Part shown: positions 1-64,000 of the stretch, in pieces | Layout: every line of letters starts with the position of its first letter | Position numbering within the stretch: position 1 is the first letter of the stretch | NCBI RefSeq assembly: GCF_023554255.2 | Contig: NZ_JAMJWD020000001.1 | Span: 898,755-962,754, forward strand | DNA: 64,000 nucleotides | Source: Phyllobacterium sp. 21LDTY02-6 | GTDB taxonomy: Bacteria > Pseudomonadota > Alphaproteobacteria > Rhizobiales > Rhizobiaceae | Direction: 5' to 3' | Made by a program: the position numbers and the translations under genes | The notes under the pieces: model-generated | Told to the model about the DNA's origin: nothing | Databases searched by the model: none | What the model saw: only the letters and a program-made list of their open reading frames with translations

Positions 1-568
1 GGTCCGGTTCGACATTGATCGATATGCCGTGGAAGCTGACCCATTTGCGCAGCCGGATGCCGATGGCGGCGATCTTGTCCTCGGCCGGCGTGCCATCGGC
101 CAGGGGCGGGCGCTCGGGACGCGTCACCCAGACGCCGACGCGATCCTCGCGCCGCTCGCCGCGAATGTTGAAGGTCTCCAGCGTGGCGATGATCCACTGC
201 TCCAGGCCGGTGACGAAGGCGCGGATGTCCTCCTTGCGCCGCTTCAGGTCGAGCATGACATAGACGACGCGCTGGCCGGGGCCGTGATAGGTATATTCGC
301 CGCCGCGGCCGGTGGCGTAGACCGGAAAGCGGTCGGCGGCGAGAAGATCGGCGGATTTCGCGCTCGTCCCGGCCGTATAGAGCGGCGGATGCTCGACCAG
401 CCAGATGAGTTCCGCCGCGCTGCCTTCGCGGATCTGCGCCACGCGGTGCTCCATGAAGGCGAGCGCCTCGTCATAATCCGTCAGGCCGTCGGCAATGCGC
501 CATTCGACGGGCGGCGAGTCCTCGGTGGGCAGGAAGGACGGCGTGAGGGAATCGCGGCTAAGTCTCAT
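1..568 (-). CDS. lipB: Octanoyltransferase LipB (C-terminal end cut by window edge)
   Basis: Transfers the octanoyl group from octanoyl-ACP to lipoyl domains of the 2-oxoacid dehydrogenases and GcvH, the first step of lipoate assembly in the cytoplasm. The reading frame opens at ATG 568 and stays open to base 1, giving 189 residues, so the 3' end lies outside the window. The LipB signature [12 protein letters not shown] is visible near residue 75, followed by YVMLDLKRR. The lysine-containing stretch [14 protein letters not shown], which carries the conserved Lys of the catalytic dyad, appears near residue 160; the catalytic Cys should follow just beyond the edge. It is divergent from the tRNA-Leu gene. 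The identification is firm. Confidence 0.95.
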
Positions 569-791
569 GATCTGAAGTTCTGGTCCGTGCCTGTCTCGGC
601 TCTGCGCGAGCTCATGATGGGTCTGACGCATATGGACTTTTCCGTGGGAAAATTCCAGTGGGCTCTTGGGCCCGGTTCTGGCGGGCAGGGGATTTTGACA
701 GGCATGTGAAAAACAATCGCGATAGGGCTTGTGTCCCTCATACCTATTTGCTACATGCGCCGTGCCGACACGGTTCGGCTTCTACCACAGT

Positions 792-876
792 GCGGTCGTG
801 GCGGAATTGGTAGACGCGCAGCGTTGAGGTCGCTGTGTCGCAAGACGTGGAAGTTCGAGTCTTCTCGACCGCACCA
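792..876 (+). tRNA. tRNA-Leu(GAG)
   Basis: An 85-base cloverleaf. The acceptor arms GCGGTCG (792-798) and CGACCGC (866-872) pair completely, the discriminator is A873, and CCA is encoded at 874-876. The anticodon stem CAGCG/CGCTG encloses the loop TTGAGGT, giving anticodon GAG at 826-828 (reads CTC). A long variable arm, typical of class II tRNA-Leu, precedes the T-loop TTCGAGT. A T-rich stretch follows the gene. The glycan gene region begins directly downstream, so this tRNA is a possible island boundary, but no integrase or repeated 3' end was seen. Confidence 0.96.
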
Positions 877-969
877 TTTTCTCTCTCAGTTCGTATAAGC
901 GGCTGAATTTTCAGCAGGATGCCTCGGCTTCGCGAACGAGTTCTTCGTCACTGGGCCATTGCTTTTGGG

Positions 970-3195
970 CTATTGCTTTTGGAACTGCGGCCAGATGTGC
1001 GCCAGAGCAGCGCGCGGATCGAAATATTCGGCGTCGATCGGCAAGTCCCTGATCTCCGTGCGGATCGGGCTCCTGCGTCCGATCATCGACTTCTCAGCCT
1101 CGTTGACATTGTCCTCCAATGCTTTGGCTATGAGTTCCGATGTCGGCAGTTCTATGCTTGAGATGAACGGAGACCGGCGCGACAGGTCCTTTCCCGTATA
1201 TTTGTTCGTGATCGTCCGCAGCCCGGCATAGGCCATCTCCAGCGGCGGGTAGCTCGGATGCGGAGAGATCATCAAGGACAGGCCGACGGACGCCCGGCTC
1301 AAAAGCGACGCATATTCTTCCAACGACATTTTGCCCATGACGGCGTAATTGGGCAGCGAAGAGGCCAGGGCCGAGTCGAATGCTTCGCCGATGCAGCAGA
1401 CCTTCCATTCGGCGGCCTGCATGGGGTTTCTGCGTGCCCAAAGGGTCAAACCGTCGATCCCGGATTCGAAGCAATTGCGAACCGCCGACGGGCGGGAGTA
1501 GAACAGGATGATTTTTTCGCGCAGCGCGTGGCTCAACGCCGCGTCGACCTTGGCGTTTACCTGATAAGGAATGACCATTCGCACCGGATGGGAATATTTG
1601 CTTTCGAAATGTCCGAGCAATTCCTCGGAATTTATCAGGGCGATGGTATCCTCGCCGCGAAGATAGGTGGACTCGGCAAGAGCGTAGCGCGTGGACCAGC
1701 CATAGAAATCCGGCTCGAAGTCCTGCATCAGGTACACGACCTTCGGCGCGCCGCCAAAGAGAACCTTCTGCGTGTCGTGGAGGCGAAACGCGTTCAATGC
1801 GGTCCACCATGCGGTGGCAACGAATACATCCGTTGGCCGCATGTCCAGGCGATTTTCAGTGCGATCGGTTGCATCGAGCAAAACGCGTTGCGCCGGCTGT
1901 TCTGCTCCAAGTTTCTGCACGCTGTAGTCTTTCAGACCGTCAGTGACCGCCGATACCGGTGCGTCGGTTACGACTATCCGGAGGTCCAGGCCGGCACCAT
2001 GGGCCTGGGCGATCTGATCGAATATCTTCAACGCGGTGGCGATGCCGCCGAACACGTCCTTGGGATTGACGGTCGGCAGAAGCAGATTCAATCGCGGCCT
2101 GTTGTCAAACTGCGGCGCCGCAAGCAGCCGATAGGATTCCGGGATCCGTGACGAGGTGATATCCGACGCGCTATGTTCCGAGCCCAGCAATGGGATGAAG
2201 CGCCTGCCTGCGTGAGCCACCGGCCGCTCCGTCTGCTTTGTGGTCACGCGCGCCCAGCTGAACCTTGCATGCTCCGCGAACAGGAGCAGGGATCGCTCCA
2301 GCGCGTGAGCGAGGGTACCATCGATCTGGCCTTCTTCTTTGGGGAAATCGTCGAATGTGAGGTTCAGTTCGCGAATATGCCTGATGGCCTCCGATCTTCC
2401 CCAGAACATCGATCCGGACGGAAATTCGAGGATCGTATTCGCATCTAGCGTGATTCCGGCCCTGGCTGTGATCTCCTTGGCAATGGGGAAATCATAGCCC
2501 CAGTTTATCTGCTCTTTGATCTCGTCGTGATGTTCCGCATAGACGATGCCGATATTGCCGGTCGACAGGATGCGAAGATTGGTCTCGGCAATTTCCTTGC
2601 TGCCGATCAGATTGGTAAACAGGTATTTGCGCCAGATGTTGCCCAGCCCGTCCGTATGCAATGATTTTTTCGAATGGAGGTGGAGAAAACATTCGTAACG
2701 GTCGTAGACTTCGCTGAATCCGAGATATTTAGGAGCGATATCGCGACCGCGGTTAGGCGTGACACGAACTTCCGTTTCAAGCGCGTGGATATCGAGTCCG
2801 GCGATGGCCGACAATATCGCAGCCTTCTTTTCCTCGGTGTCGGTCGTAATGAACAGTCCGAACGGTATTGGAATGTTCTTGATGTAGCCGACCATCTCGG
2901 AGGTCAGTTCAGGATAGAAGATATGGGCAATGACGGCCACTTTGCCGAATGCGATATCGCCACCGTAATCGGCAGTCGGTATCGCTATGGCGGGATTGAC
3001 ATCGTCGGGTATGGTCCGGGCCGCGACGGCGCCAATGGCGTTCAGCCGCCCCGGCTTTACTTCCCCTTCCAGCAGATAATAGGGGATCTCCCTTGGGTCG
3101 ATCTTGTGGGCGATGAACCTCAAACTATGGGCCGCGAACGACCGCGGTCCCCGGCGTCGAAGTATTTTATAGGCGCGCGATGCGTAATGTAACAT
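970..3195 (-). CDS. Two-domain glycosyltransferase: RgpF-like N half, WsaF-like GT C half
   Basis: A 741-residue cytoplasmic protein for surface polysaccharide synthesis. The N-terminal half (about residues 85-330) matches the rhamnan synthesis protein F family (RgpF, PF05045): VIAHIFYPEL, then NRGRDIAPKYLGF and FLHLHSKKS, then the SGSMFWGR motif. The C-terminal half (about 365-740) opens with LNLLLPTVNPKDVFGGIAT and continues with VVYLMQDFEPDFYGWS. This is the pattern of WsaF-type rhamnosyltransferases with a GT-B fold. The ATG at 3195 is followed directly by a basic leader-like stretch (MLHYASRAYKILRRRG). It is divergent from a methyltransferase across a 274-base gap. Sugar donor and acceptor are unknown; rhamnose is the family precedent only. 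A short direct repeat (ATTGCTTTTGG) lies at its 3' end, with the stop codon inside the second copy. Confidence 0.82.
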   Translation of the reverse strand: MLHYASRAYKILRRRGPRSFAAHSLRFIAHKIDPREIPYYLLEGEVKPGRLNAIGAVAARTIPDDVNPAIAIPTADYGGDIAFGKVAVIAHIFYPELTSEMVGYIKNIPIPFGLFITTDTEEKKAAILSAIAGLDIHALETEVRVTPNRGRDIAPKYLGFSEVYDRYECFLHLHSKKSLHTDGLGNIWRKYLFTNLIGSKEIAETNLRILSTGNIGIVYAEHHDEIKEQINWGYDFPIAKEITARAGITLDANTILEFPSGSMFWGRSEAIRHIRELNLTFDDFPKEEGQIDGTLAHALERSLLLFAEHARFSWARVTTKQTERPVAHAGRRFIPLLGSEHSASDITSSRIPESYRLLAAPQFDNRPRLNLLLPTVNPKDVFGGIATALKIFDQIAQAHGAGLDLRIVVTDAPVSAVTDGLKDYSVQKLGAEQPAQRVLLDATDRTENRLDMRPTDVFVATAWWTALNAFRLHDTQKVLFGGAPKVVYLMQDFEPDFYGWSTRYALAESTYLRGEDTIALINSEELLGHFESKYSHPVRMVIPYQVNAKVDAALSHALREKIILFYSRPSAVRNCFESGIDGLTLWARRNPMQAAEWKVCCIGEAFDSALASSLPNYAVMGKMSLEEYASLLSRASVGLSLMISPHPSYPPLEMAYAGLRTITNKYTGKDLSRRSPFISSIELPTSELIAKALEDNVNEAEKSMIGRRSPIRTEIRDLPIDAEYFDPRAALAHIWPQFQKQ

Positions 3196-3469
3196 GACAA
3201 AAGAACCTATCTATCGTGCTCATGGCTTGTAGACAGGCATGCACCGGGCAGTCAACCAAAGAGCCATGGACGCGCAGTGCGGGTCAGTCCCGGTACCGTG
3301 AGCTTTGTACCGATTGGCCCGCAATCGGGGCAGTTGCGATCAGCGCCGGTATTGCCATCGCCGGGCTTTCCGCTTACACGAATTGTCAATTGAACAGGTA
3401 CTGTACCGAAACTGCGCGCGCGGGCATCATGCGCAGGCAGATTGATGGGCAACACTAAGGAACCGGCTG

Positions 3470-4186
3470 TTGAATCGCGATAAGTCCGACACGGAAAAGA
3501 CAGCAAAGACGTTTGACGAATATGGTTTGAGCTACGCCGAGAGCGTAACGAAAGCAGTCGAGTTTACAGGGCTATCGCTCGATTTCGTTACAAGGGTGAA
3601 GGGGGACTATATCGTTGATCTCGCTCGACATCATGCCGGCGACGCATCAAAGCTTTCTGCACTGGACGTTGGATGCGGAATTGGAAACTTTCACCCGTTG
3701 CTGGTGCCCGCTTTCCGCAGTGTTTCGGGTGTAGACATATCCGGCGTCTCCATCGACGTAGCGCGCGCGAACAACCCGGACGTCGACTACAAGGTGTATG
3801 ATGGGCAGGTGTTGCCATACGATACCGATTCATTCGACGTTGCGTTTACGGTATGTGTGATGCACCACGTGCCGCCGTCGCTTTGGCCGAACTTCGTTCG
3901 CGAAATGCAACGGGTGTTGAAGCCTGGCGGGCAAGCGCTGGTATTCGAACATAATCCCTTGAATCCTCTGACCATGCGGATCGTGAACTCTTGCCCGTTT
4001 GATGAGGACGCGGTGCTGTTGCGACAGGGGCAAACCAAGAAGCTGTTTGAGCAGGCCTCGTTCAAGGATGTCTACAGTAGAACCATTTTGACTGTACCAC
4101 CCAAGGGAGGCGTTCTGAGGGGCCTGGATCGGGCTCTGGGTGTTCTGCCGCTCGGTGCTCAGTATTATGTTTCGGCGACCAAATAA
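3470..4186 (+). CDS. Class I SAM-dependent methyltransferase
   Basis: A 238-residue cytoplasmic methyltransferase. Motif I is LDVGCGIGNFHPL near residue 65, acidic motif II is SVSGVDISGVSI, and the post-motif IV region reads FTVCVMHHVPPSLWPNF followed by VLKPGGQALVFEHNP. This is the Methyltransf_11/25 fold common in glycan clusters. The start is TTG at 3470, chosen because AAGGA precedes it at suitable spacing (about 3457-3462) and no in-frame ATG lies before the fold. Its stop TAA shares one base with the ATG of the GtrA gene (TAATG), so the two are translationally coupled. It may methylate a sugar or a lipid-linked glycan. The substrate is not visible. Confidence 0.85.
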   Translation: MNRDKSDTEKTAKTFDEYGLSYAESVTKAVEFTGLSLDFVTRVKGDYIVDLARHHAGDASKLSALDVGCGIGNFHPLLVPAFRSVSGVDISGVSIDVARANNPDVDYKVYDGQVLPYDTDSFDVAFTVCVMHHVPPSLWPNFVREMQRVLKPGGQALVFEHNPLNPLTMRIVNSCPFDEDAVLLRQGQTKKLFEQASFKDVYSRTILTVPPKGGVLRGLDRALGVLPLGAQYYVSATK

Positions 4187-4581
4187 TGCGTGCGATACTG
4201 GCGCTCCTCTCTCGCTTCGGCACAGTCGGAATTGCCGCTACCCTGTTGTACCTGATCGTATCGAACATCTTGATATTCCTTGGCGCAGAGCCAATCGCGG
4301 CATCCGTCGTCGCCTATATTGCCGGCATGGTCGTTTCCTTTTTCGGGCAAAGCCTCTTCACCTTTCGGGTTCAGGGGCTGAAGCTCCACCATGGTCTGCG
4401 ATTTTTCGTACTGTCGGCCGTCGGGTTGTTGATGAGCTATGGCACGGTCTACGCGGCAATGGCCAATGAAATTCCACCGATGGTGGGCACTGTCGCAACC
4501 GCGCTGCTCGTTCCGGTCATCAGTTTCCTCGCAATGAGATTTTGGGTCTTTCCGGACGGATCATCCGGTCCGACGACCTAG
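4186..4581 (+). CDS. GtrA family membrane protein
   Basis: A 131-residue inner-membrane protein of the GtrA/DPMS family (PF04138) with four predicted hydrophobic segments (near residues 10-32, 38-58, 70-92, 98-120). Diagnostic residues are RFGTVGIAATLLYLIV at the N-terminus, YIAGMVVSFFGQSLFTF in the middle, and FLAMRFWVF at the end. GtrA proteins are thought to flip polyprenyl-phosphate-linked sugars across the membrane for later addition to lipopolysaccharide or wall glycans. It is coupled to the methyltransferase upstream (TAATG) and runs convergent into the sulfotransferase. Its usual partners, a GtrB-like GT2 (11940) and a GtrII-like enzyme (13048), are in the window but not in the same operon. 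Confidence 0.9.
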   Translation: MRAILALLSRFGTVGIAATLLYLIVSNILIFLGAEPIAASVVAYIAGMVVSFFGQSLFTFRVQGLKLHHGLRFFVLSAVGLLMSYGTVYAAMANEIPPMVGTVATALLVPVISFLAMRFWVFPDGSSGPTT

Positions 4582-4597
4582 ATAATCGGCAGCAGCG

Positions 4598-5440
4598 TCA
4601 AGTCTCCACGAACGCTTTGTCGGGCTCAGGAAGCGGCGATGTCTGCTCCCCAGAAGACGAGCCATCGAAAGGCAGGTTCTCATTCGTCGGGGTGAGCGGC
4701 TCCATTATCTCGGCGTATTGATGCAGGCAACTCCGGTATAACTCCAGATCCAAGGCATTTGCCTCATAGAACCTCTCGATGAAGGTGTCGGAAATGTCTT
4801 CCCGCCCGAATTTCTTGTCGCCGGGAGAGAGCTCGAGTTCGTTAACCTTGACGCTGTCGACATGTGGCTTATCGGTGAATGTCGTGCGGATGACGTCCAT
4901 GTAATGATCCAGGAATGGCAAAGGGCACAAGCCGAAATAGAGCCTGTTCACCGCCGAGATCAAGGCAGCTCGATCATTCTGGACGCCACACAACCAATAT
5001 GACTGTTCATTGGGTTCCAGTGTGGCCTGTCCTACGAACTGTTGAAGGCTCGCGTACTCTTCGCGGAATTCCCGGTGTTGGGGATGAATAACCGAGCGGC
5101 CGTAATTGTAGTTCGAGATCACTCGATCCAGTGGCTCGCGAACAACTGAAACGAGCATCAGCCGTTTGGTAACCAGGTCGATCTCGGAGGATACCTGATC
5201 CAGCCTGATGTGTCCGGTGTTGAAAGGCCGGATCAGGCCAGATTGACATAGATCACGCCAGTCTTGACCCGCATTGTCCCAACTAAGATGGGAATGCAGC
5301 GGAAACAACTCTTTCATCACTGTAAGAAATGATGTGCCGGCGGTTCTAGGTATGTGAATATGCAAGAGTCTGAAGGCTTGATTAAACTCAAGCGGACGCT
5401 GTCGCATCGCTCGAACACGATCCATGGCTTCAAATAACAC
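4598..5440 (-). CDS. Sulfotransferase family protein
   Basis: A 280-residue protein of the PAPS-dependent sulfotransferase fold. The 5'-phosphosulfate-binding loop is HIHIPRTAGTSFL near residue 32 and the 3'-phosphate-binding segment is VVREPLDRVISNYNYG near residue 115. Both match the Sulfotransfer_2 type that acts on carbohydrate. The start is GTG 5440, supported by AAAGGAAG about seven bases upstream; the next ATG (5425) lacks such a site. The C-terminal 25 residues are low-complexity Ser/Pro/Glu. Its start region overlaps the upstream frame of the divergent DUF4422-GT8 gene. With the mutase and GTs nearby, a sulfated surface glycan is a reasonable inference. Confidence 0.8.
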   Translation of the reverse strand: MLFEAMDRVRAMRQRPLEFNQAFRLLHIHIPRTAGTSFLTVMKELFPLHSHLSWDNAGQDWRDLCQSGLIRPFNTGHIRLDQVSSEIDLVTKRLMLVSVVREPLDRVISNYNYGRSVIHPQHREFREEYASLQQFVGQATLEPNEQSYWLCGVQNDRAALISAVNRLYFGLCPLPFLDHYMDVIRTTFTDKPHVDSVKVNELELSPGDKKFGREDISDTFIERFYEANALDLELYRSCLHQYAEIMEPLTPTNENLPFDGSSSGEQTSPLPEPDKAFVET

Positions 5441-5567
5441 TCAACTTCCTTTCAACCAGTTTCTCCATTTTAGTTATAGTGTGGATGTTGTCTCCGCGCG
5501 ACAACGGCGTTGCACCGCTTACAGAAAGAAGCTAAAGCCAGACCCGTCAAGCCAAAAGGTGCTGTCT

Positions 5568-7427
5568 GTGGTTACCATCTACCTAAGTTATTTCAACGCT
5601 GCTCAAATCATCGAGAACTCCGTTCTCAAGCCGATACAGGTGGGGAGGGCGCTGTCGTCTGTTGAGCTTCCGATGCTGGGTGACGATGAAGGTGATAACA
5701 TCTCCGAAAAGAACCCCAGCTATTGCGAACTGACCGGCACGTATTGGGTTTGGAAGAACGATCATAGTTCCGACTACCTCGGTTTCTTCCACTACAGGCG
5801 TTTCCTCGACTTTGACGTCGCTCGGAAGCGATCAATGACCCCTCACGGAATAATCGAGAAGACGTTTTCTGATGGCTTTATCGAGAAATTTGCGCTGACC
5901 GAACACCAAATCGAAGATATCGTCAAAGACTATGATGCGGTCGTTCCCGAACCCCTTGATGTGAGGTCGGTCGGATCAAAATCTGTTTGGCACCAATATG
6001 TTTCAGATCCCTTTCAGCACGTTGGTGACTTGAAGTTAGCCAGAAAGGCAGTCGAGGAACTCCATCCCGGCGATGTAAAATACTTTGACCGGGCGATGGC
6101 GGGGTACAACCTTTATCCCGGCAATATGTTCGTGTTCAAGCGGTCACTCTTCGAAGAATATTGCGAGTGGCTCTTTCCGCTACTCAAGAGCATTGAGCTG
6201 TCTGTCAACACGACCAATTACAACGCTGCAGAGAAACGCGTGATCGGCTATCTCGCGGAGAGACTCCTTACAGTGTTTGTTGTCAAGAAGCAGATGGAAG
6301 ATGACGCGTTCAAGATGCGGACTTTGCGCCGGGTGTTTGTAGAGAATACCACTCCTACGCCCGTCGCGCCTCCGTCGCCGAAGACCGAGCTTCCGGTCGT
6401 TTCAGTAGCAGCCTCAACTGACGCAGCCTATCTGCCTCACATGGCAGCACTCGTCACGTCGGTGCTTTCCAACGCTTCACGCGAGCGCTTTATCGAATTC
6501 CTCGTTCTGGCAGGCGGTTTGGGCGAGGCCGACAAGAAAATGTTGCAAGGCCTGGAATCGCTGCACCCCCATTGTTCGATAACTTTTTTGGACATGTCCG
6601 GAGCGTTTCTGGAGCTTCCTCTGCAATCATACTTTACGCGGTCCACATATTTCAGGCTGGCTATTCCAGAATTGTTCAAAAACCATGACAAGATCGTGTT
6701 CTTGGACACCGACATGGTTGCAAATGCCGATGTAACCGAACTGTTCGATCTCGATTTAGGCGACAATTATGTTGCTGCCGTTCGGGACCTCATTATGAGC
6801 AGTTTCGTATCAATGGGAGTACGCCCGTTGGCGGAAACGGGCAGCAAGTCAGCCAAGCACTATCTGTCAGAGAACCTTGGCATGGGTGAAAAATCTGGTG
6901 ACTATTTCCAGGCCGGCACCCTTGTGCTCAACCTCAAGGCGATCCGCGACGCTGGTGTCACCGATAAAATGCTTAAAGATCTCGCGGAACGCCGGTTTTG
7001 GTTCCTGGACCAGGATGTTCTGAACAAGCATTTATTTGGTCGCGTGATGTTCATCTCCCCATCCTGGAACACTGTTATCATAGACCAGCGGCACCTGTCG
7101 TATCTCAGCAAAGTCGAGAACGATGCGTACAAGAAATCTCACGACGATCCGAAAATTGTACACTTCGCGGGTGTAGGAAAGCCCTGGATAGATTCACAGA
7201 ATCCACTGAGCCATTATTATTGGAACTACCTGCGTCGGACGCCCTGGTATGAGAAGGTGCTGTTTGGGGTCCTGGATCACAAGGTGCGTCAAATTGAAGG
7301 TCAAGCGCTAGCGAACAAGAGGCGTAGCTTCCGTTGGAGAATTGCAAGCCGGGTTTGGCGATCGCTGCCCAATAGGGTAAGATTGCCGCTGTTTGCATAT
7401 GCCGACCGCTTATCCGGCAGGTTATAG
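5568..7427 (+). CDS. DUF4422 - GT8 bifunctional glycosyltransferase
   Basis: Two glycosyltransferase-type domains in one chain. The first (about 250 residues) is DUF4422: PIQVGRALSS, then YCELTGTYWVWKN and YLGFFHYRRFLDF, all diagnostic. The second is a GT8 (LgtC/GlgA-like) domain: VSVAASTDAAYLPHMAALV, then KIVFLDTDMVANADVTELF with the metal-binding DxD, and later DQDVLN and KIVHFAG. A short basic C-terminal tail follows. The frame is open from ATG 5424, which would overlap the divergent sulfotransferase start. GTG 5568 is preferred because AAAAGG lies eight bases before it and the DUF4422 core begins there. The gene looks more AT-rich than its neighbours, suggesting transfer. It is followed after two bases by glf. 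Sugar specificity is not known. Confidence 0.8.
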   Translation: MVTIYLSYFNAAQIIENSVLKPIQVGRALSSVELPMLGDDEGDNISEKNPSYCELTGTYWVWKNDHSSDYLGFFHYRRFLDFDVARKRSMTPHGIIEKTFSDGFIEKFALTEHQIEDIVKDYDAVVPEPLDVRSVGSKSVWHQYVSDPFQHVGDLKLARKAVEELHPGDVKYFDRAMAGYNLYPGNMFVFKRSLFEEYCEWLFPLLKSIELSVNTTNYNAAEKRVIGYLAERLLTVFVVKKQMEDDAFKMRTLRRVFVENTTPTPVAPPSPKTELPVVSVAASTDAAYLPHMAALVTSVLSNASRERFIEFLVLAGGLGEADKKMLQGLESLHPHCSITFLDMSGAFLELPLQSYFTRSTYFRLAIPELFKNHDKIVFLDTDMVANADVTELFDLDLGDNYVAAVRDLIMSSFVSMGVRPLAETGSKSAKHYLSENLGMGEKSGDYFQAGTLVLNLKAIRDAGVTDKMLKDLAERRFWFLDQDVLNKHLFGRVMFISPSWNTVIIDQRHLSYLSKVENDAYKKSHDDPKIVHFAGVGKPWIDSQNPLSHYYWNYLRRTPWYEKVLFGVLDHKVRQIEGQALANKRRSFRWRIASRVWRSLPNRVRLPLFAYADRLSGRL

Positions 7428-7429
7428 AC

Positions 7430-8575
7430 ATGAAACGAATACTGGTGGTTGGCGCAGGTTTTAGTGGCGCCGTAATTGCAAGACAGTTAGCCGAACAGAA
7501 CTACGCGGTCGACGTTATAGAGTCGCGCGCGCATGTCGCGGGGAATTGTTATACGGAAACAGATCGGCGAACAGGAATTACAGTTCACCGCCATGGGCCA
7601 CATATTTTTCACACAGATGATCAACATGTGTGGGAGTACGTCCAGAAGTTCGGTTCTTTTCAGCCCTATACCTGCCAGGTAAAAGCCACGACTGGCAACA
7701 GGGTCTACAGCCTGCCCATCAATCTACTGACCATAAACCAGTTTTTTGGACAGACATTCTCTCCTGCAGAGGCGGAGCGGTTCATCAAGTCAAAATCCGA
7801 GAACATTCCGGAAGTTGTTTCCTTTGAGGACCAGGCACTGAATTTCCTGGGGCGGGAACTGTATGAAGCCTTCTTCAAGGGCTATCCGATCAAGCAGTGG
7901 GGCATTCACCCCCGGGAACTGCCGGCATCAGTGTTGAAGCGACTTCCTGTGAGATTCGACTACAACGACAACTACTTCAATCACCGTTACCAGGGAATTC
8001 CTGAAACGGGATACACGGAGATAGTCGCGTCGATTTTACGCCATGCGAATATTTCAGTGACACTCGATCGCGCCTTCAGCGCAGGGGATAGAACGGAATA
8101 CGATCACGTCTTCTATTCTGGAACGTTGGACAGTTGGTTTGGACATAAGCTCGGTCGTCTCGGCTATCGAACGCTTTCGTTTGAAGCGAGCCACCACAGC
8201 GGAGATTTTCAGGGGTGCGCAGTTATGAGTTACCCCGAAGAACAGGTGCCCTTTACCAGAATTACGGAACACAAACATTTTGCGCCATGGCAAAAGTTCG
8301 ACGAAACCGTTGTGTTTCACGAGTACAGCAGCTTGAGCAAGCCAGGGGATACCCCATACTACCCGATACGACTTGTTAACGATAAAGCAATGTTGTCGGA
8401 GTACGTTGAACTGGCCAAGCGCGAAGATAACGTCACTTTTGTAGGTCGGTTGGGGACCTACAGATACCTCGACATGGACGTTACGATACGAGAGGCATTG
8501 GAATGCGCGGATCGGTTCTTGGAACTAAACAGATCGGATCGTCCAGTTCCTGCCTTCTTCCACCCACCTCTGTGA
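7430..8575 (+). CDS. glf: UDP-galactopyranose mutase
   Basis: FAD-dependent conversion of UDP-galactopyranose into UDP-galactofuranose, the donor for Galf residues in surface glycans. The 381 residues are the normal length. The Rossmann motif is VVGAGFSGAVIARQLAE at residue 6, followed by HVAGNCYTE and GPHIFHTDD near residue 60. The GLF domain signatures FKGYPIKQWG and YNDNYFNHRYQGIPE are present, as is VVFHEYS near the C-terminal third. The ATG at 7430 sits two bases after the stop of the DUF4422-GT8 gene, and an epimerase follows 12 bases on, so the three form one operon. This makes Galf a likely component of the polymer. Identification is firm. Confidence 0.95.
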   Translation: MKRILVVGAGFSGAVIARQLAEQNYAVDVIESRAHVAGNCYTETDRRTGITVHRHGPHIFHTDDQHVWEYVQKFGSFQPYTCQVKATTGNRVYSLPINLLTINQFFGQTFSPAEAERFIKSKSENIPEVVSFEDQALNFLGRELYEAFFKGYPIKQWGIHPRELPASVLKRLPVRFDYNDNYFNHRYQGIPETGYTEIVASILRHANISVTLDRAFSAGDRTEYDHVFYSGTLDSWFGHKLGRLGYRTLSFEASHHSGDFQGCAVMSYPEEQVPFTRITEHKHFAPWQKFDETVVFHEYSSLSKPGDTPYYPIRLVNDKAMLSEYVELAKREDNVTFVGRLGTYRYLDMDVTIREALECADRFLELNRSDRPVPAFFHPPL

Positions 8576-8587
8576 GAATCTGGATTC

Positions 8588-9580
8588 ATGTCTGAAAGAT
8601 GCCTTCTGATCGGTGGTGCTGGATTTATTGGGAGAGCGTTAGCCGATGCTCTGGTCAGAGACGGAAAAAATGTCAGAATCTTCACGCGAAATGTTTCTCC
8701 GGATCTTCGCAAGAGCTTCAGTGGTTGGTCGACTGGCAAAGTAGAGTTGTTACAAGGTGACTTTCTGGTCACCGACGACCTGCGGCGGGCACTCGACGGG
8801 TGCGACTCGATAGTTCACCTGGTCACGACTACGCTGCCGGCAACGTCCAATGCAGACAAGGTATTGGACATAGAGACGAACTTGCTTGCTACGGTTCGCC
8901 TGTTGGAAGTGGCGAGATCGTACGGACCCAAAAGAATTGTGTTTCTTTCATCGGGTGGGACGGTCTACGGCAATCCGTTATATATTCCAATAGATGAGGT
9001 TCATCCGACGAACCCGCTATCGTCTTATGGAATAGGCAAACTTGCCATCGAGAAATATCTCAATCTCTATAGTCATCTTTACGGCTTCGATGCCGTTTCT
9101 CTCAGGCTATCCAATCCATATGGACCGGGGCAGCGAGGCGATCGCCAACAAGGCGCCGTAGCCGTTTTTCTGGAGCGGGCCTTGACGGGCAAGTCGATCG
9201 ACATTTGGGGAGATGGAAAGGTAGTCCGTGACTATGTTTATATCGACGATGCGGTAAATGCCATTTGTACTGCTTTGCAGTACAAAGGCACCCAGAATGT
9301 TTTTAACATAGGCTCGGGTGAAGGGCACGATCTGAACGAGATCGTCAACGTTCTTGGAAGGCTGTTGAATAGAAAATTGGCCGTATCCTACCATGACCCC
9401 AGGGCCGTGGACGTTAAAGCGAGCATACTCGATATCTCGTTAGCGCAAAAACATCTCGGCTGGACACCCAGGTTCACATTTGACGAAGGAATTTCCAGGT
9501 TCCTGCAATCGCGGGCGAAACAACTGGACTATCTCCTGCCGGTGCGGCTCGCATTGGATGCCGAGCACACTGATGAATGA
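8588..9580 (+). CDS. NAD-dependent epimerase/dehydratase, GalE-like
   Basis: A 330-residue extended SDR. The NAD-binding motif is IGGAGFIGRALADAL at residue 8. The catalytic triad region reads FLSSGGTVYGN with Ser/Thr, then SSYGIGKLAIEKYL giving YxxxK. Substrate-side motifs LRLSNPYGPGQ and VVRDYVYIDDAV are typical of UDP-glucose 4-epimerases and related nucleotide-sugar epimerases. If it is a UDP-Glc/UDP-Gal epimerase it would supply the substrate of the mutase just upstream. This is an inference from context, since 4-epimerases of other sugars and dehydratases share these motifs. It is the last gene of the operon, converging with the membrane protein at 9656. Confidence 0.85.
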   Translation: MSERCLLIGGAGFIGRALADALVRDGKNVRIFTRNVSPDLRKSFSGWSTGKVELLQGDFLVTDDLRRALDGCDSIVHLVTTTLPATSNADKVLDIETNLLATVRLLEVARSYGPKRIVFLSSGGTVYGNPLYIPIDEVHPTNPLSSYGIGKLAIEKYLNLYSHLYGFDAVSLRLSNPYGPGQRGDRQQGAVAVFLERALTGKSIDIWGDGKVVRDYVYIDDAVNAICTALQYKGTQNVFNIGSGEGHDLNEIVNVLGRLLNRKLAVSYHDPRAVDVKASILDISLAQKHLGWTPRFTFDEGISRFLQSRAKQLDYLLPVRLALDAEHTDE

Positions 9581-9655
9581 TCGCTACCCGGCTGCTGCAT
9601 TGTCTGAACGGACAGGCCTCTGCCGGCAGGGTCAGTAAGTCCTATAGCAGAAGCA

Positions 9656-11698
9656 TCATCGGCGTTTTTTTTCGGTTATAAACATTCCATCGCAGGCAGC
9701 GTCGCCGGCATTGTCGATCACAAGTTCGTACCTCGCACCATGAAACACAGACGTGTCGAACTCGACCGAACTGTCATCGGTAGCAATGCGGATTTGATGG
9801 CTGCTTTTGCCGTCAGAAAAAGAAACGAGGACACCGTTTGAGCCGGGGCAGGCGCCACCGAGCTTGAAGGTCAATACGCCTTGATAATTCCACAAAACGA
9901 CGGTCGGAGATCGCGCTCCGGGGTGGGCAAAGACGACATTCGAGTGGGGGGAGTATTCAAACCTGCCCCATATATCGCCCAGCCGCAACTCCGAGCCCAG
10001 CAAGGCTGTCGTGATGCTCCCTTGATATTTCTCTGCCCATTCCGGGTAGGAAGCAAAAAATGCTTTGAGCAACAGATCGACATCATCTTGCGAGAACGGC
10101 CTGGTTTTCTCATAGATATAAGCCTCAACACCGTCCAGGACATATGTCTGGGGCAGGCGCCTGTAGGCTTTGCCGATGCCGGTTCCATCCATGATCATCG
10201 AGGCGGGCAGGGTGATGACCAACTGTCCCGTGTCCCGATGAGTCTGGATCGGATTGGTGAGGACGACATATTTTGCCAGCAATGCGGGCGCCGAAATACC
10301 ATCGATCCGATCGATTTGGGAAACCTGGGCAGCGAACGGAGCGAGCCTCTCCTTTGAGAGGGTCATGAGCATTGAATCATTCAATCGCTCGCTTGAGGCA
10401 AATATGGCAAATCGAGACGAGCTGCTTTCTGTCAGGCGCAACAAATCGTTCGTCAGGGCTTGGTAAGCGTCGATATTTGCGACTTTGACCGGTGGCGCGG
10501 CAAAGGGAAGGATGTTCTTCAGGACAGATATGCCGGCCGCAGATGCAGCGAACGAGACCACGAAGACCGCGGCAATTGCCGTCCCCGCCACCGCTGCCAC
10601 AACCGATGCGTATTTCCGATCAAACTGTGACCGTATGAATGCTATGCCGAACACGGCGAGATAGGTGAACCAGAACGCCACGGGCAGATAATGATGGTCG
10701 GCGAATACCTGGACCGAGGTGAAGAGCCCATAGGTCAATAACAGATTCAGCCATCCGAGCATGATGAACGGCACCGCCCGTGGATTCTGCAATGCACAGC
10801 CTAGAGAGAGCAGCGACAGGCCGATTGAAAGGATGCCGAAACGCTCAAGCAGCATGCTCAGATGACGCAAGGCGGACACCTGATAGGCGCTGTTGGCCAC
10901 GGTGTAATCAGTCGAGAGCGCCGTCATCATCGCATCGCGCTGAAACAGATACATCAAGAGCAGAGCGGCGGATCCTGCAATGAAGTAATTGACGACCGTG
11001 ACCGCCAGAGCCTTGCTCCACGCGACCCGGGCCCGAAACACCGACAGGTAAAAGCTCAAAACTGGAGCCGTAAAGCACAGGGCGAGAACTGAATAGGCAT
11101 ACCAACGCCGGAAGAGGAAAGGCAGCCATATGAGGATGCCCATGAGCAACGCTCGCTTCAAGTTAAGTCGCGTCCCCGTGTCCGGCTTGGCAGAATAGTA
11201 TATCAACGCGCAAATGGGTATCAGGCCAATAACATCGGGGCCGCCGCGAACGATCGGGTCCCATATCGGCACATTCAAAACGATTGTGGCAAAGAGCAGC
11301 CAGGCGGGCAGTGTGGGCGTTGCGCTGTCACGACCAATTCGGCTCATGAGGTGAGCAAACAAGATGCTCAACGGCAAAAGGTAGGCCAAGCTGATCGCAC
11401 TGATGTAAATCGTTCTGCCGCCGCCGGCCAGCAGATAGAGAGGGGCGATCGGTGCTACCGATGACGCATTGTACTCCGCTGTCATGACGCTGTGGGAGAG
11501 ATAGGCGATGAACGGCCGGAAGCCCTTTTCGAGCAGGCCGCCGAGTGCATTAAACTCGACCCAATAACCTCGGGCATCCCAGGAGTAGACGTTGTTTTCG
11601 AGGCTGACGTAGAGCGCGCAAAAGATCGGGGCTGCCAGTGCGGCACACAGGATGACCGAGGCGTATTGTTTGGAAATCATCCGGGTCAGAGGCTTCAT
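9656..11698 (-). CDS. Polytopic membrane protein, possible GT-C glycosyltransferase
   Basis: A 680-residue membrane protein with about ten to twelve hydrophobic segments in the first 430 residues and a soluble C-terminal part of some 250 residues. A periplasmic-loop-like motif SWDARGYWVEF follows the first membrane segment, similar to the acidic loop of GT-C enzymes that use polyprenyl-linked sugars; this is a resemblance, not a family match. The last 110 residues (LWNYQGVLTFKLGGACPG onward) look beta-rich. The frame is open to 11887, but ATG 11698 is preferred. AAGGA lies seven bases before it, and it overlaps the stop of the small membrane ORF upstream by ATGA. The frame before 11698 is an out-of-frame reading of that ORF. 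Function is not recognised. Confidence 0.6.
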   Translation of the reverse strand: MKPLTRMISKQYASVILCAALAAPIFCALYVSLENNVYSWDARGYWVEFNALGGLLEKGFRPFIAYLSHSVMTAEYNASSVAPIAPLYLLAGGGRTIYISAISLAYLLPLSILFAHLMSRIGRDSATPTLPAWLLFATIVLNVPIWDPIVRGGPDVIGLIPICALIYYSAKPDTGTRLNLKRALLMGILIWLPFLFRRWYAYSVLALCFTAPVLSFYLSVFRARVAWSKALAVTVVNYFIAGSAALLLMYLFQRDAMMTALSTDYTVANSAYQVSALRHLSMLLERFGILSIGLSLLSLGCALQNPRAVPFIMLGWLNLLLTYGLFTSVQVFADHHYLPVAFWFTYLAVFGIAFIRSQFDRKYASVVAAVAGTAIAAVFVVSFAASAAGISVLKNILPFAAPPVKVANIDAYQALTNDLLRLTESSSSRFAIFASSERLNDSMLMTLSKERLAPFAAQVSQIDRIDGISAPALLAKYVVLTNPIQTHRDTGQLVITLPASMIMDGTGIGKAYRRLPQTYVLDGVEAYIYEKTRPFSQDDVDLLLKAFFASYPEWAEKYQGSITTALLGSELRLGDIWGRFEYSPHSNVVFAHPGARSPTVVLWNYQGVLTFKLGGACPGSNGVLVSFSDGKSSHQIRIATDDSSVEFDTSVFHGARYELVIDNAGDAACDGMFITEKKRR

Positions 11699-11892
11699 CC
11701 GGGAGTCCTTGCAATTCGTTGCGCCGCAAATACCCCAGGTCCCATCGCCAGCAGAGGCAAGAACCCCATCTTCGTCATCGCAAAGATAGCGATCAATGAA
11801 ATCAATGTGGTTATTATCGCCACCATCAGGAAAAACTGGCCGAATTGTGCATCGATGTTCGCTATCTTGCGGATGATTAATTGCCACTGCAT
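11695..11892 (-). CDS. 65-residue membrane protein coupled to the polytopic protein
   Basis: A small ORF starting MQWQLIIRKIANIDAQFGQF, with one long or two short hydrophobic segments (FLMVAIITTLISLIAIFAM, and GFLPLLAMGPGVFAA) and a basic end. No family is recognised. The case for it being real is its stop codon, which overlaps the ATG of the 680-residue membrane protein as ATGA, a classic coupling arrangement. It also shows membrane-protein amino-acid composition rather than the Arg/Pro/Ala-rich look of a shadow frame. It is divergent from the GtrB-like gene across 47 bases. It could be a subunit or stabilising peptide of the downstream membrane enzyme. Confidence 0.5.
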   Translation of the reverse strand: MQWQLIIRKIANIDAQFGQFFLMVAIITTLISLIAIFAMTKMGFLPLLAMGPGVFAAQRIARTPG

Positions 11893-11939
11893 TTGACAGC
11901 TGATATCGAGCGGCTCAATAGAAAAGTTGTGGTGTTGCT

Positions 11940-12956
11940 ATGATTTCGATTTCCGTGGTGGTTCCTGTTTACTCTGGCGAGGCCTATCTGGAGCGTCTCG
12001 TTGACGCGGTTGCCGAGATCAGAGCCAAATGGATCGCGGATGACGCACCGTTCAAACTGCTCGAGCTGGTGTTCGTGGATGACGGAGCCAGGGACAATTC
12101 CCCATCCATCATTGATGCTCTCGGTTCCGGCCGGGAATGGGTCAAGCCCCATCATTTTTCCCGAAACTTTGGTCAACATCCCGCGACAATCGCGGGAATA
12201 CTGAAAACCGAAGGTGATTGGGTCGTGACGATGGATGAAGACATGCAGCATCCTCCGAGCAGGATCGAGCAGCTGCTAGCCAAAGCCGCCCTGACGCAAA
12301 GTGACGTTGTCTATGCCAATGCGTCGGAGGCCGTCCATGAAAGCGCTTCACGCGACCTCACGTCCCGCCTCTACAAGAAAACAATTCGATACTTGAGCGG
12401 CAATCAGAACGTGCATTTGTTCAACAGTTTCCGCCTCATCCGTGGCTCTGTCGCGAGAGCAGCGTCAGCGGCTTGCGGCCATAGTACCTACTTTGACATG
12501 GCCTTGTCATGGTACACGCAGCGCATCACGGCGGTGCATATGCCTCTTAAAGACGACCGCTACATCCAGACGGGCAAAAGCGGCTATAAGTTGAAAACGC
12601 TGCTCAGCCACGCCCGCAAGATGCTGATTACCGGGCAGATCAAAGCGCTGAGACTGGGAAGCCTGTTTGGAATTGGCGCCCTTGGCGTCAGCATTGTTGG
12701 AGCTGCTGCGGTTCTGGGCGAGAAGCTGTTCTATCCCGAGCGGGTGGCTGCGAGCGGATGGGCCTCGTTGGCTCTGCTGATCTTGTTTTTCAGCGGTGCC
12801 ATCATTTTCCTCGTCGGCATCGCCCTGGAATACATTTCAGTGCTGGTTCTGCACGCCCACGGCAAGCCATTGTATTTCATAGTAGATCGTCAGGGCGACA
12901 AGGTATTGGCTGAATATTTCTCTTCCAGCGCGGCACGAGAAGATCAGCCCACTTGA
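11940..12956 (+). CDS. GtrB/DPM1-like polyprenyl-phosphate glycosyltransferase
   Basis: A 338-residue GT2 enzyme that would move a sugar from a nucleotide donor onto polyprenyl phosphate on the inner face of the membrane. Visible motifs are ISVVVPVYSGEAYLERLV at the start, VFVDDGARDNSP (first aspartates), HFSRNFGQHPATIAGI and VVTMDEDMQHPPSRI, the DxD-equivalent segment typical of dolichol-phosphate mannosyltransferase-like proteins. Two C-terminal membrane segments (about 230-260 and 270-300) match GtrB rather than soluble DPM1. It is divergent from the small and large membrane proteins and convergent with the GtrII-like gene. It probably works with GtrA (4186) and a GT-C enzyme in the same region. 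Confidence 0.87.
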   Translation: MISISVVVPVYSGEAYLERLVDAVAEIRAKWIADDAPFKLLELVFVDDGARDNSPSIIDALGSGREWVKPHHFSRNFGQHPATIAGILKTEGDWVVTMDEDMQHPPSRIEQLLAKAALTQSDVVYANASEAVHESASRDLTSRLYKKTIRYLSGNQNVHLFNSFRLIRGSVARAASAACGHSTYFDMALSWYTQRITAVHMPLKDDRYIQTGKSGYKLKTLLSHARKMLITGQIKALRLGSLFGIGALGVSIVGAAAVLGEKLFYPERVAASGWASLALLILFFSGAIIFLVGIALEYISVLVLHAHGKPLYFIVDRQGDKVLAEYFSSSAAREDQPT

Positions 12957-13047
12957 AGGTGATCGTCTCGATCGTCTTCGCGGTTATTGGCTCACACGGT
13001 GGCAGTTTTCATGAAACGGACAGCCGTGGTGCGAGCCCTGTCTCATT

Positions 13048-14451
13048 CTAGAGGCATACCACCGTGTGTGGATCGGCTACGTTCAGATATCCTGATTCTG
13101 GCCATTTGGGAGCGGTTGCGCATTTTTCGACATCGGCATTTGCCGGGTTGACGATGTTCAGCCTGCGTCCCGTGGCATTGTAGACCAATCCTCTAAAGGA
13201 CCAGGATGGCATGCCGCCGTCACCCCGGGAATCTACAAAGCTTATTGTCTTGTCCAGTGCTTGAGCCTTGTTCAAGTCCAGGAATATTTGCCCGGCAATC
13301 CAGAGGTTGGTTTTATCCGCTCGGTTTATGTGGGCTAGATATCCATTTGTGGCAATGATGGACGACAAGCAAATTGCAAGCAAGAGAGCAGTCACTTTGC
13401 CCAATACTCCACGGAGCGTGGGTTCAATGATCACGAGGACAAAGCAGAAGATAAAAGCAAATGAATATAGGTTCCGCGTGTCCGGTGCCCATGTCGCCAG
13501 GATTGCTACAGGCAGCAACACGCCGGCCAGGCTGGCTCCTGCGAATCCCAGCGCGGTGACGGTCGTGCGAGCCGAAACAAAGGTGCCGACAACGGTGCAA
13601 AACAGAAGGGTTGCACAGATTAATTTCGCCAAAACTGGCGGCAACGCGTACCAGCCTTTCCATATCAAGGTCGGCAGTAGATTGAGCACCTCGAAAAGCC
13701 GTGTCGGTATGTCTCTGGCAGATATGAGGCTAGCTCTAGAATCCCAGCCGCCGCCATCTGTGTCTTTCGTCAATACATACAGCACTAGATAAGAAACCAG
13801 GGCGCAAACGATTGGAAGAAACGAGCGTGTAATTCTGGTCGTCAGCGTATTATTCTCCGAGCATATGGCTGCATACAATGTCCACATGGCAGCCAATGGC
13901 AAAATGGTTTGATAGCAGCCAAACGATAGCGTCAGGAGCACGACTGTGAGTAGGAAATGGGAAGGACTACCGCTTTCTATATAGTGCTTGTGGCAATAAA
14001 TAGCGCCAGCAATAAAACTAAAGCAAAATGCGATATTCAATGCGGATACTCTGTAGACAAAAAAAGTCCCTAAAAATGGATGTGATACAGCGACCGCCGC
14101 AACCATCGCAGTAAATATAAGGGGCGTTCGAGGGCTGGTGAATGATGAGAACAGCAGCGCAACCAGTATAGATAATGAAGAAAATAGAAATAAGTCTGCC
14201 ATGAAACTTATATCCGGCAGCTTAACTCCTAAATATAGCAATATTTCCGATTGAACTGCTGCTATGAATCGACCCTGACCGAAAAAAAATGCAGCAGGTA
14301 GCGAAACATCGCTAGTCGCGTGGTCATCTGGCGTATTGATACCCAGCAGCAATGGTCCGCACGAAAGTAGAATTGAGAAAAATGCGAACAGAGCGGAAAC
14401 AATAATACGCTCTTCGATATTCGCTGGTTCGCGAGATATATACTTCCACAT
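13048..14451 (-). CDS. GtrII-like glucosyltransferase domain membrane protein
   Basis: A 467-residue polytopic membrane protein resembling the Glucos_trans_II family (PF14264), the third component of Gtr systems, which adds the flipped sugar to the O-antigen on the periplasmic side. About ten hydrophobic segments run from residue 15 to 370, followed by a soluble 100-residue tail ending in two Cys (VEKCATAPKW, HTVVCL). The early loop GINTPDDHATSD supplies acidic residues as in GT-C enzymes. The frame opens at 14508, but ATG 14451 is preferred because GAGGGAAG lies five bases before it. The 5' half is AT-rich compared with the window, with many ATA and AAT codons, suggesting acquisition. Exact sugar unknown. 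Confidence 0.7.
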   Translation of the reverse strand: MWKYISREPANIEERIIVSALFAFFSILLSCGPLLLGINTPDDHATSDVSLPAAFFFGQGRFIAAVQSEILLYLGVKLPDISFMADLFLFSSLSILVALLFSSFTSPRTPLIFTAMVAAVAVSHPFLGTFFVYRVSALNIAFCFSFIAGAIYCHKHYIESGSPSHFLLTVVLLTLSFGCYQTILPLAAMWTLYAAICSENNTLTTRITRSFLPIVCALVSYLVLYVLTKDTDGGGWDSRASLISARDIPTRLFEVLNLLPTLIWKGWYALPPVLAKLICATLLFCTVVGTFVSARTTVTALGFAGASLAGVLLPVAILATWAPDTRNLYSFAFIFCFVLVIIEPTLRGVLGKVTALLLAICLSSIIATNGYLAHINRADKTNLWIAGQIFLDLNKAQALDKTISFVDSRGDGGMPSWSFRGLVYNATGRRLNIVNPANADVEKCATAPKWPESGYLNVADPHTVVCL

Positions 14452-15238
14452 TAGGCTTCCCTCGCAAAAGACGATCACTCGTCTCGCAGTTCTCGATATA
14501 AATATCAAGGGTGTTCAGACGCAACGCTCTCTTTTTCCATCGTAAACTTCGCTAATACCCGAAAAGGATTAATGCGGCTTACAATGCAGCGATCACAGCT
14601 GCGGTGAACGAGGTAGCGCAACCAGTCCAAGTCTCCGTTCGCCAGCGGCTGCAAAAAGCGCGCAGCAAGGCAATCGCCATGATTCTAACGGCAGTCTTGC
14701 TGCGTCGGATCGCAGTGTCGACGCAAGCCGGACACATGCCGTAATCCTGTTTCAGGCACTGGAAAACTATGGCGAGGCGATGGAGCTCAACCGCCGCTGA
14801 AAAGGATCAAATGGACATAGTCCCGCGCAACTCCCAATAGAAGCATTGATACAAGGATCAGAATACTCATCAAGATCATGTTGTTCAGGGTCATGCATGC
14901 CACTAGTAATCAGAATTTCTAAAGTCTAGATGATGGACTCGTTTGGAGATTTAGTCCAGTGCCTCCAATTGGGTCAGTATCCTTTCACATGACAAAAGAA
15001 CAGCTTGGTGGCAAAATCCTGGTTTCGAAATGATGGCCTTTCAGCACACTCTGGCAAACTGCCATGCGAAAGCGCCATCGCACTTTAAAGGGTGCGGTTC
15101 CTGTCGAAAACAAGGTTTACCTTGCGGGCAATGACAATATTGCTGGCCAGGATGTCGCTTCTCACGACGCAACCCAATTGCACGCGCGGCTGCCGGGAAC
15201 CATGCTCAAGAGAGCGCCAATGACACCTCGTATCCGGC
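14452..15238. other. 787-base region without a convincing gene
   Basis: Lies between the GtrII-like start and the 3' end of the SDR gene. It must carry the promoter of the GtrII-like gene at its left end. A frame without any start codon runs from about 14570 to 14800 and ends in LENYGEAMELNRR, perhaps a gene remnant. A 35-codon hydrophobic ORF lies on the minus strand at 14787-14894. No RNA gene or insertion element was recognised. Confidence 0.5.
14787..14894 (-). CDS. Possible 35-residue hydrophobic peptide
   Basis: The frame starts at ATG 14894 with MTLNNMILMSILILVSMLLL, then GVARDYVHLILFSGG and TGA. It would be a single membrane helix with a charged break. No good ribosome binding site is visible (only AGTGG upstream) and no family is recognised. 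It is listed because the composition is that of a membrane peptide and it lies in an otherwise empty region. A chance frame is at least as likely. Confidence 0.2.
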   Translation of the reverse strand: MTLNNMILMSILILVSMLLLGVARDYVHLILFSGG

Positions 15239-15988
15239 CTAGATCTGGCCCTGGCCGCCATCCACGAACAACTCGCTGCCGGTGACATAGCTGCTTTCGC
15301 TCGATGCGAGGAACAGGGCTGCAGCGGCGACCTCGGCGGGATCGCCGATACGGCCCAGCGGCGTAACCTGCCGCGCATAGTGTTGGAACGCCTCGAATTC
15401 TTCTTCGGTCTTGGATAATCCCCGCGCGCCCGGCGTTGCGATTGGACCACAAGCAAGGACGTTGACCCGGATCTGCCGCGGCGATAGTTCGATGATCCAG
15501 TTGCGCGCGAAGCTCCGGATGGCCGCCTTGCTGGCTGAGTACACGCTGAAAGCCGGCGCGCCCTTATGCGCTACGGTCGAGCCGGTCAGAATGACCGACG
15601 CGCCGTCGCTGAGTAGGGGTAGCGCTTTCTGCACCGTGAACAGCGTACCCTTGACGTTGATCGCGAAGGTGCTGTCGAAATGCTCCTCGGTCATGCCGTC
15701 AAGAGCCCCACGCTCACCTCCACCCGCATTGGCGAAGAGCACATCGATCCGGCCAGCCTCTTCCCGAACGATGCGATAAAGCCGGTCGAGATCTGCGAGA
15801 TTGGATATGTCTCCCTGCACGCCGCGCGCGTCGCCGCCGATCTCGGCAACGGCCGCGTCCAGTTCGGCCTGCCTCCGTCCCGTCAGAAACACCCGTGCGC
15901 CTTCGCGTGCAAACTGTTTGGCGGCAGCCAGACCGATTCCACTGTTGGCGCCTGTCACCACCGCGACTTTACCGGCGAGTTTATCCAT
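15239..15988 (-). CDS. SDR family oxidoreductase
   Basis: A 249-residue classical short-chain dehydrogenase. The cofactor motif is VVTGANSGIGLAAAKQFA (TGxxxGxG) near residue 11, and TGRR after strand 2 favours NADP(H). NAG is at LFANAGGGE, and the catalytic Ser is in LTGSTVAHKG with Tyr-Lys in YSASKAAIRSFAR. The C-terminus ELFVDGGQGQI is normal for the glucose-1-dehydrogenase-like group. It is divergent from an HxlR regulator across a 205-base gap. That arrangement is common for oxidoreductases induced by electrophiles or quinones and regulated by the neighbour. The substrate is not evident. Confidence 0.88.
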   Translation of the reverse strand: MDKLAGKVAVVTGANSGIGLAAAKQFAREGARVFLTGRRQAELDAAVAEIGGDARGVQGDISNLADLDRLYRIVREEAGRIDVLFANAGGGERGALDGMTEEHFDSTFAINVKGTLFTVQKALPLLSDGASVILTGSTVAHKGAPAFSVYSASKAAIRSFARNWIIELSPRQIRVNVLACGPIATPGARGLSKTEEEFEAFQHYARQVTPLGRIGDPAEVAAAALFLASSESSYVTGSELFVDGGQGQI

Positions 15989-16050
15989 CTTCGTCTCCTG
16001 TGATTATCCAGGCGCCTATATGGGACAAGACTTTCAAAAAGGGTAGAACG

Positions 16051-16180
16051 CACTAATTTGTAAGTATCAATTTTCCTCCACGGGGTGCTTTGAGGTAGCG
16101 CGCGTAGCTCCGCGACTGGAAAACACGATCGTTCTCTGCTAGTCGTCCTATCTCTACATACCTTTTAGTAAGTGTTCGAA
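16051..16180. promoter_or_regulatory. Shared SDR/HxlR promoter region with repeated GTAAGT motif
   Basis: Two similar elements lie between the divergent genes: TTTGTAAGTAT (16057-16067) and TTTTAGTAAGTGT (16163-16175), both with the core GTAAGT after a T-run. HxlR/DUF24 regulators often bind paired GTA-rich half sites in such gaps, so these are candidate operators. The spacing between them is over 100 bases, so each may serve one promoter. No binding evidence can be read from sequence. Confidence 0.3.
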
Positions 16181-16193
16181 AGGACGTAAGCAA

Positions 16194-16553
16194 ATGCCGG
16201 CTGCACCCTACGCATGTGGAATTGACGGCGTCGTAGACCTGATCGGGGGGAAGTGGAAAATAGTGATACTCCACCGTTTGACTTCGACCGATGGTCGTTT
16301 GCGCTTCAGCGAACTGCGGAAGCAGGTCGGCAAGGTCAGCGAAAAGATGCTCAGCCAGCAGATCAAGGAGATGGTGGCGGACGGCCTGGTGAGGAGAATT
16401 GATTACAAGGTGGTTCCGCCTCACGTTGCCTATGAGTTGACCGCCTTCGGCAAAGACCTTTGCTCTGCGCTTTATCCGATTTGCGACTGGGGCGAGCGCA
16501 ACCTTGGCGAGCTCACGGCAATCTCCCGCGCGCGGCAGGACCGGCAAGCATGA
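16194..16553 (+). CDS. HxlR family transcriptional regulator
   Basis: A 119-residue winged-helix regulator. The family signature is present: CGIDGVVDLIGGKWKIVILH at residues 8-27, then RFSELRKQVGKVSEKMLSQQ (recognition helix) and VPPHVAYELTAFGKDL with the Pro-Pro/Tyr-Glu-Leu-Thr pattern. Cys8 sits where thiol-sensing HxlR proteins (HypR, YodB, QsrR type) carry their reactive cysteine; a second Cys is at CSALYPICDWG. ATG 16194 is preceded by AAAGGACG. It probably represses or activates the divergent SDR gene in response to an electrophile, which is an inference from the arrangement. Confidence 0.9.
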   Translation: MPAAPYACGIDGVVDLIGGKWKIVILHRLTSTDGRLRFSELRKQVGKVSEKMLSQQIKEMVADGLVRRIDYKVVPPHVAYELTAFGKDLCSALYPICDWGERNLGELTAISRARQDRQA

Positions 16554-16574
16554 TCGATGATCGAGCAAGATGGG

Positions 16575-16754
16575 TCAGCTGGCTTCGACGATATCGGAAG
16601 CCTGTTCGATCTCGCTCCATGAGCAGATGAAGGCGCCGCATCGGGCGCAATGAACCGGGGATTCCTGGCTCTCCTCAATTGGAATGAGATCATAGCGGAA
16701 ACTGCACTCCGGGCACTCAAGCGGAGTCTGCAGTGGATACAACTCGATTGACAT
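16575..16754 (-). CDS. Small zinc-ribbon protein (59 residues)
   Basis: A short ORF from ATG 16754 to TGA 16575 encoding MSIELYPLQTPLECPECSFR, a middle linker, then VHCARCGAFICSW and an acidic tail. The two CxxC knuckles (CPEC, CARC), 23 residues apart, form a plausible zinc ribbon. The composition is not that of a random frame in this GC-rich DNA. It lies 21 bases past the HxlR gene on the opposite strand and downstream of the autotransporter. The ribosome binding site is weak. No named family is assigned; zinc ribbons of this size serve in protein or nucleic-acid contacts. Confidence 0.55.
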   Translation of the reverse strand: MSIELYPLQTPLECPECSFRYDLIPIEESQESPVHCARCGAFICSWSEIEQASDIVEAS

Positions 16755-16919
16755 TCGGGAACATTGAAACTGTACCCGTGATCCGAGCGTGACATAAATC
16801 TCTCAGGTCCGCCCTCTCAGCCATGACCGCTTCGCATTCCCACGTCGATCGTGAGGCGGTCAGACCGGCATGTTGGCTGGCAGGCCATGCGCCTGAGCGC
16901 ATGGCCCGAAGCCCTTATG

Positions 16920-19900
16920 CTACCACTTCACGCGCAGGCCGATATTGCCCTCGATGACCTCGCGGTTGCCGCCATCCACGTCGAAAGTGTAGTCCGCGAC
17001 GGCATAGGCGCTCAACGTCTCGTTGAAATTGTGCACAATGCCCGCGCCGAGTTCGACCGCCGTGGTTTCGCCCCTCGTGGTGATCGCATCGCCGCCAAAG
17101 CGCACGCTGTCTTCCGTCTCGAACACGTGCCAGAGATTTGCCTTCAGATAGGGCTCCAGCACGCCGCCGGATACTTCGTAGCGGCCCTGCAGCCGTGCGC
17201 CGATCCGGCCCGTCCAGCCATCATCCGTATCGAAACCGATGGTGGAGAACGCGTCTTCCGTATCGTCGAGCGAGATGTGCTGGTAGATGATCTGCGCCTG
17301 TGGCTCCAGCGTCCAGTTCTGGCCGAGGGCGAAGGGATAGCCGGTCTCCAGCGACAAGGTAACGCCGCTGCCGTCGAGATCGATGCCGATCGCCCGGTCC
17401 GAACGGGCCGTGCCGTCGAACCAGCTTCCCATCACAACGGCATCGACATACCAGTTCTGCGGGCCGATATGGGTCCAGTAGGCACCGACGCTATGCGTGT
17501 CGGACTCGATCTTGCCGGTCTTCAGATTGTTCCATCCGAGCGCCTGGCCGCGAATATCGGCGTCGAGCGAGGCATAGCCGTAAAACAGCCCCAGCGTATC
17601 CTTGTGTCCGCCGTCGCTCTCGTGGCGCAGGATGTCCAGTCCGAGCTGGGCGCCCCAGATCGTGCCGTCAATATTGGGCGATACCGTGCCGCCCCAGCTC
17701 TGTTCGACGCTTTCGCCGAAGACGCGCGCCCATGCGGCGGAAGCGAGTTCGCCTGGCCTCAGCACGTCCTGTGCGCCGCGCCGTTCATGGAAGGTGCTCA
17801 ATGTCGCCAGCTGCGTTTCACGCAAGGCGGGGATCGCCGCCGAATAGGTCGGCACCTCGACGCGGTAGAGCGGAACGATGTCGCCTTCCACAGGCGTCGC
17901 TCCCTCCGTCGGCGGGACGACGCCCGGTCCCGGGACCGGCGCCGGCGTGGTCGGTATGGCTGGCGTAGCCGGTGGCGGCGTCGCTGCCTCGGCCTCTGCG
18001 GGATCTGGTGGCGCGACAGGTGGCGTATCCGTGGGCAGCGCCGGCACGTTCTCGTCGGGTGACGGCGGTGGCGGTGCGGGGGACGGTGGCGGTGCGGACG
18101 GCTCCGGCTCTTCCGGCTCGACTCCCGTGCCCGGGTCGGTCGGTGCCGGTGCGGGTGTCGTCGAGCCATTGATGAGCGTGGAGCGCAGGTACCAGTTCTC
18201 GGCGCTGCCGCCGCTGACACCGCCCTTGAACAGGTAATATTCGTAGGCGCCGGCTGCCACGGCATTGCTGAGGGCAAAGGTGCCAGACCCGGTGTTTGCT
18301 CCGTTCAGCGCCTGGACGAGCATGATGCCGTCGGCCGTCGTCGCGGCGCCCGCCCCACCATCGTTCTGGACGCTGATGCCCGTCGTTCCGCCGGCGCTGC
18401 CGCCATCGATGACCAGCCTGTCGGAGGCCGAGCTGTCGTCGCCGAGAACCGTGTCGAGGAACAGCAGGCCGCCATTACCGGTATAATTGCCGGCTATGCG
18501 GAAGGTGTCGCCCGTGCCGGTGCCATTGGTCAGGTCGATGCGACCTGCATTGGTGACATTGGCGAGTTGTCCGGCCACGGCCGACACGACCGCGGAATTG
18601 GTGCCGCCACCGAAAAGCGTGCTGGTGGAATCGACGCTGAGGCCGCCCGTGCCAGTGCCGGCATCGCCGAGCGTCAGGGTGCCGTCGAAGGTCAATTCCG
18701 TGTCGTTGGTAGCGGCGATCGATTCCCAGTTCTGGAACCGGGCGACGCCGGAAGTGGATACATTCGAGAGCGTGAGGCTGTCGGTGCCTTCTCCGCCAGT
18801 AAATTGCGGGCTGGCGCCGAGATTGGCCGCCGTCAGATTAGAGAATATCGCAGTGTCGTTGTCGGGCCCAAGATCGACGGAGCCATAAACGATGCCGCCA
18901 CTGTCCCAGCGGAACGTATCGCTGCCGAAGCTCATCAGCACATTGCCGCCGACACTGCCGCCGGTGATCGTGACGCTGTCGGTGCCGCCGCTAACGCTGA
19001 TATTGCCGCCAATGACGCCATCCGAAAGGATGATCGTGTCATTGCCGAAGCCGGTAACGAGATTGCGGTCGATCGTGCCGCCGGACATGTCGAAAATATT
19101 GTCGTCGAGCTTCATGTTGACGCGGCCGATGCGCCCACCGGTCATCTTGGCGCGATCGCCATCGTCGAAGGCGTCGATGATGTGCCCGCCGGACATGAAG
19201 AAATCGTCGAGAGCGTCGCCCTGGTTGAGCGAGCCGATCGTCCCGCCGACCATCTGGAAATTATCGATGCCGCCGCCTTGCTGCAGATTGCCGGTCAGCG
19301 TGCCGCCATTGATCTGGGCGAGATCGTTTCCATCTCCCTGATCGACCGCGCCGGTAACCGTGCCGTTGTTCAGGATGAAGGTGTCATCGTCGTCGCCGAG
19401 ATTTATGGCGCCCGTGAGGTTGGCATTGACAACCACGGTCTGCTTGCCGGTCTGCCCGGTGATGGTGGCTGGTCCTCCGGCTGGACCTGTGAGCGTGCCG
19501 TCGAGCTGCAGCGTCGTCGCATTGCCCATCACCACTGCGGCGGTATTGAGCAAGCCGCTGCTCGCCATGACGAGCGTCCCTTCATTGAGCCGGGTGTTCC
19601 CAGCGATATTCGTATTGCCGCTCAGCGTCAGCGTGCCCGCGCCGGTCTTTTCGATCGCGCCGCCACCGGCGATCGTCCCGGCATAGGTGCCATTGTCGGG
19701 CTGGGCGAAGCGCACGAGCCCATCATTTGTGACTGTCGGCGGCAGGCTTTGAGCGCGCGCCTCAAGCGTTCCGGCGGGCTGGACCAGAATCTGGCCCGTA
19801 TAATTCGTGTTGTCGCCAGTGAGCACCAGCGTGCCCTCCCGGACGTCGGAAACCGTGACGCCAGTGATCGTGCCGCTGAGCGTCCACGTGCCGGGGTCGT

Positions 19901-20711
19901 TCTTGATAAGCGATTCGAAACCGACGAAATTGCCGGGCAGGGTCGCTTGCCCGCCGCCACTCAGGTATATCTGGTCATTGCCCGCGCCGCCGCTAAAATT
20001 ACCGGTCACGCTCGATCCGGTATACAGGCGCAGAATGTCATTGCCCCCGGCGAGACTGATGCTGCCTCTGATCGCGCCCCTGTTGGTGAAATCGAGAGCA
20101 CCGCTGCCGGAGCCGCCAATCACGGTGTTCGTGGTGCCATTGCCGGCCTCGATGATGCCGGTTTCATTGTTGACGACGGTATTCAGGCCGCTGGTGTTCT
20201 GCGACCAGATGGCCACGGAATTGTTGGCGTCGATAAGACCATTATTGGTAACGGTGTTGCCGGTGCCCTGAAAATTGATCGCCTCTGCGCTGCCCTGTGT
20301 TCCAAGCGCCAGCACCTGGCCGCCTTGATCGACAGTCAGATTTCCATTGTTGCGAAACTCGACGGTATTGCCACCGGTACCGAAGTTGCCGCCAGTCGTG
20401 GTCGCTTGAGCGCTGACCACGGCCGTATTTGCAACCGTGACATTGGCACCGTCACGCAAGCTGATCGCATTGGCGTTGCCAACCGCGATCTGACTGCCGG
20501 CACCGACGTTGACTGTCCGATTGTCAGCGGCAGCGACATTGCCTTCGCCCACGGTGGTCGTCCAGGGGTTCTGACCTGCCGTGTCGCACGTCGTCACCCC
20601 GCCCAATGTGGTGCAAGCGGCGAACGAGGGGTCGACAAGCCCAAGTGGCGTGAGCACGATTGCCGTAGTGGCAAGCAACCGGGCCGTTCTCGTTCTTGAT
20701 ATATTCAGCAC
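16920..20711 (-). CDS. Autotransporter (type Va) with beta-helical passenger
   Basis: A 1263-residue outer-membrane protein. Residues 1-31 are a signal peptide (basic start, LLATTAIVLTPLGL, cut near SFAA). The passenger (32-845) is Gly/Asn/Thr-rich and right-handed-helix-like, with autotransporter-associated repeats near 280-390 (GTLVLTGDNTNYTGQ, KTGAGTLTLSGN). About nine copies of a 20-residue unit lie at 434-610. A Pro-rich linker covers 849-942 (EPEEPEPSAPPPSPAPPPPS). The C-terminal 280 residues form the beta-barrel (AWARVFGE, IWGAQLGLDI, LEPQAQIIYQ, AYAVADYTFD), ending in GLRVKW with an aromatic last residue. It resembles the pertactin-like autotransporters of Brucella and rhizobia used in adhesion. 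No protease motif was seen. It is transcribed alone. Confidence 0.9.
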   Translation of the reverse strand: MLNISRTRTARLLATTAIVLTPLGLVDPSFAACTTLGGVTTCDTAGQNPWTTTVGEGNVAAADNRTVNVGAGSQIAVGNANAISLRDGANVTVANTAVVSAQATTTGGNFGTGGNTVEFRNNGNLTVDQGGQVLALGTQGSAEAINFQGTGNTVTNNGLIDANNSVAIWSQNTSGLNTVVNNETGIIEAGNGTTNTVIGGSGSGALDFTNRGAIRGSISLAGGNDILRLYTGSSVTGNFSGGAGNDQIYLSGGGQATLPGNFVGFESLIKNDPGTWTLSGTITGVTVSDVREGTLVLTGDNTNYTGQILVQPAGTLEARAQSLPPTVTNDGLVRFAQPDNGTYAGTIAGGGAIEKTGAGTLTLSGNTNIAGNTRLNEGTLVMASSGLLNTAAVVMGNATTLQLDGTLTGPAGGPATITGQTGKQTVVVNANLTGAINLGDDDDTFILNNGTVTGAVDQGDGNDLAQINGGTLTGNLQQGGGIDNFQMVGGTIGSLNQGDALDDFFMSGGHIIDAFDDGDRAKMTGGRIGRVNMKLDDNIFDMSGGTIDRNLVTGFGNDTIILSDGVIGGNISVSGGTDSVTITGGSVGGNVLMSFGSDTFRWDSGGIVYGSVDLGPDNDTAIFSNLTAANLGASPQFTGGEGTDSLTLSNVSTSGVARFQNWESIAATNDTELTFDGTLTLGDAGTGTGGLSVDSTSTLFGGGTNSAVVSAVAGQLANVTNAGRIDLTNGTGTGDTFRIAGNYTGNGGLLFLDTVLGDDSSASDRLVIDGGSAGGTTGISVQNDGGAGAATTADGIMLVQALNGANTGSGTFALSNAVAAGAYEYYLFKGGVSGGSAENWYLRSTLINGSTTPAPAPTDPGTGVEPEEPEPSAPPPSPAPPPPSPDENVPALPTDTPPVAPPDPAEAEAATPPPATPAIPTTPAPVPGPGVVPPTEGATPVEGDIVPLYRVEVPTYSAAIPALRETQLATLSTFHERRGAQDVLRPGELASAAWARVFGESVEQSWGGTVSPNIDGTIWGAQLGLDILRHESDGGHKDTLGLFYGYASLDADIRGQALGWNNLKTGKIESDTHSVGAYWTHIGPQNWYVDAVVMGSWFDGTARSDRAIGIDLDGSGVTLSLETGYPFALGQNWTLEPQAQIIYQHISLDDTEDAFSTIGFDTDDGWTGRIGARLQGRYEVSGGVLEPYLKANLWHVFETEDSVRFGGDAITTRGETTAVELGAGIVHNFNETLSAYAVADYTFDVDGGNREVIEGNIGLRVKW

Positions 20712-21171
20712 TGCAATGTCCCCGTATCGCTATGTTACGCTCAAGGAACTCGCGACAGCACCGCAGCCGCCCGTGTGGGACGTGAAGCCATGTGTCGATC
20801 GTCGCCCCGGACTTGCGTGTTGAAAAGTAAACGCAAATCACCCGCAATAAGCCACAACCTACAGTTTCACGGCAACCAAGATTGCCCAATTTTTGACGCA
20901 ATGTCGGAACTTTAGGCAGCTAGAGTGACCTCAATGCAACATAGGGCGTTGTTCTGCTCACAGATAGCAAGAACTGTGCGCTTGCAGCGCAAGAGCACTG
21001 TCGGGCGGGCCATCGATCGGCCGGGCAACCTGAATTTTTGCCGGCACGACATTCAATGTTCAATCCAATGTTTTAGATATTGAACGTGCACGCCGTGAAC
21101 CGGGCGGAGACCTGAAACAGATTCCGGTCAGGGACTGCCGGTACATTGGGTCGGATGAAGGAGTGCTTGTG
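20712..21171. other. 460-base intergenic region
   Basis: Divergent control region between the autotransporter and the methyltransferase-GT protein. No gene is convincing here. It contains a small dyad CTTGC/GCAAG around 20982-20996, and near the right end TTCAAT (21052), TTCAAT (21059) and the inverted ATTGAA (21079). AAGGAG at 21158-21163 is the ribosome binding site of the right-hand gene. Confidence 0.5.
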
Positions 21172-24171
21172 GTGAAGGTAAAGGCGAATAAAGCGGCATT
21201 CGAGATGCCCGACGCAGAACCGGTCCACGAATGGTCTGGCCTCCGGGACAGAGATGCTCCGTCAGTATGGATCGCAACGCCGGACCGGAATTTCGGCTGC
21301 GCCGGACGGTCTCGGATCATCAATGAAATATTCGACGATGGTCCTCATACGCAAGTCGTGTGGCAGCCGGACATCTATCATGAGGCAGCCAAGGTCTTCA
21401 AATTGCGCAAGCATGCACGGGTCATTGACCTTGGCTGTGGCAACGCGATGAAGCTCAAATCATGTTTTGAGAACATTGCTGCAGAGGTAGTAGCCGTTGA
21501 TTTCAAAGCGTCACTTGGTTCAGCAAAAGCCAATTTTCCTGAAGCGACGCTCGTGGATTGCGATCTGACGGATTGGGACGAAACGAGACGTACGGCAGCA
21601 AACCTTTCAGGAAGCCAGCCGGCTACTATAATTTGCAGCGATGTTATCGAACATTTGCCGGATCCTCGTCCACTTCTGGCATTGGCGCGATCGCTTCTGG
21701 CCGGAAACCCGGAAAGCAGGATATTCTTCTCAACGCCGGACAGGCACAGGCTCGCCTATGAGGTTCCAGATGACTACCCGTCGAACCGCTCGCATGTTCG
21801 CGAATGGACACTGGCCGAACTGTGCGATCTTTTGGCGGCGTGTGGCTTCGAGAATATACGTGCTGGCCATATCAGGCCCAACAAATTCGATTCAAGCCTG
21901 TCGACCAGCTTTGTCGAATGCGGTTTCAATCGCGGGAAATATGGCGAGTTCCTGTCTCGGATCGGCATTCCAGCGGGCTTGGCCACGAAAACGCTGCTTG
22001 TCACGACAGAATTTCCAGGCCTGAACAAGGCGGGCGGCATAGGCACGGTTGTCGTCAACCAGCACAAATTGAATCCGCATTCTGCAGTCTTGCTCGCGGA
22101 TACTCGTATTGACGAGTCAAACGGCTCGGTGCTTACCCTGAACGCGTTGCTTGCCAAGGAGAGCCTGGAGTCGAGACCGATAGAGGACAACGTCCTCAAG
22201 TTCGTCGAACAGTTGCTCTTCTTTTTGCCGGACCTCGAAACCGTCGAGTACCAGGACTATGGTGGAATAGGCTTCCGTGTGGCGCAAGCGAAGCACAGTG
22301 GCATGTTTCCAGGCTCTCTCAAGACTGTGGTCCATTGCCACGGCAATCTTTTCTACGTCGAGAATGCCAGCGAACACTGGTTCGACATTGATCTGCAACC
22401 AATAGCGGAAAAAGAAAAAGTGGCGATCGAGCGATCGGACGAAGTCGTCTTTCCGACGAATTTTCTTCGCACGCTTTATGAATACAACGGGATGGAAATG
22501 CGAGATGAAGCGATCTCCATTGTGCCTTATCCATATGATGGCGCGTTGGTTGGTGCTGTCGAATATGAGACGATCGATACAATCGTGTTCGTGGGCAAGC
22601 GCACTCGCATGAAGGGCTTCGACCTGTTCTGCGATGCGTTCACACCCGAAGTCTGCCAGTCGCTTCGGAAGCGGGGGGTGACTCGAATTGTGCTAATCGG
22701 GCCGCGGATCGATCCTGAGGATCCATTCGATAAATCCGAGATCGGCGCTCATTTCGATGTGGAGGAATATGCCGATTTCGGCCATGAGCAACTGCTGGCA
22801 TTCATTCTGGGCAGTAGGTCGCACTGCCTCTTCGTACAACCTTACCGTGCCGACAACTTTCCTCTGGCCGTTTACGACGTTGTGTCTTCGGGAGGCACGT
22901 TGATCGCGGCATCGGCAGGCGGGATACCGGAGATATTCCAGGCGAAAGAGTGGGATAAATGCTTGTTCAACACAACGCCAACCGCTCTGTCGTCAAGAAT
23001 GCTGGAAGCCCTGGATTGGTCCGCCAACGACCGCGCACGGCTCAATGCGAGCCTCATCGGCAATCTGCGATCCAACAATGAGGTCGCAACATCCTTCATT
23101 CGAAAGGATCATGGGTCGAAAGAGAAAAAAAGCAAGGATCTATCGGTAACTGTGCTCATCCCGTTCTACAATACGTTTCTCGGCTATGTGGAAGAGCTGT
23201 TCTGGGCGTTGAACGAACAATCCCACACGCCGAATGAGGTCATTATAGTCGATGACGCATCGGAGAGTAGCAACGTCGAAGCCCTCAAGGAACTCGCTGG
23301 CAACGCACTTCGCGTTCCATTTCGGATCGTCAGCCATCAAACCAATCTGGGCTTGGCCGGCGCCCGAAATACCGGCTTGGCCGAGTGCAAGACTGACGTC
23401 CTGATCAATATCGATTCGGACGACATTCCGCTTACAAACTGGGTGAAAAACATCGTACGAGCGTTTGCTCGCGATGATAAAACGGTCGTAGCGGTCCCAT
23501 ATTTGCAGGCCTTCGAAGACGGCGATACCTTCAATTCATGGGGAGAGGGCGCTGGCATATATGTCTACCGTCCGATCGGGGAAGGCTATGTCATTTCGCA
23601 GACCGACAATCACCTCGGTCATGCCAATGGCGGCGTTAGGGTGGACTCGGCGAAGCAGTTGGGTGGATGGGATCAAAGCAGCAAGGCAAAGTGGGAAGAT
23701 TGGACATTTTACCTCAGGGTAATCGCCAGCGGCGGGCGCATCGCAGTTATTCCGCGTGTCGATTGCCTGTACCGAGTGCGACCAAATTCGATGGTCAGAA
23801 CCTATGGCGATTGGCCCGGGTACAAACGGGTCGCCGCCGCAAGCGATGTGCTTCCACGGTTTGAATCCATTCAATTGCAGCGCCAGCTCTGGCTGCAGGC
23901 GGAGAAGGCCAGGCGGCTGTCTGCCATGGAGCATGAACGGGCATTGCTGCTACACGACAAGGCCCTGCTGGAGCATGATCGGGCTCTGGTGGTACAGGAC
24001 AGGGATCAAATTGCGCTTCAATTGCAGGCCCTGCGCTCCAGAAAGGTGGTCCGGCTCGTCGACGCTGCGTCTCGGCGCATGTCGCGGTATCCTCATCTCC
24101 ATCACGCGACCGCGCGCCTGATCAGTTTTGCATGGCGATTCGGAGGCCGGCTCCGCGCCTGGAGGAAATAA
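21172..24171 (+). CDS. Methyltransferase - GT4 - GT2 three-domain glycan enzyme with heptad tail
   Basis: A protein of about 1000 residues with three catalytic-type domains. First is a SAM methyltransferase (VIDLGCGNAMKLKSCF, VVAVDFKASLG, SDVIEHLPDPRPLL; about residues 70-250). Second is a GT-B/GT4 glycosyltransferase (LLVTTEFPGLNKAGGIGTVV; IVFVGKRTRMKGFDLF; FVQPYRADNFPLAVYDVVSS with the acidic C-terminal motif replaced by Asp/Asn; about 270-640). Third is a GT2 domain (VTVLIPFYNTFLGYVEELFW; IIVDDASESSN; INIDSDDIPL; KWEDWTFYLRV; about 655-885). A charged heptad segment near 920-955 predicts a coiled coil before a basic tail. The frame is open from GTG 21163, but AAGGAG at 21158 fits GTG 21172 (or 21169) better. 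Such chains act as processive or capping enzymes in O-antigen synthesis; the product is unknown. Confidence 0.8.
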   Translation: MKVKANKAAFEMPDAEPVHEWSGLRDRDAPSVWIATPDRNFGCAGRSRIINEIFDDGPHTQVVWQPDIYHEAAKVFKLRKHARVIDLGCGNAMKLKSCFENIAAEVVAVDFKASLGSAKANFPEATLVDCDLTDWDETRRTAANLSGSQPATIICSDVIEHLPDPRPLLALARSLLAGNPESRIFFSTPDRHRLAYEVPDDYPSNRSHVREWTLAELCDLLAACGFENIRAGHIRPNKFDSSLSTSFVECGFNRGKYGEFLSRIGIPAGLATKTLLVTTEFPGLNKAGGIGTVVVNQHKLNPHSAVLLADTRIDESNGSVLTLNALLAKESLESRPIEDNVLKFVEQLLFFLPDLETVEYQDYGGIGFRVAQAKHSGMFPGSLKTVVHCHGNLFYVENASEHWFDIDLQPIAEKEKVAIERSDEVVFPTNFLRTLYEYNGMEMRDEAISIVPYPYDGALVGAVEYETIDTIVFVGKRTRMKGFDLFCDAFTPEVCQSLRKRGVTRIVLIGPRIDPEDPFDKSEIGAHFDVEEYADFGHEQLLAFILGSRSHCLFVQPYRADNFPLAVYDVVSSGGTLIAASAGGIPEIFQAKEWDKCLFNTTPTALSSRMLEALDWSANDRARLNASLIGNLRSNNEVATSFIRKDHGSKEKKSKDLSVTVLIPFYNTFLGYVEELFWALNEQSHTPNEVIIVDDASESSNVEALKELAGNALRVPFRIVSHQTNLGLAGARNTGLAECKTDVLINIDSDDIPLTNWVKNIVRAFARDDKTVVAVPYLQAFEDGDTFNSWGEGAGIYVYRPIGEGYVISQTDNHLGHANGGVRVDSAKQLGGWDQSSKAKWEDWTFYLRVIASGGRIAVIPRVDCLYRVRPNSMVRTYGDWPGYKRVAAASDVLPRFESIQLQRQLWLQAEKARRLSAMEHERALLLHDKALLEHDRALVVQDRDQIALQLQALRSRKVVRLVDAASRRMSRYPHLHHATARLISFAWRFGGRLRAWRK

Positions 24172-24206
24172 TCGACTGCTGCGAAGCGTGTATTTTCGCC
24201 CCGGGT

Positions 24207-24629
24207 TCAGGCGCGCTTCCGGCGGGCAGGGCGCGCGGTGCCGTTCAGCGCCACCGCGGCGCGGATGAGATCGATCAGCGCATCGTGGTTGATCGGCTCG
24301 CCCTCGCGAATATCGATCGCCCGCCGCGTATTGCCTTCAAGGCTCGAATTGAACAGGCCGGCGGGGTCGGGCAGCGAAGCACCCTTGGCGAAGGTCATCT
24401 TGACGACGCTCTTATAGGTCTCGCCCGTGCAGATGATGCCCGAATGCGACCATACGGGCACGCCGCGCCACTTCACTTCCTCGATGATGCCGGGATCGGC
24501 CTTTTGCATGAGCTGCCGGATCAGGGCGAGGGTCTCGCCGCGCCAATCGCCGAGTTCCCGGATCCTGGCGTCGATCAGTTGCGAGGCGGATGCTCCCCCG
24601 GCGCCATCATCGGCCGTGCTGGTTGTCAT
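24207..24629 (-). CDS. DUF1801 (YdhG-like) protein
   Basis: A 140-residue protein of the DUF1801 family: WRGETLALIRQLMQKADPGI, EEVKWRGVPVWSHSGIICTG, VVKMTFAKGASLPDP and the end RAIDIREGEPINHDALIDLI match its conserved blocks. The biochemical role of the family is not established. Longer starts exist at 24704 and 24671, but ATG 24629 has GGGAGG ten bases before it and the conserved part begins soon after. The tail is basic (ARPARRKRA). It is convergent with the methyltransferase-GT gene and stands alone. Short direct repeats (ATCATAGCCCC) lie just upstream of the longer start. Confidence 0.8.
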   Translation of the reverse strand: MTTSTADDGAGGASASQLIDARIRELGDWRGETLALIRQLMQKADPGIIEEVKWRGVPVWSHSGIICTGETYKSVVKMTFAKGASLPDPAGLFNSSLEGNTRRAIDIREGEPINHDALIDLIRAAVALNGTARPARRKRA

Positions 24630-24919
24630 GATCGGATCGCCTCCCTCGAGCTGATGCAACGTCGCGCTCATCGGCAATCGCCGCTGAATCGCTGCCCGCA
24701 TCATAGCCCCATATCATAGCCCCATGCGGCGTCAAATCCATATGCTTCGCCGGCAGGCAGGGCGCAGAATGGCCCATGCAGCGAGAATGGCAGCTCTGGT
24801 CTGGATAGGGGATCGGAAGGTGCAACGCGTCCTGTTCGCGCGAGGCAGATGGCTCGCAGCGTGGTATTCCAGCCTTGCCCGGATGGGCGCGCCAGCCTTG
24901 GCCCGGATGGGCCGTCGAA

Positions 24920-25153
24920 CTATCGCGACGAGCGCTTGCCGGCCTTCTTGCTGGTCTTCGGAGCCTTGGCTTCGGCCAGGTCCGTCTTTATTTCCTGTTC
25001 CAGCCGAAGCAGGCGAAGCCGCTCGGTATTGGCTTCCCGCCGCCGCACTTCCTCGGCGATAATCTCATTGGCGATTTTCGTCGTCTGGGCGTAGCGTTCT
25101 TCGGAACTGGTGTTCTTTCTCTGCGCTATGACAGGGGCATTTAGCTTTTTCAC
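24920..25153 (-). CDS. Small charged protein of unknown function (77 residues)
   Basis: GTG 25153 starts MKKLNAPVIAQRKNTSSEER, continues as a charged helix rich in Glu, Arg and Lys (IANEIIAEEVRRREANTERL), and ends in a Lys/Arg/Ser tail. AAGGGA lies nine bases before the start. The predicted product is one long amphipathic helix, possibly nucleic-acid- or ribosome-associated, but no family is recognised. It lies downstream of the cold-shock gene, separated from it by a terminator, so it probably has its own promoter or depends on readthrough. Confidence 0.6.
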   Translation of the reverse strand: MKKLNAPVIAQRKNTSSEERYAQTTKIANEIIAEEVRRREANTERLRLLRLEQEIKTDLAEAKAPKTSKKAGKRSSR

Positions 25154-25173
25154 GATAATTGTCCCTTAATTGA

Positions 25174-25200
25174 AAAAGGCCGGGTTCGACCCCGACCTTC
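25174..25200 (-). terminator. Rho-independent terminator of the cold-shock gene
   Basis: Read on the minus strand, AAGGTCGGG (25200-25192) pairs with CCCGGCCTT (25185-25177) through nine pairs including one G-T, with a six-base loop, followed by a T-run (25178-25174). It lies 59 bases past the cold-shock stop codon and before the next minus-strand gene. Confidence 0.8.
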
Positions 25201-25258
25201 GCATCAGCTGCTTTTTCTGCCAGTACATCCGTGGTCAGGCCGAGCCGCTGTAAGCGGA

Positions 25259-25468
25259 TCAAGCCGCCTGTAGATTGTCGGCAGAATTCCGGCCGGACTT
25301 CTTGTCCTGCACGATGTCGAACGTGATCTGCTGACCATCCGTAAGAGTGCGCAGGCCAGCGCGCTCAACCGCGGAAACATGAACGAAAACGTCAGCTCCA
25401 CCATTTTCGAGCTGGATGAAGCCGAAGCCCTTGGTTGTATTGTACCACTTTACGATACCACGATTCAT
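25259..25468 (-). CDS. Cold-shock protein, CspA family
   Basis: A 69-residue single-stranded nucleic-acid-binding beta-barrel that acts as an RNA chaperone. RNP1 is KGFGFIQ (residues 13-19) and RNP2 is VFVHVSAV; the start MNRGIVKWYNTTKGFGF is typical of alphaproteobacterial Csp proteins. The C-terminal stretch DIVQDKKSGRNSADNLQAA is normal. A long AT-rich leader of over 100 bases precedes ATG 25468, as in cold-regulated csp mRNAs, and a strong terminator follows. Several paralogues are usual in this group, so no letter is assigned. Confidence 0.93.
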   Translation of the reverse strand: MNRGIVKWYNTTKGFGFIQLENGGADVFVHVSAVERAGLRTLTDGQQITFDIVQDKKSGRNSADNLQAA

Positions 25469-25790
25469 AGCAATTACCTTTCAAATCGCATGGATAATCA
25501 TACGGCAATGAGAATTTCCCAAATGCCATCAAGTCGATTTTGGAAGGAAAGATTATTACAACTGCCAGTAGGAGCGGCAAAAATAGTTCAATGACAAGAT
25601 CGATATTTTCTTTTTATAGAAGGAATGTGCCAAGAACAAGGCTTATTATTTCTTTCGGACCGATGGCCGCGCGCCGCGGCCTGCACGCTGAGGGTGCATC
25701 CGGTGGCGGCGTGGCGTCAGAACACGTCGCGGGAAAGAAACTCGCGGCGGCGCGATTGGGCTAATCTTGCGGCAAAAGGGAACTTGCACA
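25469..25790. other. 322-base divergent leader region
   Basis: Between the cold-shock gene and the DgcA-like gene. The left 150 bases are AT-rich and probably form the promoter and long 5' leader of the cold-shock mRNA. No gene or clear riboswitch was seen. AAAAGGGA at 25774-25781 is the likely ribosome binding site of the right-hand gene. Confidence 0.5.
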
Positions 25791-27833
25791 TTGCCGACAG
25801 CCACCGATCCATTGCTGCAGCCATTCCAGCTCAAGCACTTGACCCTGAAAAACAGGATCATGTCCACCAGCCATGAGCCGGCCTATTCCGAGGACGGCAT
25901 GCCGAAGGAGCGCTACCGGCTCTACCACCGCGAAAAGGCGAAGGGCGGCATCGCCCTCACCATGACTGCGGGCTCGGCGGTGGTGTCGCGGGAATCGCCG
26001 CCGGCCTTCGGCAATCTCCATGCCTATCGCGACGAGATCGTGCCATGGCTGCGCGAACTGGCCGATGATTGCCACGAACAGGGCGCCGCGGTCATGATCC
26101 AGCTCACCCATCTCGGGCGCCGGACGAGCTGGAACAAGGCGGATTGGCTGCCGGTCGTCTCTGCGTCGCCCATTCGCGAGCCGGCGCATCGCGCCTTTCC
26201 GAAGGAAGCGGAGGATTGGGATATCGAGCGCATCATCGCCGATTATGCCGCCGCCGCGCAGCGCATGCAGGCCGCCGGCCTCGACGGCATCGAGTTCGAA
26301 GCCTATGGGCATCTGATGGACGGCTTCTGGTCGCCAGCCACCAACCGGCGCGAGGACGAATATGGCGGTTCGCTCGACAATCGCCTGCGCTTCACCTGGA
26401 TGGTGATCGACAGCGTCAGGAAGGCGGTCGGGCCGGATTTCATCGTCGGCATCCGCATGGTGGCCGACGAAGACTGGGAGCTTGGCCTCAGCCGGGAGGA
26501 GGGCGTCGAGATCGCCCGGCGCCTCGCCGCCTCGGGCAAATTCGACTTCCTCAACGTCATTCGCGGCCATATCGATACGGATGCGGCGCTGAACGAGGTC
26601 ATCCCGATCCAGGGCATGCGGTCCTCGCCGCATCTCGATTTTGCCGGTGAAGTACGCCAGCTGACGAAGTTTCCGGTGTTTCACGCCGCGCGCATCGCCG
26701 ATGTCGCCACCGCCCGCCATGCGGTCGCGGAGGGCAAGCTGGATATGGTCGGCATGACCCGCGCCCATATCGCCGATCCGCATATCGTGCGCAAGATCAT
26801 GGCCGGCGAGGAGCATCGCATAAGGCCCTGCGTCGGCGCTACCTATTGCCTGGATCGCATCTACGAGGGCGGCGAGGCGCTGTGCATCCACAATGCGGCG
26901 ACTGGGCGCGAACTGACCATGCCGCACGTCATCGCCAAAGCCTTGCGCCCGCGCAATGTGGTGGTCGTCGGCGCCGGGCCGGCGGGGCTGGAAGCCGCAC
27001 GCGTCGCGGCGGAGGCCGGGCATGGCGTCAGCGTGCTCGAGGCGGCGGATCAGGCCGGCGGGCAGGTGCAGCTTGCGGCGAAGAACCCGCGCCGCAAGGA
27101 GATGATCGGCATCGTCGATTGGCGGCTCGACGAATTGGCGCGGCTGGGCGTCGGCATCCGTTACAATGTCTGGGCCGAGGCGAATGACGTACTCGAAATG
27201 TCGCCGGACATCGTGGTGGTCGCGACGGGCGGCATGCCGCAAAATCCGCGCCTCGAGGCCGGCGATGCCCTGGTCACGTCGAGTTGGGACATCATGGCGG
27301 GGGCGGTGAAACCGGGCGAAACAGTCCTGCTCTACGATGATAATGGCGGGCATCAGGGCATGGGCGCCGCGGAAATGATCGCCGAGGGCGGCTCGAAGCT
27401 GGAGCTTGTCAGCCCGGAGCGGTTCTTCGCTCCCGAAATGGGCGGAATGAACCACGTTCCCTATATGCGGGCATTTCATCGCAGGAATGTGCGGATCACC
27501 ATCAATACGCGGCTCGTCGCCGTCAGCCGGAGCGGAAATCAATTATTGGCGGTGCTGGGCTCGGATTACGCCCCGGATCACCGGGAAGAACGGCTGGTCG
27601 ATCAGGTGGTGGTCGAGCATGGCACCTTGCCCATCGACGAGCTCTATGCCGAGTTGAAGCCGCTATCGAGCAATCGCGGCGCCATCGATTACGGCGCGCT
27701 TGTCAATGGCGGGGATATATTTCCCGTGCGCGGCGAAGGTGGCTTCCAGCTGCTGCGCATCGGCGATGCGGTGCATTCGCGCAATATCCACGCCGCGATC
27801 TATGATGGGCTGCGCTACGCCATGCGGTTCTGA
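25791..27833 (+). CDS. DgcA / N-methylproline demethylase-type flavoenzyme
   Basis: A 680-residue member of the 2,4-dienoyl-CoA reductase-like old-yellow-enzyme family with an N-terminal FMN TIM barrel (LLQPFQLKHLTLKNRIMSTS; AAVMIQLTHLGRR; GLDGIEFEAYGHLMDGFWSP; FPVFHAARI) and a C-terminal NAD(P)/FAD half (VVVVGAGPAGLEAARVAAEA near residue 385; VATGGMPQNP). A 4Fe-4S cysteine set is present between them (CVGATYCLDRIYEGGEALCI). The closest known types are DgcA, needed for dimethylglycine demethylation, and the stachydrine/N-methylproline demethylases of rhizobia. TTG 25791 is preferred over TTG 25767 because AAAAGGGA lies nine bases before it. It sits beside a betaine-binding protein. Dimethylglycine and methylproline cannot be told apart from sequence. 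Confidence 0.87.
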   Translation: MPTATDPLLQPFQLKHLTLKNRIMSTSHEPAYSEDGMPKERYRLYHREKAKGGIALTMTAGSAVVSRESPPAFGNLHAYRDEIVPWLRELADDCHEQGAAVMIQLTHLGRRTSWNKADWLPVVSASPIREPAHRAFPKEAEDWDIERIIADYAAAAQRMQAAGLDGIEFEAYGHLMDGFWSPATNRREDEYGGSLDNRLRFTWMVIDSVRKAVGPDFIVGIRMVADEDWELGLSREEGVEIARRLAASGKFDFLNVIRGHIDTDAALNEVIPIQGMRSSPHLDFAGEVRQLTKFPVFHAARIADVATARHAVAEGKLDMVGMTRAHIADPHIVRKIMAGEEHRIRPCVGATYCLDRIYEGGEALCIHNAATGRELTMPHVIAKALRPRNVVVVGAGPAGLEAARVAAEAGHGVSVLEAADQAGGQVQLAAKNPRRKEMIGIVDWRLDELARLGVGIRYNVWAEANDVLEMSPDIVVVATGGMPQNPRLEAGDALVTSSWDIMAGAVKPGETVLLYDDNGGHQGMGAAEMIAEGGSKLELVSPERFFAPEMGGMNHVPYMRAFHRRNVRITINTRLVAVSRSGNQLLAVLGSDYAPDHREERLVDQVVVEHGTLPIDELYAELKPLSSNRGAIDYGALVNGGDIFPVRGEGGFQLLRIGDAVHSRNIHAAIYDGLRYAMRF

Positions 27834-27856
27834 GAGCGGCCCGAAAGGCCGCTCTC
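27832..27856. terminator. Hairpin between convergent genes
   Basis: GAGAGCGGCC (27832-27841) and GGCCGCTCTC (27847-27856) form a perfect ten-pair stem with loop CGAAA, starting inside the stop codon of the DgcA-like gene. It sits between two convergent genes and can serve both. The T-tract is poor on the plus strand (GTTCC), so termination may rely on the stem strength. Confidence 0.6.
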
Positions 27857-27872
27857 GTTCCATGTGCAATGC

Positions 27873-28874
27873 TTATTGAACCTCGGCCTTCACCTTTTCG
27901 GCGACATCGGCGCTGACCCATTTCGTCCAGATATCCTCGTGGTTCTTGAGGAAATATTTGGCTCCGTCTTCGCCGGTGGCCTGATTTTCGGTCATCCAGG
28001 CAAGCAGCTGGTTGACGGTCTTGTTGTCCCAGGAGCGCGCCTTGAGATAGTCCATGACCGGACCGGCTTCGTCGGCGAATTTCTTGGTGACGACGGTGTT
28101 GACCTCGGCGATTTCCCAGTCGTTCTTCTTCGGATCGGGGCAATCGGCGACGGTGTTGCAGCGCTTCCACTCCGCCGCATCGAACTGCGCGCCATGATCG
28201 AGCTTGACCATCGCGTATTTGCCGAGCAGCGCCGTCGGCTCCCAGTAATAGCCGAGCCAGCCTTCCTTGCGCTCATAGGCCTTGGCCAGCGAGCCGTCGA
28301 GACCGGCAGCCGAGCCGGTGTCGACCAGCGTGAATCCCTGCTTCTGCGCGTCATAGGCCTTGAAGAATTGCGTGGTCGCGACAGTGCCGCCCCAGCCGGG
28401 AGGTCCGTTGAAGACAGCGCCCTTGGAAGAATCCTCCGGCGCCGGGAACAGTTCCGGATGTTTCAGCGCGTCGTCGATGGTCTTGATGTCGGGATGGGCA
28501 TCGGCGAGGTATTTCGGTATCCACCAACCCTGGATGCCGCCATCCGACAAGGATTTGGACGCGTAGACGAGCTTGCCGTCGGCAACCGCCTTGTCCATGA
28601 TGTCGCGCATGAAATCCACCCAGCCCTCAGGGGCGATGTCGGGCTGTCCTTTTTCGGTCATGGAGGTGAGGGTGGGGATCGTGTCTCCCTGAATGACTTC
28701 GGCACTGCAGCCATAGCCGGCATTGAGGATGATCTTGTCCAGATTGGCGAGAACGTCGGCCGATTGCCAGTTCATGCTGGCGATGGTGACATCGCCGCAT
28801 TCCGCCGCCTGTGCGCCTCCAGCGGCTCCGAGCAGTGCAACTGCCATGACACCGCTCAATAATACTGCCTTCAT
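27873..28874 (-). CDS. Glycine betaine/proline betaine-type ABC substrate-binding protein
   Basis: A 333-residue periplasmic binding protein of the OpuAC/ProX family. Residues 1-23 are a signal peptide (MKAVLLSGVMAVALLGAAGG, cut after AQA). The mature part has VTIASMNWQSADVLANLDKI, the aromatic-rich cavity segments PEGWVDFM, GWWIPKYL, GPPGWGGTV and LGYYWEPTALLGKY, which suit a cation-pi box for a quaternary amine, and Cys pairs at CGD/GC and RCNTVADCPD. No ATPase or permease gene of this class lies beside it, so it must use a transporter encoded elsewhere. Location next to the demethylase gene suggests that a betaine is the ligand. Confidence 0.87.
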   Translation of the reverse strand: MKAVLLSGVMAVALLGAAGGAQAAECGDVTIASMNWQSADVLANLDKIILNAGYGCSAEVIQGDTIPTLTSMTEKGQPDIAPEGWVDFMRDIMDKAVADGKLVYASKSLSDGGIQGWWIPKYLADAHPDIKTIDDALKHPELFPAPEDSSKGAVFNGPPGWGGTVATTQFFKAYDAQKQGFTLVDTGSAAGLDGSLAKAYERKEGWLGYYWEPTALLGKYAMVKLDHGAQFDAAEWKRCNTVADCPDPKKNDWEIAEVNTVVTKKFADEAGPVMDYLKARSWDNKTVNQLLAWMTENQATGEDGAKYFLKNHEDIWTKWVSADVAEKVKAEVQ

Positions 28875-29197
28875 GAATATACCCCTTGTTCTTATGTCGA
28901 ATCGGATCGGAGAATCATGGCCGTCTTCGCTCTCCGGACACTATGGCCAGCGGCCGGTCCTATTGGCGAACGATCATCGAAGATGTGGGCCATGGCGAAA
29001 AGGATAGAGTGGTGGGCCAGTGGCGAGAAGCCCGAATGCGGCAAGTCATGTGCTGTGTGCGACATCGGCCGACATCGCCTTGCCGGCGGCGCCATGGATC
29101 AGACGCGGCCCTGTAATCCTTTCCCGTAATCCGTGCTTGTAATCCGTTTGGCCATCAGCAGAATGTTCTTTTCGCATATTGGCCAGGAGGAGGTTCC
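28875..29197. other. 323-base divergent region
   Basis: Promoter region between the betaine-binding protein and the aldehyde dehydrogenase. No gene is convincing; short frames here have the Arg/His-rich look of shadows. The right half holds three evenly spaced GTAATCC copies (listed separately) and AGGAGGAGG (about 29187-29195) as the ribosome binding site of the dehydrogenase. Confidence 0.5.
29113..29145. repeat. Three GTAATCC repeats at 13-base spacing
   Basis: GTAATCC occurs at 29113-29119, 29126-29132 and 29139-29145, exactly 13 bases apart, about 60-90 bases before the aldehyde dehydrogenase start. The flanking bases vary, so the core is either a regulator-binding series or an expanded 13-base unit. 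Confidence 0.6.
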
Positions 29198-30622
29198 ATG
29201 CTCGACAGGCGCAAGTTCTACATCAATGGCGAATGGGTCGATCCGCTGCAGCCGAACGATCTCGAAGTCATCAATCCGGCGACGGAGGAGCCCATTGCCG
29301 TCATCTCCATGGGAACGGCCGGCGATGTCGACAGGGCGGTCGCCGCGGCAAGGCAGGCCTTCCGTTCCTATAGCCGGACCTCGGTGGAAGAGAGGCTGGC
29401 GCTGCTCGAAAAACTGCTGGCGGTCTACAAGCGCCGCTATGACGAGGTGGCCCGCACCCTGACCCGGGAACTCGGCGCCCCGATCAGCATGAGCACCGAA
29501 CAGCAGGCCGATGTCGGCGTCGGCCACCTATCGGGCTTCATCGACGGGCTGAAGACGCTGCACATGCGCGAGGAACTGGCCAATGGCGATATCGTCGTGC
29601 GCGAGCCGATCGGCGTCTGCGGGCTGATCACGCCGTGGAACTGGCCGATCAACCAGATCGCGCTGAAAGTCGTGCCGGCGCTGGCCACCGGCTCGACATG
29701 CGTGTTGAAACCCAGCGAATTCACGCCGCTGAATGCGTTGCTCTACGCGGAAATGATCGACGAGGCGGGCTTTCCGGCCGGAACGTTCAATCTCGTCAAT
29801 GGCGACGGCCCGACCGTCGGCGCAGCGCTGTCGAAACACCGGGATGTCGACATGATGTCCTTCACCGGTTCGACGCGGGCCGGCATTGCCGTCAGCAAGG
29901 ATGCGGCCGACACGGTCAAGCGGGTGACGCTGGAACTCGGCGGCAAGTCGCCCAACATCGTCTTCGACGACGCGGATCTCGGCGAGCGCATCCCTGCCAG
30001 CGTCGCCGAATGCTTCAACAATAGCGGCCAGTCCTGCGATGCGCCGACCCGCATGCTCGTGCAGAGGGGCGTCTATGACAAGGTGGTGGAGCTTGCCCGT
30101 GCGGCCGGCGCCAAGGCCCGCGTCGGCAATCCGGAGGAGGAGGGCGATCATATCGGGCCTCTCGTCAGCGACGTGCAGTTCGGCCGCGTGCAGAGCCTCA
30201 TCAAGGCGGGCATCGACGAAGGCGCCCGCGTGCTCGTCGGCGGAGCCGGCAAGCCAGAAGGTTTCGAGACCGGCTATTTCGTCAAGCCGACAATATTCGC
30301 TGACGTCACCAACGACATGCGCATCGCGCGCGAGGAGGTTTTCGGGCCGGTGCTGGCGCTGATTCCCTTCGATAGCGAGGAGGAGGCCGTCGAGATTGCC
30401 AATGATACGCCCTATGGCCTTGCAGCCTATGTGCAGACCGGCGATCCGGAGCGGGCCGAACGGGTGGCGTCGCGGCTGAAGGCCGGCATGGTGCATATCA
30501 ATGGTGGCCCGCATCGCTATGGCAGCCCGTTCGGCGGCTACAAGCAATCCGGCAATGGCCGCGAAGGCGGCGTGTTCGGGCTCGAGGATTTCCTGGAGAT
30601 CAAGACGATCCACAGACCGTGA
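29198..30622 (+). CDS. Aldehyde dehydrogenase family protein
   Basis: A 474-residue NAD(P)-dependent aldehyde dehydrogenase of normal length. Visible motifs: GLITPWNWPINQIALKV (catalytic Asn), KPSEFTPLNA, FTGSTRAGIAV, VTLELGGKSPNIVFDD (general-base Glu) and FNNSGQSCDAPTRM (nucleophile Cys), ending PFGGYKQSGNGREGGVFGLE. ATG 29198 is preceded by AGGAGGAGG. It converges on the AruI-like gene. Because AruI would make 4-guanidinobutyraldehyde, this enzyme is a candidate for its oxidation to 4-guanidinobutyrate; betaine aldehyde is the other obvious substrate in this neighbourhood. Sequence alone does not decide. Confidence 0.88.
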   Translation: MLDRRKFYINGEWVDPLQPNDLEVINPATEEPIAVISMGTAGDVDRAVAAARQAFRSYSRTSVEERLALLEKLLAVYKRRYDEVARTLTRELGAPISMSTEQQADVGVGHLSGFIDGLKTLHMREELANGDIVVREPIGVCGLITPWNWPINQIALKVVPALATGSTCVLKPSEFTPLNALLYAEMIDEAGFPAGTFNLVNGDGPTVGAALSKHRDVDMMSFTGSTRAGIAVSKDAADTVKRVTLELGGKSPNIVFDDADLGERIPASVAECFNNSGQSCDAPTRMLVQRGVYDKVVELARAAGAKARVGNPEEEGDHIGPLVSDVQFGRVQSLIKAGIDEGARVLVGGAGKPEGFETGYFVKPTIFADVTNDMRIAREEVFGPVLALIPFDSEEEAVEIANDTPYGLAAYVQTGDPERAERVASRLKAGMVHINGGPHRYGSPFGGYKQSGNGREGGVFGLEDFLEIKTIHRP

Positions 30623-30638
30623 TCACTACATTGCGCTT

Positions 30639-30663
30639 TGGTCGGCTGCCTGTCAGCCGACCA
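30639..30663. terminator. Hairpin between convergent genes
   Basis: TGGTCGGCTG (30639-30648) and CAGCCGACCA (30654-30663) form a perfect ten-pair stem with a five-base loop CCTGT that overlaps the stop codon of the AruI-like gene. It probably ends transcription from both sides, although neither side has a long T-run. Confidence 0.55.
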
Positions 30664-32266
30664 GTCTTTCCTCGATCTCGATGAGGCAGGGCTTGCCCGC
30701 AGCTCTTGCCTTCGACAGCGCTTCCGGCAACTCGTCGATGGAGGCGAGGCGGGTTGCCTCGATGCCATAGGCCTGCGCGATCAGCAGGTAGTCCGGCGGC
30801 GACGGACGCACGCCGACCGGCTCGATGTCCACCTCCACCATGGCGCGCTCGATCTCCTGATAGCCATTATTGTTCCAGACGATGAAGATGACGGGCACGT
30901 CCTCGTCGATTGCGGCGCCGAGTTCGCCCAGCACGAACTGGAAGCCGCCATCGCCGACAAGGCAGATGGTCGCGGCTTCGGGCCTGCCGAGCGCCGCGCC
31001 GATGGCAGCGGGCGGGCCGAAACCGAGGGCGCCGAAGCCGGTTGCGGCATTGAACCAGCCGCCGACCCTGTCATGGTCGAAATACATGTTGCCGGAATAG
31101 ACGGTCTGGGTGGAGTCGCCGACGATCAGCGAACCGGGCAAGGTATCGCGCAGCATGTTGAGGAAGCCGACATGCGCCCGGGTGCGGGGGGCGAGTTCCG
31201 TCCAGGCCGCCTCGCGCACCTTCGCGGCGCGCTCTTCGCCCGTACCGGCATGGCGGCGATCGGGCATTGCGGCCGCATTGCGGCCAGGGGGCAGGGCGGC
31301 GACGAGGGCCGAGACCGCCTGTTGCGCCGAGGCCTCGATCGGCAGGAATGCCGGCCAGCGGTCCAGTTGCGCCGCATCGATGTCGATCCTGACGAAGCGC
31401 TTCATCGCCGGAAAGCCGCCATCGCCATACATGTCGTAATCGGTCGGGCCCATCTCGGTGCCGATGCCGATGACGAGATCGCTTTCGGCGATCAGGTTGC
31501 GCACCGCCTTCAGGCTGGCGCTGGCCGGCACGATCAGCGGATGTCCATACATGATGCCGCGCGCATTGGTGGTGGAAACGACCGGAGCGCCGAGCCTTTC
31601 GGCAAGCTGCGCGATTTCGGTCGCCGCCCCCTTCGCGCCGCCGCCGATCAGGATGAGCGGTTGTTCGGCCGTTGCGCAGAGGCGGGTGAGCTCGGCCATG
31701 GTTTCCGCCGACATCTGCGGCAGCGGCGCGTCGAAATCGAGCCGCCGGGCGCCATCGAGCGGCAGCGCCATGACGTCGAGCGGGATTTCGATATGCACAG
31801 GCCCCGGCCGCCTGGAGGCGAAGAGGGCGAAGGCGCGCGCAAGCACGATGGGCAGTTCGCCCGGCGTCTCGATACGGTGCGAAAACATCGCGACGGTCTG
31901 CAGCATGGCGCGCTGGTTGGGCAATTCATGCAGGAAACCCATGCCCTTGCCGAGGGAATCGCGCTGGTTGACGCCCGAAATGACCAGCATCGGCACGGAA
32001 TCGGCGCGCGCCTGGCCCATGGCGGTGATCGTATTGGTTATTCCCGGTCCCGTGATGACGAAGGCGACGCCGGGCTTGCCGGTGGCGCGCGCATAGCCAT
32101 CCGCCATGAAGCCGGCGCCCTGTTCATGGCGCGGGGTGATGTGGCGTATGCTGGAGCGCGCGAGGCCGCGATAGAGTTCGATCGTGTGGACGCCCGGAAT
32201 GCCGAACACCGTATCGACATGATAGGCCTCGAGGAGTTGTACGAGTGCTTCGCCGACCGTCGTCAT
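30653..32266 (-). CDS. aruI: 5-guanidino-2-oxopentanoate decarboxylase-like ThDP enzyme (AruI-like)
   Basis: A 537-residue thiamine-diphosphate enzyme. The start MTTVGEALVQLLEAYHVDTV, followed by FGIPGVHTIELYRGL, is characteristic of AruI, which decarboxylates 2-ketoarginine to 4-guanidinobutyraldehyde in the arginine transaminase pathway. The ThDP-activating Glu is in RHEQGAGFMADGYAR and the cofactor motif is GDGGFQFVLGEL ending in VWNNNGY. The frame is open further upstream, but ATG 32266 is chosen because it overlaps the AruH stop as ATGA and matches the family start. It is the last gene of a four-gene coupled operon. A different 2-oxoacid (for example a methylated ketoarginine) is possible. 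Confidence 0.87.
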   Translation of the reverse strand: MTTVGEALVQLLEAYHVDTVFGIPGVHTIELYRGLARSSIRHITPRHEQGAGFMADGYARATGKPGVAFVITGPGITNTITAMGQARADSVPMLVISGVNQRDSLGKGMGFLHELPNQRAMLQTVAMFSHRIETPGELPIVLARAFALFASRRPGPVHIEIPLDVMALPLDGARRLDFDAPLPQMSAETMAELTRLCATAEQPLILIGGGAKGAATEIAQLAERLGAPVVSTTNARGIMYGHPLIVPASASLKAVRNLIAESDLVIGIGTEMGPTDYDMYGDGGFPAMKRFVRIDIDAAQLDRWPAFLPIEASAQQAVSALVAALPPGRNAAAMPDRRHAGTGEERAAKVREAAWTELAPRTRAHVGFLNMLRDTLPGSLIVGDSTQTVYSGNMYFDHDRVGGWFNAATGFGALGFGPPAAIGAALGRPEAATICLVGDGGFQFVLGELGAAIDEDVPVIFIVWNNNGYQEIERAMVEVDIEPVGVRPSPPDYLLIAQAYGIEATRLASIDELPEALSKARAAGKPCLIEIEERLVG

Positions 32267-33453
32267 GCCGATTTCCGTTGCTGGAGGCGGGAGGCGAGGC
32301 GGACGATGCCGGCGCAGGCGGTATCGATCTGGTCGTCGGCAACGCTGAGGCTCAGTCTCAGATAGCCGGACAGGTTGGCGCCGAACGATTCGCCGGGCAT
32401 GACGGCGACGTGTTCCTCCTCGAGGAGGCGCATGGCGAAATCCTGCCCGCTGAGGCCGCTCGCACGTATGTCGGCGAGGATGAACATGCCTGCCTGCGGC
32501 ACTTTCGAGACGATGCCGGCAACGCCGTCGAGCCGTTCGGAGATGCGCTCGGCGCGGCGCAGGAAATTGGTCCGCATCGTTGCCGCCGCCGCCGCTGGCT
32601 GGCCCAGCGCATAGGCGGTCATGTCGGCTATGAAGGGCTGGACGCCGAAGAGCAGCGATTCCGACAGCGGCAGCAGCCGCCGGGTGAACTCCTTCGGCCC
32701 GACGCACCAGCCGCTGCGAAAGCCCGGCGCCGCGTGCGATTTGGAGATCGAAGCCACCGCAATCGCCCGGTCGGCCAGTTCCGCGCGGTCGACCGGCGAA
32801 GCGAACTTCCCGTCGAAGATGAGAAGTTCGTAGACCTCGTCCGACACGATCCAGAGATTGTGGCGCCGGCAGACCTCGCCGATCTCGCCGATCTCCCTGT
32901 CGCTGAGGACGGCGCCGGTCGGATTGTGCGGCGTATTCAGGAGCAGCACCTTCGAGCGCGGCGTGATGACCTTTTCGAGGTCCGCGGCCTGCATGCGGAA
33001 GCCGTTTTCCACATGCAGCGGAACCGATACGCGCGTTGCGCCCGTTGCCCTGATGACGCCGTCATAGGTGGCGTAGAGCGGATCGCCGGTGATGATCTCG
33101 TCGCCCGCCTCGGCAAGGCCGAGCATGACGAGCGAGAGCGCCGTCTGCGTGCCGGGGAAGCACATGATGTTGTCGGCATCGATCTGGCGGCCGGTCCGCA
33201 GCGTATATTTGCGGGCAAGCTCCGCCAGCACGGCCGGTTCGCCGCGCCCGTTCGAATAGCCGGTGCGGCCGGCGCGCATGGCCTTGTCGGCAATGTCGAT
33301 CATGTCGGCCGGGGTCGGGATATCGGGCTCGCCAATGGTAAGCTCGACGATATCGATGCCCTCGCGCTTCATTTCGCGGGCGCGCATGTGCACCGCCCAT
33401 TTGTCGGAGCCCAGTCCTGCAAGGCGATCGGTGACGGATGCAAAGCGCATCAT
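32263..33453 (-). CDS. aruH: Arginine:pyruvate transaminase-like aminotransferase (AruH-like)
   Basis: A 396-residue fold-type I PLP aminotransferase of the class I/II group. Key motifs: YSNGRGEPAVLAELARKY, FPGTQTALSLVM, LNTPHNPTGAVLSD, IVSDEVYELLIF, and the PLP lysine in SISKSHAAPGFRSGW; the C-terminal arginine motif is SGYLRLSLS. Placement directly before an AruI-like gene supports AruH, which moves the alpha-amino group of arginine to pyruvate to give 2-ketoarginine and alanine. ATG 33453 overlaps the TetR stop by ATGA and its own stop overlaps the AruI start the same way. A general aromatic or branched-chain role cannot be excluded from motifs alone. Confidence 0.85.
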   Translation of the reverse strand: MMRFASVTDRLAGLGSDKWAVHMRAREMKREGIDIVELTIGEPDIPTPADMIDIADKAMRAGRTGYSNGRGEPAVLAELARKYTLRTGRQIDADNIMCFPGTQTALSLVMLGLAEAGDEIITGDPLYATYDGVIRATGATRVSVPLHVENGFRMQAADLEKVITPRSKVLLLNTPHNPTGAVLSDREIGEIGEVCRRHNLWIVSDEVYELLIFDGKFASPVDRAELADRAIAVASISKSHAAPGFRSGWCVGPKEFTRRLLPLSESLLFGVQPFIADMTAYALGQPAAAAATMRTNFLRRAERISERLDGVAGIVSKVPQAGMFILADIRASGLSGQDFAMRLLEEEHVAVMPGESFGANLSGYLRLSLSVADDQIDTACAGIVRLASRLQQRKSA

Positions 33454-34103
33454 TGGGCGCCTCCTTCGGTTAGTGAGATTCCAAGTATAGCCTCGATAGC
33501 GCCGATGCCGGTCGCGGCCAACTCCCCATCGCTGAAAATATCGCCGGCAAGGCAGCCTTCGAGCCAGAGGCCGTCGATGACGGCATTGATGGCGATGGCG
33601 TGGCGGCGGGTGATGGCTGGCGCTGCGGGCTTGCCCTCGGCCAGCAAGGCGGCGCGGATCAGCGCTTCCAGCTCGTCGCGAAAGCCGAGATAGCCGTCCC
33701 GGTGGGCGGCGGCCATGGCGGCGTCCGCATGAACGAGGCCGATGAAGCCGGCCCAGAGCGACAGATTGTGCGGGTCCATGATTGGCGCGCCGAGATTGGC
33801 GGTGACGAAGGCCGCGAGGCGGGAGCGGGGATTGTCATCGGCATTGAGCAAGGCAGCGCCGGCCTGGACGGTCATCCTGCCCATGACCGCCCGGTAGGCG
33901 GCGCCGATGAGATCGTCCTTGGCGGGGAAATAATAGCGGATGAGGCCGGGGGTCACATCGGCCCTCAGTGCAATTTCGCGCACGGTCGCCCCGGCGAGCC
34001 CGCGCTCCGCCACACATTGCAGCGTCGCGGCGATGAGATCCTCGCGGCGCTTGTCCTCGCCCTCGCGGCGGAAGCTCTTGCGTGTGGCGGGCTGCGGCTT
34101 CAT
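33450..34103 (-). CDS. TetR family regulator, BetI-like
   Basis: A 217-residue TetR repressor. The HTH block reads REDLIAATLQCVAERGLAGA, then TVREIALRADVTPGLIRYYF and PAKDDLIGAAYRA, very close to BetI, the choline-sensing repressor, in both helix pattern and spacing. The ligand domain has the BetI-like NLSLWAGFIGLVHADAAM and AIAINAVIDGLWLEGCLAG segments. ATG 34103 overlaps the hydrolase stop as ATGA; the longer open frame upstream is a shadow of the hydrolase gene. Its place inside the DDAH-AruH-AruI operon suggests autoregulation and control of the divergent amino-acid transporter, with an arginine derivative or a quaternary amine as effector. The ligand is unknown. Confidence 0.87.
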   Translation of the reverse strand: MKPQPATRKSFRREGEDKRREDLIAATLQCVAERGLAGATVREIALRADVTPGLIRYYFPAKDDLIGAAYRAVMGRMTVQAGAALLNADDNPRSRLAAFVTANLGAPIMDPHNLSLWAGFIGLVHADAAMAAAHRDGYLGFRDELEALIRAALLAEGKPAAPAITRRHAIAINAVIDGLWLEGCLAGDIFSDGELAATGIGAIEAILGISLTEGGAQ

Positions 34104-34972
34104 TGGCGCCAGACGGGCCGCGTCAGGCAGGTCGGGCCGCCCTCGCAGGCGATGCACAGCGCGTCGGCCTCGAAAGTGGTCACCGTGCAGCCGGCGGCTT
34201 CCATCACCGCCCTCGTGCCATCGAAGCCGGCGACGGCGATCACCTCGAAGGGCGCGGTCGGCAGGACATTGAGGTTGAGGCCGTTGCTGGCGGCGAATTC
34301 CTGTTCCGGCGCCGCGATCAGGCGAATGCCGCGCTGCTTCAACAATTGGTAGAAGGCGGCGGGCAAGAGCGGCATGTGCACGAGCGCCAGATCTTCGGCG
34401 AGGGGCGAGATGATCGACATCAGGTGCAGGCAGGCCTCTTCGCCGTGCCAGAGCGGCAGGTCGAAGCCGAGAACGCTGATGCCGAAAGGCCTCAGGATCG
34501 CCGCCAGCTGCTCGATGCCGGCCTGGTTGGTGCGCACGCCGCGGCCGACGGCAAGCGTCGTCGCATCGACCCAGACGCAATCGCCGCCTTCGACGGTGCC
34601 CGGCGCCTCGATCCTGCCAAGCAAAGGCACGCCCATCTGCTGGTAGGTGTCGCCATGAAGGTCCGGCTCCTCCATGCGCAGGCGCTTGCCCATGCGCAGA
34701 AGCACCGCGCCATGGTCGGTCACAAGCGAAGGGTCGTGCGTGAAGATCGAATCCGAAAGTCCGTCATTGCCGTCCCTGATCCAGGTGATATCAGCGCCCG
34801 AGCGCGCAACGAGATCGGCGAAGACGCGATGCTGCTCCGAGGCGCGGATCGGGTCGAACTGCTCGCCATAGTGCCAGACATGGGGTTCCGCACCGGCCAT
34901 GACCCTGTCGGGCATGCGCATGATGACGCGTTTGAGGGGCAGGGCCATGGATTGGGAACCGAATGCGGTCAT
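34100..34972 (-). CDS. Dimethylarginine dimethylaminohydrolase / arginine deiminase family enzyme
   Basis: A 290-residue guanidine-modifying enzyme. Features: acidic substrate-binding segment WIRDGNDGLSDSIFTHDP near residue 65, GTVEGGDCVWVDATTLAVG (Glu/Asp) near 130, the catalytic His in EEACLHLMSIIS near 185, and the nucleophile Cys in CEGGPTCLTRPV near the C-terminus. Its length fits DDAH-type hydrolases better than the 400-residue arginine deiminase ArcA. It would release an amine (dimethylamine, methylamine or ammonia) and citrulline. It is first in a four-gene operon with TetR, AruH and AruI, all joined by ATGA overlaps. The combination with arginine transamination suggests methylarginines or arginine as substrates, an inference. 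Confidence 0.8.
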   Translation of the reverse strand: MTAFGSQSMALPLKRVIMRMPDRVMAGAEPHVWHYGEQFDPIRASEQHRVFADLVARSGADITWIRDGNDGLSDSIFTHDPSLVTDHGAVLLRMGKRLRMEEPDLHGDTYQQMGVPLLGRIEAPGTVEGGDCVWVDATTLAVGRGVRTNQAGIEQLAAILRPFGISVLGFDLPLWHGEEACLHLMSIISPLAEDLALVHMPLLPAAFYQLLKQRGIRLIAAPEQEFAASNGLNLNVLPTAPFEVIAVAGFDGTRAVMEAAGCTVTTFEADALCIACEGGPTCLTRPVWRQ

Positions 34973-35012
34973 CTTATGCTCTCGAAAAATTGTCGCGGAC
35001 GATATTTATACG

Positions 35013-35033
35013 CTTGCATAATTAGAGCGCAAG
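35013..35033. promoter_or_regulatory. Candidate operator dyad between divergent operons
   Basis: CTTGC (35013-35017) and GCAAG (35029-35033) are inverted arms flanking an AT-rich centre with GCATAAT, which resembles a -10 box. The site lies in the 191-base gap between the hydrolase and ATPase genes, where the operon-encoded TetR protein would be expected to act. The short arms make this tentative. Confidence 0.35.
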
Positions 35034-35125
35034 TGGTGTGATGCGTTAAATTCAGGCAAGCAAGACCTGTGCTGACAAAAGAGGCGGATCAATATCGTTA
35101 TGATGATTTCTGCAGTCCCAGCCCG

Positions 35126-35171
35126 GATGGGATCGTCCGAATGAGCCAGATGGAATCATCCGAATGACGAT
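35126..35171 (+). repeat. Imperfect 23-base tandem repeat before the ATPase start, with an 8-codon frame
   Basis: GATGG-GATCGTCCGAATGA begins at 35126 and GATGG-AATCATCCGAATGA at 35149, differing at two of 19 positions. The first copy provides ATG 35141 and a short frame MSQMESSE whose TGA overlaps the ATPase ATG at 35164. This is probably a recent duplication of the start region; an effect on translation is possible. Confidence 0.55.
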
Positions 35172-35973
35172 GAGCACCGCCAGCCCGCTCACCCATCCTT
35201 CGGCCTCGCAAGGCGAGGCGCTCCATGTCTCGAACCTGCACAAGCGCTTCGGCGCGCTGGAAGTGCTCAAGGGCGTCTCGCTGACGGCGAAGGATGGCGA
35301 TGTCGTCGCGCTCATCGGCGGCAGCGGTTCGGGAAAATCGACCTTCCTGCGCTGCGTCAACTTCCTCGAAAACCCGACCAGCGGCGTCATTCGCATCAAT
35401 GGCGAGGAGGTCGAGATGGTCAGCGACGGCGCGGGCGGGCAGGTGCCGGCCAACCGGCGCCAGATCGAGCGCATCAGAAGCCGTCTCGGTATGGTGTTCC
35501 AGAATTTCAACCTTTGGCAGCACATGACCTTGATGCAGAACGTGGTCGAGGTGCCGATCCACGTTCTCGGCATGAAGCGCGACGAGGCGGTGGCGATCGG
35601 CGAGCAATTGCTGGAACGCGTCGGCCTGTCGGCGAAGCGCGATGTCTATCCCGCCTTTCTGTCGGGCGGGCAGCAGCAACGCGCCGCCATTGCGCGGGCG
35701 CTGGCCATTCAGCCGCGCGTGATGCTGTTCGACGAGCCGACATCGGCGCTCGATCCGGAACTGGTGGGCGAGGTGCTCAAGGTCATCGCCGACCTGGCCG
35801 CCGAGGGCCGCACCATGCTGCTGGTGACGCATGAGATGAAGTTCGCCCGCGAGGTCGCGAGCCATGTCATCTACCTGCACAATGGGATCGTGGAGGAGGA
35901 AGGGCCGCCGGACGAGTTGTTCGGATCGCCAAAATCCGAGCGTTTGAAGCAGTTTATACGCACTGTCTCATGA
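35164..35973 (+). CDS. Basic/polar amino-acid ABC transporter ATPase (HisP type)
   Basis: A 269-residue nucleotide-binding subunit. Walker A is GGSGSGKST near residue 57, the Q-loop is MVFQNFNLWQHMTLMQN, the signature is LSGGQQQRAAIARALAIQP, Walker B is VMLFDEPTSALDPELVGEVL and the switch is LLVTHEMKFAREVASHVIYL. This is the HisP/GlnQ class for histidine, lysine, arginine, ornithine and similar substrates. Its stop overlaps an ATG by ATGA and the binding-protein gene follows, then two permeases, so the four genes are one operon. Divergence from the DDAH/AruH/AruI operon suggests that it imports arginine or a methylated arginine. Confidence 0.92.
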   Translation: MTMSTASPLTHPSASQGEALHVSNLHKRFGALEVLKGVSLTAKDGDVVALIGGSGSGKSTFLRCVNFLENPTSGVIRINGEEVEMVSDGAGGQVPANRRQIERIRSRLGMVFQNFNLWQHMTLMQNVVEVPIHVLGMKRDEAVAIGEQLLERVGLSAKRDVYPAFLSGGQQQRAAIARALAIQPRVMLFDEPTSALDPELVGEVLKVIADLAAEGRTMLLVTHEMKFAREVASHVIYLHNGIVEEEGPPDELFGSPKSERLKQFIRTVS

Positions 35974-36014
35974 ATGAAATTAACAATGAACGGGAAAACC
36001 GGGGAACAACAAGC

Positions 36015-36824
36015 ATGGAGACCAGAATGAAGATGCTCGTAAAATCAGCCATCGCCGCCGGTGTCGTGGCCGCCACGATGGGAATGGCCGCCACGATGGG
36101 CATGGCCAAGGCCGAGACCGTGAAAGTCGGCATTGCCGCGGAACCCTATCCGCCCTTCGCCTCGCCGGATGCTTCCGGCAAGTGGCAGGGCTGGGAAGTC
36201 GAGATCGCCATGGCGCTGTGCGAGGAGGCCAAGCTCGACTGCGAGATCACGCCGGTGTCGTGGGATGGCATCATTCCGGCGCTGACCACGAAGAAGATCG
36301 ACATCATCACCGCCTCGATGTCGATCACCGCCGAGCGCGAGAAAACCATCGATTTTTCGGACAAGTACTATAATACGCCGACGGTCATTCTCGGCTCGAA
36401 GGACGTGAAGATGGAGCCGACGCCGGAGGGGCTGAAGGACAAGATCATCGGCGTCCAGGTCTCGACCGTGCACCAGGCCTATGTGAAGAAGCATTTCGGC
36501 GATACCGCAGCCGAGATCAAGGAATACCAGACGCAGGACGAGGCCAACCAGGATCTCGCGGCCGGACGCATTGACGCGACGCAGGCCGATGCGCTTGCGC
36601 TGGAGACTTTCGCCGCCACGGATACGGGCAAGGCCTGTTGCGAGATCAAGGGCAAGGTCGCCGACGATCTCGAAGTGCTGGGGCCGGGTGTCGGTGTCGG
36701 CATACGCAAGGGCGATACGGCGATGAAGGAAAAGATGAACGCCGCGATCAAGGGCATCCGCGCCAACGGCAAATATGACGAAATCTCGAAGAAGTACTTC
36801 AACTTCGATATTTTCGGCGGTTGA
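36015..36824 (+). CDS. LAO-type amino-acid ABC substrate-binding protein
   Basis: A 269-residue periplasmic protein of SBP family 3. The signal peptide includes MKMLVKSAIAAGVVAATMGM and a repeated ATMGMA, cut near AKA. The mature protein has VKVGIAAEPYPPFASPD, WQGWEVEIAMAL, WDGIIPALTTKKIDIITASM, TAEREKTIDFSDKYYNTP and GVQVSTVHQAYVKKHF, all typical of lysine/arginine/ornithine binders, with a CC pair at KACCEIKG. The frame is open from ATG 35970, which overlaps the ATPase stop. ATG 36015 (GGGGAA upstream) or 36027 (GGAG upstream) gives a normal signal peptide and is preferred. Together with the operon context this fits arginine-like ligands. Confidence 0.9.
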   Translation: METRMKMLVKSAIAAGVVAATMGMAATMGMAKAETVKVGIAAEPYPPFASPDASGKWQGWEVEIAMALCEEAKLDCEITPVSWDGIIPALTTKKIDIITASMSITAEREKTIDFSDKYYNTPTVILGSKDVKMEPTPEGLKDKIIGVQVSTVHQAYVKKHFGDTAAEIKEYQTQDEANQDLAAGRIDATQADALALETFAATDTGKACCEIKGKVADDLEVLGPGVGVGIRKGDTAMKEKMNAAIKGIRANGKYDEISKKYFNFDIFGG

Positions 36825-36833
36825 GCCTCGCTG

Positions 36834-36855
36834 GCCGGGGCCTGACGGTCCCGGC
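36834..36855 (+). terminator. Intra-operon stem-loop after the binding-protein gene
   Basis: GCCGGGGCC (36834-36842) and GGTCCCGGC (36847-36855) pair over nine positions with one G-T and loop TGAC, followed by TTTCCCC. It lies between the binding-protein and permease genes. Such stems commonly stabilise the upstream mRNA and reduce permease expression rather than end the transcript. Confidence 0.6.
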
Positions 36856-36890
36856 TTTCCCCTCCCGACAAGCGTTCAAGTGAGGCTGGA

Positions 36891-37643
36891 TTGACCGACG
36901 CATCCCTCGTGCCGCAGGCTGTGCTCGACCTTCTGGCACTGCTGTCGCCCAGCCCGCCCGGCTGGGGCGGCAATCTCCTGCGCGGGCTGCTGCATTCGCT
37001 GCAGATCGCCTTCGGCTCCTTCGCCATGGGACTGATGATCGGCACGCTCGGCGCCTATGCCAAGCTCTATGGCGGGCCGATCGCCAGGGATCTCGCCGCG
37101 ATCTATACCACCGTGGTGCGCGCGGTTCCCGAACTCGTGCTGATCCTTCTTCTCTATTATGCCGGTACCGATCTCATCAACCGCGTGCTCGAATCCGCCG
37201 GCTATGCCCGGGTCGACATCAATGGGCTGGTGGCGGGCATCGTCGTGCTCGGCTTCGTGCAGGGCGCCTATGCGACGGAAGTGCTGCGCGGCGCGATCAA
37301 GGCCATACCGCAAGGCGAGATCGAAGCGGCGCGCGCCTATGGCATGGGGCCGATGCTGATGATGCGGCGCATCACGCTGCCGGCGATGCTGCCCTATGCG
37401 TTGCCGGGATTGGCCAATCTCTGGCTCATTTCCACCAAGGACACCGCCTTGCTGGCCGTGGTGGGCTTCAGCGAACTGACGCTGGAGACGCGGCAGGCGG
37501 CCGGGGCCACCAAGGCCTATTTCCTGTTCTTCATGGCGGCGGGAGCGCTCTATCTCCTTGTCACGCTGTTTTCCAACGCCATCATCGGCCGGATCGAGAA
37601 ATGGGCGCGCCGCGGCCTGCCATCGGCGAAAGGGGCGCGCTGA
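36891..37643 (+). CDS. Amino-acid ABC permease (HisQ type)
   Basis: A 250-residue inner-membrane permease with about five membrane segments. NLLRGLLHSLQIAFGSFAMG opens the His/Glu/Gln/Arg permease domain, TTVVRAVPELVLILLLYY is the conserved loop, and the EAA motif reads EIEAARAYGMGPMLMMRRIT. TTG 36891 is used as start since the match with homologues begins here and no ATG precedes the first helix. Its TGA shares one base with the ATG of the second permease (TGATG). Partner of the HisP-type ATPase and LAO-type binding protein upstream. Confidence 0.92.
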   Translation: MTDASLVPQAVLDLLALLSPSPPGWGGNLLRGLLHSLQIAFGSFAMGLMIGTLGAYAKLYGGPIARDLAAIYTTVVRAVPELVLILLLYYAGTDLINRVLESAGYARVDINGLVAGIVVLGFVQGAYATEVLRGAIKAIPQGEIEAARAYGMGPMLMMRRITLPAMLPYALPGLANLWLISTKDTALLAVVGFSELTLETRQAAGATKAYFLFFMAAGALYLLVTLFSNAIIGRIEKWARRGLPSAKGAR

Positions 37644-38488
37644 TGAGCAATACCGCACCCAAGCTCGAAACGCCGCTGGATACCTTTTCCATCCACAAGG
37701 AGGGCGGGCCGCCATTCCGGCTGAGGGACATGCCGCCGCACCGGATCGTTCTGGTGCTGATCGGCCTGGCGCTGGTGGCCTCGGCAGCCATCTTCATGCG
37801 CTGGGACTGGCTGCCCTCCTATGGCGGGCTGATCCTGCAAGGCTTGTGGCGGACGATCTGGATTCTCGTCGTGACGGTGGTGCTGGGCTTTCTTCTGGCG
37901 GTGCCGCTCGGCCTTGCGCAGGCCGCCGGCCCCGCGATCTTCGCCATACCGGCCAGATGGTTCTGCACCGTCATTCGCGGCACGCCGCTGCTCTTGCAAT
38001 TATGGCTGCTCTATTACGGCCTCGGCTCGCTTTTTCCACAATATCCCTGGATCAGGGGTTCCGAGCTCTGGCCCTATCTGCGCCAGGCCTGGCCCTATGC
38101 GGTGCTTGCGCTGACGCTGTCCTATGCCGGCTATGAGGGCGAGGTCATGCGCGGAGCCTTTGCCGGCGTGCCGAAGGGTCAGCTCGAGGCGGCACGCGCC
38201 TTCGGCATGCGGCGCTTCACTATCCTCAGGCGCATCTGGCTGCCGCAGGCGATCCACCGGGCGTTGCCGACGCTGGCGGGCGAGGCGGTCCTGCAGTTGA
38301 AATCGACGCCGCTTGTCGCAACCATCACGGTGGTCGATCTTTATTCGGTCGCCTCGCGCGTGCGGCAGGATACGTTCATCACCTATGAGCCGCTCCTGCT
38401 GCTGGCCGCCGGTTACCTGATCATCACCGGCATCATCGTTTTTCTGTTCCGCAAGCTGGAACGGCTGATCCCCTCGCGTCTCGGTTGA
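37643..38488 (+). CDS. Amino-acid ABC permease (HisM type)
   Basis: The second permease, 281 residues. It starts MSNTAPKLETPLDTFSIHKE, a cytoplasmic leader longer than in enterobacterial HisM, then IVLVLIGLALVASAAIFM as an extra N-terminal helix. Domain features are LILQGLWRTIWILVVTVVLG, WFCTVIRGTPLLLQLWLLYYG, and the EAA loop GQLEAARAFGMRRFTILRRI. ATG 37643 overlaps the stop of the first permease by one base; the few codons of open frame before it are out of context. It completes the four-gene transporter. A 180-base gap then separates it from the CocE gene. Confidence 0.92.
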   Translation: MSNTAPKLETPLDTFSIHKEGGPPFRLRDMPPHRIVLVLIGLALVASAAIFMRWDWLPSYGGLILQGLWRTIWILVVTVVLGFLLAVPLGLAQAAGPAIFAIPARWFCTVIRGTPLLLQLWLLYYGLGSLFPQYPWIRGSELWPYLRQAWPYAVLALTLSYAGYEGEVMRGAFAGVPKGQLEAARAFGMRRFTILRRIWLPQAIHRALPTLAGEAVLQLKSTPLVATITVVDLYSVASRVRQDTFITYEPLLLLAAGYLIITGIIVFLFRKLERLIPSRLG

Positions 38489-38668
38489 GGAAGAATGGGA
38501 AGGTGGCGCAAATGACGGCTCGAATGTCGCAAGTGTTTTATGCAGCGGTTGAGCAAGTGCGCATAGTGGCATAGGTAAACCTCGTAAAGACGGGAATCAG
38601 GAGCTCGACCGCCGGCGGCTGCAGGCGGTTCGTCCATTTCCATCGGGGCGAGGCAACAAGGGCGGGTA

Positions 38669-40672
38669 ATGCGGACGGTAGACAGGTTTCCACGCAATAT
38701 CATCGAACATGCCGACATGGGCATCGCAATGCCGGATGGCTGCCGGCTCTCGGCGCGGGTCTGGATGCCGGACGACGCTTCCGAACAGCCGGTGCCGGCG
38801 ATCCTGGAATTTCTTCCCTACCGCAAGCGCGACGGCACCACTGCGCGGGACAATCTCACCCATCCCTATTTCGCCGGCCATGGCTATGCCTGCCTGCGCG
38901 TCGACATGCGCGGCAATGGCGATTCCGAAGGGCTGATGGAGGATGAATATTCCGAACAGGAGCTAGGCGACGCCTGCGATGTCATCGCCTGGATCGCCAG
39001 CCAGCCCTGGTGCAGCGGCACCGTCGGCATGATGGGGATTTCCTGGGGCGGGTTCAATTCGCTGCAGGTCGCGGCCCTGCAGCCGCCGGCACTCAAGGCG
39101 ATCATCACGCTCTGTTCCACCGACGACCGCTATGCCGACGATATCCATTACAAGGGCGGGCTGCTGCTCAACGAGAATCTCGGCTGGGGCGCGACGATGC
39201 TGGCCTATTCCTCGCGCGCGCCGGACCCTGCCTTGCGCGGCGAGAAATGGCGCGACATGTGGCGCGAGCGGCTGGAGAACGAACCGTTCCTGCCGGCGGT
39301 CTGGCTGCGGCACCAGACGCGCGACGCCTATTGGAAGCGCGGTTCCGTCTGCGAGGATTTCGCTTCGATCAAGGCGGCGACCCTGGCCATCGGCGGCTGG
39401 GGCGATGCCTACAAGAACGCCGTGCCGCGGCTGATGCAGGGTATCGGCGCGCCGGTGAAGGGCATCATCGGCCCCTGGGTGCACAAATATCCGCATTTCG
39501 CCGTGCCGGCGCCGCGCATCGGCTTCCTGCAGGAGGCACTGCGCTGGTGGGATCGCTGGCTGAAGGATATCGACACCGGCGTCGAGGGCGATCCGGCCTA
39601 TCGCGGCTACCTCATGGACAGCGTCCGGCCGAAGAGCTGGTACACGGAGCGCCCGGGGTGCTGGATCGCCGAGCCGCAATGGCCGTCCGCCACGATCGGC
39701 AGCCGCAGCTACCATCTCGGTTCCGGCATGGTGCTGGCCGACGAAGCCGGTGCGGCTTTCGCCCATCTCGTCTCCTCGCCGCAGGATTGCGGCATGATGG
39801 GCGGCGAATATTGCGCCATATGGCTGGGGCCGGAACTGCCGGGCGACCAGCGCCGCGACGATGCGCTGTCGCTATGCTACGACCGGGCGCTGGACGAGAC
39901 GATCGACATTGTCGGCGCGCCGGAAATCAGCTTGACGCTGGCGAGCGACAGGCCGGTGGCGATGGTCGCCGTGCGGCTCTGCGACGTGCATCCGGACGGC
40001 GCCTCGACGCGCATCACCTATGGCGTCTTCAATCTTTGCCATCGCGGCGGCCACGACGCGCCGCAGCCGCTGGAACCGGGGCAGGAATACCGCATCAGCT
40101 TCAAGCTCGACGACATCGCCTATCGCATCCCGGCCGGGCACAGGCTGAGGGTGGCCGTTTCCTCGTCCTACTGGCCGATGGTCTGGCCCTCGCCGCAGCA
40201 GGCGAGCCTGACATTGAGCGCCGGCCGGATCGACATTCCCGCCCGAAAGCTGGCAGAGGGCGATGAATGGACCTTCGCCGAACCGGAAGCGGCCGCGCCA
40301 TGGCAGCTCGACATCCTGCGGGAAGCCGCCAACAGGCGCCATATCGAGCATGACCAGGTCAGCGGCAGGATCGCGCTCGTCATCGAGGATGATTTCGGCG
40401 AGGCCCGCGACCGGGATCACGGGCTGATCCATGGCGGCACCGCCCGCGAGCGCTGGGAGATCGATCCGGGCGATCCGCTGTCGGCGCGCGGCGAGACGCA
40501 CTGGACGGAAATATCCGGACGGGACGACTGGCGGATAAGGACGGAGACCTTCACGACGATGCGCTCGGACGCCGGGCATTTCTATCTCACGGGCCGCATC
40601 GAGGCCTATGAGAACGACGAACTCGCGTTCGAGCGGGACTTTGACGAAACGATCGAACGCCATTTCATTTGA
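38669..40672 (+). CDS. CocE/NonD family hydrolase (peptidase S15)
   Basis: A 667-residue serine hydrolase. The alpha/beta core has LEFLPYRKRDGTT, LRVDMRGNGDSEG and the nucleophile elbow GMMGISWGGFNSLQVAAL near residue 125; the C-terminal jelly-roll domain contains YRISFKLDDIAYRIPAGHRL and VAVSSSYWPMVWPSPQ, as in CocE and X-prolyl dipeptidases. No signal peptide is visible, so it is cytoplasmic. It lies 110 bases before a complete peptide-type ABC transporter on the same strand and probably hydrolyses an ester or amide brought in by it. Substrate unknown. Confidence 0.88.
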   Translation: MRTVDRFPRNIIEHADMGIAMPDGCRLSARVWMPDDASEQPVPAILEFLPYRKRDGTTARDNLTHPYFAGHGYACLRVDMRGNGDSEGLMEDEYSEQELGDACDVIAWIASQPWCSGTVGMMGISWGGFNSLQVAALQPPALKAIITLCSTDDRYADDIHYKGGLLLNENLGWGATMLAYSSRAPDPALRGEKWRDMWRERLENEPFLPAVWLRHQTRDAYWKRGSVCEDFASIKAATLAIGGWGDAYKNAVPRLMQGIGAPVKGIIGPWVHKYPHFAVPAPRIGFLQEALRWWDRWLKDIDTGVEGDPAYRGYLMDSVRPKSWYTERPGCWIAEPQWPSATIGSRSYHLGSGMVLADEAGAAFAHLVSSPQDCGMMGGEYCAIWLGPELPGDQRRDDALSLCYDRALDETIDIVGAPEISLTLASDRPVAMVAVRLCDVHPDGASTRITYGVFNLCHRGGHDAPQPLEPGQEYRISFKLDDIAYRIPAGHRLRVAVSSSYWPMVWPSPQQASLTLSAGRIDIPARKLAEGDEWTFAEPEAAAPWQLDILREAANRRHIEHDQVSGRIALVIEDDFGEARDRDHGLIHGGTARERWEIDPGDPLSARGETHWTEISGRDDWRIRTETFTTMRSDAGHFYLTGRIEAYENDELAFERDFDETIERHFI

Positions 40673-40782
40673 GGCATTGCACCGCGACTGGAATGACGAG
40701 TTGAAATTTGCGACGATAGAGTTGAATATTTCACATAACCGGCTGGCGCCATGCGCCTCCATAAAAAGAAGGGGAAAGTAGA

Positions 40783-42372
40783 ATGTCCAGAGAACTCGAT
40801 TATCTGAGCCGCCGGGTAGCCCAGGGAAAACTGTCGCGCCGCGACTTCCTCGGCCGGGCCGCGGCCCTTGGCGTCACCAGCGTTTTCGCCAATTCCCTGC
40901 TCGGCAGCGCCGCGCTGGCCGAAGGGCCGGTCAAGGGCGGCACGCTCAAGGCCGGCATGCAGGGCGGCGCCTCGACGGACAGTCTCGACCCCGCCACCTG
41001 GCAGAGCCAGGTTCCCTACAAGTTCGGCCGCCAATGGGGCGAACAGCTGGTGGAGATCCAGCCGGACGGCACGCTCCAGGCCAAGCTCGCCGAGGAATGG
41101 GGCTCCTCGGACGACGCCAAGGTCTGGACCTTCAAGATCCGCAAGGATGTCGAGTTCCACGATGGCAAGACGATGACGCCCGACGACGTGGTCGCGACCA
41201 TGGAGCGGCATTCGGACGCCAATTCGAAATCCGGCGCTCTCGGCGTCATGGGCGGCATCTCCAATGTCAAGCGCGATGGCGACACGGTCGTCTTCACGCT
41301 CAAGGAACCCAATGCCGACCTGCCGTTCCTGCTGGATGATTATCACCTGATGATCCAGCCCAATGGCGGCAAGGACAAGCCGACCGCCGGCATCGGCACC
41401 GGACCCTACAAGGTGGTGACGGAAGAGCCGGGCGTACGGCATATCGGCGCGAAATTCGCCAATTACTGGAACGGCGACAAGCGCGGCCATGCCGAGCAGA
41501 TCGAGATCATCGTCATCAACGACGCCACGGCGCGCACATCCGCGCTGCAGTCGGGCCAGGTCCACATGATCAACCGCGTCGAGCCGAAGATCGTCGATCT
41601 CGTCAAGCGCGTGCCTGGCGTCACCATCCAGAACGTCGCCGGCAAGGGGCATTACGTGTTCATCGCCCATTGCAACACTGCGCCATTCGACAATAACGAC
41701 CTGCGGCTGGCGCTGAAATATGCGATGAACCGCGAGGACATGGTGGAGAAGATCCTGCGCGGCTATGGCTCGGTCGGCAATGACTTCCCCATCAACAAGG
41801 CCTATCCGCTGTTCTCGGACGATATCGAGCAGCGCGCCTATGATCCCGACAAGGCTGCCTTCCATTTCAAGAAGTCCGGCCATGACGGTCCTGTCCTGCT
41901 GCGCACGTCGGATGTCGCCTTTCCGGGCGCGGTCGATGCGGCCCAGCTCTACCAGCAGAGCGCCGCGAAGGCCGGGATCACCATCGAGGTCAAGCGCGAG
42001 CCGGGCGACGGCTACTGGTCGGAGGTGTGGAACAAGCAGCCATTCTCCGAATCCTACTGGGGCGGACGCCCGACGCAGGACCAGATGTATTCGACCGCCT
42101 ATCTGTCGACCGCGGACTGGAACGATACGCGCTTCTTCAACGAGAAGTTCGACAAGATGCTGATTACGGCGCGCGGCGAGCTGGACGAGACCAAGCGCAA
42201 GCAGATCTATCGCGACATGGGGACGATCGTGCGCGACGAGGGCGGCGTGATCGTGCCGATGTTCAACGATTTCATCGATGCGACCAGCGCCAAGGTCGGC
42301 GGCTGGGTGCCTGACGGCAATCAGGAGATGAGCGGGGGTTATGCGCTGTCGCGCTGCTGGCTGAACGCCTGA
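40783..42372 (+). CDS. Peptide-type ABC substrate-binding protein (SBP family 5, Tat-exported)
   Basis: A 529-residue periplasmic protein. The N-terminus MSRELDYLSRRVAQGKLSRR, followed by DFLGRAAALGVTS, contains the twin-arginine motif SRRDFLG, so it is exported folded. The SBP_bac_5 core includes LAEEWGSSDDAKVWTFKIRK, VEFHDGKTMTPDDVVATMER, GTGPYKVV, and NDLRLALKYAMNREDMVEKI. It heads an operon of two permeases and a fused double ATPase. GGGGAAAG precedes ATG 40783. The ligand could be a peptide, or another compound such as an amide cleaved by the upstream CocE-type hydrolase. Confidence 0.92.
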   Translation: MSRELDYLSRRVAQGKLSRRDFLGRAAALGVTSVFANSLLGSAALAEGPVKGGTLKAGMQGGASTDSLDPATWQSQVPYKFGRQWGEQLVEIQPDGTLQAKLAEEWGSSDDAKVWTFKIRKDVEFHDGKTMTPDDVVATMERHSDANSKSGALGVMGGISNVKRDGDTVVFTLKEPNADLPFLLDDYHLMIQPNGGKDKPTAGIGTGPYKVVTEEPGVRHIGAKFANYWNGDKRGHAEQIEIIVINDATARTSALQSGQVHMINRVEPKIVDLVKRVPGVTIQNVAGKGHYVFIAHCNTAPFDNNDLRLALKYAMNREDMVEKILRGYGSVGNDFPINKAYPLFSDDIEQRAYDPDKAAFHFKKSGHDGPVLLRTSDVAFPGAVDAAQLYQQSAAKAGITIEVKREPGDGYWSEVWNKQPFSESYWGGRPTQDQMYSTAYLSTADWNDTRFFNEKFDKMLITARGELDETKRKQIYRDMGTIVRDEGGVIVPMFNDFIDATSAKVGGWVPDGNQEMSGGYALSRCWLNA

Positions 42373-42385
42373 CCGGGCCGTTCGG

Positions 42386-43345
42386 ATGAGCCTCCCGGTA
42401 CTCAAACTGGTTGCCCAGCGCATAGCGATGGGCATCCTGCTGCTCCTGGCGGTCTCGGTGCTGATCTTCGTCGGCACCCAGATCCTGCCCGGTGACGTTG
42501 CGCAATCCATATTGGGCCAGTCCGCCACGCCGCAGGCGCTCGAAAACCTGCGGCGGGACATGGGGCTGAACGATCCGGCCTATATCCGTTATTTCCGCTG
42601 GCTCGGCGGCGTGCTCACCGGCGATCTCGGCACCGCCTTGTCGAGCGGGCAGGACATAGCGTCGTCGTTGAAGGGCAGGCTGTGGAACACGCTGTTCCTG
42701 GCCTTCTGGGCGGCGATCGTCTCCATTCCGCTGGCGATCGGCCTCGGCCTGCTCGCGGTGCGCTATCGCAACGGTTTCGTCGACAGGCTCATTTCCGGCC
42801 TCGGGCTGGCATCGACCTCGCTGCCCGAATTCTTCACCGGCTACCTGTTGATCTATTTCGTCGCCGTGCGCCTGCAATGGTTTCCGAGCGTCTCCACCGT
42901 TTTCGACGGCATGACGCTCGGTGAGCGGCTCAGCGCCATCGCATTGCCGGTGACGGTGCTGACGCTGGTGGTGCTCGCCCACATGATGCGCATGACCCGC
43001 GCCGCCATCCTGAACGTGATGCAATCGGCCTATGTGGAAACGGCGGAGCTCAAGGGCCTGACGCCGTTGCAGATCATCACCCGGCACGCCTTTCCGAATG
43101 CCGTCGCGCCGATCGTCAATGTCGTCATGCTCAACCTTGCCTTCCTCGTCGTCGGCGTCGTCGTGGTCGAGGTCATCTTCGTCTATCCGGGCATGGGGCA
43201 ATATCTGGTCGACCATGTGGCCAAGCGGGACGTGCCGGTGGTCCAGGCCTGCGGGCTGGTCTTCGCCGCCGTCTATGTGACGCTCAACATCGTCGCCGAC
43301 ATCGTGGCGATCGTCTCCAATCCTCGCCTCAGGCACCCGAAATGA
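42386..43345 (+). CDS. ABC permease, DppB type
   Basis: A 319-residue inner-membrane permease with six membrane segments. Characteristic features are RIAMGILLLLAVSVLIFVGT at the N-terminus, QILPGDVAQSILG with the DppB-type periplasmic motif, GDLGTALSSGQDIA, and the EAA loop YVETAELKGLTPLQIITRHA. It starts 14 bases after the binding-protein gene. Its TGA overlaps ATG 43342, but the DppC gene more likely begins at 43354. Confidence 0.92.
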   Translation: MSLPVLKLVAQRIAMGILLLLAVSVLIFVGTQILPGDVAQSILGQSATPQALENLRRDMGLNDPAYIRYFRWLGGVLTGDLGTALSSGQDIASSLKGRLWNTLFLAFWAAIVSIPLAIGLGLLAVRYRNGFVDRLISGLGLASTSLPEFFTGYLLIYFVAVRLQWFPSVSTVFDGMTLGERLSAIALPVTVLTLVVLAHMMRMTRAAILNVMQSAYVETAELKGLTPLQIITRHAFPNAVAPIVNVVMLNLAFLVVGVVVVEVIFVYPGMGQYLVDHVAKRDVPVVQACGLVFAAVYVTLNIVADIVAIVSNPRLRHPK

Positions 43346-43353
43346 GGCCGGCC

Positions 43354-44178
43354 ATGTCAAGCATCAGGAACATTCCCGTCAGCGCCTGGATCGGCCTCGT
43401 TCTCACTGCGCTCTTCGTCTTCGCCGCCGTGTTCGCGCCATGGGTCGCGCCTTATCCCGTAGGCGAAACCGTCGGCGACGTCTGGGAGCCGATGTCGGCG
43501 AAATATCTGCTCGGCACCGACAATCTCGGGCGCGATCTCCTGTCGCGCCTGATCTATGGCGCACGCATCACCATCTTCATCGCCGCGCTCGCCACCGCCC
43601 TGTCGTTCATACTGGGTTCGGTCCTCGGCTTCGCGGCGGCGGTCATCGGCGGCTGGTTCGATCAGCTCATGTCGCGTTTCGTCGATCTGATCATGGCGAT
43701 ACCGACGCTGATCTTCGCGCTGGTGGTGCTTTCGGTGCTGCCGACCAATGTGGTCACGCTCATCCTGGTGATGGGTCTTCTCGACGCGACCCGTGTCTAC
43801 CGCCTTGCCCGCGCCGTGGCGGTGGACATCAATGTCATGGATTTCGTCGAGGCGGCCAAGCTTCGCGGCGAGGGCAAGATGTGGGTCATCTTCCGCGAGA
43901 TTTTGCCCAATGCGCTGACGCCGCTGGTGGCGGAACTCGGCCTGCGCTTCATCTTCGCGGTGCTCTTCCTCTCCGCGCTGTCCTTCCTCGGGCTCGGCGT
44001 GCAGCCGCCGGACGCGGATTGGGGCGGCATGGTCAAGGAAAACAAGGAGGGCATCGTCTTCGGCATTCCCGCGGCGCTCATTCCCGCGGCGGCGATCGCC
44101 GTCCTGGCGATATCGGTCAATCTCGTCGCCGACTGGATATTGAACCGCACCACAAGTTTGAAGGGAGGGCGCGGCTGA
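43354..44178 (+). CDS. ABC permease, DppC type
   Basis: A 274-residue permease with six membrane segments. The DppC features are WVAPYPVGETVGDVWEPMSA, YLLGTDNLGRDLLSRLIYGA, and the EAA loop FVEAAKLRGEGKMWVIFREI. LGVQPPDADWGGMVKENKEG near the C-terminus is typical. The start was chosen at ATG 43354 because GAGG lies six bases before it; ATG 43342 also exists in frame. Its TGA shares one base with the ATG of the ATPase gene (TGATG). Confidence 0.92.
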   Translation: MSSIRNIPVSAWIGLVLTALFVFAAVFAPWVAPYPVGETVGDVWEPMSAKYLLGTDNLGRDLLSRLIYGARITIFIAALATALSFILGSVLGFAAAVIGGWFDQLMSRFVDLIMAIPTLIFALVVLSVLPTNVVTLILVMGLLDATRVYRLARAVAVDINVMDFVEAAKLRGEGKMWVIFREILPNALTPLVAELGLRFIFAVLFLSALSFLGLGVQPPDADWGGMVKENKEGIVFGIPAALIPAAAIAVLAISVNLVADWILNRTTSLKGGRG

Positions 44179-45839
44179 TGGCGAGGCTTGCGGCAAAGGA
44201 CAAGAGCGCGCGGCTGCTCGACATACGCGGCCTGCGCATCGAGGCGACGAGCTATCCGCCCGGAGAGCCGCCGCGCGACATCGTCATCGTCGATGGCGTA
44301 TCGCTGGCGCTGGAGCGCGGCAAGGTGCTCGGGCTCATCGGCGAATCCGGCGCCGGCAAATCCACCGTCGGCCTTTCCAGCATGAGCTATGGCCGCGGCG
44401 GCGTGCGCATCACCGGCGGCGAAGTCGTGCTCAATGGCCGCGACATCACCAAGGGCGGGGCGCGGCTGCTGCGCCAGGTGCGGGGGCGGGAAGTGTGCTA
44501 CGTGGCGCAATCGGCCGCCGCCGCGTTCAATCCGGCGCGCAAGCTGATGGACCAGGTGACGGAAGCGGCGCGCCAGCACAGGATTTGCTCCAGGGCCGAG
44601 GCGGAGAAGCGCGCCGTCGGCCTGTTCCGCAAGCTCGGCCTGCCCAATCCCGATACGTTCGGCGACCGTTTTCCGCATCAGGTATCCGGCGGGCAGCTGC
44701 AGCGGGCGATGACCGCCATGGCGCTGTGCTCGGAGCCCGATCTCATCGTCTTCGACGAGCCGACGACGGCGCTGGACGTGACGACGCAGATCGACGTTCT
44801 CGCCTCGATCAAGGATGCTATCCGCGACACCAATGTGGCGGCGCTCTACATCACCCATGATCTTGCCGTCGTTGCCCAGGTGGCGGACGACATCATGGTG
44901 CTGCGCCATGGCAAGACGGTGGAATATGGCGAAACCCGGCAGATCATCAAGGAGCCGCGCGAGGACTATACGCGCCAGCTCGTCTCGGTCCATCACATCC
45001 CGCACCGGCAGAAGCCCGCTTCCGGCGCGCCCATCCTCGCGGCGAGGGGCATCACCGCGGCCTATGGCGGCGGGCAGGTCAAGGTGTTGAAGAACGTCTC
45101 GCTCGACATCCATCTCGGGCAGACGGTGGCGGTGGTCGGCGAATCCGGTTCCGGCAAGTCGACGCTGGCGCGGGTGATCACCGGGCTGCTGCCGCCGATG
45201 GAAGGCAGCATCGAGTTCGACGGGCGGCAGCTTTCGCCGCGGCTCGCCAGCCGCAAGCGCGACGATCTGCGCGAATTGCAGATGATCTACCAGATGGCGG
45301 ACACGGCGATGAATCCACGCCAGACGGTCGGCACGATCATCGGCCGGCCGCTGGAATTCTATTTCAACATGCGCGGCAGCGAGCGCGACAGGCGCGTCGC
45401 CGAGCTTCTGGACAAGATCGAGATGGGCAAGGGCTTCGCCGATCGCTATCCGGCGGAACTGTCGGGCGGGCAGAAGCAGCGCGTCTGCATCGCCCGTGCG
45501 CTCGCGGCCAAGCCCAAGCTGATCATCTGCGACGAGGTGACGAGCGCGCTCGATCCGCTGGTGGCCGACGGCATCCTGAAGCTGCTGCTCGCCCTGCAGC
45601 AGGAGGAGAACGTCGCCTATCTGTTCATCACCCACGACCTTGCCACGGTGAAATCGATCTCGGATTCCATCGCGGTCATGTATCGCGGCGAGGTGGTGCG
45701 CTACGGGCCGCGCGACGAGGTGCTGAAGCCGCCCTTCGACGCCTATACGGAACTGCTGCTGTCCTCCGTGCCGGAAATGGAGCTCGGCTGGCTGGAAAAC
45801 GCGATGAAGACCCGCAAGATGGCCAGCGCCGGCAATTGA
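44178..45839 (+). CDS. Fused double ATPase of the peptide-type ABC transporter (DppD-DppF)
   Basis: A 553-residue protein containing two complete nucleotide-binding domains. Domain 1 has Walker A GESGAGKST, signature VSGGQLQRAMTAMAL, Walker B LIVFDEPTTALD and YITHDLAVVAQVADD. Domain 2 has GESGSGKST, LSGGQKQRVCIARAL, LIICDEVTSALD and FITHDLATVKSISD. The Q-loop regions are unusual (YVAQSAAAAFNPARKL and MIYQMADTAMNPRQTV), lacking the common QDPxxSLNP wording. ATG 44178 overlaps the DppC stop by one base. The open frame upstream of it is a shadow of DppC. It ends 13 bases before the convergent carnitine operon, with no clear terminator between. Confidence 0.92.
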   Translation: MARLAAKDKSARLLDIRGLRIEATSYPPGEPPRDIVIVDGVSLALERGKVLGLIGESGAGKSTVGLSSMSYGRGGVRITGGEVVLNGRDITKGGARLLRQVRGREVCYVAQSAAAAFNPARKLMDQVTEAARQHRICSRAEAEKRAVGLFRKLGLPNPDTFGDRFPHQVSGGQLQRAMTAMALCSEPDLIVFDEPTTALDVTTQIDVLASIKDAIRDTNVAALYITHDLAVVAQVADDIMVLRHGKTVEYGETRQIIKEPREDYTRQLVSVHHIPHRQKPASGAPILAARGITAAYGGGQVKVLKNVSLDIHLGQTVAVVGESGSGKSTLARVITGLLPPMEGSIEFDGRQLSPRLASRKRDDLRELQMIYQMADTAMNPRQTVGTIIGRPLEFYFNMRGSERDRRVAELLDKIEMGKGFADRYPAELSGGQKQRVCIARALAAKPKLIICDEVTSALDPLVADGILKLLLALQQEENVAYLFITHDLATVKSISDSIAVMYRGEVVRYGPRDEVLKPPFDAYTELLLSSVPEMELGWLENAMKTRKMASAGN

Positions 45840-45852
45840 GGGCTGGTCGGTT

Positions 45853-46803
45853 TCAAAGCGAGCCGGGCCAGCGGTCTTGCCCGAGGAGGTGGATTGCCGT
45901 GAGGATGCGGCGGAAGCTGCGGCGGGCGCGATCGACCGAATGGCGGGCGCGCAGATAGCCGTGGACGAGGCCCGGCTCGTTGTTCCACAGCGCCATGCCG
46001 CCGGCCTGCACGATCCTGTCGCGATAATGGCGGCCATCATCGCTGAGCGGGTCGCATTCGGCCGAGATGACGACAGTCGGCGGCAGCGCGGAAAAATCCG
46101 TGTCGGCGAGCGGGGCGAAGCGCGGATCGGCCGACCAGTCGCGGCCGCCGCCACGCAGATCGGCATAGTAGATCGTATCGCGCGTCGTCAGCATGGGCGC
46201 ATTGCCGTGTTCGACGTAGGAACCCTGTTCCATATTGCCGCCAAGCCCGGGATAGACCAGCACCTGGCCGGCGGGCTGGCGCGGGCCGCCGCGGACATGA
46301 TGCGTGACGGCAGCGGCCAGATTGCCGCCGGCGCTGTCGCCGCAGAGGACGATCGGCAGCTCGGTCATGCCGGCAAGATGATGAAACGCCGCCAGTGCAT
46401 CGTCGAACGATGCCGGGTGCAGGTGCTCGGGCGCCAGCCGGTAATCGACGGAAACCACGTCGAAGCCAGTGGCGTCGCAGATTTCGGCGCAGACATCGTC
46501 ATGGCTGTCGAGCCCGCCGACGACGAAGCCGCCGCCATGGAAATAGAGGCAGAACGCTTCCGCTTCGCCGCCGCCCTTGCGGTAGTGACGGATGCCGACG
46601 GGTCCGGCTGCCGTATCGAACGTGTCGTCGCGGCTGGTGACGGAGGCGGGGTAGCCGGCGAAGAAGGCGCGGCACATTTCGTCATAGACCCTGCGCTGCT
46701 GCGCGACGCTGAAATCCACCGCATCCGGCGGATAGAAACTGTTGGTGCGCTCGATGAACGCCCAGGTCTCCGCGTCGATCAGCAGCGAATAATCGGCCGT
46801 CAT
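45853..46803 (-). CDS. Alpha/beta hydrolase, HSL-type esterase
   Basis: A 316-residue serine hydrolase of the hormone-sensitive-lipase family. The oxyanion motif is YFHGGGFVVGG near residue 85, the nucleophile elbow is CGDSAGGNLAAAV near 155, the acid is in ISAECDPLSDDGRHY, and the His in GLVHGYLRARH. ATG 46803 overlaps the CaiD-like stop as ATGA; the longer open frame upstream is a CaiD shadow. As the last gene of the carnitine operon it may hydrolyse an ester or thioester of the pathway, for example O-acylcarnitine or a carnitinyl-CoA intermediate. That role is inference only. Confidence 0.85.
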   Translation of the reverse strand: MTADYSLLIDAETWAFIERTNSFYPPDAVDFSVAQQRRVYDEMCRAFFAGYPASVTSRDDTFDTAAGPVGIRHYRKGGGEAEAFCLYFHGGGFVVGGLDSHDDVCAEICDATGFDVVSVDYRLAPEHLHPASFDDALAAFHHLAGMTELPIVLCGDSAGGNLAAAVTHHVRGGPRQPAGQVLVYPGLGGNMEQGSYVEHGNAPMLTTRDTIYYADLRGGGRDWSADPRFAPLADTDFSALPPTVVISAECDPLSDDGRHYRDRIVQAGGMALWNNEPGLVHGYLRARHSVDRARRSFRRILTAIHLLGQDRWPGSL

Positions 46804-47579
46804 CGTCCCTTCCACACCGGGTCGCGCTTTTCCGCGAAAGCCTTGAAACCCTCCTGGCCATCCTCGGAGGCATAGAGGATATCGACGGTGCGGAACTTGC
46901 GCTTGGTGATCATGTTCATCGCCTGCTGGAAGCCCATGCTCTCCGCCTCCCGCGCCACTTCCTTGATGGCGGCGAATACCAGGGGCGGGCCGCTTTCGAG
47001 CAGCCGCGCAATCTCCCAGACCCGCTCCATCAGCCTGTCCTTCGGCAGGACCTCGTTGACGAGACCCCAGCGCTGCGCCTCGGCCACGTCCATCCAGCGG
47101 CCGGTCAGGAGCAGGTCCATGGCGATGTGATAGGGGATGCGCTTCGGCAACTTCACCGTCGCCGCATCGGCAAGCGTCCCGGCACGGATCTCCGGCAGGG
47201 CGAAGCTCGAATGGTCGGAAGCATAGATGAGGTCGCAGGAGAGGGCGAGTTCGAAACCGCCGCCGACCGCCATGCCGTTGACCGCGGCGATCACCGGCTT
47301 GTTGAGGTCGCGCAGTTCCTGCAGGCCGCCAAAGCCGCCGACGCCGTAATCGCCGTCGACCGCGTCGCCGGCCGCCGCTGCCTTGAGGTCCCATCCGGCG
47401 CAGAAGAACTTGTCGCCCTCGGTCCGGACGATCGCCACCCGCAGTTCCGGATCGTCGCGGAAGGCCTGGAAGGTCTCGCCCATCAGCCGGCTGGTCGCAA
47501 GATCGATGGCGTTTGCCTTCGGCCGGTCAAGCGTTACCTCGAGAATGCCGCCCTCGCGGCGTGTCCTGATCACACTCAT
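46800..47579 (-). CDS. caiD: Crotonobetainyl-CoA hydratase-like crotonase (CaiD-like)
   Basis: A 259-residue crotonase-fold enzyme. The start SVIRTRREGGILEVTLDRPK continues ANAIDLATSRLMGETFQAFR, wording characteristic of CaiD, which hydrates crotonobetainyl-CoA to L-carnitinyl-CoA. The oxyanion-hole segments are FFCAGWDLKAAAAG and VNGMAVGGGFELALSCDL, and the catalytic Glu region is FALPEIRAGTLAD. ATG 47579 is used (GGGGAG eight bases upstream); it overlaps the ligase stop by one base (TGATG). It sits between an acyl-CoA ligase and an esterase in the carnitine operon. Other short-chain enoyl-CoA hydratases are possible but less likely here. Confidence 0.85.
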   Translation of the reverse strand: MSVIRTRREGGILEVTLDRPKANAIDLATSRLMGETFQAFRDDPELRVAIVRTEGDKFFCAGWDLKAAAAGDAVDGDYGVGGFGGLQELRDLNKPVIAAVNGMAVGGGFELALSCDLIYASDHSSFALPEIRAGTLADAATVKLPKRIPYHIAMDLLLTGRWMDVAEAQRWGLVNEVLPKDRLMERVWEIARLLESGPPLVFAAIKEVAREAESMGFQQAMNMITKRKFRTVDILYASEDGQEGFKAFAEKRDPVWKGR

Positions 47580-49651
47580 CAAAGTTCTCCCCTGGCCGAA
47601 ATCAGTGCATCCGCGATGCCGACGCCCTTGCCGCTGGCGCGGACGAGCAGCGGGTTGATGTCGAGTTCGGCAATGCTGTCCTTGTTGGCGACGGCGAAAT
47701 CGGCAATGCCGGCAATCGCCTCGATGGCGGCGGCGACATCCCCCCTGGCGCGGCCGCGATAGCCGTCCAGCAAGGGAAACATCCGCAATTTGCGCAGCGC
47801 CGCCTCGATCTCCCCGCGCGTTGCGGGCAAGAGCAGCGTCTGCGTGTCCTGCAGCAATTCGACCAGCACGCCGCCGCTGCCGATCGTCAGGGCAGGCCCG
47901 AATTGCGGATCGTCGGTGATGCCGACGATCAGCTCGGCGACGACGCCCGTCACCATCTGTTCCACATAAAGGCCGCTGCCGAGCCGCGCCAATGCGCCTG
48001 CCGCCGCGCGAACCTCGTGCGCATTGCCAAGGTTCAGCCGCACGGCATCATGCTCCGACTTATGCGCGATCCCCAGCGCCTTCACCGTGACCGGATAGCC
48101 GATGGCATTGGCCGCAAGCACGGCCTCGTCTTCACCGGAGCAGCGCCGCCCGTCCGGAACCGGCAGGCCCCAGCTCCTGAGGATGGCCTTGGCCTGCGCC
48201 TCGTCCAGCACATGCGGCTCTGTCGTTGCTTTGGCGGCGGGCCCGGCGACCGGGGCAGCCGGCGGCTCGCTCCACGCCGCGCCGATGAAGGCGGCAGCTT
48301 CGGCTGCATCCATGGCTTCGGTGATGCCGCAGAGCGGCGCGATGCCGGCCCGCATCAGCCCGTCCATATATTCCTCGGGGAGATTTTCCGGCAGCGAGGC
48401 GATGATGGCGCCGCGGGCGGCATTGGTTTTCAACGCGTTCTCGAAGCCGCGGACGGTCGACCACCAATCGACGTCGGAGCAGCGATCCTTTCTCGGGAAG
48501 TCCAGGACGAGGCAGCTCAAGGCGAATCCTCCCGCGACCATGGCTGTGAAGGTTTCGGTCAGCGCCGGCTCATTGTTCCAGATGAACGTATGATAGTCGA
48601 GCGGGTTCGCCACCGCCACCAGCGGGCCGAGGGTCGATTTGACGCTTTCCCGGTGGCGTGGATCGAGCGGCGGGAAATGCACGCTGCGGCCCTCGGCTGC
48701 ATCGGCCATGACGGAAGCCTCGCCGCCGGAACAGCTCATCGAACAGAGCGTATTGCCGGAAAGCGGGCCATGCACATGCAGCAGCTTCAGCGTCTCCAGG
48801 AACGAGGCGATGGAATTGACCCGCGCGATGCCGAGCCGCCTCAGGAAGGCGTCGGAGGCGGCGTCAGAGCCGGCAAGCGAGGCCGTATGGGAGATGGTGG
48901 CGGCGCGCGCCTGCGCCGACCTGCCGACCTTCATCGCCACGATGGGCTTGTTGAGGGTACGGGCCCGGGCGGCGAGCGCCTCGAACTTGGCCGCCGACTG
49001 GAACGCCTCGATATGGAGCCCGAGGGCGGTGACGCGCTCGTCCTCGATCAAAGCCATGGCCATGTCGGGCAGGCCCGTCTGCGCCTGGTTGCCGGCCGTC
49101 ATCACATGGGCGATGGGCAGGCCGCGCCGCTGCATGGTCATGTTGATCGCGATGTTGGACGATTGGGTGATGATCGCCACGCCGCGCTCGTCCGCGCCGA
49201 GCCGGCGGCCGCCATGCTGGTCGGGCCAGAGCAGGGCGCCATCGCAATAATTGATCAGGCCATAGCAATTCGGCCCGATGATCGGCATGTCGCCGGCGAT
49301 CGCCACCAGTTCCTCCTGCAGCCGCGCGCCGTCGGCATCGTCCGCTCCGGCCTCGAGGAAGCCGGAAGCGTAGCAGACCGCGACGCCGGTGCCGATCTCG
49401 CGCAGCTGGCGCACGATGTCCAGCGTCAGGTAGCGGTTGACGCCGATGAAGGCCGCATCCGGCCCGGCGGGAAGATCGGCCACCGAGCGATAGGCCTTGA
49501 GGCCGAGGATCGTCTCATGCTTCGGATGCACCGGCCATATTTCGCCGGCAAAGCCCATCTGCTGGGATTGCCGGACGACTTCCGCCGCCTGGACGCCGCC
49601 GAACACGGCGATGGAGCGAGGCTTGAGCAGGCGATCGAGACTATTGGCCAT
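47579..49651 (-). CDS. NDP-forming acyl-CoA ligase, acetate-CoA ligase family
   Basis: A 690-residue fused alpha-beta acyl-CoA synthetase. The N-terminal CoA-binding domain begins LLKPRSIAVFGGVQAAEVV, then FIGVNRYLTLDIV and IIGPNCYGLINYCDG. The ligase domain has TISHTASLAGSDAASDAFLR with the His that carries the phosphoryl group. The C-terminal ATP-grasp part starts LDEAQAKAILRSWGLPVPDG. It would activate gamma-butyrobetaine, crotonobetaine or carnitine to the CoA thioester, as expected upstream of CaiD and beside an acyl-CoA dehydrogenase. ATG 49651 follows the acyl-CoA dehydrogenase by 18 bases across a small duplication. The substrate is inferred. Confidence 0.85.
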   Translation of the reverse strand: MANSLDRLLKPRSIAVFGGVQAAEVVRQSQQMGFAGEIWPVHPKHETILGLKAYRSVADLPAGPDAAFIGVNRYLTLDIVRQLREIGTGVAVCYASGFLEAGADDADGARLQEELVAIAGDMPIIGPNCYGLINYCDGALLWPDQHGGRRLGADERGVAIITQSSNIAINMTMQRRGLPIAHVMTAGNQAQTGLPDMAMALIEDERVTALGLHIEAFQSAAKFEALAARARTLNKPIVAMKVGRSAQARAATISHTASLAGSDAASDAFLRRLGIARVNSIASFLETLKLLHVHGPLSGNTLCSMSCSGGEASVMADAAEGRSVHFPPLDPRHRESVKSTLGPLVAVANPLDYHTFIWNNEPALTETFTAMVAGGFALSCLVLDFPRKDRCSDVDWWSTVRGFENALKTNAARGAIIASLPENLPEEYMDGLMRAGIAPLCGITEAMDAAEAAAFIGAAWSEPPAAPVAGPAAKATTEPHVLDEAQAKAILRSWGLPVPDGRRCSGEDEAVLAANAIGYPVTVKALGIAHKSEHDAVRLNLGNAHEVRAAAGALARLGSGLYVEQMVTGVVAELIVGITDDPQFGPALTIGSGGVLVELLQDTQTLLLPATRGEIEAALRKLRMFPLLDGYRGRARGDVAAAIEAIAGIADFAVANKDSIAELDINPLLVRASGKGVGIADALISARGEL

Positions 49652-49681
49652 CACGCACCATGGGGGTCATCACGCACCATG
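49649..49681. repeat. 19-base duplication at the dehydrogenase/ligase junction
   Basis: CATCACGCACCATG occurs at 49649-49662 and again at 49668-49681. On the coding strand each copy reads CATGGTGCGTGATG, a dehydrogenase stop overlapping a possible ligase start. The duplication seems to have split what was a TGATG gene overlap into two genes 18 bases apart. Confidence 0.7.
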
Positions 49682-50833
49682 CGGGCGGAGCAGGGCGCGC
49701 GAAATGATGTGGCGCTGGATTTCCGAGGTGCCTTCCCAGATGCGCTCGACGCGCGCATCGCGCCAGATGCGCTCCAGCGGCAGATCGTCCATCAACCCCA
49801 TGCCGCCATGGATCTGGATCGCCTCGTCGGCGACGAAAGCCAGCATTTCCGTGGCCTTCAGCTTGGCCATGGCCATGTCCTGGTCCGTCACGGTGCCCTG
49901 GTCGAACTTCCAGCCCGCCTCGAAGGTCAGAAGGTCGGCGGCCTTCAGCTCGGTCGCCATGTCGGCCAGCTTGAACGATACGCCCTGGAACTTGCCGATC
50001 TGCTGGCCGAACTGCCGGCGCTGCGCCGCATATTCGATCGCATGGGCTAGGGCGCGCTCGGCCCGGCCGAGACAGGTCGCCGCCACCTGCAGGCGGGTTG
50101 CGCCGAGCCATGTATTGGCGACATCGAAGCCCTTGTGCACCTCGCCGAGTATGGCATCCGCGGGCAGGCGGCAATCGTCGAATTCGATGATCGCATTGGT
50201 GTAGCCGCGATGGGAGACATTGCGGTAGCCTTCGCGGATCGTCATGCCCGGATGGCCCTTGTCGACGAAGAAAGCGGTGATCTTCTTCTTCTTGCCGCGC
50301 GCCGTCTCTTCCTCGCCTGAGGCAACGAAAAGGATGACGAAATCCGCCTCCAGCGCATGGCTGATGAAGTGCTTGGTGCCGTTGACGACCCAGTCGCCGC
50401 CCTTTTCGACGGCGGAGGCCGTCATGCCGCGCAGGTCGGAGCCGGCGCCGGGTTCGGTCATGGCGAGGCAGTCCGACTTTTCGCCGCGAATGCAGGGGTA
50501 GAGATATTTCTCCTTCTGCGCCTCGGTCCCGGCCAGGAGGATGTTGGACGGACGGCCGACGCAGGTCCAGTGCAACGCGTAATTGGCGCGGCCGAGTTCC
50601 TTCTCGTAGAGCAGCCAGGTCACCGTATCGAGCCCGGCGCCGCCGACCGTTTCCGGCATGTTGGCGGCGTACAGCCCGGCTTCGATCGCCTTCTGCTTCA
50701 GTTCCTGCGCCAGTTCCTTGCGCAGAATGCCGGTGCGCTCCACCTCGGCTTCATGCGGGTAAAGCTCGTTCTCGACAAAGGCGCGCGTCGTCTCGACGAT
50801 CAGCTTCTGTTCTTCGGAAAGACCGAAATCCAT
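49670..50833 (-). CDS. Acyl-CoA dehydrogenase (candidate gamma-butyrobetainyl-CoA dehydrogenase)
   Basis: A 387-residue FAD enzyme of normal length. Visible: LSEEQKLIVETTRAFVENEL at the N-terminus, DCLAMTEPGAGSDLRGM (FAD/substrate signature 1), WVVNGTKHFIS, RRQFGQQIGKFQGVSFKLAD, and the C-terminal IQIHGGMGLMDDLPLERIWR followed by IWEGTSEIQRHIISR (signature 2). It would introduce a double bond into an acyl-CoA; with CaiD and carnitine dehydrogenase in the same operon, gamma-butyrobetainyl-CoA to crotonobetainyl-CoA is the natural reading. It starts three bases after the carnitine dehydrogenase gene. The partner electron-transfer flavoprotein is not in this window. Confidence 0.88.
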   Translation of the reverse strand: MDFGLSEEQKLIVETTRAFVENELYPHEAEVERTGILRKELAQELKQKAIEAGLYAANMPETVGGAGLDTVTWLLYEKELGRANYALHWTCVGRPSNILLAGTEAQKEKYLYPCIRGEKSDCLAMTEPGAGSDLRGMTASAVEKGGDWVVNGTKHFISHALEADFVILFVASGEEETARGKKKKITAFFVDKGHPGMTIREGYRNVSHRGYTNAIIEFDDCRLPADAILGEVHKGFDVANTWLGATRLQVAATCLGRAERALAHAIEYAAQRRQFGQQIGKFQGVSFKLADMATELKAADLLTFEAGWKFDQGTVTDQDMAMAKLKATEMLAFVADEAIQIHGGMGLMDDLPLERIWRDARVERIWEGTSEIQRHIISRALLRPHGA

Positions 50834-50836
50834 GGC

Positions 50837-51901
50837 TCAGCCCTTCTTTCGGCGCGGCTTGGCGGCTTTCGCCTTTTCGGCCGATTTCGACAGTGGCGGC
50901 TTCCGGGCGAGCTTCGACAGGCGTTTGGTATAGTCCTTGTAGAGCGCGCCGGCGCCCCAGCCCTTGCCCTTGTTCTGGCGCGCGAGCGCATCCATGATCG
51001 CCACGAGATTGTCGTCGCGGATGCGTTCGAGCTCGCGGATCGAAAGCCCGTGCGCCTGCGCGTCGGACTGGTCGGCGATCTTGTCGACGAGCGTCTCGTC
51101 GAGGTCCGGCACGTCCATCAGCTTGGTCCATGGCCAGGAGAGGCAGGGGCCGAACTGGGCGATGAAGTGGCGCATGCCCGCTTCGCCGCCCGCCACGCGG
51201 TAGACCTGGAACATGCCCATCTGCGCCCAGCGAATGCCGAACGAATAGCGGATGATGTCGTCGAGTTCCTCGACCGTGCAGATATCGTCCTTGATCAGCC
51301 ACAGCGATTCACGCCAGACCGCTTCGAGCAGGCGGTCGCCGACAAAGGCTTCGATCTCCTTGCGGATGACGACCGGCTTCATGCCGATCGACGCGTAGAT
51401 CGCCTCGGCCTTCGCGACCGCTTGCGGCGAGGTCTGCTTGCCGCCGACGATCTCGACGAGGGGCAGGAGGTAGACGGGATTATAGGGGTGGCCGACGACC
51501 AGCCGCTCGGGACGGCTCATCGCGGTCTGCATTTCGGAGGGCAGGATGCCCGATGTCGACGAGCCGATGATGGCATCGGGCGCGGCATGCCTGTCGATCT
51601 CGGCCAGCACCCTGTGCTTGAGGTCGAGGCGTTCCGGAACGCTTTCCTGTATGAAATCAGCGCCTTCCACCGCTTCCTGGACGGTTTTGGCGAAGGTCAG
51701 CCGCCCTTCCTTCGGCAGTCCGTCCGGCAGCATGGTCTTATAGGCGCGGCGGGCATTCTTCATGACCTCGCTGACCTTGCGTTCCGCCTCCAGGTCCGGG
51801 TCGAAGATCGATACGTCGATGCCGTTGAGCAGCAGGCGCGCGACCCAGCCGGCGCCGATGACCCCGCCGCCGACCGCAGCAGCCTTGCGAATGATCGTCA
51901 T
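50837..51901 (-). CDS. L-carnitine dehydrogenase (CdhA type)
   Basis: A 354-residue NAD-dependent enzyme of the 3-hydroxyacyl-CoA dehydrogenase family that oxidises L-carnitine to 3-dehydrocarnitine. NAD motif: AAVGGGVIGAGWVARLLLNG then DVSIFDPD. The catalytic region SSTSGI and the carnitine-type block VVGHPYNPVYLLPLVEIVGG are clear. The C-terminal domain includes FVGDRLLEAVWRESLWLIKD. The last 30 residues form a Lys/Ala/Pro/Arg-rich tail (KSAEKAKAAKPRRKKG) beyond the usual end near residue 320. Some rhizobial homologues carry a fused thioesterase here; in this organism the thioesterase is a separate gene (53960). The start is four bases after BKACE. Confidence 0.9.
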   Translation of the reverse strand: MTIIRKAAAVGGGVIGAGWVARLLLNGIDVSIFDPDLEAERKVSEVMKNARRAYKTMLPDGLPKEGRLTFAKTVQEAVEGADFIQESVPERLDLKHRVLAEIDRHAAPDAIIGSSTSGILPSEMQTAMSRPERLVVGHPYNPVYLLPLVEIVGGKQTSPQAVAKAEAIYASIGMKPVVIRKEIEAFVGDRLLEAVWRESLWLIKDDICTVEELDDIIRYSFGIRWAQMGMFQVYRVAGGEAGMRHFIAQFGPCLSWPWTKLMDVPDLDETLVDKIADQSDAQAHGLSIRELERIRDDNLVAIMDALARQNKGKGWGAGALYKDYTKRLSKLARKPPLSKSAEKAKAAKPRRKKG

Positions 51902-51905
51902 GATG

Positions 51906-52811
51906 CTACCAGCCCTTCGTGAGTTTCAGGCGCTCGCGCACTTCCTGCGGGCCGAGGATCTTGGCGCCGATGCCCTCGGCGATCTTCACCGCGCGTTCCA
52001 CCAGCGGTCCGTTGGTTGCCAGCACGCCCTTGTCGAGCCACAGATTGTCCTCCAGCCCGACGCGGATATTGCCGCCGGCAAGCATCGCCATGGCCGCATA
52101 GGCCATCTGGTTGCGGCCGATGGAGAAGGCGGAGAAGGTCCAGTTCGACGGCAGGTTGTTGACCAGCGCCATCAATGTGCCGATATCGTCCGGCGCGCCC
52201 CAGGGTATGCCCATGCAGAGCTGAACCATGACCGGATCGTCGAGCAGGCCCTGGTCGTAGAGCCATTTCGCCAGCAACAGGTGGCCGGTATCGAAAATCT
52301 CCACTTCCGGGCGCACGCCGAGCGCCTTGATCTGCGCTGCCATCGCCTTCAGCATGGCCGGCGTATTGGTCATCACATAGTCGCCTTCGCCGAAATTCAT
52401 CGTGCCGCAGTCGAGCGTGCAGATTTCCGGGCGCAGCTTCGCCACATGTTCGAGCCGTTCGGTGGCGCCGGCCATGTCGGTGCCGTCGGCGGAAGGCGGC
52501 ATCGGCTGCTCGACGCTGCCGAGCGTCAGGTCGCCGCCCATGCCGGCCGTCAGGTTGAGAATCATGTCGACGCCGGATGCCTTGATATGCTCCACCACTT
52601 CCGTATAGAGCGCGACGTCGCGCGAGCCCTTGCCGGTCTTCGGGTCGCGCACATGGATATGGGCGATGGCGGCGCCGGCATTGGCGGCGGCAATGCACTC
52701 GTCGGCGATCTGGCGCGGCGTCACCGGCACCTTGTCGGAACGGCCTGTCGTGTCGCCGGCGCCGGTCACTGCGCAAGTGATGAAAACTTCGCGGTTGGGG
52801 GTAAGTCCCAT
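51906..52811 (-). CDS. Dehydrocarnitine cleavage enzyme, BKACE family (CdhB type)
   Basis: A 301-residue zinc enzyme of the beta-keto acid cleavage family (DUF849). It would split 3-dehydrocarnitine with acetyl-CoA into acetoacetate and betainyl-CoA. The metal-binding HxH is in [13 protein letters not shown]; other marks are [42 protein letters not shown], and [20 protein letters not shown] near the end. Longer starts exist at 52844 and 52832, but ATG 52811 with GGGAG seven bases before it matches the family start [15 protein letters not shown]. It heads the six-gene carnitine operon and is divergent from CdhR. Confidence 0.9.
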
Positions 52812-52843
52812 TCTTCTGCTCCCATTATTCATTGCCTTCATCA

Positions 52844-52857
52844 TGGCGCGATTGCCA
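52844..52857. promoter_or_regulatory. Candidate CdhR operator half-sites
   Basis: TGGC (52844-52847) and GCCA (52854-52857) form a short inverted repeat with six bases between, in the 78-base gap shared by the carnitine operon and the cdhR gene. It is placed where a GlxA-family activator would bind, but the arms are only four bases. Confidence 0.3.
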
Positions 52858-52889
52858 AAGTCTGCTTTGCGATATACGAATCAAAATTG

Positions 52890-53870
52890 ATGAAAACCGA
52901 ATTGTCCGCGATCTTTCGGCCAGACGCCGCGCCGCTCGCCGTCACGGTGCTGGTCTTCAGCGGGGCCTCGCTGATGTGCGTCGCCTCGACCATCGATCCG
53001 ATGCGCGCGGCCAACCGGGTTTCGGGTTCGACGCTGTTTACCTGGCGCATCGTCACGCTCGACGGCACGCCGGCGATCACCACCTGCGGCCTGCCGATTG
53101 CCGCATCCGGTTGTTTCGATGCTTCAGAAAAAGCGGATATGCTATTGATAATCGGTGGTTTTGGCACTTCCGATATCGCCCGCACCACCTTTACCGCCAA
53201 TCTGCGCCGCGCCGCGCATCATTACCGCCTGATCGGCGGCATCGAGGCGGGATCGTGGCTGCTCGGCCGCGCCGGCCTCCTGTCCGGGCGACAGGCGACG
53301 ACCCATTGGGAGGACATGGAGGAGTTCACGCTGGAATTCCCGGAAGCGGACATACGGCCCGACCGCTATGTCATAGACGGTCCGGTCTTCACCAGCGGCG
53401 GTGCTTCGCCGACATTCGACCTGATGCTGCATCTCATCCGCTCGCGCTACGGCATGTCGGTGGCGCTCGATGTGGCCAGCGTCTTCATCTATGACGAGGC
53501 GCATGCCTCCAGCGATGCGCAACCGCTGGTCTCCCTCGGGCGACTGCACGGCGTGCATCCCAAGCTGGCATCGGCGATCCGGCTGATGGAAGGCCATATC
53601 GAAGCGCCATTGACGATCGACGCCATCGCCCGGCGCTGCGGGCTTGGTACAAGGGCGCTGGAGAAGATCTTCATCAAGGCGGTGGGCGAGGGTCCCGGGC
53701 GTTATTATCTTCGCCTGCGGCTGAAAGTGGCGCGGCGGCTGGTGATGGATACGCGCGCGCCGCTTGCCGATATCGCCACGCGCACCGGCTTTTCGTCGGC
53801 GGCGGCATTCACGCGCACATTCAGGAATTTCGAGGGCAGGCCGCCCAGCGCTTTCCGCCCGACACAATAG
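52890..53870 (+). CDS. Carnitine catabolism regulator, GlxA/AraC family (CdhR type)
   Basis: A 326-residue transcription activator. The N-terminal DJ-1/PfpI-like domain has LAVTVLVFSGASLMCVASTI, DMLLIIGGFG, and GGIEAGSWLLGRAGLL with TTHWED. The C-terminal AraC-type HTH has LTIDAIARRCGLGTRALEKI and PLADIATRTGFSSAAAFTRT. This matches CdhR, the carnitine-responsive activator of Pseudomonas, and related GbdR/SouR regulators of betaine catabolism. ATG 52890 is used; the longer open frame upstream reads antisense to the BKACE and dehydrogenase genes. Divergent from the carnitine operon and followed after 89 bases by the thioesterase. Confidence 0.88.
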   Translation: MKTELSAIFRPDAAPLAVTVLVFSGASLMCVASTIDPMRAANRVSGSTLFTWRIVTLDGTPAITTCGLPIAASGCFDASEKADMLLIIGGFGTSDIARTTFTANLRRAAHHYRLIGGIEAGSWLLGRAGLLSGRQATTHWEDMEEFTLEFPEADIRPDRYVIDGPVFTSGGASPTFDLMLHLIRSRYGMSVALDVASVFIYDEAHASSDAQPLVSLGRLHGVHPKLASAIRLMEGHIEAPLTIDAIARRCGLGTRALEKIFIKAVGEGPGRYYLRLRLKVARRLVMDTRAPLADIATRTGFSSAAAFTRTFRNFEGRPPSAFRPTQ

Positions 53871-53959
53871 CCAGCCGTCACGGCCTGTCGCTTTTGGGGA
53901 AGCGCAAGGCCGCGGCGGCACGTTTCATGAAGCGACAACAGCCAGCAACGGAGCCCGAC

Positions 53960-54439
53960 ATGCCAGAGGCGCAGCCCTACCGCTCTCATCCGATCAGCAT
54001 CGAGAAGGATTGGATCGACTATAATGGCCATCTCAACATGGCCTATTACAACGTCATTTTCGACCGCGGCGGCGATGAATTCCTGGCCGAGCTCGGCTTC
54101 GGCCCGGATTATGCGGCGGAGCGCCGGCTGACGATCTACACGGCCGAGGTGCATGTCTGCTACGTGCAGGAAATCCACCTCGACCACATCGTTACGGTGA
54201 CGAGCCAGCTCATCGACTTCGACGGCAAGCGGCTGCATGTCTATCATGAGATCGTGCACCGGGATGGCTGGGTGGCTGCGACGGCGGAGGTGCTGTCGCT
54301 GCATGTCGACATGAACGGGCCGAGGGTGGTGCCGTTCCCGGACGATATCGTGCCGGGTCTCGATCGCTACAGGCAGGAGCACGCGCTGCTGCCGCGCCCC
54401 GAGCGGGTGGGCCGCTCGATTGGCATCAGGAGGAAATGA
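53960..54439 (+). CDS. Betainyl-CoA thioesterase-like hotdog protein (CdhC type)
   Basis: A 159-residue 4-hydroxybenzoyl-CoA-thioesterase-fold protein: DWIDYNGHLNMAYYNVIFDR with the catalytic-type Asp, LTIYTAEVHVCYVQEIHLDH, VTVTSQLIDFDGKRLHVYHE, and AATAEVLSLHVDMN. In the carnitine pathway CdhC hydrolyses betainyl-CoA to glycine betaine. The frame extends upstream to 53894 with other starts, but ATG 53960 has GGAG six bases before it. It follows CdhR on the same strand, away from the rest of the pathway but consistent with joint regulation. Confidence 0.85.
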   Translation: MPEAQPYRSHPISIEKDWIDYNGHLNMAYYNVIFDRGGDEFLAELGFGPDYAAERRLTIYTAEVHVCYVQEIHLDHIVTVTSQLIDFDGKRLHVYHEIVHRDGWVAATAEVLSLHVDMNGPRVVPFPDDIVPGLDRYRQEHALLPRPERVGRSIGIRRK

Positions 54440-54910
54440 GGGGAAGCTTTCCGTGCGCTATCAACCCCTGTTGAATACGGAAAATCCGCACCACGCCCGC
54501 GAAAATCGCGTCTGGTCATTGAAAATGGGGGGGAGACGGGCGGTCTTCAGCGCGTCGTAGTGGTATCAGGGTCGAGGTCCGAAGACCGCCCGCGACGTCT
54601 TTGCCTGCCATTGTTACGCTTGTCAGACGCAACAACCCGGAAACATGAGCGCTACCTCCGTTTCCTTCTGCAGTTTGCCGGCCGATCGGGGTTGTCACTT
54701 CCGATCTTTCGGCAACGCCATCCTTTCCCAGCAATCGAAACAGCACCGGAAGCTGCTCCCCCACTGGAAAGGACCTGCACAGAATAACCCGGTTTCAAAC
54801 AGGGGGGATAAGTCTGTGCAATTTATTTTGGTTGCCGGAAGAAAAAAGAGCAAGATCAGTGGCTTGCAGGGCGAAATATTTTTTGAGGCCGAAAATCTAT
54901 CCCCCTGCCA
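54440..54910. other. 471-base intergenic region with a long inverted repeat
   Basis: Between two converging genes (thioesterase and LysR). CGGGCGGTCTTC (54537-54548) pairs perfectly with GAAGACCGCCCG (54581-54592) across 32 bases. No gene is convincing; frames across the region are open only by chance. The remainder holds no recognised feature. Confidence 0.5.
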
Positions 54911-55813
54911 TCAGCGGCTGTGGGATGCGAATTGTTCGGTCAGCCACGTCTCGAATTTCCGGATGCGGGCCTCGCCGACGCGTTCCTTGCGGCAGATCAG
55001 GTACCAGGCGCCGGGCTGCGAAACACTGATATCGAAGGGCGCCACCAGCCGCCCGGCCGTAAGGTCGTCCCGGACGAGGAAATCGGGCGCCACCACCAGT
55101 CCCTGGCCGTCCAGCGCCGATTGCAGCGCCGTCAGATATGTATCGAACTTGAGGGTGACGGCCTGCGCATTGTCGGCCAGTCCCGCCGCCTCCAGCCAGA
55201 TGCTCCAATCCTCCGGCGAGGTGAAAAGCGCAAGCCGCGGCACCCGCGACAGCGTCCTTGCATCGGCGGGATCGATTCGTGCCGCCACCGCCGGGCTGCA
55301 AACGGGAAACATCTGTGCCTTGGTGAGCAGGCGGTAATGCAGGTTCATGCGCTCGGGCCGCGTCGTATGGATGATGCCGATATCGCAATTGTCTATGTTC
55401 AATTCCCAGTCGAGCTGGCTCGTGCCGATCCTGATCGCCAGGCTCGGATTGACCTTGCGGAAGCCGGCTAGCCGCGGGATGAGCCAGCGCACGGCGAAGG
55501 TGGCGTAGGTTTCAAGCGCCAGGTCGTCGGCGGTGCCGATGCGGCTGATAAGCGCCGTGCCGCGCGCGATCTTCTCGAAGGCGTCGCGCATATAGGGATA
55601 ATACAGCGTGCCGGCATCGGTGAGGCTGACGCCGCGCGGCTGCCGCTCGAACAGTTTTATCCCGAGCACCGATTCCAGCTCGGCGATGCGGTGGCTGATG
55701 GCCGATTGCGTCACGCCGAGCTCGTCCCCCGCCAGCCGGAAGCTCAGCAACCGCGCCGAGGCCTCGAAGGCGCGCAACGAGCCGAGGGGCGGAATTCTGG
55801 GCTTGGACATCAT
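54911..55813 (-). CDS. LysR family regulator, GcvA-like
   Basis: A 300-residue LTTR. The HTH is LGSLRAFEASARLLSFRLAG, then DELGVTQSAISHRIAELESV and LGIKLFERQPRGVSLTDAG, close to GcvA. The effector domain starts around residue 92 and contains WLIPRLAGFRKVNPSLAIRI and IDNCDIGIIHT. It is divergent from the Rieske oxygenase across a 163-base gap that contains duplicated LTTR-like sites, so it probably controls the demethylation genes to its right. A betaine or a downstream one-carbon/glycine signal is a plausible effector. Confidence 0.9.
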   Translation of the reverse strand: MMSKPRIPPLGSLRAFEASARLLSFRLAGDELGVTQSAISHRIAELESVLGIKLFERQPRGVSLTDAGTLYYPYMRDAFEKIARGTALISRIGTADDLALETYATFAVRWLIPRLAGFRKVNPSLAIRIGTSQLDWELNIDNCDIGIIHTTRPERMNLHYRLLTKAQMFPVCSPAVAARIDPADARTLSRVPRLALFTSPEDWSIWLEAAGLADNAQAVTLKFDTYLTALQSALDGQGLVVAPDFLVRDDLTAGRLVAPFDISVSQPGAWYLICRKERVGEARIRKFETWLTEQFASHSR

Positions 55814-55835
55814 GTCGGCGGAACCTTCAAAAGGG

Positions 55836-55867
55836 GATGTGAGAATAACTGATGTGAGAATAACTCA
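55836..55867. promoter_or_regulatory. LTTR box within a 15-base tandem duplication
   Basis: GATGTGAGAATAACT is present twice without a gap (55836-55850 and 55851-55865). The right copy completes the dyad TGAG-AATAA-CTCA (55855-55867), a T-N11-A LysR box. A second dyad, GCTTG-AATG-CAAGC, follows at 55888-55901. All lie between the LysR and Rieske genes. Confidence 0.55.
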
Positions 55868-55976
55868 TGGCTGGATGAGCAACCATCGCTTGAATGCAAG
55901 CCCAATGCGGAATCATTCTAATCTGCGAAGCGCAATGCAGACAACAAGCGTGCGGGAACAATCTTTGGAGGCTAGG

Positions 55977-57209
55977 ATGGGTGCTGAGCAGGCCCTTGCG
56001 GACGTCGCGCCGTCTCTGGACAGGATAGACCGGCTGATCGCCGAACATCGCCCGGGCCATGGCCTGGTGCGTGCCTTCTACCTCGATCCCGACATCTATG
56101 CGCGCGACATGGAGCGCGTGTTCCGCCGCCATTGGCACTGTATCGGCCATGCCAGCATCATCCCCGATCCGGGCGATTTCGAACGTTTCAAGATCGATGC
56201 GGAAGCCATCATCGTTGCGCGCGCCGAGGACGGTTCTATCCACGCTTTCCTCAATGTCTGCCGCCATCGCGGGGCGGAAGTGTGCACGAAAGACAAGGGC
56301 AATGCCCGCTTCTTCGTCTGCCCCTATCACGCATGGACCTATGCCAATGATGGCAGCCTGCGGGCGGCCCGGTTGATGCCGAAGGATTTCGACCGCTCGG
56401 CGCACGGCTTGAGGAAATTGCATGTGAGGGTGGCCGAGGGGCTGATCTTCATCTGCTTCGCCGATGAGCCGCTGGATTTCTCGCTGGTCGAGCAATCGCT
56501 GCGCACCACCTGCGGCCAATATGGCTGGGCCGAGGCCAAGGTGGCGCATCGCGAGACCTATGCGGTCGATGCGAACTGGAAGCTCGCCGTCGAGAACTAC
56601 GTCGAATGCTATCATTGCGGTCCGGCCCATCCGGAATATTCGCAGACGCATGCCCTGGAACAGCCGGCGGAAAAGATCGTCGAGCTCAATGCCCGCATGG
56701 AGCAGCGCACCTGCTCGCTCGGCATCGACATCGCCACCGGCGATCACTGGCAGAATTCCGGCGAGCGGCGCGAGGCGATCCATACGTTCCGCTATGCGCT
56801 CTATGACGGCGTTTCGAGCGGAAGCGAGGATGGCTCGCCGGTCGCGCCGCTGATGGGGCGCTTTACCGAATTCGACGGCGGCGTGACCTCGATTCATCTC
56901 GGCGGCACGAGCTTCCTCGTCTGTTATCCGGACCATGGCATGATCTACCGCTTCATTCCGAAAACGGTCGACAGCTGCGAGATGGAGCTGATCTGGCTCG
57001 TGCGCGGCGATGCGGAGGCAGGCAGGGACTATGATCTCGACAAGCTCACCTGGCTGTGGAAGGTGACGACCGCCGAGGACAAGGCCATCATCGAACACAC
57101 GGCGCGCGGCGTGCGCTCGCATTATTTCGTTCCGGGGCCCGTCGCGCCGATGGAATATAACGAACTCAGATACATCCAGTGGTATCTGGACGAGATCGCG
57201 CGGGCATGA
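55977..57209 (+). CDS. Rieske oxygenase, glycine betaine demethylase type (GbcA-like)
   Basis: A 410-residue alpha subunit of a Rieske non-heme iron oxygenase. The Rieske cluster is CRHRGAEVCTKDKGNARFFV followed by CPYHAWTY (CxH and CxxH, 16-18 residues apart). The mononuclear iron site is ENYVECYHCGPAHPEY with two His, plus the downstream Asp. This subgroup removes N-methyl groups from quaternary amines (GbcA for glycine betaine, Stc2 for stachydrine). ATG 55977 has GGAGG five bases before it; an earlier ATG at 55935 lacks one. It is followed by two FAD demethylases. The reductase partner GbcB is not in the window. Confidence 0.86.
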   Translation: MGAEQALADVAPSLDRIDRLIAEHRPGHGLVRAFYLDPDIYARDMERVFRRHWHCIGHASIIPDPGDFERFKIDAEAIIVARAEDGSIHAFLNVCRHRGAEVCTKDKGNARFFVCPYHAWTYANDGSLRAARLMPKDFDRSAHGLRKLHVRVAEGLIFICFADEPLDFSLVEQSLRTTCGQYGWAEAKVAHRETYAVDANWKLAVENYVECYHCGPAHPEYSQTHALEQPAEKIVELNARMEQRTCSLGIDIATGDHWQNSGERREAIHTFRYALYDGVSSGSEDGSPVAPLMGRFTEFDGGVTSIHLGGTSFLVCYPDHGMIYRFIPKTVDSCEMELIWLVRGDAEAGRDYDLDKLTWLWKVTTAEDKAIIEHTARGVRSHYFVPGPVAPMEYNELRYIQWYLDEIARA

Positions 57210-57248
57210 ACAGCATCGGAACAGGCATGAAATCCGGGGAGACACTGA

Positions 57249-59696
57249 ATGGCTGATTTTCCAACGTCGGCGCGCGTCGTCATCATCGGTGGCGGCGCGG
57301 TGGGCGTTTCGTCGCTTTACCATCTGGCCAAGGCGGGATGGACGGATTGCGTGCTGCTTGAGAAGAACGAGCTGACATCCGGCTCCACCTGGCATGCCGC
57401 CGGCAATGTGCCGACATTTTCCGCGTCCTGGTCGGTCATGAACATGCAGCGCTATTCCGCCGGGCTTTATCGCGGCCTTGCGGACGAAGTCGGCTATCCG
57501 ATGAACTACCATGTGACCGGCTCGCTGCGCCTTGCCCACGGCAAGGAGAGGATGCGCGAGTTCCAGCGCGTCAGGAGCATGGGCCGCTACCAGGGCATGG
57601 ATATCGACGTGCTGGGGGTGAGCGAGATCGGCGGCCGCTATCCCTTCATCGCCACCCATGAGCTGGAGGGCGCGCTCTACGATCCGAACGACGGCGATAT
57701 CGATCCCGCCCAGCTGACGCAGGCGCTGGCCAAGGGGGCGCGCGATCTCGGCGCTAAGATCATCCGCTTCTGCCCGGTGGAAGGCGCGCGGCGCGAGGCG
57801 GGCGAATGGGTGCTGTCCACCCCGCAAGGCGAGATCCGCTGCGAATATGTGGTGAACGCCGCCGGCTACCGCGCCCAGGAAATCGGCCGGCTCTTCGGTC
57901 GCGAGGTGCCGATGATGGTGATGAGCCATCAATATCTGCTGTTCGAGGAAATTCCGGAGATCGCCGCCTGGAGCCGGGAGCAGGGGCGCAAGCTGCCGCT
58001 GCTGCGCGACGTCGATTCGTCCTATTATCTGCGCCAGGAGAAGAACGGCATGAATCTCGGGCCCTATGAGCGCAATTGCCGCGCTCATTGGGCGACGCCG
58101 GACGATCCTATGCCGGACGATTTCTCGTTCCAGCTGTTTCCCGACGATCTGGAGCGGCTTGACTGGTATCTCAACGATGCGATTGCGCGGGTGCCGATCC
58201 TCGGCACCGCCGGCCTGTCGAAGATCATCAATGGGCCGATACCCTATGCGCCGGACGGCAATCCGCTGATCGGGCCGATGCCGGGCGTTCCGAACGCCTT
58301 CGAGGCCTGCGTCTTCACCTTCGGCATCGCCCAGGCCGGCGGCGCGGGCAAGGTGCTGGCCGAATGGGTGACGGAAGGGGCGACGGAATGGGACATGTGG
58401 TCATGCGATCCGCGCCGCTTCACCGGTTTCACCGATCATGATTATTGCGTGGCCAAGGGGCTGGAAGTCTACGGCCATGAATATGCCATTCATTTCCCGC
58501 GCCACAGCTGGCCCGCCGGGCGCAATCGCAAATTGTCGCCGGTCCATGACCGCATCGCGGCGCTCGGGGCGCAGTTTGGCGCCTATAATGGCTGGGAGCG
58601 CGCCAATTGGTATGCGCAGCCCGGCGACGATACGTCGGAGGCGTCAACCCAGACCTATGCGCGCAACGGACCATGGCAGCAGCGCATTAGGGAGGAATGC
58701 CACGCGGTGCGCGACGCCGTCGGCATACTCGACCTGCCGGGCTTCTCGCGCTTCAGGGTCAGCGGCGAGGGCGCGCGCGAATGGCTGTCGCGGCTCGTCA
58801 CCGGCGCCGTGCCGAAGCCGGGGCGGATCGGCCTTGGCTATTTTGCCGACGAGAAGGGCCGCGTCGTCACGGAAATGTCGATCATGGCCATCGAGGAGAA
58901 CCTGTTCTTCCTCATCACCGCGGCCGTCGCCGAGTGGCATGACCGGGACTGGCTGCTCGGCCACCTGCCGGCCGGCAGCGCCATCAGCATCGACAATGTC
59001 ACCGACAAATTCTCCTGCCAGATCGTCACCGGGCCGAAATCGCGGGCGCTCTTCGCCGACATCTGCGCGGCCGACCTTGCCGCGCCATGGCTGTCGCACC
59101 AGACGACGCAGATCGCCGGGCGCCATTGCCAGCTCGTGCGCGTCTCCTTTGCCGGCGAGCTCGGCTGGGAGATCCACAGCAAGATCGAGGATACTGCCGC
59201 CATTTTCGATGCGGTCTGGGAGGCTGGAAAGACATTCGGCCTCAAGCCGTTCGGGATGTTCGCGCTCGATTCGCTGCGGCTGGAAAAGGGCTACCGGGCC
59301 TGGAAGGGCGATCTTTCCACCGACTATACGCCGCTGCAGAGCGGGCTGGAGCGGTTCGTCAAATGGGAGAAGCCGGATTTCATCGGCAAGGCGGCGCTGG
59401 AGAACGAGCGCCAGCAGGGCAGCAGCAAGCGCTTCGTGACGCTGACCGTCGAGGCGGATGATTGCGACGCGCCCTATATGTCGACGCTGTGGCACGATGG
59501 CGCCATCGTCGGCGAGACGACATCCGGCGGCTGGGGCCACCGCGTCGACAAATCCATCGCGCTCGGCATGCTGAAGCCGGAACTGGCGCAGCCCGGGACC
59601 ATCGTCGAAGTCGATATATTCGGCGTGCGCTACAAGGCGACCGTGCATCCGGACCAGCCCCTTTGGGACCCCAGGAACGAAAGAATCCGCGCATGA
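57249..59696 (+). CDS. GcvT-fused FAD demethylase (dimethylglycine/sarcosine dehydrogenase family), copy 1
   Basis: An 815-residue enzyme. An N-terminal DAO domain has VVIIGGGAVGVSSLYHLAKA and TSGSTWHAAGN; the His in WHAAG is the site of covalent FAD in dimethylglycine dehydrogenases. An FAO_M segment follows. The C-terminal GCV_T domain binds tetrahydrofolate (SFAGELGWEIHSK, then FALDSLRLEKGYRAWKGDLS). It would demethylate dimethylglycine or sarcosine and pass the one-carbon unit to folate. GGGGAG lies seven bases before ATG 57249. The TGA overlaps the ATG of the next gene (ATGA). In the betaine context dimethylglycine or sarcosine are the likely substrates; which copy takes which is not visible. 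Confidence 0.88.
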   Translation: MADFPTSARVVIIGGGAVGVSSLYHLAKAGWTDCVLLEKNELTSGSTWHAAGNVPTFSASWSVMNMQRYSAGLYRGLADEVGYPMNYHVTGSLRLAHGKERMREFQRVRSMGRYQGMDIDVLGVSEIGGRYPFIATHELEGALYDPNDGDIDPAQLTQALAKGARDLGAKIIRFCPVEGARREAGEWVLSTPQGEIRCEYVVNAAGYRAQEIGRLFGREVPMMVMSHQYLLFEEIPEIAAWSREQGRKLPLLRDVDSSYYLRQEKNGMNLGPYERNCRAHWATPDDPMPDDFSFQLFPDDLERLDWYLNDAIARVPILGTAGLSKIINGPIPYAPDGNPLIGPMPGVPNAFEACVFTFGIAQAGGAGKVLAEWVTEGATEWDMWSCDPRRFTGFTDHDYCVAKGLEVYGHEYAIHFPRHSWPAGRNRKLSPVHDRIAALGAQFGAYNGWERANWYAQPGDDTSEASTQTYARNGPWQQRIREECHAVRDAVGILDLPGFSRFRVSGEGAREWLSRLVTGAVPKPGRIGLGYFADEKGRVVTEMSIMAIEENLFFLITAAVAEWHDRDWLLGHLPAGSAISIDNVTDKFSCQIVTGPKSRALFADICAADLAAPWLSHQTTQIAGRHCQLVRVSFAGELGWEIHSKIEDTAAIFDAVWEAGKTFGLKPFGMFALDSLRLEKGYRAWKGDLSTDYTPLQSGLERFVKWEKPDFIGKAALENERQQGSSKRFVTLTVEADDCDAPYMSTLWHDGAIVGETTSGGWGHRVDKSIALGMLKPELAQPGTIVEVDIFGVRYKATVHPDQPLWDPRNERIRA

Positions 59697-62137
59697 GCTC
59701 ACTTCCGGCCAAGGCCCGCGCCGTCATCATCGGCGGCGGCGTATCGGGCTGTTCCGTCGCCTATCATCTCGCCAGGCTCGGCTGGACCGATATCGTCCTG
59801 CTCGAGCGCAAGCAACTGACATCCGGCACGACATGGCACGCGGCGGGGCTGATCGGCCAGCTGCGCGCATCGCAGAACATGACGCGGCTCGCCAAATATT
59901 CGGCCGATCTCTATGTGCGGCTGGAGGAGGAGACGGGCGTTGCCACGGGCATGCGCCAGGTCGGTTCGATCACGGTGGCGCTGACGGAGGAACGCAAGCA
60001 CGAGATCTACCGCCAGGCCTCGTTGGCGCGGGCCTTCGACGTGGATGTGCGCGAGATTTCACCGAGCGAAGTCAAGGAGATGTATCCGCATCTTAATATA
60101 GAGGATGTGGTTGGCGCGGTGCATCTGCCGCTCGACGGCCAATGCGACCCGGCCAATATAGCCATGGCGCTGGCAAAGGGGGCGAGGCAGCGCGGCGCCC
60201 GCATCGTCGAAGGCGTCAAGGTAACGGAGGTGCACAAGGCCAATGGCCGCGTGACCGGCGTTTCCTGGCTGAAGGATGGCGAGCAGGGCAGGATCGACGC
60301 CGATATCGTCATCAATTGCGCCGGCATGTGGGCGCGCGACCTTGCGGCCATGTCCGGCGTGACGGTCCCGCTGCATGCCTGCGAACATTTCTACCTGGTG
60401 ACGGAGGCGATCGAGGGGCTGGGGCGCCTGCCGGTGCTGCGCGTGCCGGACGAGTGCGCCTATTACAAGGAGGATGCCGGCAAGATGATGCTGGGCGCCT
60501 TCGAGCCGGTCGCCAAGCCATGGGGCATGGACGGCATTTCGGACGATTTCTGCTTCGACCAGCTGCCGGAGGATTTCGAGCATTTCGAACCTATACTCGA
60601 AATGGGCGTCAACCGCATGCCGATGCTCGGCACGGCCGGCATCCACACTTTCTTCAACGGTCCGGAGAGTTTCACGCCGGATGATCGCTATTATCTCGGC
60701 GAGGCGCCGGAACTCGGCGGCTATTGGGTCGCGGCGGGGTATAATTCCATCGGCATCGTCTCTTCCGGCGGTGCCGGCATGGCGCTGGCGCAGTGGATCA
60801 ATGATGGCGAGGCGCCGTTCGACCTGTGGGAGGTCGACATAAGGCGCGCGCAGCCGTTCCAGAAGAACAGGCGCTACCTGAAGGAGCGCGTATCGGAGAC
60901 GCTGGGCCTGCTCTATGCCGATCATTTTCCCTACAGGCAGATGGCGACATCGCGCAATGTGCGCCGTTCGCCGCTGCATGAGCACCTGAAGCAGCGCGGC
61001 GCCGTCTTCGGCGAGGTGGCCGGATGGGAGCGGGCGAACTGGTTCGCCGACGAAGGGCAGGAGCCGGCATACCGATATTCCTGGCAGCGGCAGAACTGGT
61101 TTCCCAACCAGCGCCAGGAACATCTGGCGGTGCGCAACGCGGCCGGTCTTTTCGACATGACCTCCTTCGGCAAGATCCGCATCGAGGGGCGGGACGCGAT
61201 GGCGTTTCTGCAGCGTCTCTGCGCCAATGACATCGATGTCGAGCCGGGCCGCATCGTCTATACGCAGATGCTGAACAATCGCGGCGGCATCGAGAGCGAC
61301 CTGACCATAACCCGGCTGGGCGAAACCGTGTTCTTCGCCGTGGTGCCGGGCGCGACGCTGCAGCGCGATCTTGCCTGGCTGCGCAAGCACCTGCGCGACG
61401 AATTCGTCGTCGTCACCGATGTGACCGCAGCGGAGGCGGTGCTTTGCCTGATGGGCCCGAATGCGCGCGATATCATGCGCAAGGTCAGTCCCGACGATTT
61501 CTCCAATGCCGGCCATCCCTTCGGGACCGCGCGCGAGATCGAGATCGGCATGGGAATCGCCCGCGCCCACCGGGTGACCTATGTCGGCGAACTTGGCTGG
61601 GAGATCTACGTTTCCAGCGACCAGGCGGCGCATGTCTTCGAAACCATCGAGGAGGCGGGGCGCGAGGAGGGCCTGCGCCTCTGCGGGCTGCATACGCTGG
61701 ATTCCTGCCGCATCGAAAAGGCTTTCCGCCATTTCGGCCATGACATCACCGACGAGGACCATGTGCTGGAGGCGGGGCTTGGCTTCGCGGTGAAGACCGG
61801 CAAGGGCGAGTTCATCGGCCGCGACGCCGTGCTGCGCAAGCGCGAGGCTGGTCTCGATCGCCGGCTGGTCCAGTTCAGGCTGGCCGAGGCGGAACCGCTG
61901 CTTTTCCACAACGAGGCGATCGTACGCGACGGCAGGATCGTCGGCACGATCACGTCCGGCAATTACGGCCATCATCTCGGTGGCGCTATCGGCCTCGGCT
62001 ATGTGCCGGCGAAGGGCGAGACGGCCGACGAGCTGCTTGCGTCCGCCTACGAGATCGAGATCGCCGGCAGCCGCGTGCGGGCCGAGGCCTCGCTGCGGCC
62101 GATGTACGATCCGAAGGCGGAGCGGGTGCGCCTGTAG
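59693..62137 (+). CDS. GcvT-fused FAD demethylase (dimethylglycine/sarcosine dehydrogenase family), copy 2
   Basis: An 814-residue paralogue of the gene just upstream, sharing the same order of domains: DAO domain with AVIIGGGVSGCSVAYHLARL and TSGTTWHAAGLIGQLRAS (covalent-FAD His), FAO_M, then GCV_T with TYVGELGWEIYV and LHTLDSCRIEKAFRHFGHDI. ATG 59693 overlaps the previous stop as ATGA; the extra upstream open frame is a shadow. The HAAGL wording matches true dimethylglycine dehydrogenase more closely than copy 1 (HAAGN). The pair would take dimethylglycine through sarcosine to glycine, inferred from family and position. Confidence 0.88.
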   Translation: MSSLPAKARAVIIGGGVSGCSVAYHLARLGWTDIVLLERKQLTSGTTWHAAGLIGQLRASQNMTRLAKYSADLYVRLEEETGVATGMRQVGSITVALTEERKHEIYRQASLARAFDVDVREISPSEVKEMYPHLNIEDVVGAVHLPLDGQCDPANIAMALAKGARQRGARIVEGVKVTEVHKANGRVTGVSWLKDGEQGRIDADIVINCAGMWARDLAAMSGVTVPLHACEHFYLVTEAIEGLGRLPVLRVPDECAYYKEDAGKMMLGAFEPVAKPWGMDGISDDFCFDQLPEDFEHFEPILEMGVNRMPMLGTAGIHTFFNGPESFTPDDRYYLGEAPELGGYWVAAGYNSIGIVSSGGAGMALAQWINDGEAPFDLWEVDIRRAQPFQKNRRYLKERVSETLGLLYADHFPYRQMATSRNVRRSPLHEHLKQRGAVFGEVAGWERANWFADEGQEPAYRYSWQRQNWFPNQRQEHLAVRNAAGLFDMTSFGKIRIEGRDAMAFLQRLCANDIDVEPGRIVYTQMLNNRGGIESDLTITRLGETVFFAVVPGATLQRDLAWLRKHLRDEFVVVTDVTAAEAVLCLMGPNARDIMRKVSPDDFSNAGHPFGTAREIEIGMGIARAHRVTYVGELGWEIYVSSDQAAHVFETIEEAGREEGLRLCGLHTLDSCRIEKAFRHFGHDITDEDHVLEAGLGFAVKTGKGEFIGRDAVLRKREAGLDRRLVQFRLAEAEPLLFHNEAIVRDGRIVGTITSGNYGHHLGGAIGLGYVPAKGETADELLASAYEIEIAGSRVRAEASLRPMYDPKAERVRL

Positions 62138-62344
62138 CGCACTCGCCAAAGGAAAATCGCGCCGTTGCGACGACGTGAACAGCCGCGCCGCCGGCCGGGA
62201 AATGCCGCCGCAAAGCCCTAATTTTTTATGAATTCAAAGGTCATTAACCAAGCGTATTCAGGAGACGTTCATCTTTTTTTGTTAAGTTTTAACCAATTGA
62301 TCGTAACGGCTCCGGCCGGCGCCCAATGTACCAAGGTGAATGAA

Positions 62345-62488
62345 ATGACTGTAATCTTCCAGCTGCGCGATACGCTTCGTATCGTCCGTGAATTCGTAGT
62401 GCCGTCCTACCGTCCCGAACGCCACTATATGCGGGGCCCGGGACCGGCTTGTGCCCAACGCAACCATGGCGGTCACGTTCAGGCATAA
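62345..62488 (+). CDS. Small protein of unknown function (47 residues)
   Basis: A short ORF starting MTVIFQLRDTLRIVREFVVP, then SYRPERHYMRGPGPACAQRN and a His/Gly-rich end. AAGGTG sits about eight bases before ATG 62345, and the codon use is that of a real gene. The N-terminal half would form an amphipathic helix. No family is recognised. It ends ten bases inside the 3' end of the convergent ABM-domain gene. The leader region before it is AT-rich (62215-62300), the composition expected of a promoter. Confidence 0.45.
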   Translation: MTVIFQLRDTLRIVREFVVPSYRPERHYMRGPGPACAQRNHGGHVQA

Positions 62489-62826
62489 TGAATTGTCCGC
62501 GAATCGAGCGGCGCTTCATCGCGCGCACGCAGGCCGTAATCGCGCATGACGGCCGCAACCCGAAGCCGATAGTCGGCAAATATGCCGGCGCGGCCCTCGG
62601 CCTGGGCGGCCCGGTGCGCCTCCGTGCTGCGCCAGGCCGCGACTGAGGCCTCGTCCCGCCAGAAGGAGAGCGACAGATAGCGCCCTTCATTGGCCAGGCT
62701 TCGAAACCTTTCCATTGAAATGAAACCATCCATCTTTTCCAGAATCGGCCGCAGTTCGGCGGCCGTCTCGAAATAGCTCGGGCCTTGCCCCTCGGCGGGT
62801 TCGACTTCGAATATCACGGCGATCAT
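62479..62826 (-). CDS. Antibiotic-biosynthesis-monooxygenase-domain protein
   Basis: A 115-residue ABM-fold protein: MIAVIFEVEPAEGQGPSYFE, then MDGFISMERFRSLANEGRYL and LSFWRDEASVAAWRSTEAHR match the small dimeric ferredoxin-like barrel of this family (heme or quinone degraders and related proteins). Its start ATG overlaps the NIPSNAP stop as ATGA, so the two are a coupled pair. Biochemical role unknown. The 3' end overlaps the convergent 47-residue ORF. Confidence 0.82.
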   Translation of the reverse strand: MIAVIFEVEPAEGQGPSYFETAAELRPILEKMDGFISMERFRSLANEGRYLSLSFWRDEASVAAWRSTEAHRAAQAEGRAGIFADYRLRVAAVMRDYGLRARDEAPLDSRTIHYA

Positions 62827-63149
62827 CGCTTCGCCTCCCGGCCCTGGCCTTCGACCCGGCGCAGGAAGATGCGGTCTTCCCGGCGGATGAAGCGGCGCTC
62901 CCGCGAAAACTCGTAATTGGCGCGGCCGAGCGGATCGGCCAGCAGGCGCAGGCGATATCGCTCATAGGCCGCGAGATCGTCGATATCGTAAAGACCATAG
63001 GCCGTGGTCGCCGAGCCCTCATGCGGGGCGAAATAGCCGATCAGGTCGGCGCCGCACCGCGGGATGGCCTCGTTCCAATTCTGTGCATATTGCTCGAACG
63101 CCTCCTTCTGGAAGGGGTCGATCTCATAGCGGATGAAGCAGGTAATCAT
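62823..63149 (-). CDS. NIPSNAP family protein
   Basis: A 108-residue protein of the NIPSNAP fold: MITCFIRYEIDPFQKEAFEQ, then YAQNWNEAIPRCGADLIGYF and TAYGLYDIDDLAAYERYRLR. ATG 63149 has GGAGTGA six bases before it; the longer open frame upstream belongs to a shadow of the DUF1850 gene. Coupled to the ABM-domain gene downstream by ATGA. Both share the ferredoxin-like alpha-beta barrel and could pair. Function not established. Confidence 0.82.
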   Translation of the reverse strand: MITCFIRYEIDPFQKEAFEQYAQNWNEAIPRCGADLIGYFAPHEGSATTAYGLYDIDDLAAYERYRLRLLADPLGRANYEFSRERRFIRREDRIFLRRVEGQGREAKR

Positions 63150-63225
63150 CGGGTCACTCCGTTTGTGGAACGACCTCACTCCTAGACCGCCGGCAGGGCC
63201 GGATGCTTCGACCATGGCCGAAGTG

Positions 63226-63591
63226 TCACCCCTCGCGGCAGACCTTGATGCTGACCGGATCGTCGGAGACGGCCGCGATCTCGCGGCAGTCGCCGGCGGC
63301 GCAGAATTCCCAGCCGGCGGAGGTGGTGCCGGACGAGGCGAGGACGAGCTTCTTCTGCGGCGGCACGTCGGGCTTGAATATCCACCAGCCATCCTTCAGC
63401 TCGGAGCCGGGCGGCGGTTCCATGCCGGCGCCCGAACCCTTGACGCGCGCCTCGACGATCTGCAGCGCTTCCTCGCCGACGGTCCAGCTCTCCTGCCAGC
63501 GGGTCTTTTCCACCGAATGGGTCCAGGAGAGCGTGAAGGCAGTCGCCGCAATGGTGATTGTTTTGCCGGCGGCAAGAAGGCAAAGGCTCAT
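63226..63591 (-). CDS. DUF1850 protein (TRAP-associated)
   Basis: A 121-residue exported protein: MSLCLLAAGKTITIAATAFT is a signal or membrane anchor, then LSWTHSVEKTRWQESW, the DUF1850 signature, and PPGSELKDGWWIFKPDVPP. Three Cys lie near the end (FCAAGDCREI, VCREG). DUF1850 genes are found beside TRAP-TAXI permeases, as here with the TRAP gene just upstream. GGAG before ATG 63591 favours that start over ATG 63606. Probably a periplasmic accessory of the transporter; its actual role is unknown. Confidence 0.78.
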   Translation of the reverse strand: MSLCLLAAGKTITIAATAFTLSWTHSVEKTRWQESWTVGEEALQIVEARVKGSGAGMEPPPGSELKDGWWIFKPDVPPQKKLVLASSGTTSAGWEFCAAGDCREIAAVSDDPVSIKVCREG

Positions 63592-63700
63592 CAGGCGATA
63601 CTCCATTCGCTCGGCAGGGACGGCACATCATGAACCGCTGCCGGACGGATATTCGTCCAGCTTGCGCAAGGTTTCAACCCCATGGCCGAGGCGGGGGCCG

Positions 63701-64000
63701 TCAGGCGGGATGCAGCGTGTCGCGGGTGGAGCGTGCGCGCCAGAGATGCTGGCCGATCAACAGCGCCGCGAGCGCGAAGCCGGCCTCGTCGGTGAGCGGC
63801 AGCGCCAGCACCAGCAGCCCGGCGGCTGCGGCGGCGACGATCCGCTCCCAGATGGCGAGATGGGTCTTGAGGAAGCCGACGACCGCCGCGCCGAACAGGA
63901 CGATGCCGAGGCAGGCCTTGATCAGGATATAGACGACCTCCACCGGATAGCCGAACGTCGCCGCCATCGGCCCGGCATCCTGCAGCATGAGCGCCGGCGT
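63701..64000 (-). CDS. TRAP transporter permease, 4TM/12TM fusion (C-terminal end)
   Basis: The last 99 residues of a membrane protein that continues beyond the window. Visible: TPALMLQDAGP, FGYPVEVVYILIKACLGIVL, FLKTHLAIWERIVAAAAAGL and LLVLALPLTDEAGFALAALL, ending in LWRARSTRDTLHPA. This corresponds to the DUF3394 end of TRAP-TAXI 4TM/12TM permeases, which import organic acids with a periplasmic TAXI binding protein. The neighbouring DUF1850 gene supports it. Confidence 0.78.
   Translation of the reverse strand, partial: TPALMLQDAGPMAATFGYPVEVVYILIKACLGIVLFGAAVVGFLKTHLAIWERIVAAAAAGLLVLALPLTDEAGFALAALLIGQHLWRARSTRDTLHPA

Follow-up and report, generated by a model that had tools for sequence, protein, structure and literature searches.

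A DDAH-type guanidine hydrolase in one operon with arginine transamination-type enzymes, divergent from a basic amino-acid importer, in Phyllobacterium

We examined a 64,000-nucleotide stretch of the genome of the soil bacterium Phyllobacterium sp. 21LDTY02-6 (the window), in which direct reading identified four minus-strand genes encoding a DDAH-type pentein, a TetR-family regulator, an aminotransferase and an AruI-like ThDP decarboxylase. All three operon junctions are ATGA overlaps (plus-strand TCAT at 34100-34103, 33450-33453 and 32263-32266), and divergent from the operon lies an ABC importer of the His/Lys/Arg/Orn type. A sequence-only reading of this DNA had proposed both the ATGA-coupled operon and a divergent basic-amino-acid-type transporter; we confirmed the four genes with their overlaps and found an ATP-binding protein, a binding protein and two permeases on the plus strand. 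The interval given in that reading stops at 35973, after the first importer gene, thereby splitting the importer. The features are listed below in window coordinates.

34100..34972, minus strand: DDAH-type pentein (guanidine hydrolase), 290 aa, operon gene 1
33450..34103, minus strand: TetR-family regulator whose C-terminal domain is of the BetI type (PF13977); its score lies under the BetI equivalog cut-off
32263..33453, minus strand: class I/II PLP aminotransferase, ~60% identical to the enzyme of the S. meliloti locus (probably aspC)
30653..32266, minus strand: AruI-like ThDP 2-oxo-acid decarboxylase, NF005712 passed; the longest ORF begins further upstream
35006..35021, plus strand: predicted TetR operator TTATACGCTTGCATAA, from comparative genomics
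35003..35043, no strand assigned: block of 41 bases within the divergent promoter, almost unchanged across 18 aligned sequences (the window and its 17 closest loci)
35164..35973, plus strand: importer ATP-binding protein, HisP-like
36015..36824, plus strand: substrate-binding protein of the importer, Lys/Arg/Orn type, its tail pocket altered; the longest ORF runs from 35970, 36015 being the better start
36891..37643, plus strand: importer permease, HisQ-like, start uncertain
37601..38488, plus strand: importer permease, HisM-like, start uncertain
29198..30622, plus strand: aldehyde dehydrogenase encoded convergently beside the operon, perhaps catalysing the next step

Judged from alignments, the pentein is related to DDAH but divergent: it retains the aligned catalytic residues, and the Glu next to the substrate Asp is replaced by His, an assignment that is new here. 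It is closer to DDAH than to ADI by sequence and fold, and PaDDAH (3rhy) is the best solved fold for its predicted structure (TM 0.86 by target length; mean pLDDT 85.9). Among 141 aligned rows, in which some genomes are counted twice, the equivalents of PaDDAH D60, D66, R85, E114, R132 and H162 are retained in all and that of C249 in 137, with catalytic or substrate roles as in PaDDAH. The four rows lacking the Cys come from the four loci with neither the importer nor the AruI-like gene. The position of PaDDAH Glu65 is occupied by His in 134 rows, Gln in 5 and Ala in 2. Thus the fold, the catalytic Cys-His and the substrate-binding residues are common to the pentein, PaDDAH and human DDAH1, whereas the window protein has 26% identity to PaDDAH and 290 rather than 254 residues. 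It also missed the cut-offs of every DDAH equivalog model (83.1 of 340, 76.9 of 450 and 24.9 of 300 bits), and a partial match to the arginine deiminase model TIGR01078 reached 45 of 489.1 bits, below its cut-off. The DDAH-type hydrolase of the sequence-only reading is borne out in fold and aligned catalytic residues and not at the level of the equivalog models. Together with His in place of Glu65, the missed DDAH cut-offs make unmodified arginine or some other guanidino amino acid a possible substrate.

The two downstream enzymes had been labelled AruH and AruI. The decarboxylase passes NF005712 ('5-guanidino-2-oxopentanoate decarboxylase'), a subfamily-level model, at 757.2 versus 500 bits, whereas the aminotransferase passed no cut-off among the best 25 of 87 families. 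The best model for the latter was GntC (a guanitoxin enzyme), which we rejected at 242.9 of 415 bits. The arginine transaminase pathway of P. aeruginosa (aruH-aruI) shares an aminotransferase, an NF005712 decarboxylase and an aldehyde dehydrogenase with the window. In the AruH/AruI-like locus L251, which we took as Pseudomonas-like and used as a stand-in for P. aeruginosa sequences, the two enzymes are 38% and 44% identical to those of the window, and its 16.6 kb, unlike the window, gave neither a pentein nor a His-type importer match. In a 48-row decarboxylase tree, all 32 pentein-linked rows, with two loci counted twice, fell into one 34-row clade (support 100/99), and the AruH-linked row of L251 lay outside it on a long branch of unsure placement.

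One of the closest known counterparts is in a nitrogen-fixing relative, Sinorhizobium meliloti, where aspC (SMc02262) and ilvB1 (SMc02263) with the ABC transporter SMc02257-02260 likewise place an importer divergent from TetR, aminotransferase and decarboxylase genes (PMC7268258, PMC3596328, PMC4941405). The locus that we compared, from S. meliloti Ak57, is very probably the same one, matched by gene order, relation and annotation rather than by locus tag or strain 1021 sequence. Its aminotransferase, decarboxylase and binding protein are 60.5%, 58.6% and 71.6% identical to those of the window and its operator has 0 mismatches; unlike in the window, a pentein was not found in the Ak57 record. 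The aminotransferase-decarboxylase pair is not new: S. meliloti has the same locus minus the pentein, very probably aspC-ilvB1. From enzyme assays, AspC is described as a promiscuous transaminase of arginine and ornithine and IlvB1 as a 2-oxo-acid decarboxylase, and the pair is connected with symbiotic nitrogen fixation (PMC7268258). The earlier suggestion that no described system has this set consequently holds in part: the TetR-aminotransferase-decarboxylase genes with their divergent importer match aspC-ilvB1 (PMC7268258), and for a pentein in this operon our literature search, which covered open-licence papers and is a weak guide to absence, returned no description.

The importer's binding protein scored 233.3 of 256.35 bits against TIGR01096, below the cut-off. 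LAO Tyr14, Arg77 and Asp161 are kept in the 18 binding proteins compared, and in the tail pocket Asp11 is lost, Asp30 is changed to Glu and Phe52 to Trp relative to LAO. Since the pocket is similar with and without the hydrolase in the locus, it does not point to an importer specialised for methylarginines. For the aldehyde dehydrogenase, no cut-off was passed among the best 25 of 43 NCBIfam families.

We then asked how far the arrangement extends beyond this strain. The four genes and the importer, with strands and sides alike, recur in every one of the 17 closest loci, of which 16 carry the name Phyllobacterium and one 'Rhizobiales bacterium', so the arrangement is not due to chance, and 12 of these also have the aldehyde dehydrogenase neighbour. 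Of 58 fetched orthologous loci, 52 have the importer next to the pentein, 44 the AruI-like gene and 42 both, while the complete set is found in 17. No such aminotransferase lies beside the hydrolase in 35 of the 58, so the four-gene set is not the conserved core. An aminotransferase and an Ldh_2 dehydrogenase never shared a locus (0/58), which is also new here, and a class II aldolase replaces the other enzymes in three. Within the host family, a search of 199 genomes at E 1e-20 gave 62 pentein matches; with three at ~30% identity excluded, orthologues are present in 59 of the genomes. An AruI-like match (E 1e-150), on another contig than the pentein in some genomes, accompanied 52 of these 59, compared with 13 among the other 140 (Fisher p 1e-27, relatedness uncorrected). 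The two branches are separable, given the Ak57 record, the 35 loci just mentioned and the 13 of 65 sampled AruI-like genomes without a pentein.

The regulator had been read as choline-repressor-like; it is not BetI, falling below the cut-offs of the BetI models (92.6 of 201.3 bits for TIGR03384; 85 of 118 for NF001978). Every locus that has this TetR (105/105) carries a motif new here, TTATACRCTTG, in its divergent promoter, as against 0/19 of those that lack the regulator, counted over 124 of 126 stretches (two were absent from the gene table) from related genomes, some represented twice, and with 'no TetR' defined as no tblastn match at 1e-15. A match with two mismatches occurred in 3 of the 19 TetR-less loci, and the host-family sample alone gave 33/33 versus 0/16. 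The longer CTTG-N13-CAAG, our initial motif, fits less well (103/105 versus 0/19) and was dropped. TTATACRCTTG is also present in L261, L263, S. meliloti Ak57, Phaeobacter and Rhizobium AB2/73. Martelella has a weak match with three mismatches and no importer at that place, and Sulfitobacter has the operon and TetR with no operator match (five mismatches at best). Within the Phyllobacterium genome itself, a longer pattern gave two matches with up to two mismatches versus four for a reversed control, and only the perfect operon site stood out.

In Roseobacter-type bacteria we found a different, PaDDAH-like pentein at the opposite end of the same operon, which is also new here. Its gene comes directly after that of the AruI-like enzyme in Phaeobacter inhibens, in Sulfitobacter and in 6 of the best 30 loci of family f25, the AruI link being seen in just those six of the 30. 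This second lineage, closer to P. aeruginosa DDAH, lends some support to the earlier idea of a route for N-methylated arginines, although its own scores against the DDAH equivalog model, 216.1 and 204.9 bits, do not reach the cut-off of 450.

Taken together, the gene set probably serves to import an arginine-like amino acid and to degrade it in two ways, and we lean slightly towards a unit under repressor control, with two enzymatic branches, that takes up and breaks down arginine-type amino acids, including guanidine-modified arginines. The divergent importer would take up a cationic alpha-amino acid, and TetR may bind TTATACRCTTGNATAA, the site predicted by comparative genomics in the shared divergent promoter, repressing both directions until a ligand releases it. 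As reported for the S. meliloti counterparts, the aminotransferase and AruI-like decarboxylase may convert arginine and/or ornithine through 2-oxo acids to 4-guanidino- or 4-aminobutyraldehyde, whose oxidation could fall to an aldehyde dehydrogenase, for instance the convergent neighbour. The pentein, to go by its computed fold and residues, would cleave a guanidine group, most likely that of an N-methylated arginine, to give L-citrulline and an amine.

It is possible, though unlikely, that the pentein is instead arginine deiminase-like and acts on unmodified arginine, the operon then serving general two-branch arginine catabolism unrelated to methylation. ADI is its only Pfam match, His rather than the DDAH Glu precedes its substrate Asp, and a 42%-identical relative in L208 sits beside arginase, ornithine aminotransferase and a His-type importer; moreover, a PF02274 search of the Phyllobacterium genome gave nothing above 37.5 bits, so that a deiminase role may be open there. 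Against this stand the closer resemblance to DDAH and the PaDDAH-like enzyme taking the same slot in Roseobacter-type operons. That replacement, seen in Phaeobacter and Sulfitobacter, together with the lack of any annotated neighbour specific to such compounds, also makes it improbable that the pentein naturally acts on some other guanidino amino acid from plants, for example canavanine, homoarginine or gamma-hydroxyarginine, even if many of the bearer genera are plant-associated, the tail pocket differs from that of LAO and three loci have the class II aldolase.

Two linear routes were also considered. Dihydrolases such as ArgZ and AstB have Asn at the substrate Asp position, whereas D80 of the pentein is retained in 141/141 rows and the fold of ArgZ matches less well (rank 47), which makes it very improbable that the pentein is an arginine dihydrolase forming ornithine for conversion by the aminotransferase and decarboxylase to 4-aminobutyraldehyde and GABA. 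Such a route would fit the sevenfold higher activity reported for S. meliloti IlvB1 on 5-amino-oxopentanoate (PMC7268258). A path in which the pentein forms citrulline, the aminotransferase 2-oxo-5-ureidopentanoate and the AruI-like enzyme 4-ureidobutanal matches the gene order of hydrolase, aminotransferase and decarboxylase, and the pentein and AruI-like gene stay paired in many aminotransferase-less loci. We nevertheless regard it as distinctly improbable, as the hydrolase comes last in Roseobacter-type operons and citrulline, which was in the S. meliloti AspC assay mixture, is absent from the substrates named in the text (PMC7268258).

Returning to the two-branch uptake and breakdown unit, a more specific form may be proposed, tentatively. 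Eukaryotes produce methylarginines from modified proteins in quantity, and mammalian AGXT2 belongs to another aminotransferase class than the window enzyme. DDAH1 and AGXT2, a hydrolase and an aminotransferase, are likewise described as parallel routes for arginine derivatives (PMC9174227, PMC3933329), whereas the window joins its enzymes in one operon with an importer and a decarboxylase. The locus might be a bacterial dual-route counterpart, importing methylated arginines from the protein turnover of eukaryotic neighbours, with the pentein hydrolysing NMMA and ADMA, hydrolysis-resistant SDMA passing through transamination and decarboxylation, and TetR sensing one such compound; it would then have arisen twice, with different penteins and the same aminotransferase-decarboxylase-importer core. 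If methylarginines are the substrate, plant-associated and marine bacteria would be using a product of modified-protein breakdown with defined genes. The locus in any case joins a DDAH-type guanidine hydrolase with enzymes of arginine transamination; the S. meliloti counterparts of the latter are tied to symbiotic nitrogen fixation (PMC7268258). It also supplies a testable predicted operator and regulator.

Finally, TGA recoding in AruI was considered and rejected. A TGA was flagged once in each of six decarboxylase matches from the host family (G067, G073, G155, G638, G747 and G750), and the flags vanished in G067, G073 and G155 with the window protein as query. Across 173 extracted decarboxylase matches (identity at least 40%, long span), a stop appeared only in L065, at the very end, and we take the TGA flags to be matches overrunning the real stop.

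Reading the sequence directly, we found the four open reading frames of the operon (30653-34972, minus strand) and their three ATGA overlaps exactly where the sequence-only reading had placed them. ATGA coupling is widespread among bacteria and, taken alone, implies no more than a probable joint production of the coupled genes. The divergent importer genes extend to 38488 of the window. Adjoining them, the stretch 38669-45839 holds a hydrolase gene followed by an apparent peptide ABC transporter (the CocE and Dpp labels come from reading), and its first two genes were found in 15 of the 17 closest loci.

The same reading knew of no described system with this gene set; the part of that claim touching the AruH/AruI-type pair falls away, because reports on Sinorhizobium meliloti AspC/IlvB1 and the locus of S. 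meliloti Ak57 make the pair known in kind already. AspC is described as carrying out pyruvate-dependent transamination of arginine, agmatine, ornithine, and putrescine, and its deletion as lowering nitrogenase activity by about half; IlvB1, an AruI homologue encoded downstream of aspC, is described as sevenfold more active with 5-amino-oxopentanoate (PMC7268258). PMC3596328 lists SMc02257, 02258, and 02260 under an amino-acid transporter, and in PMC4941405 SMc02259 figures as a Lys-Arg-Orn binding protein. Ak57 shares with the window the importer divergent from TetR, aminotransferase, and decarboxylase genes but, unlike the window, yielded no pentein match. In the Ak57 record (L311), the aminotransferase (8996-10190) and M20 (3689-4859) genes are each split over two frames without a table feature, reflecting either sequence errors or broken genes. 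Among 18 chosen binding proteins, the tail pocket lacks Asp11, has Glu13, Glu30, and Trp52, and is alike in pentein-less S. meliloti and in pentein loci. This likeness suggests that the pentein joined a pre-existing arginine-type uptake unit and that the importer is not specialised for methylarginines.

Sequence alignment and the predicted fold place the pentein nearest to Pseudomonas aeruginosa DDAH (PaDDAH), with arginine deiminase further off, and it looks like a guanidine hydrolase acting on an alpha-amino acid. In profile comparison it scores under the DDAH equivalog cut-offs, and its identity as a dimethylargininase is putative. In PaDDAH numbering, mapped onto the pentein through the alignment, seven catalytic or binding positions are kept in all but four of 141 rows; where DDAH has Glu directly ahead of the substrate Asp, 134 of the 141 rows have His. 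The four exceptions (L089-L092; pentein at ~8995-9867) carry Gly for the catalytic Cys with the other six positions intact, and may represent a form that binds substrate without hydrolysing it or that serves in regulation. Both the importer and the AruI-like gene are missing from their loci; in L091 and L092 the homologue adjoins the aminotransferase. In a locus from another family of the class (L208; pentein at 8998-9867), a 42% identical relative is accompanied by genes for arginase, a His-type importer, and ornithine aminotransferase. The window's own genome holds a second pentein-family gene, of 310 aa (contig C6 of G000, 486263-486892; L317, 814-1746).

Co-occurrence of the genes elsewhere, which had been put forward as a check, was recovered: all 17 loci of the closest pentein relatives (86-89% identity; 16 named Phyllobacterium, one 'Rhizobiales bacterium AFS091992') carry the four genes and the importer, and 12 a convergent aldehyde dehydrogenase. 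By these names the window itself belongs to Phyllobacterium. Across the window's family, which we take to be Rhizobiaceae in the wide GTDB sense, 62 of 199 genomes have pentein matches at E 1e-20 (59 orthologues of ~50% identity or higher, 3 distant). We fetched 60 of 61 loci beyond the window's own, omitting one distant match; 58 were orthologous, two of them on contigs <6 kb. Among these 58, the importer (HisP and binding protein) is present in 52, the AruI-like gene in 44, both in 42, TetR in 33, the aminotransferase in 23, Ldh_2 dehydrogenase in 21, M20 amidohydrolase in 13, class II aldolase in 3, and the complete four-gene set with importer in 17. Three loci (L063, L064, L088) have the aldolase (PRK07044) after importer and pentein, replacing TetR, aminotransferase, and decarboxylase. 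Counted per genome, with the two genes on separate contigs in some, pentein and AruI-like gene occur together in 52 of the 199, AruI-like gene alone in 13, pentein alone in 7, and neither in 127. No locus combines aminotransferase and Ldh_2, either among the 58 or in the named set, which comprises the best 80 of 441 relatives (0 in each). Ldh_2 occupies the Mesorhizobium loci, and since the split tracks genus lines, the exclusion may represent few events. Of the 59 pentein-bearing genomes, 57 were searched for a close aminotransferase (E 1e-90), and 32 of these have none anywhere in the genome.

A second family (f25) has the importer divergent from TetR, aminotransferase, and AruI-like genes, followed by a different pentein; we take the family for Roseobacter-type because this pentein is 80-83% identical to Phaeobacter and Sulfitobacter penteins. 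It bears a DDAH annotation in the named cases, Phaeobacter inhibens DSM 17395 (plasmid pPGA1_262) and Sulfitobacter W027. This pentein has the DDAH motif and matches PaDDAH over its full length, and scores under the equivalog cut-off (216.1 and 204.9 vs 450 bits). It occurs in 43 of 198 f25 genomes (E 1e-40). The AruI-like gene directly precedes it in 6 of the 30 best loci, making the link a minority one; the gene was not seen in the other 24, some ending at contig edges. In a tree of a 48-row selection, the decarboxylases that accompany the one pentein or the other group in a single clade. The shared operon and decarboxylase clade are the strongest hint of a DDAH-like job for the window pentein, although penteins differing in specificity might be drawn to these neighbours as well.

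Genes, order, conservation, residues, fold, and operator distribution were computed here; enzyme activities are reported for relatives, and import substrate, pentein substrate, TetR binding and repression, and the aldehyde step are putative. Ureohydrolase-family matches in the window's own genome number four, three of them classified (one arginase, two agmatinase-family), and these arginase and agmatinase-family enzymes could complete a guanidinobutyrate route.

Among 124 divergent intergenic stretches of known gene content, TTATACRCTTG (≤1 mismatch) occurs in 105/105 with TetR vs 0/19 without, a split matched by 13 of 2520 single-base shuffles. In Sulfitobacter, where TetR is present, no operator match was found. 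The window has one candidate site:

35006-35021: predicted TetR operator, sole perfect match within the window

A longer form of the operator has one perfect match in the window's own genome, and the AB2/73 site, TTATACACTTGTATAA, is a 7-base inverted repeat flanking two bases.

One genome (G627) encodes three NF005712 decarboxylases (L249, L250, L251), and because each has different neighbours, the label '5-guanidino-2-oxopentanoate decarboxylase' may span several functions.
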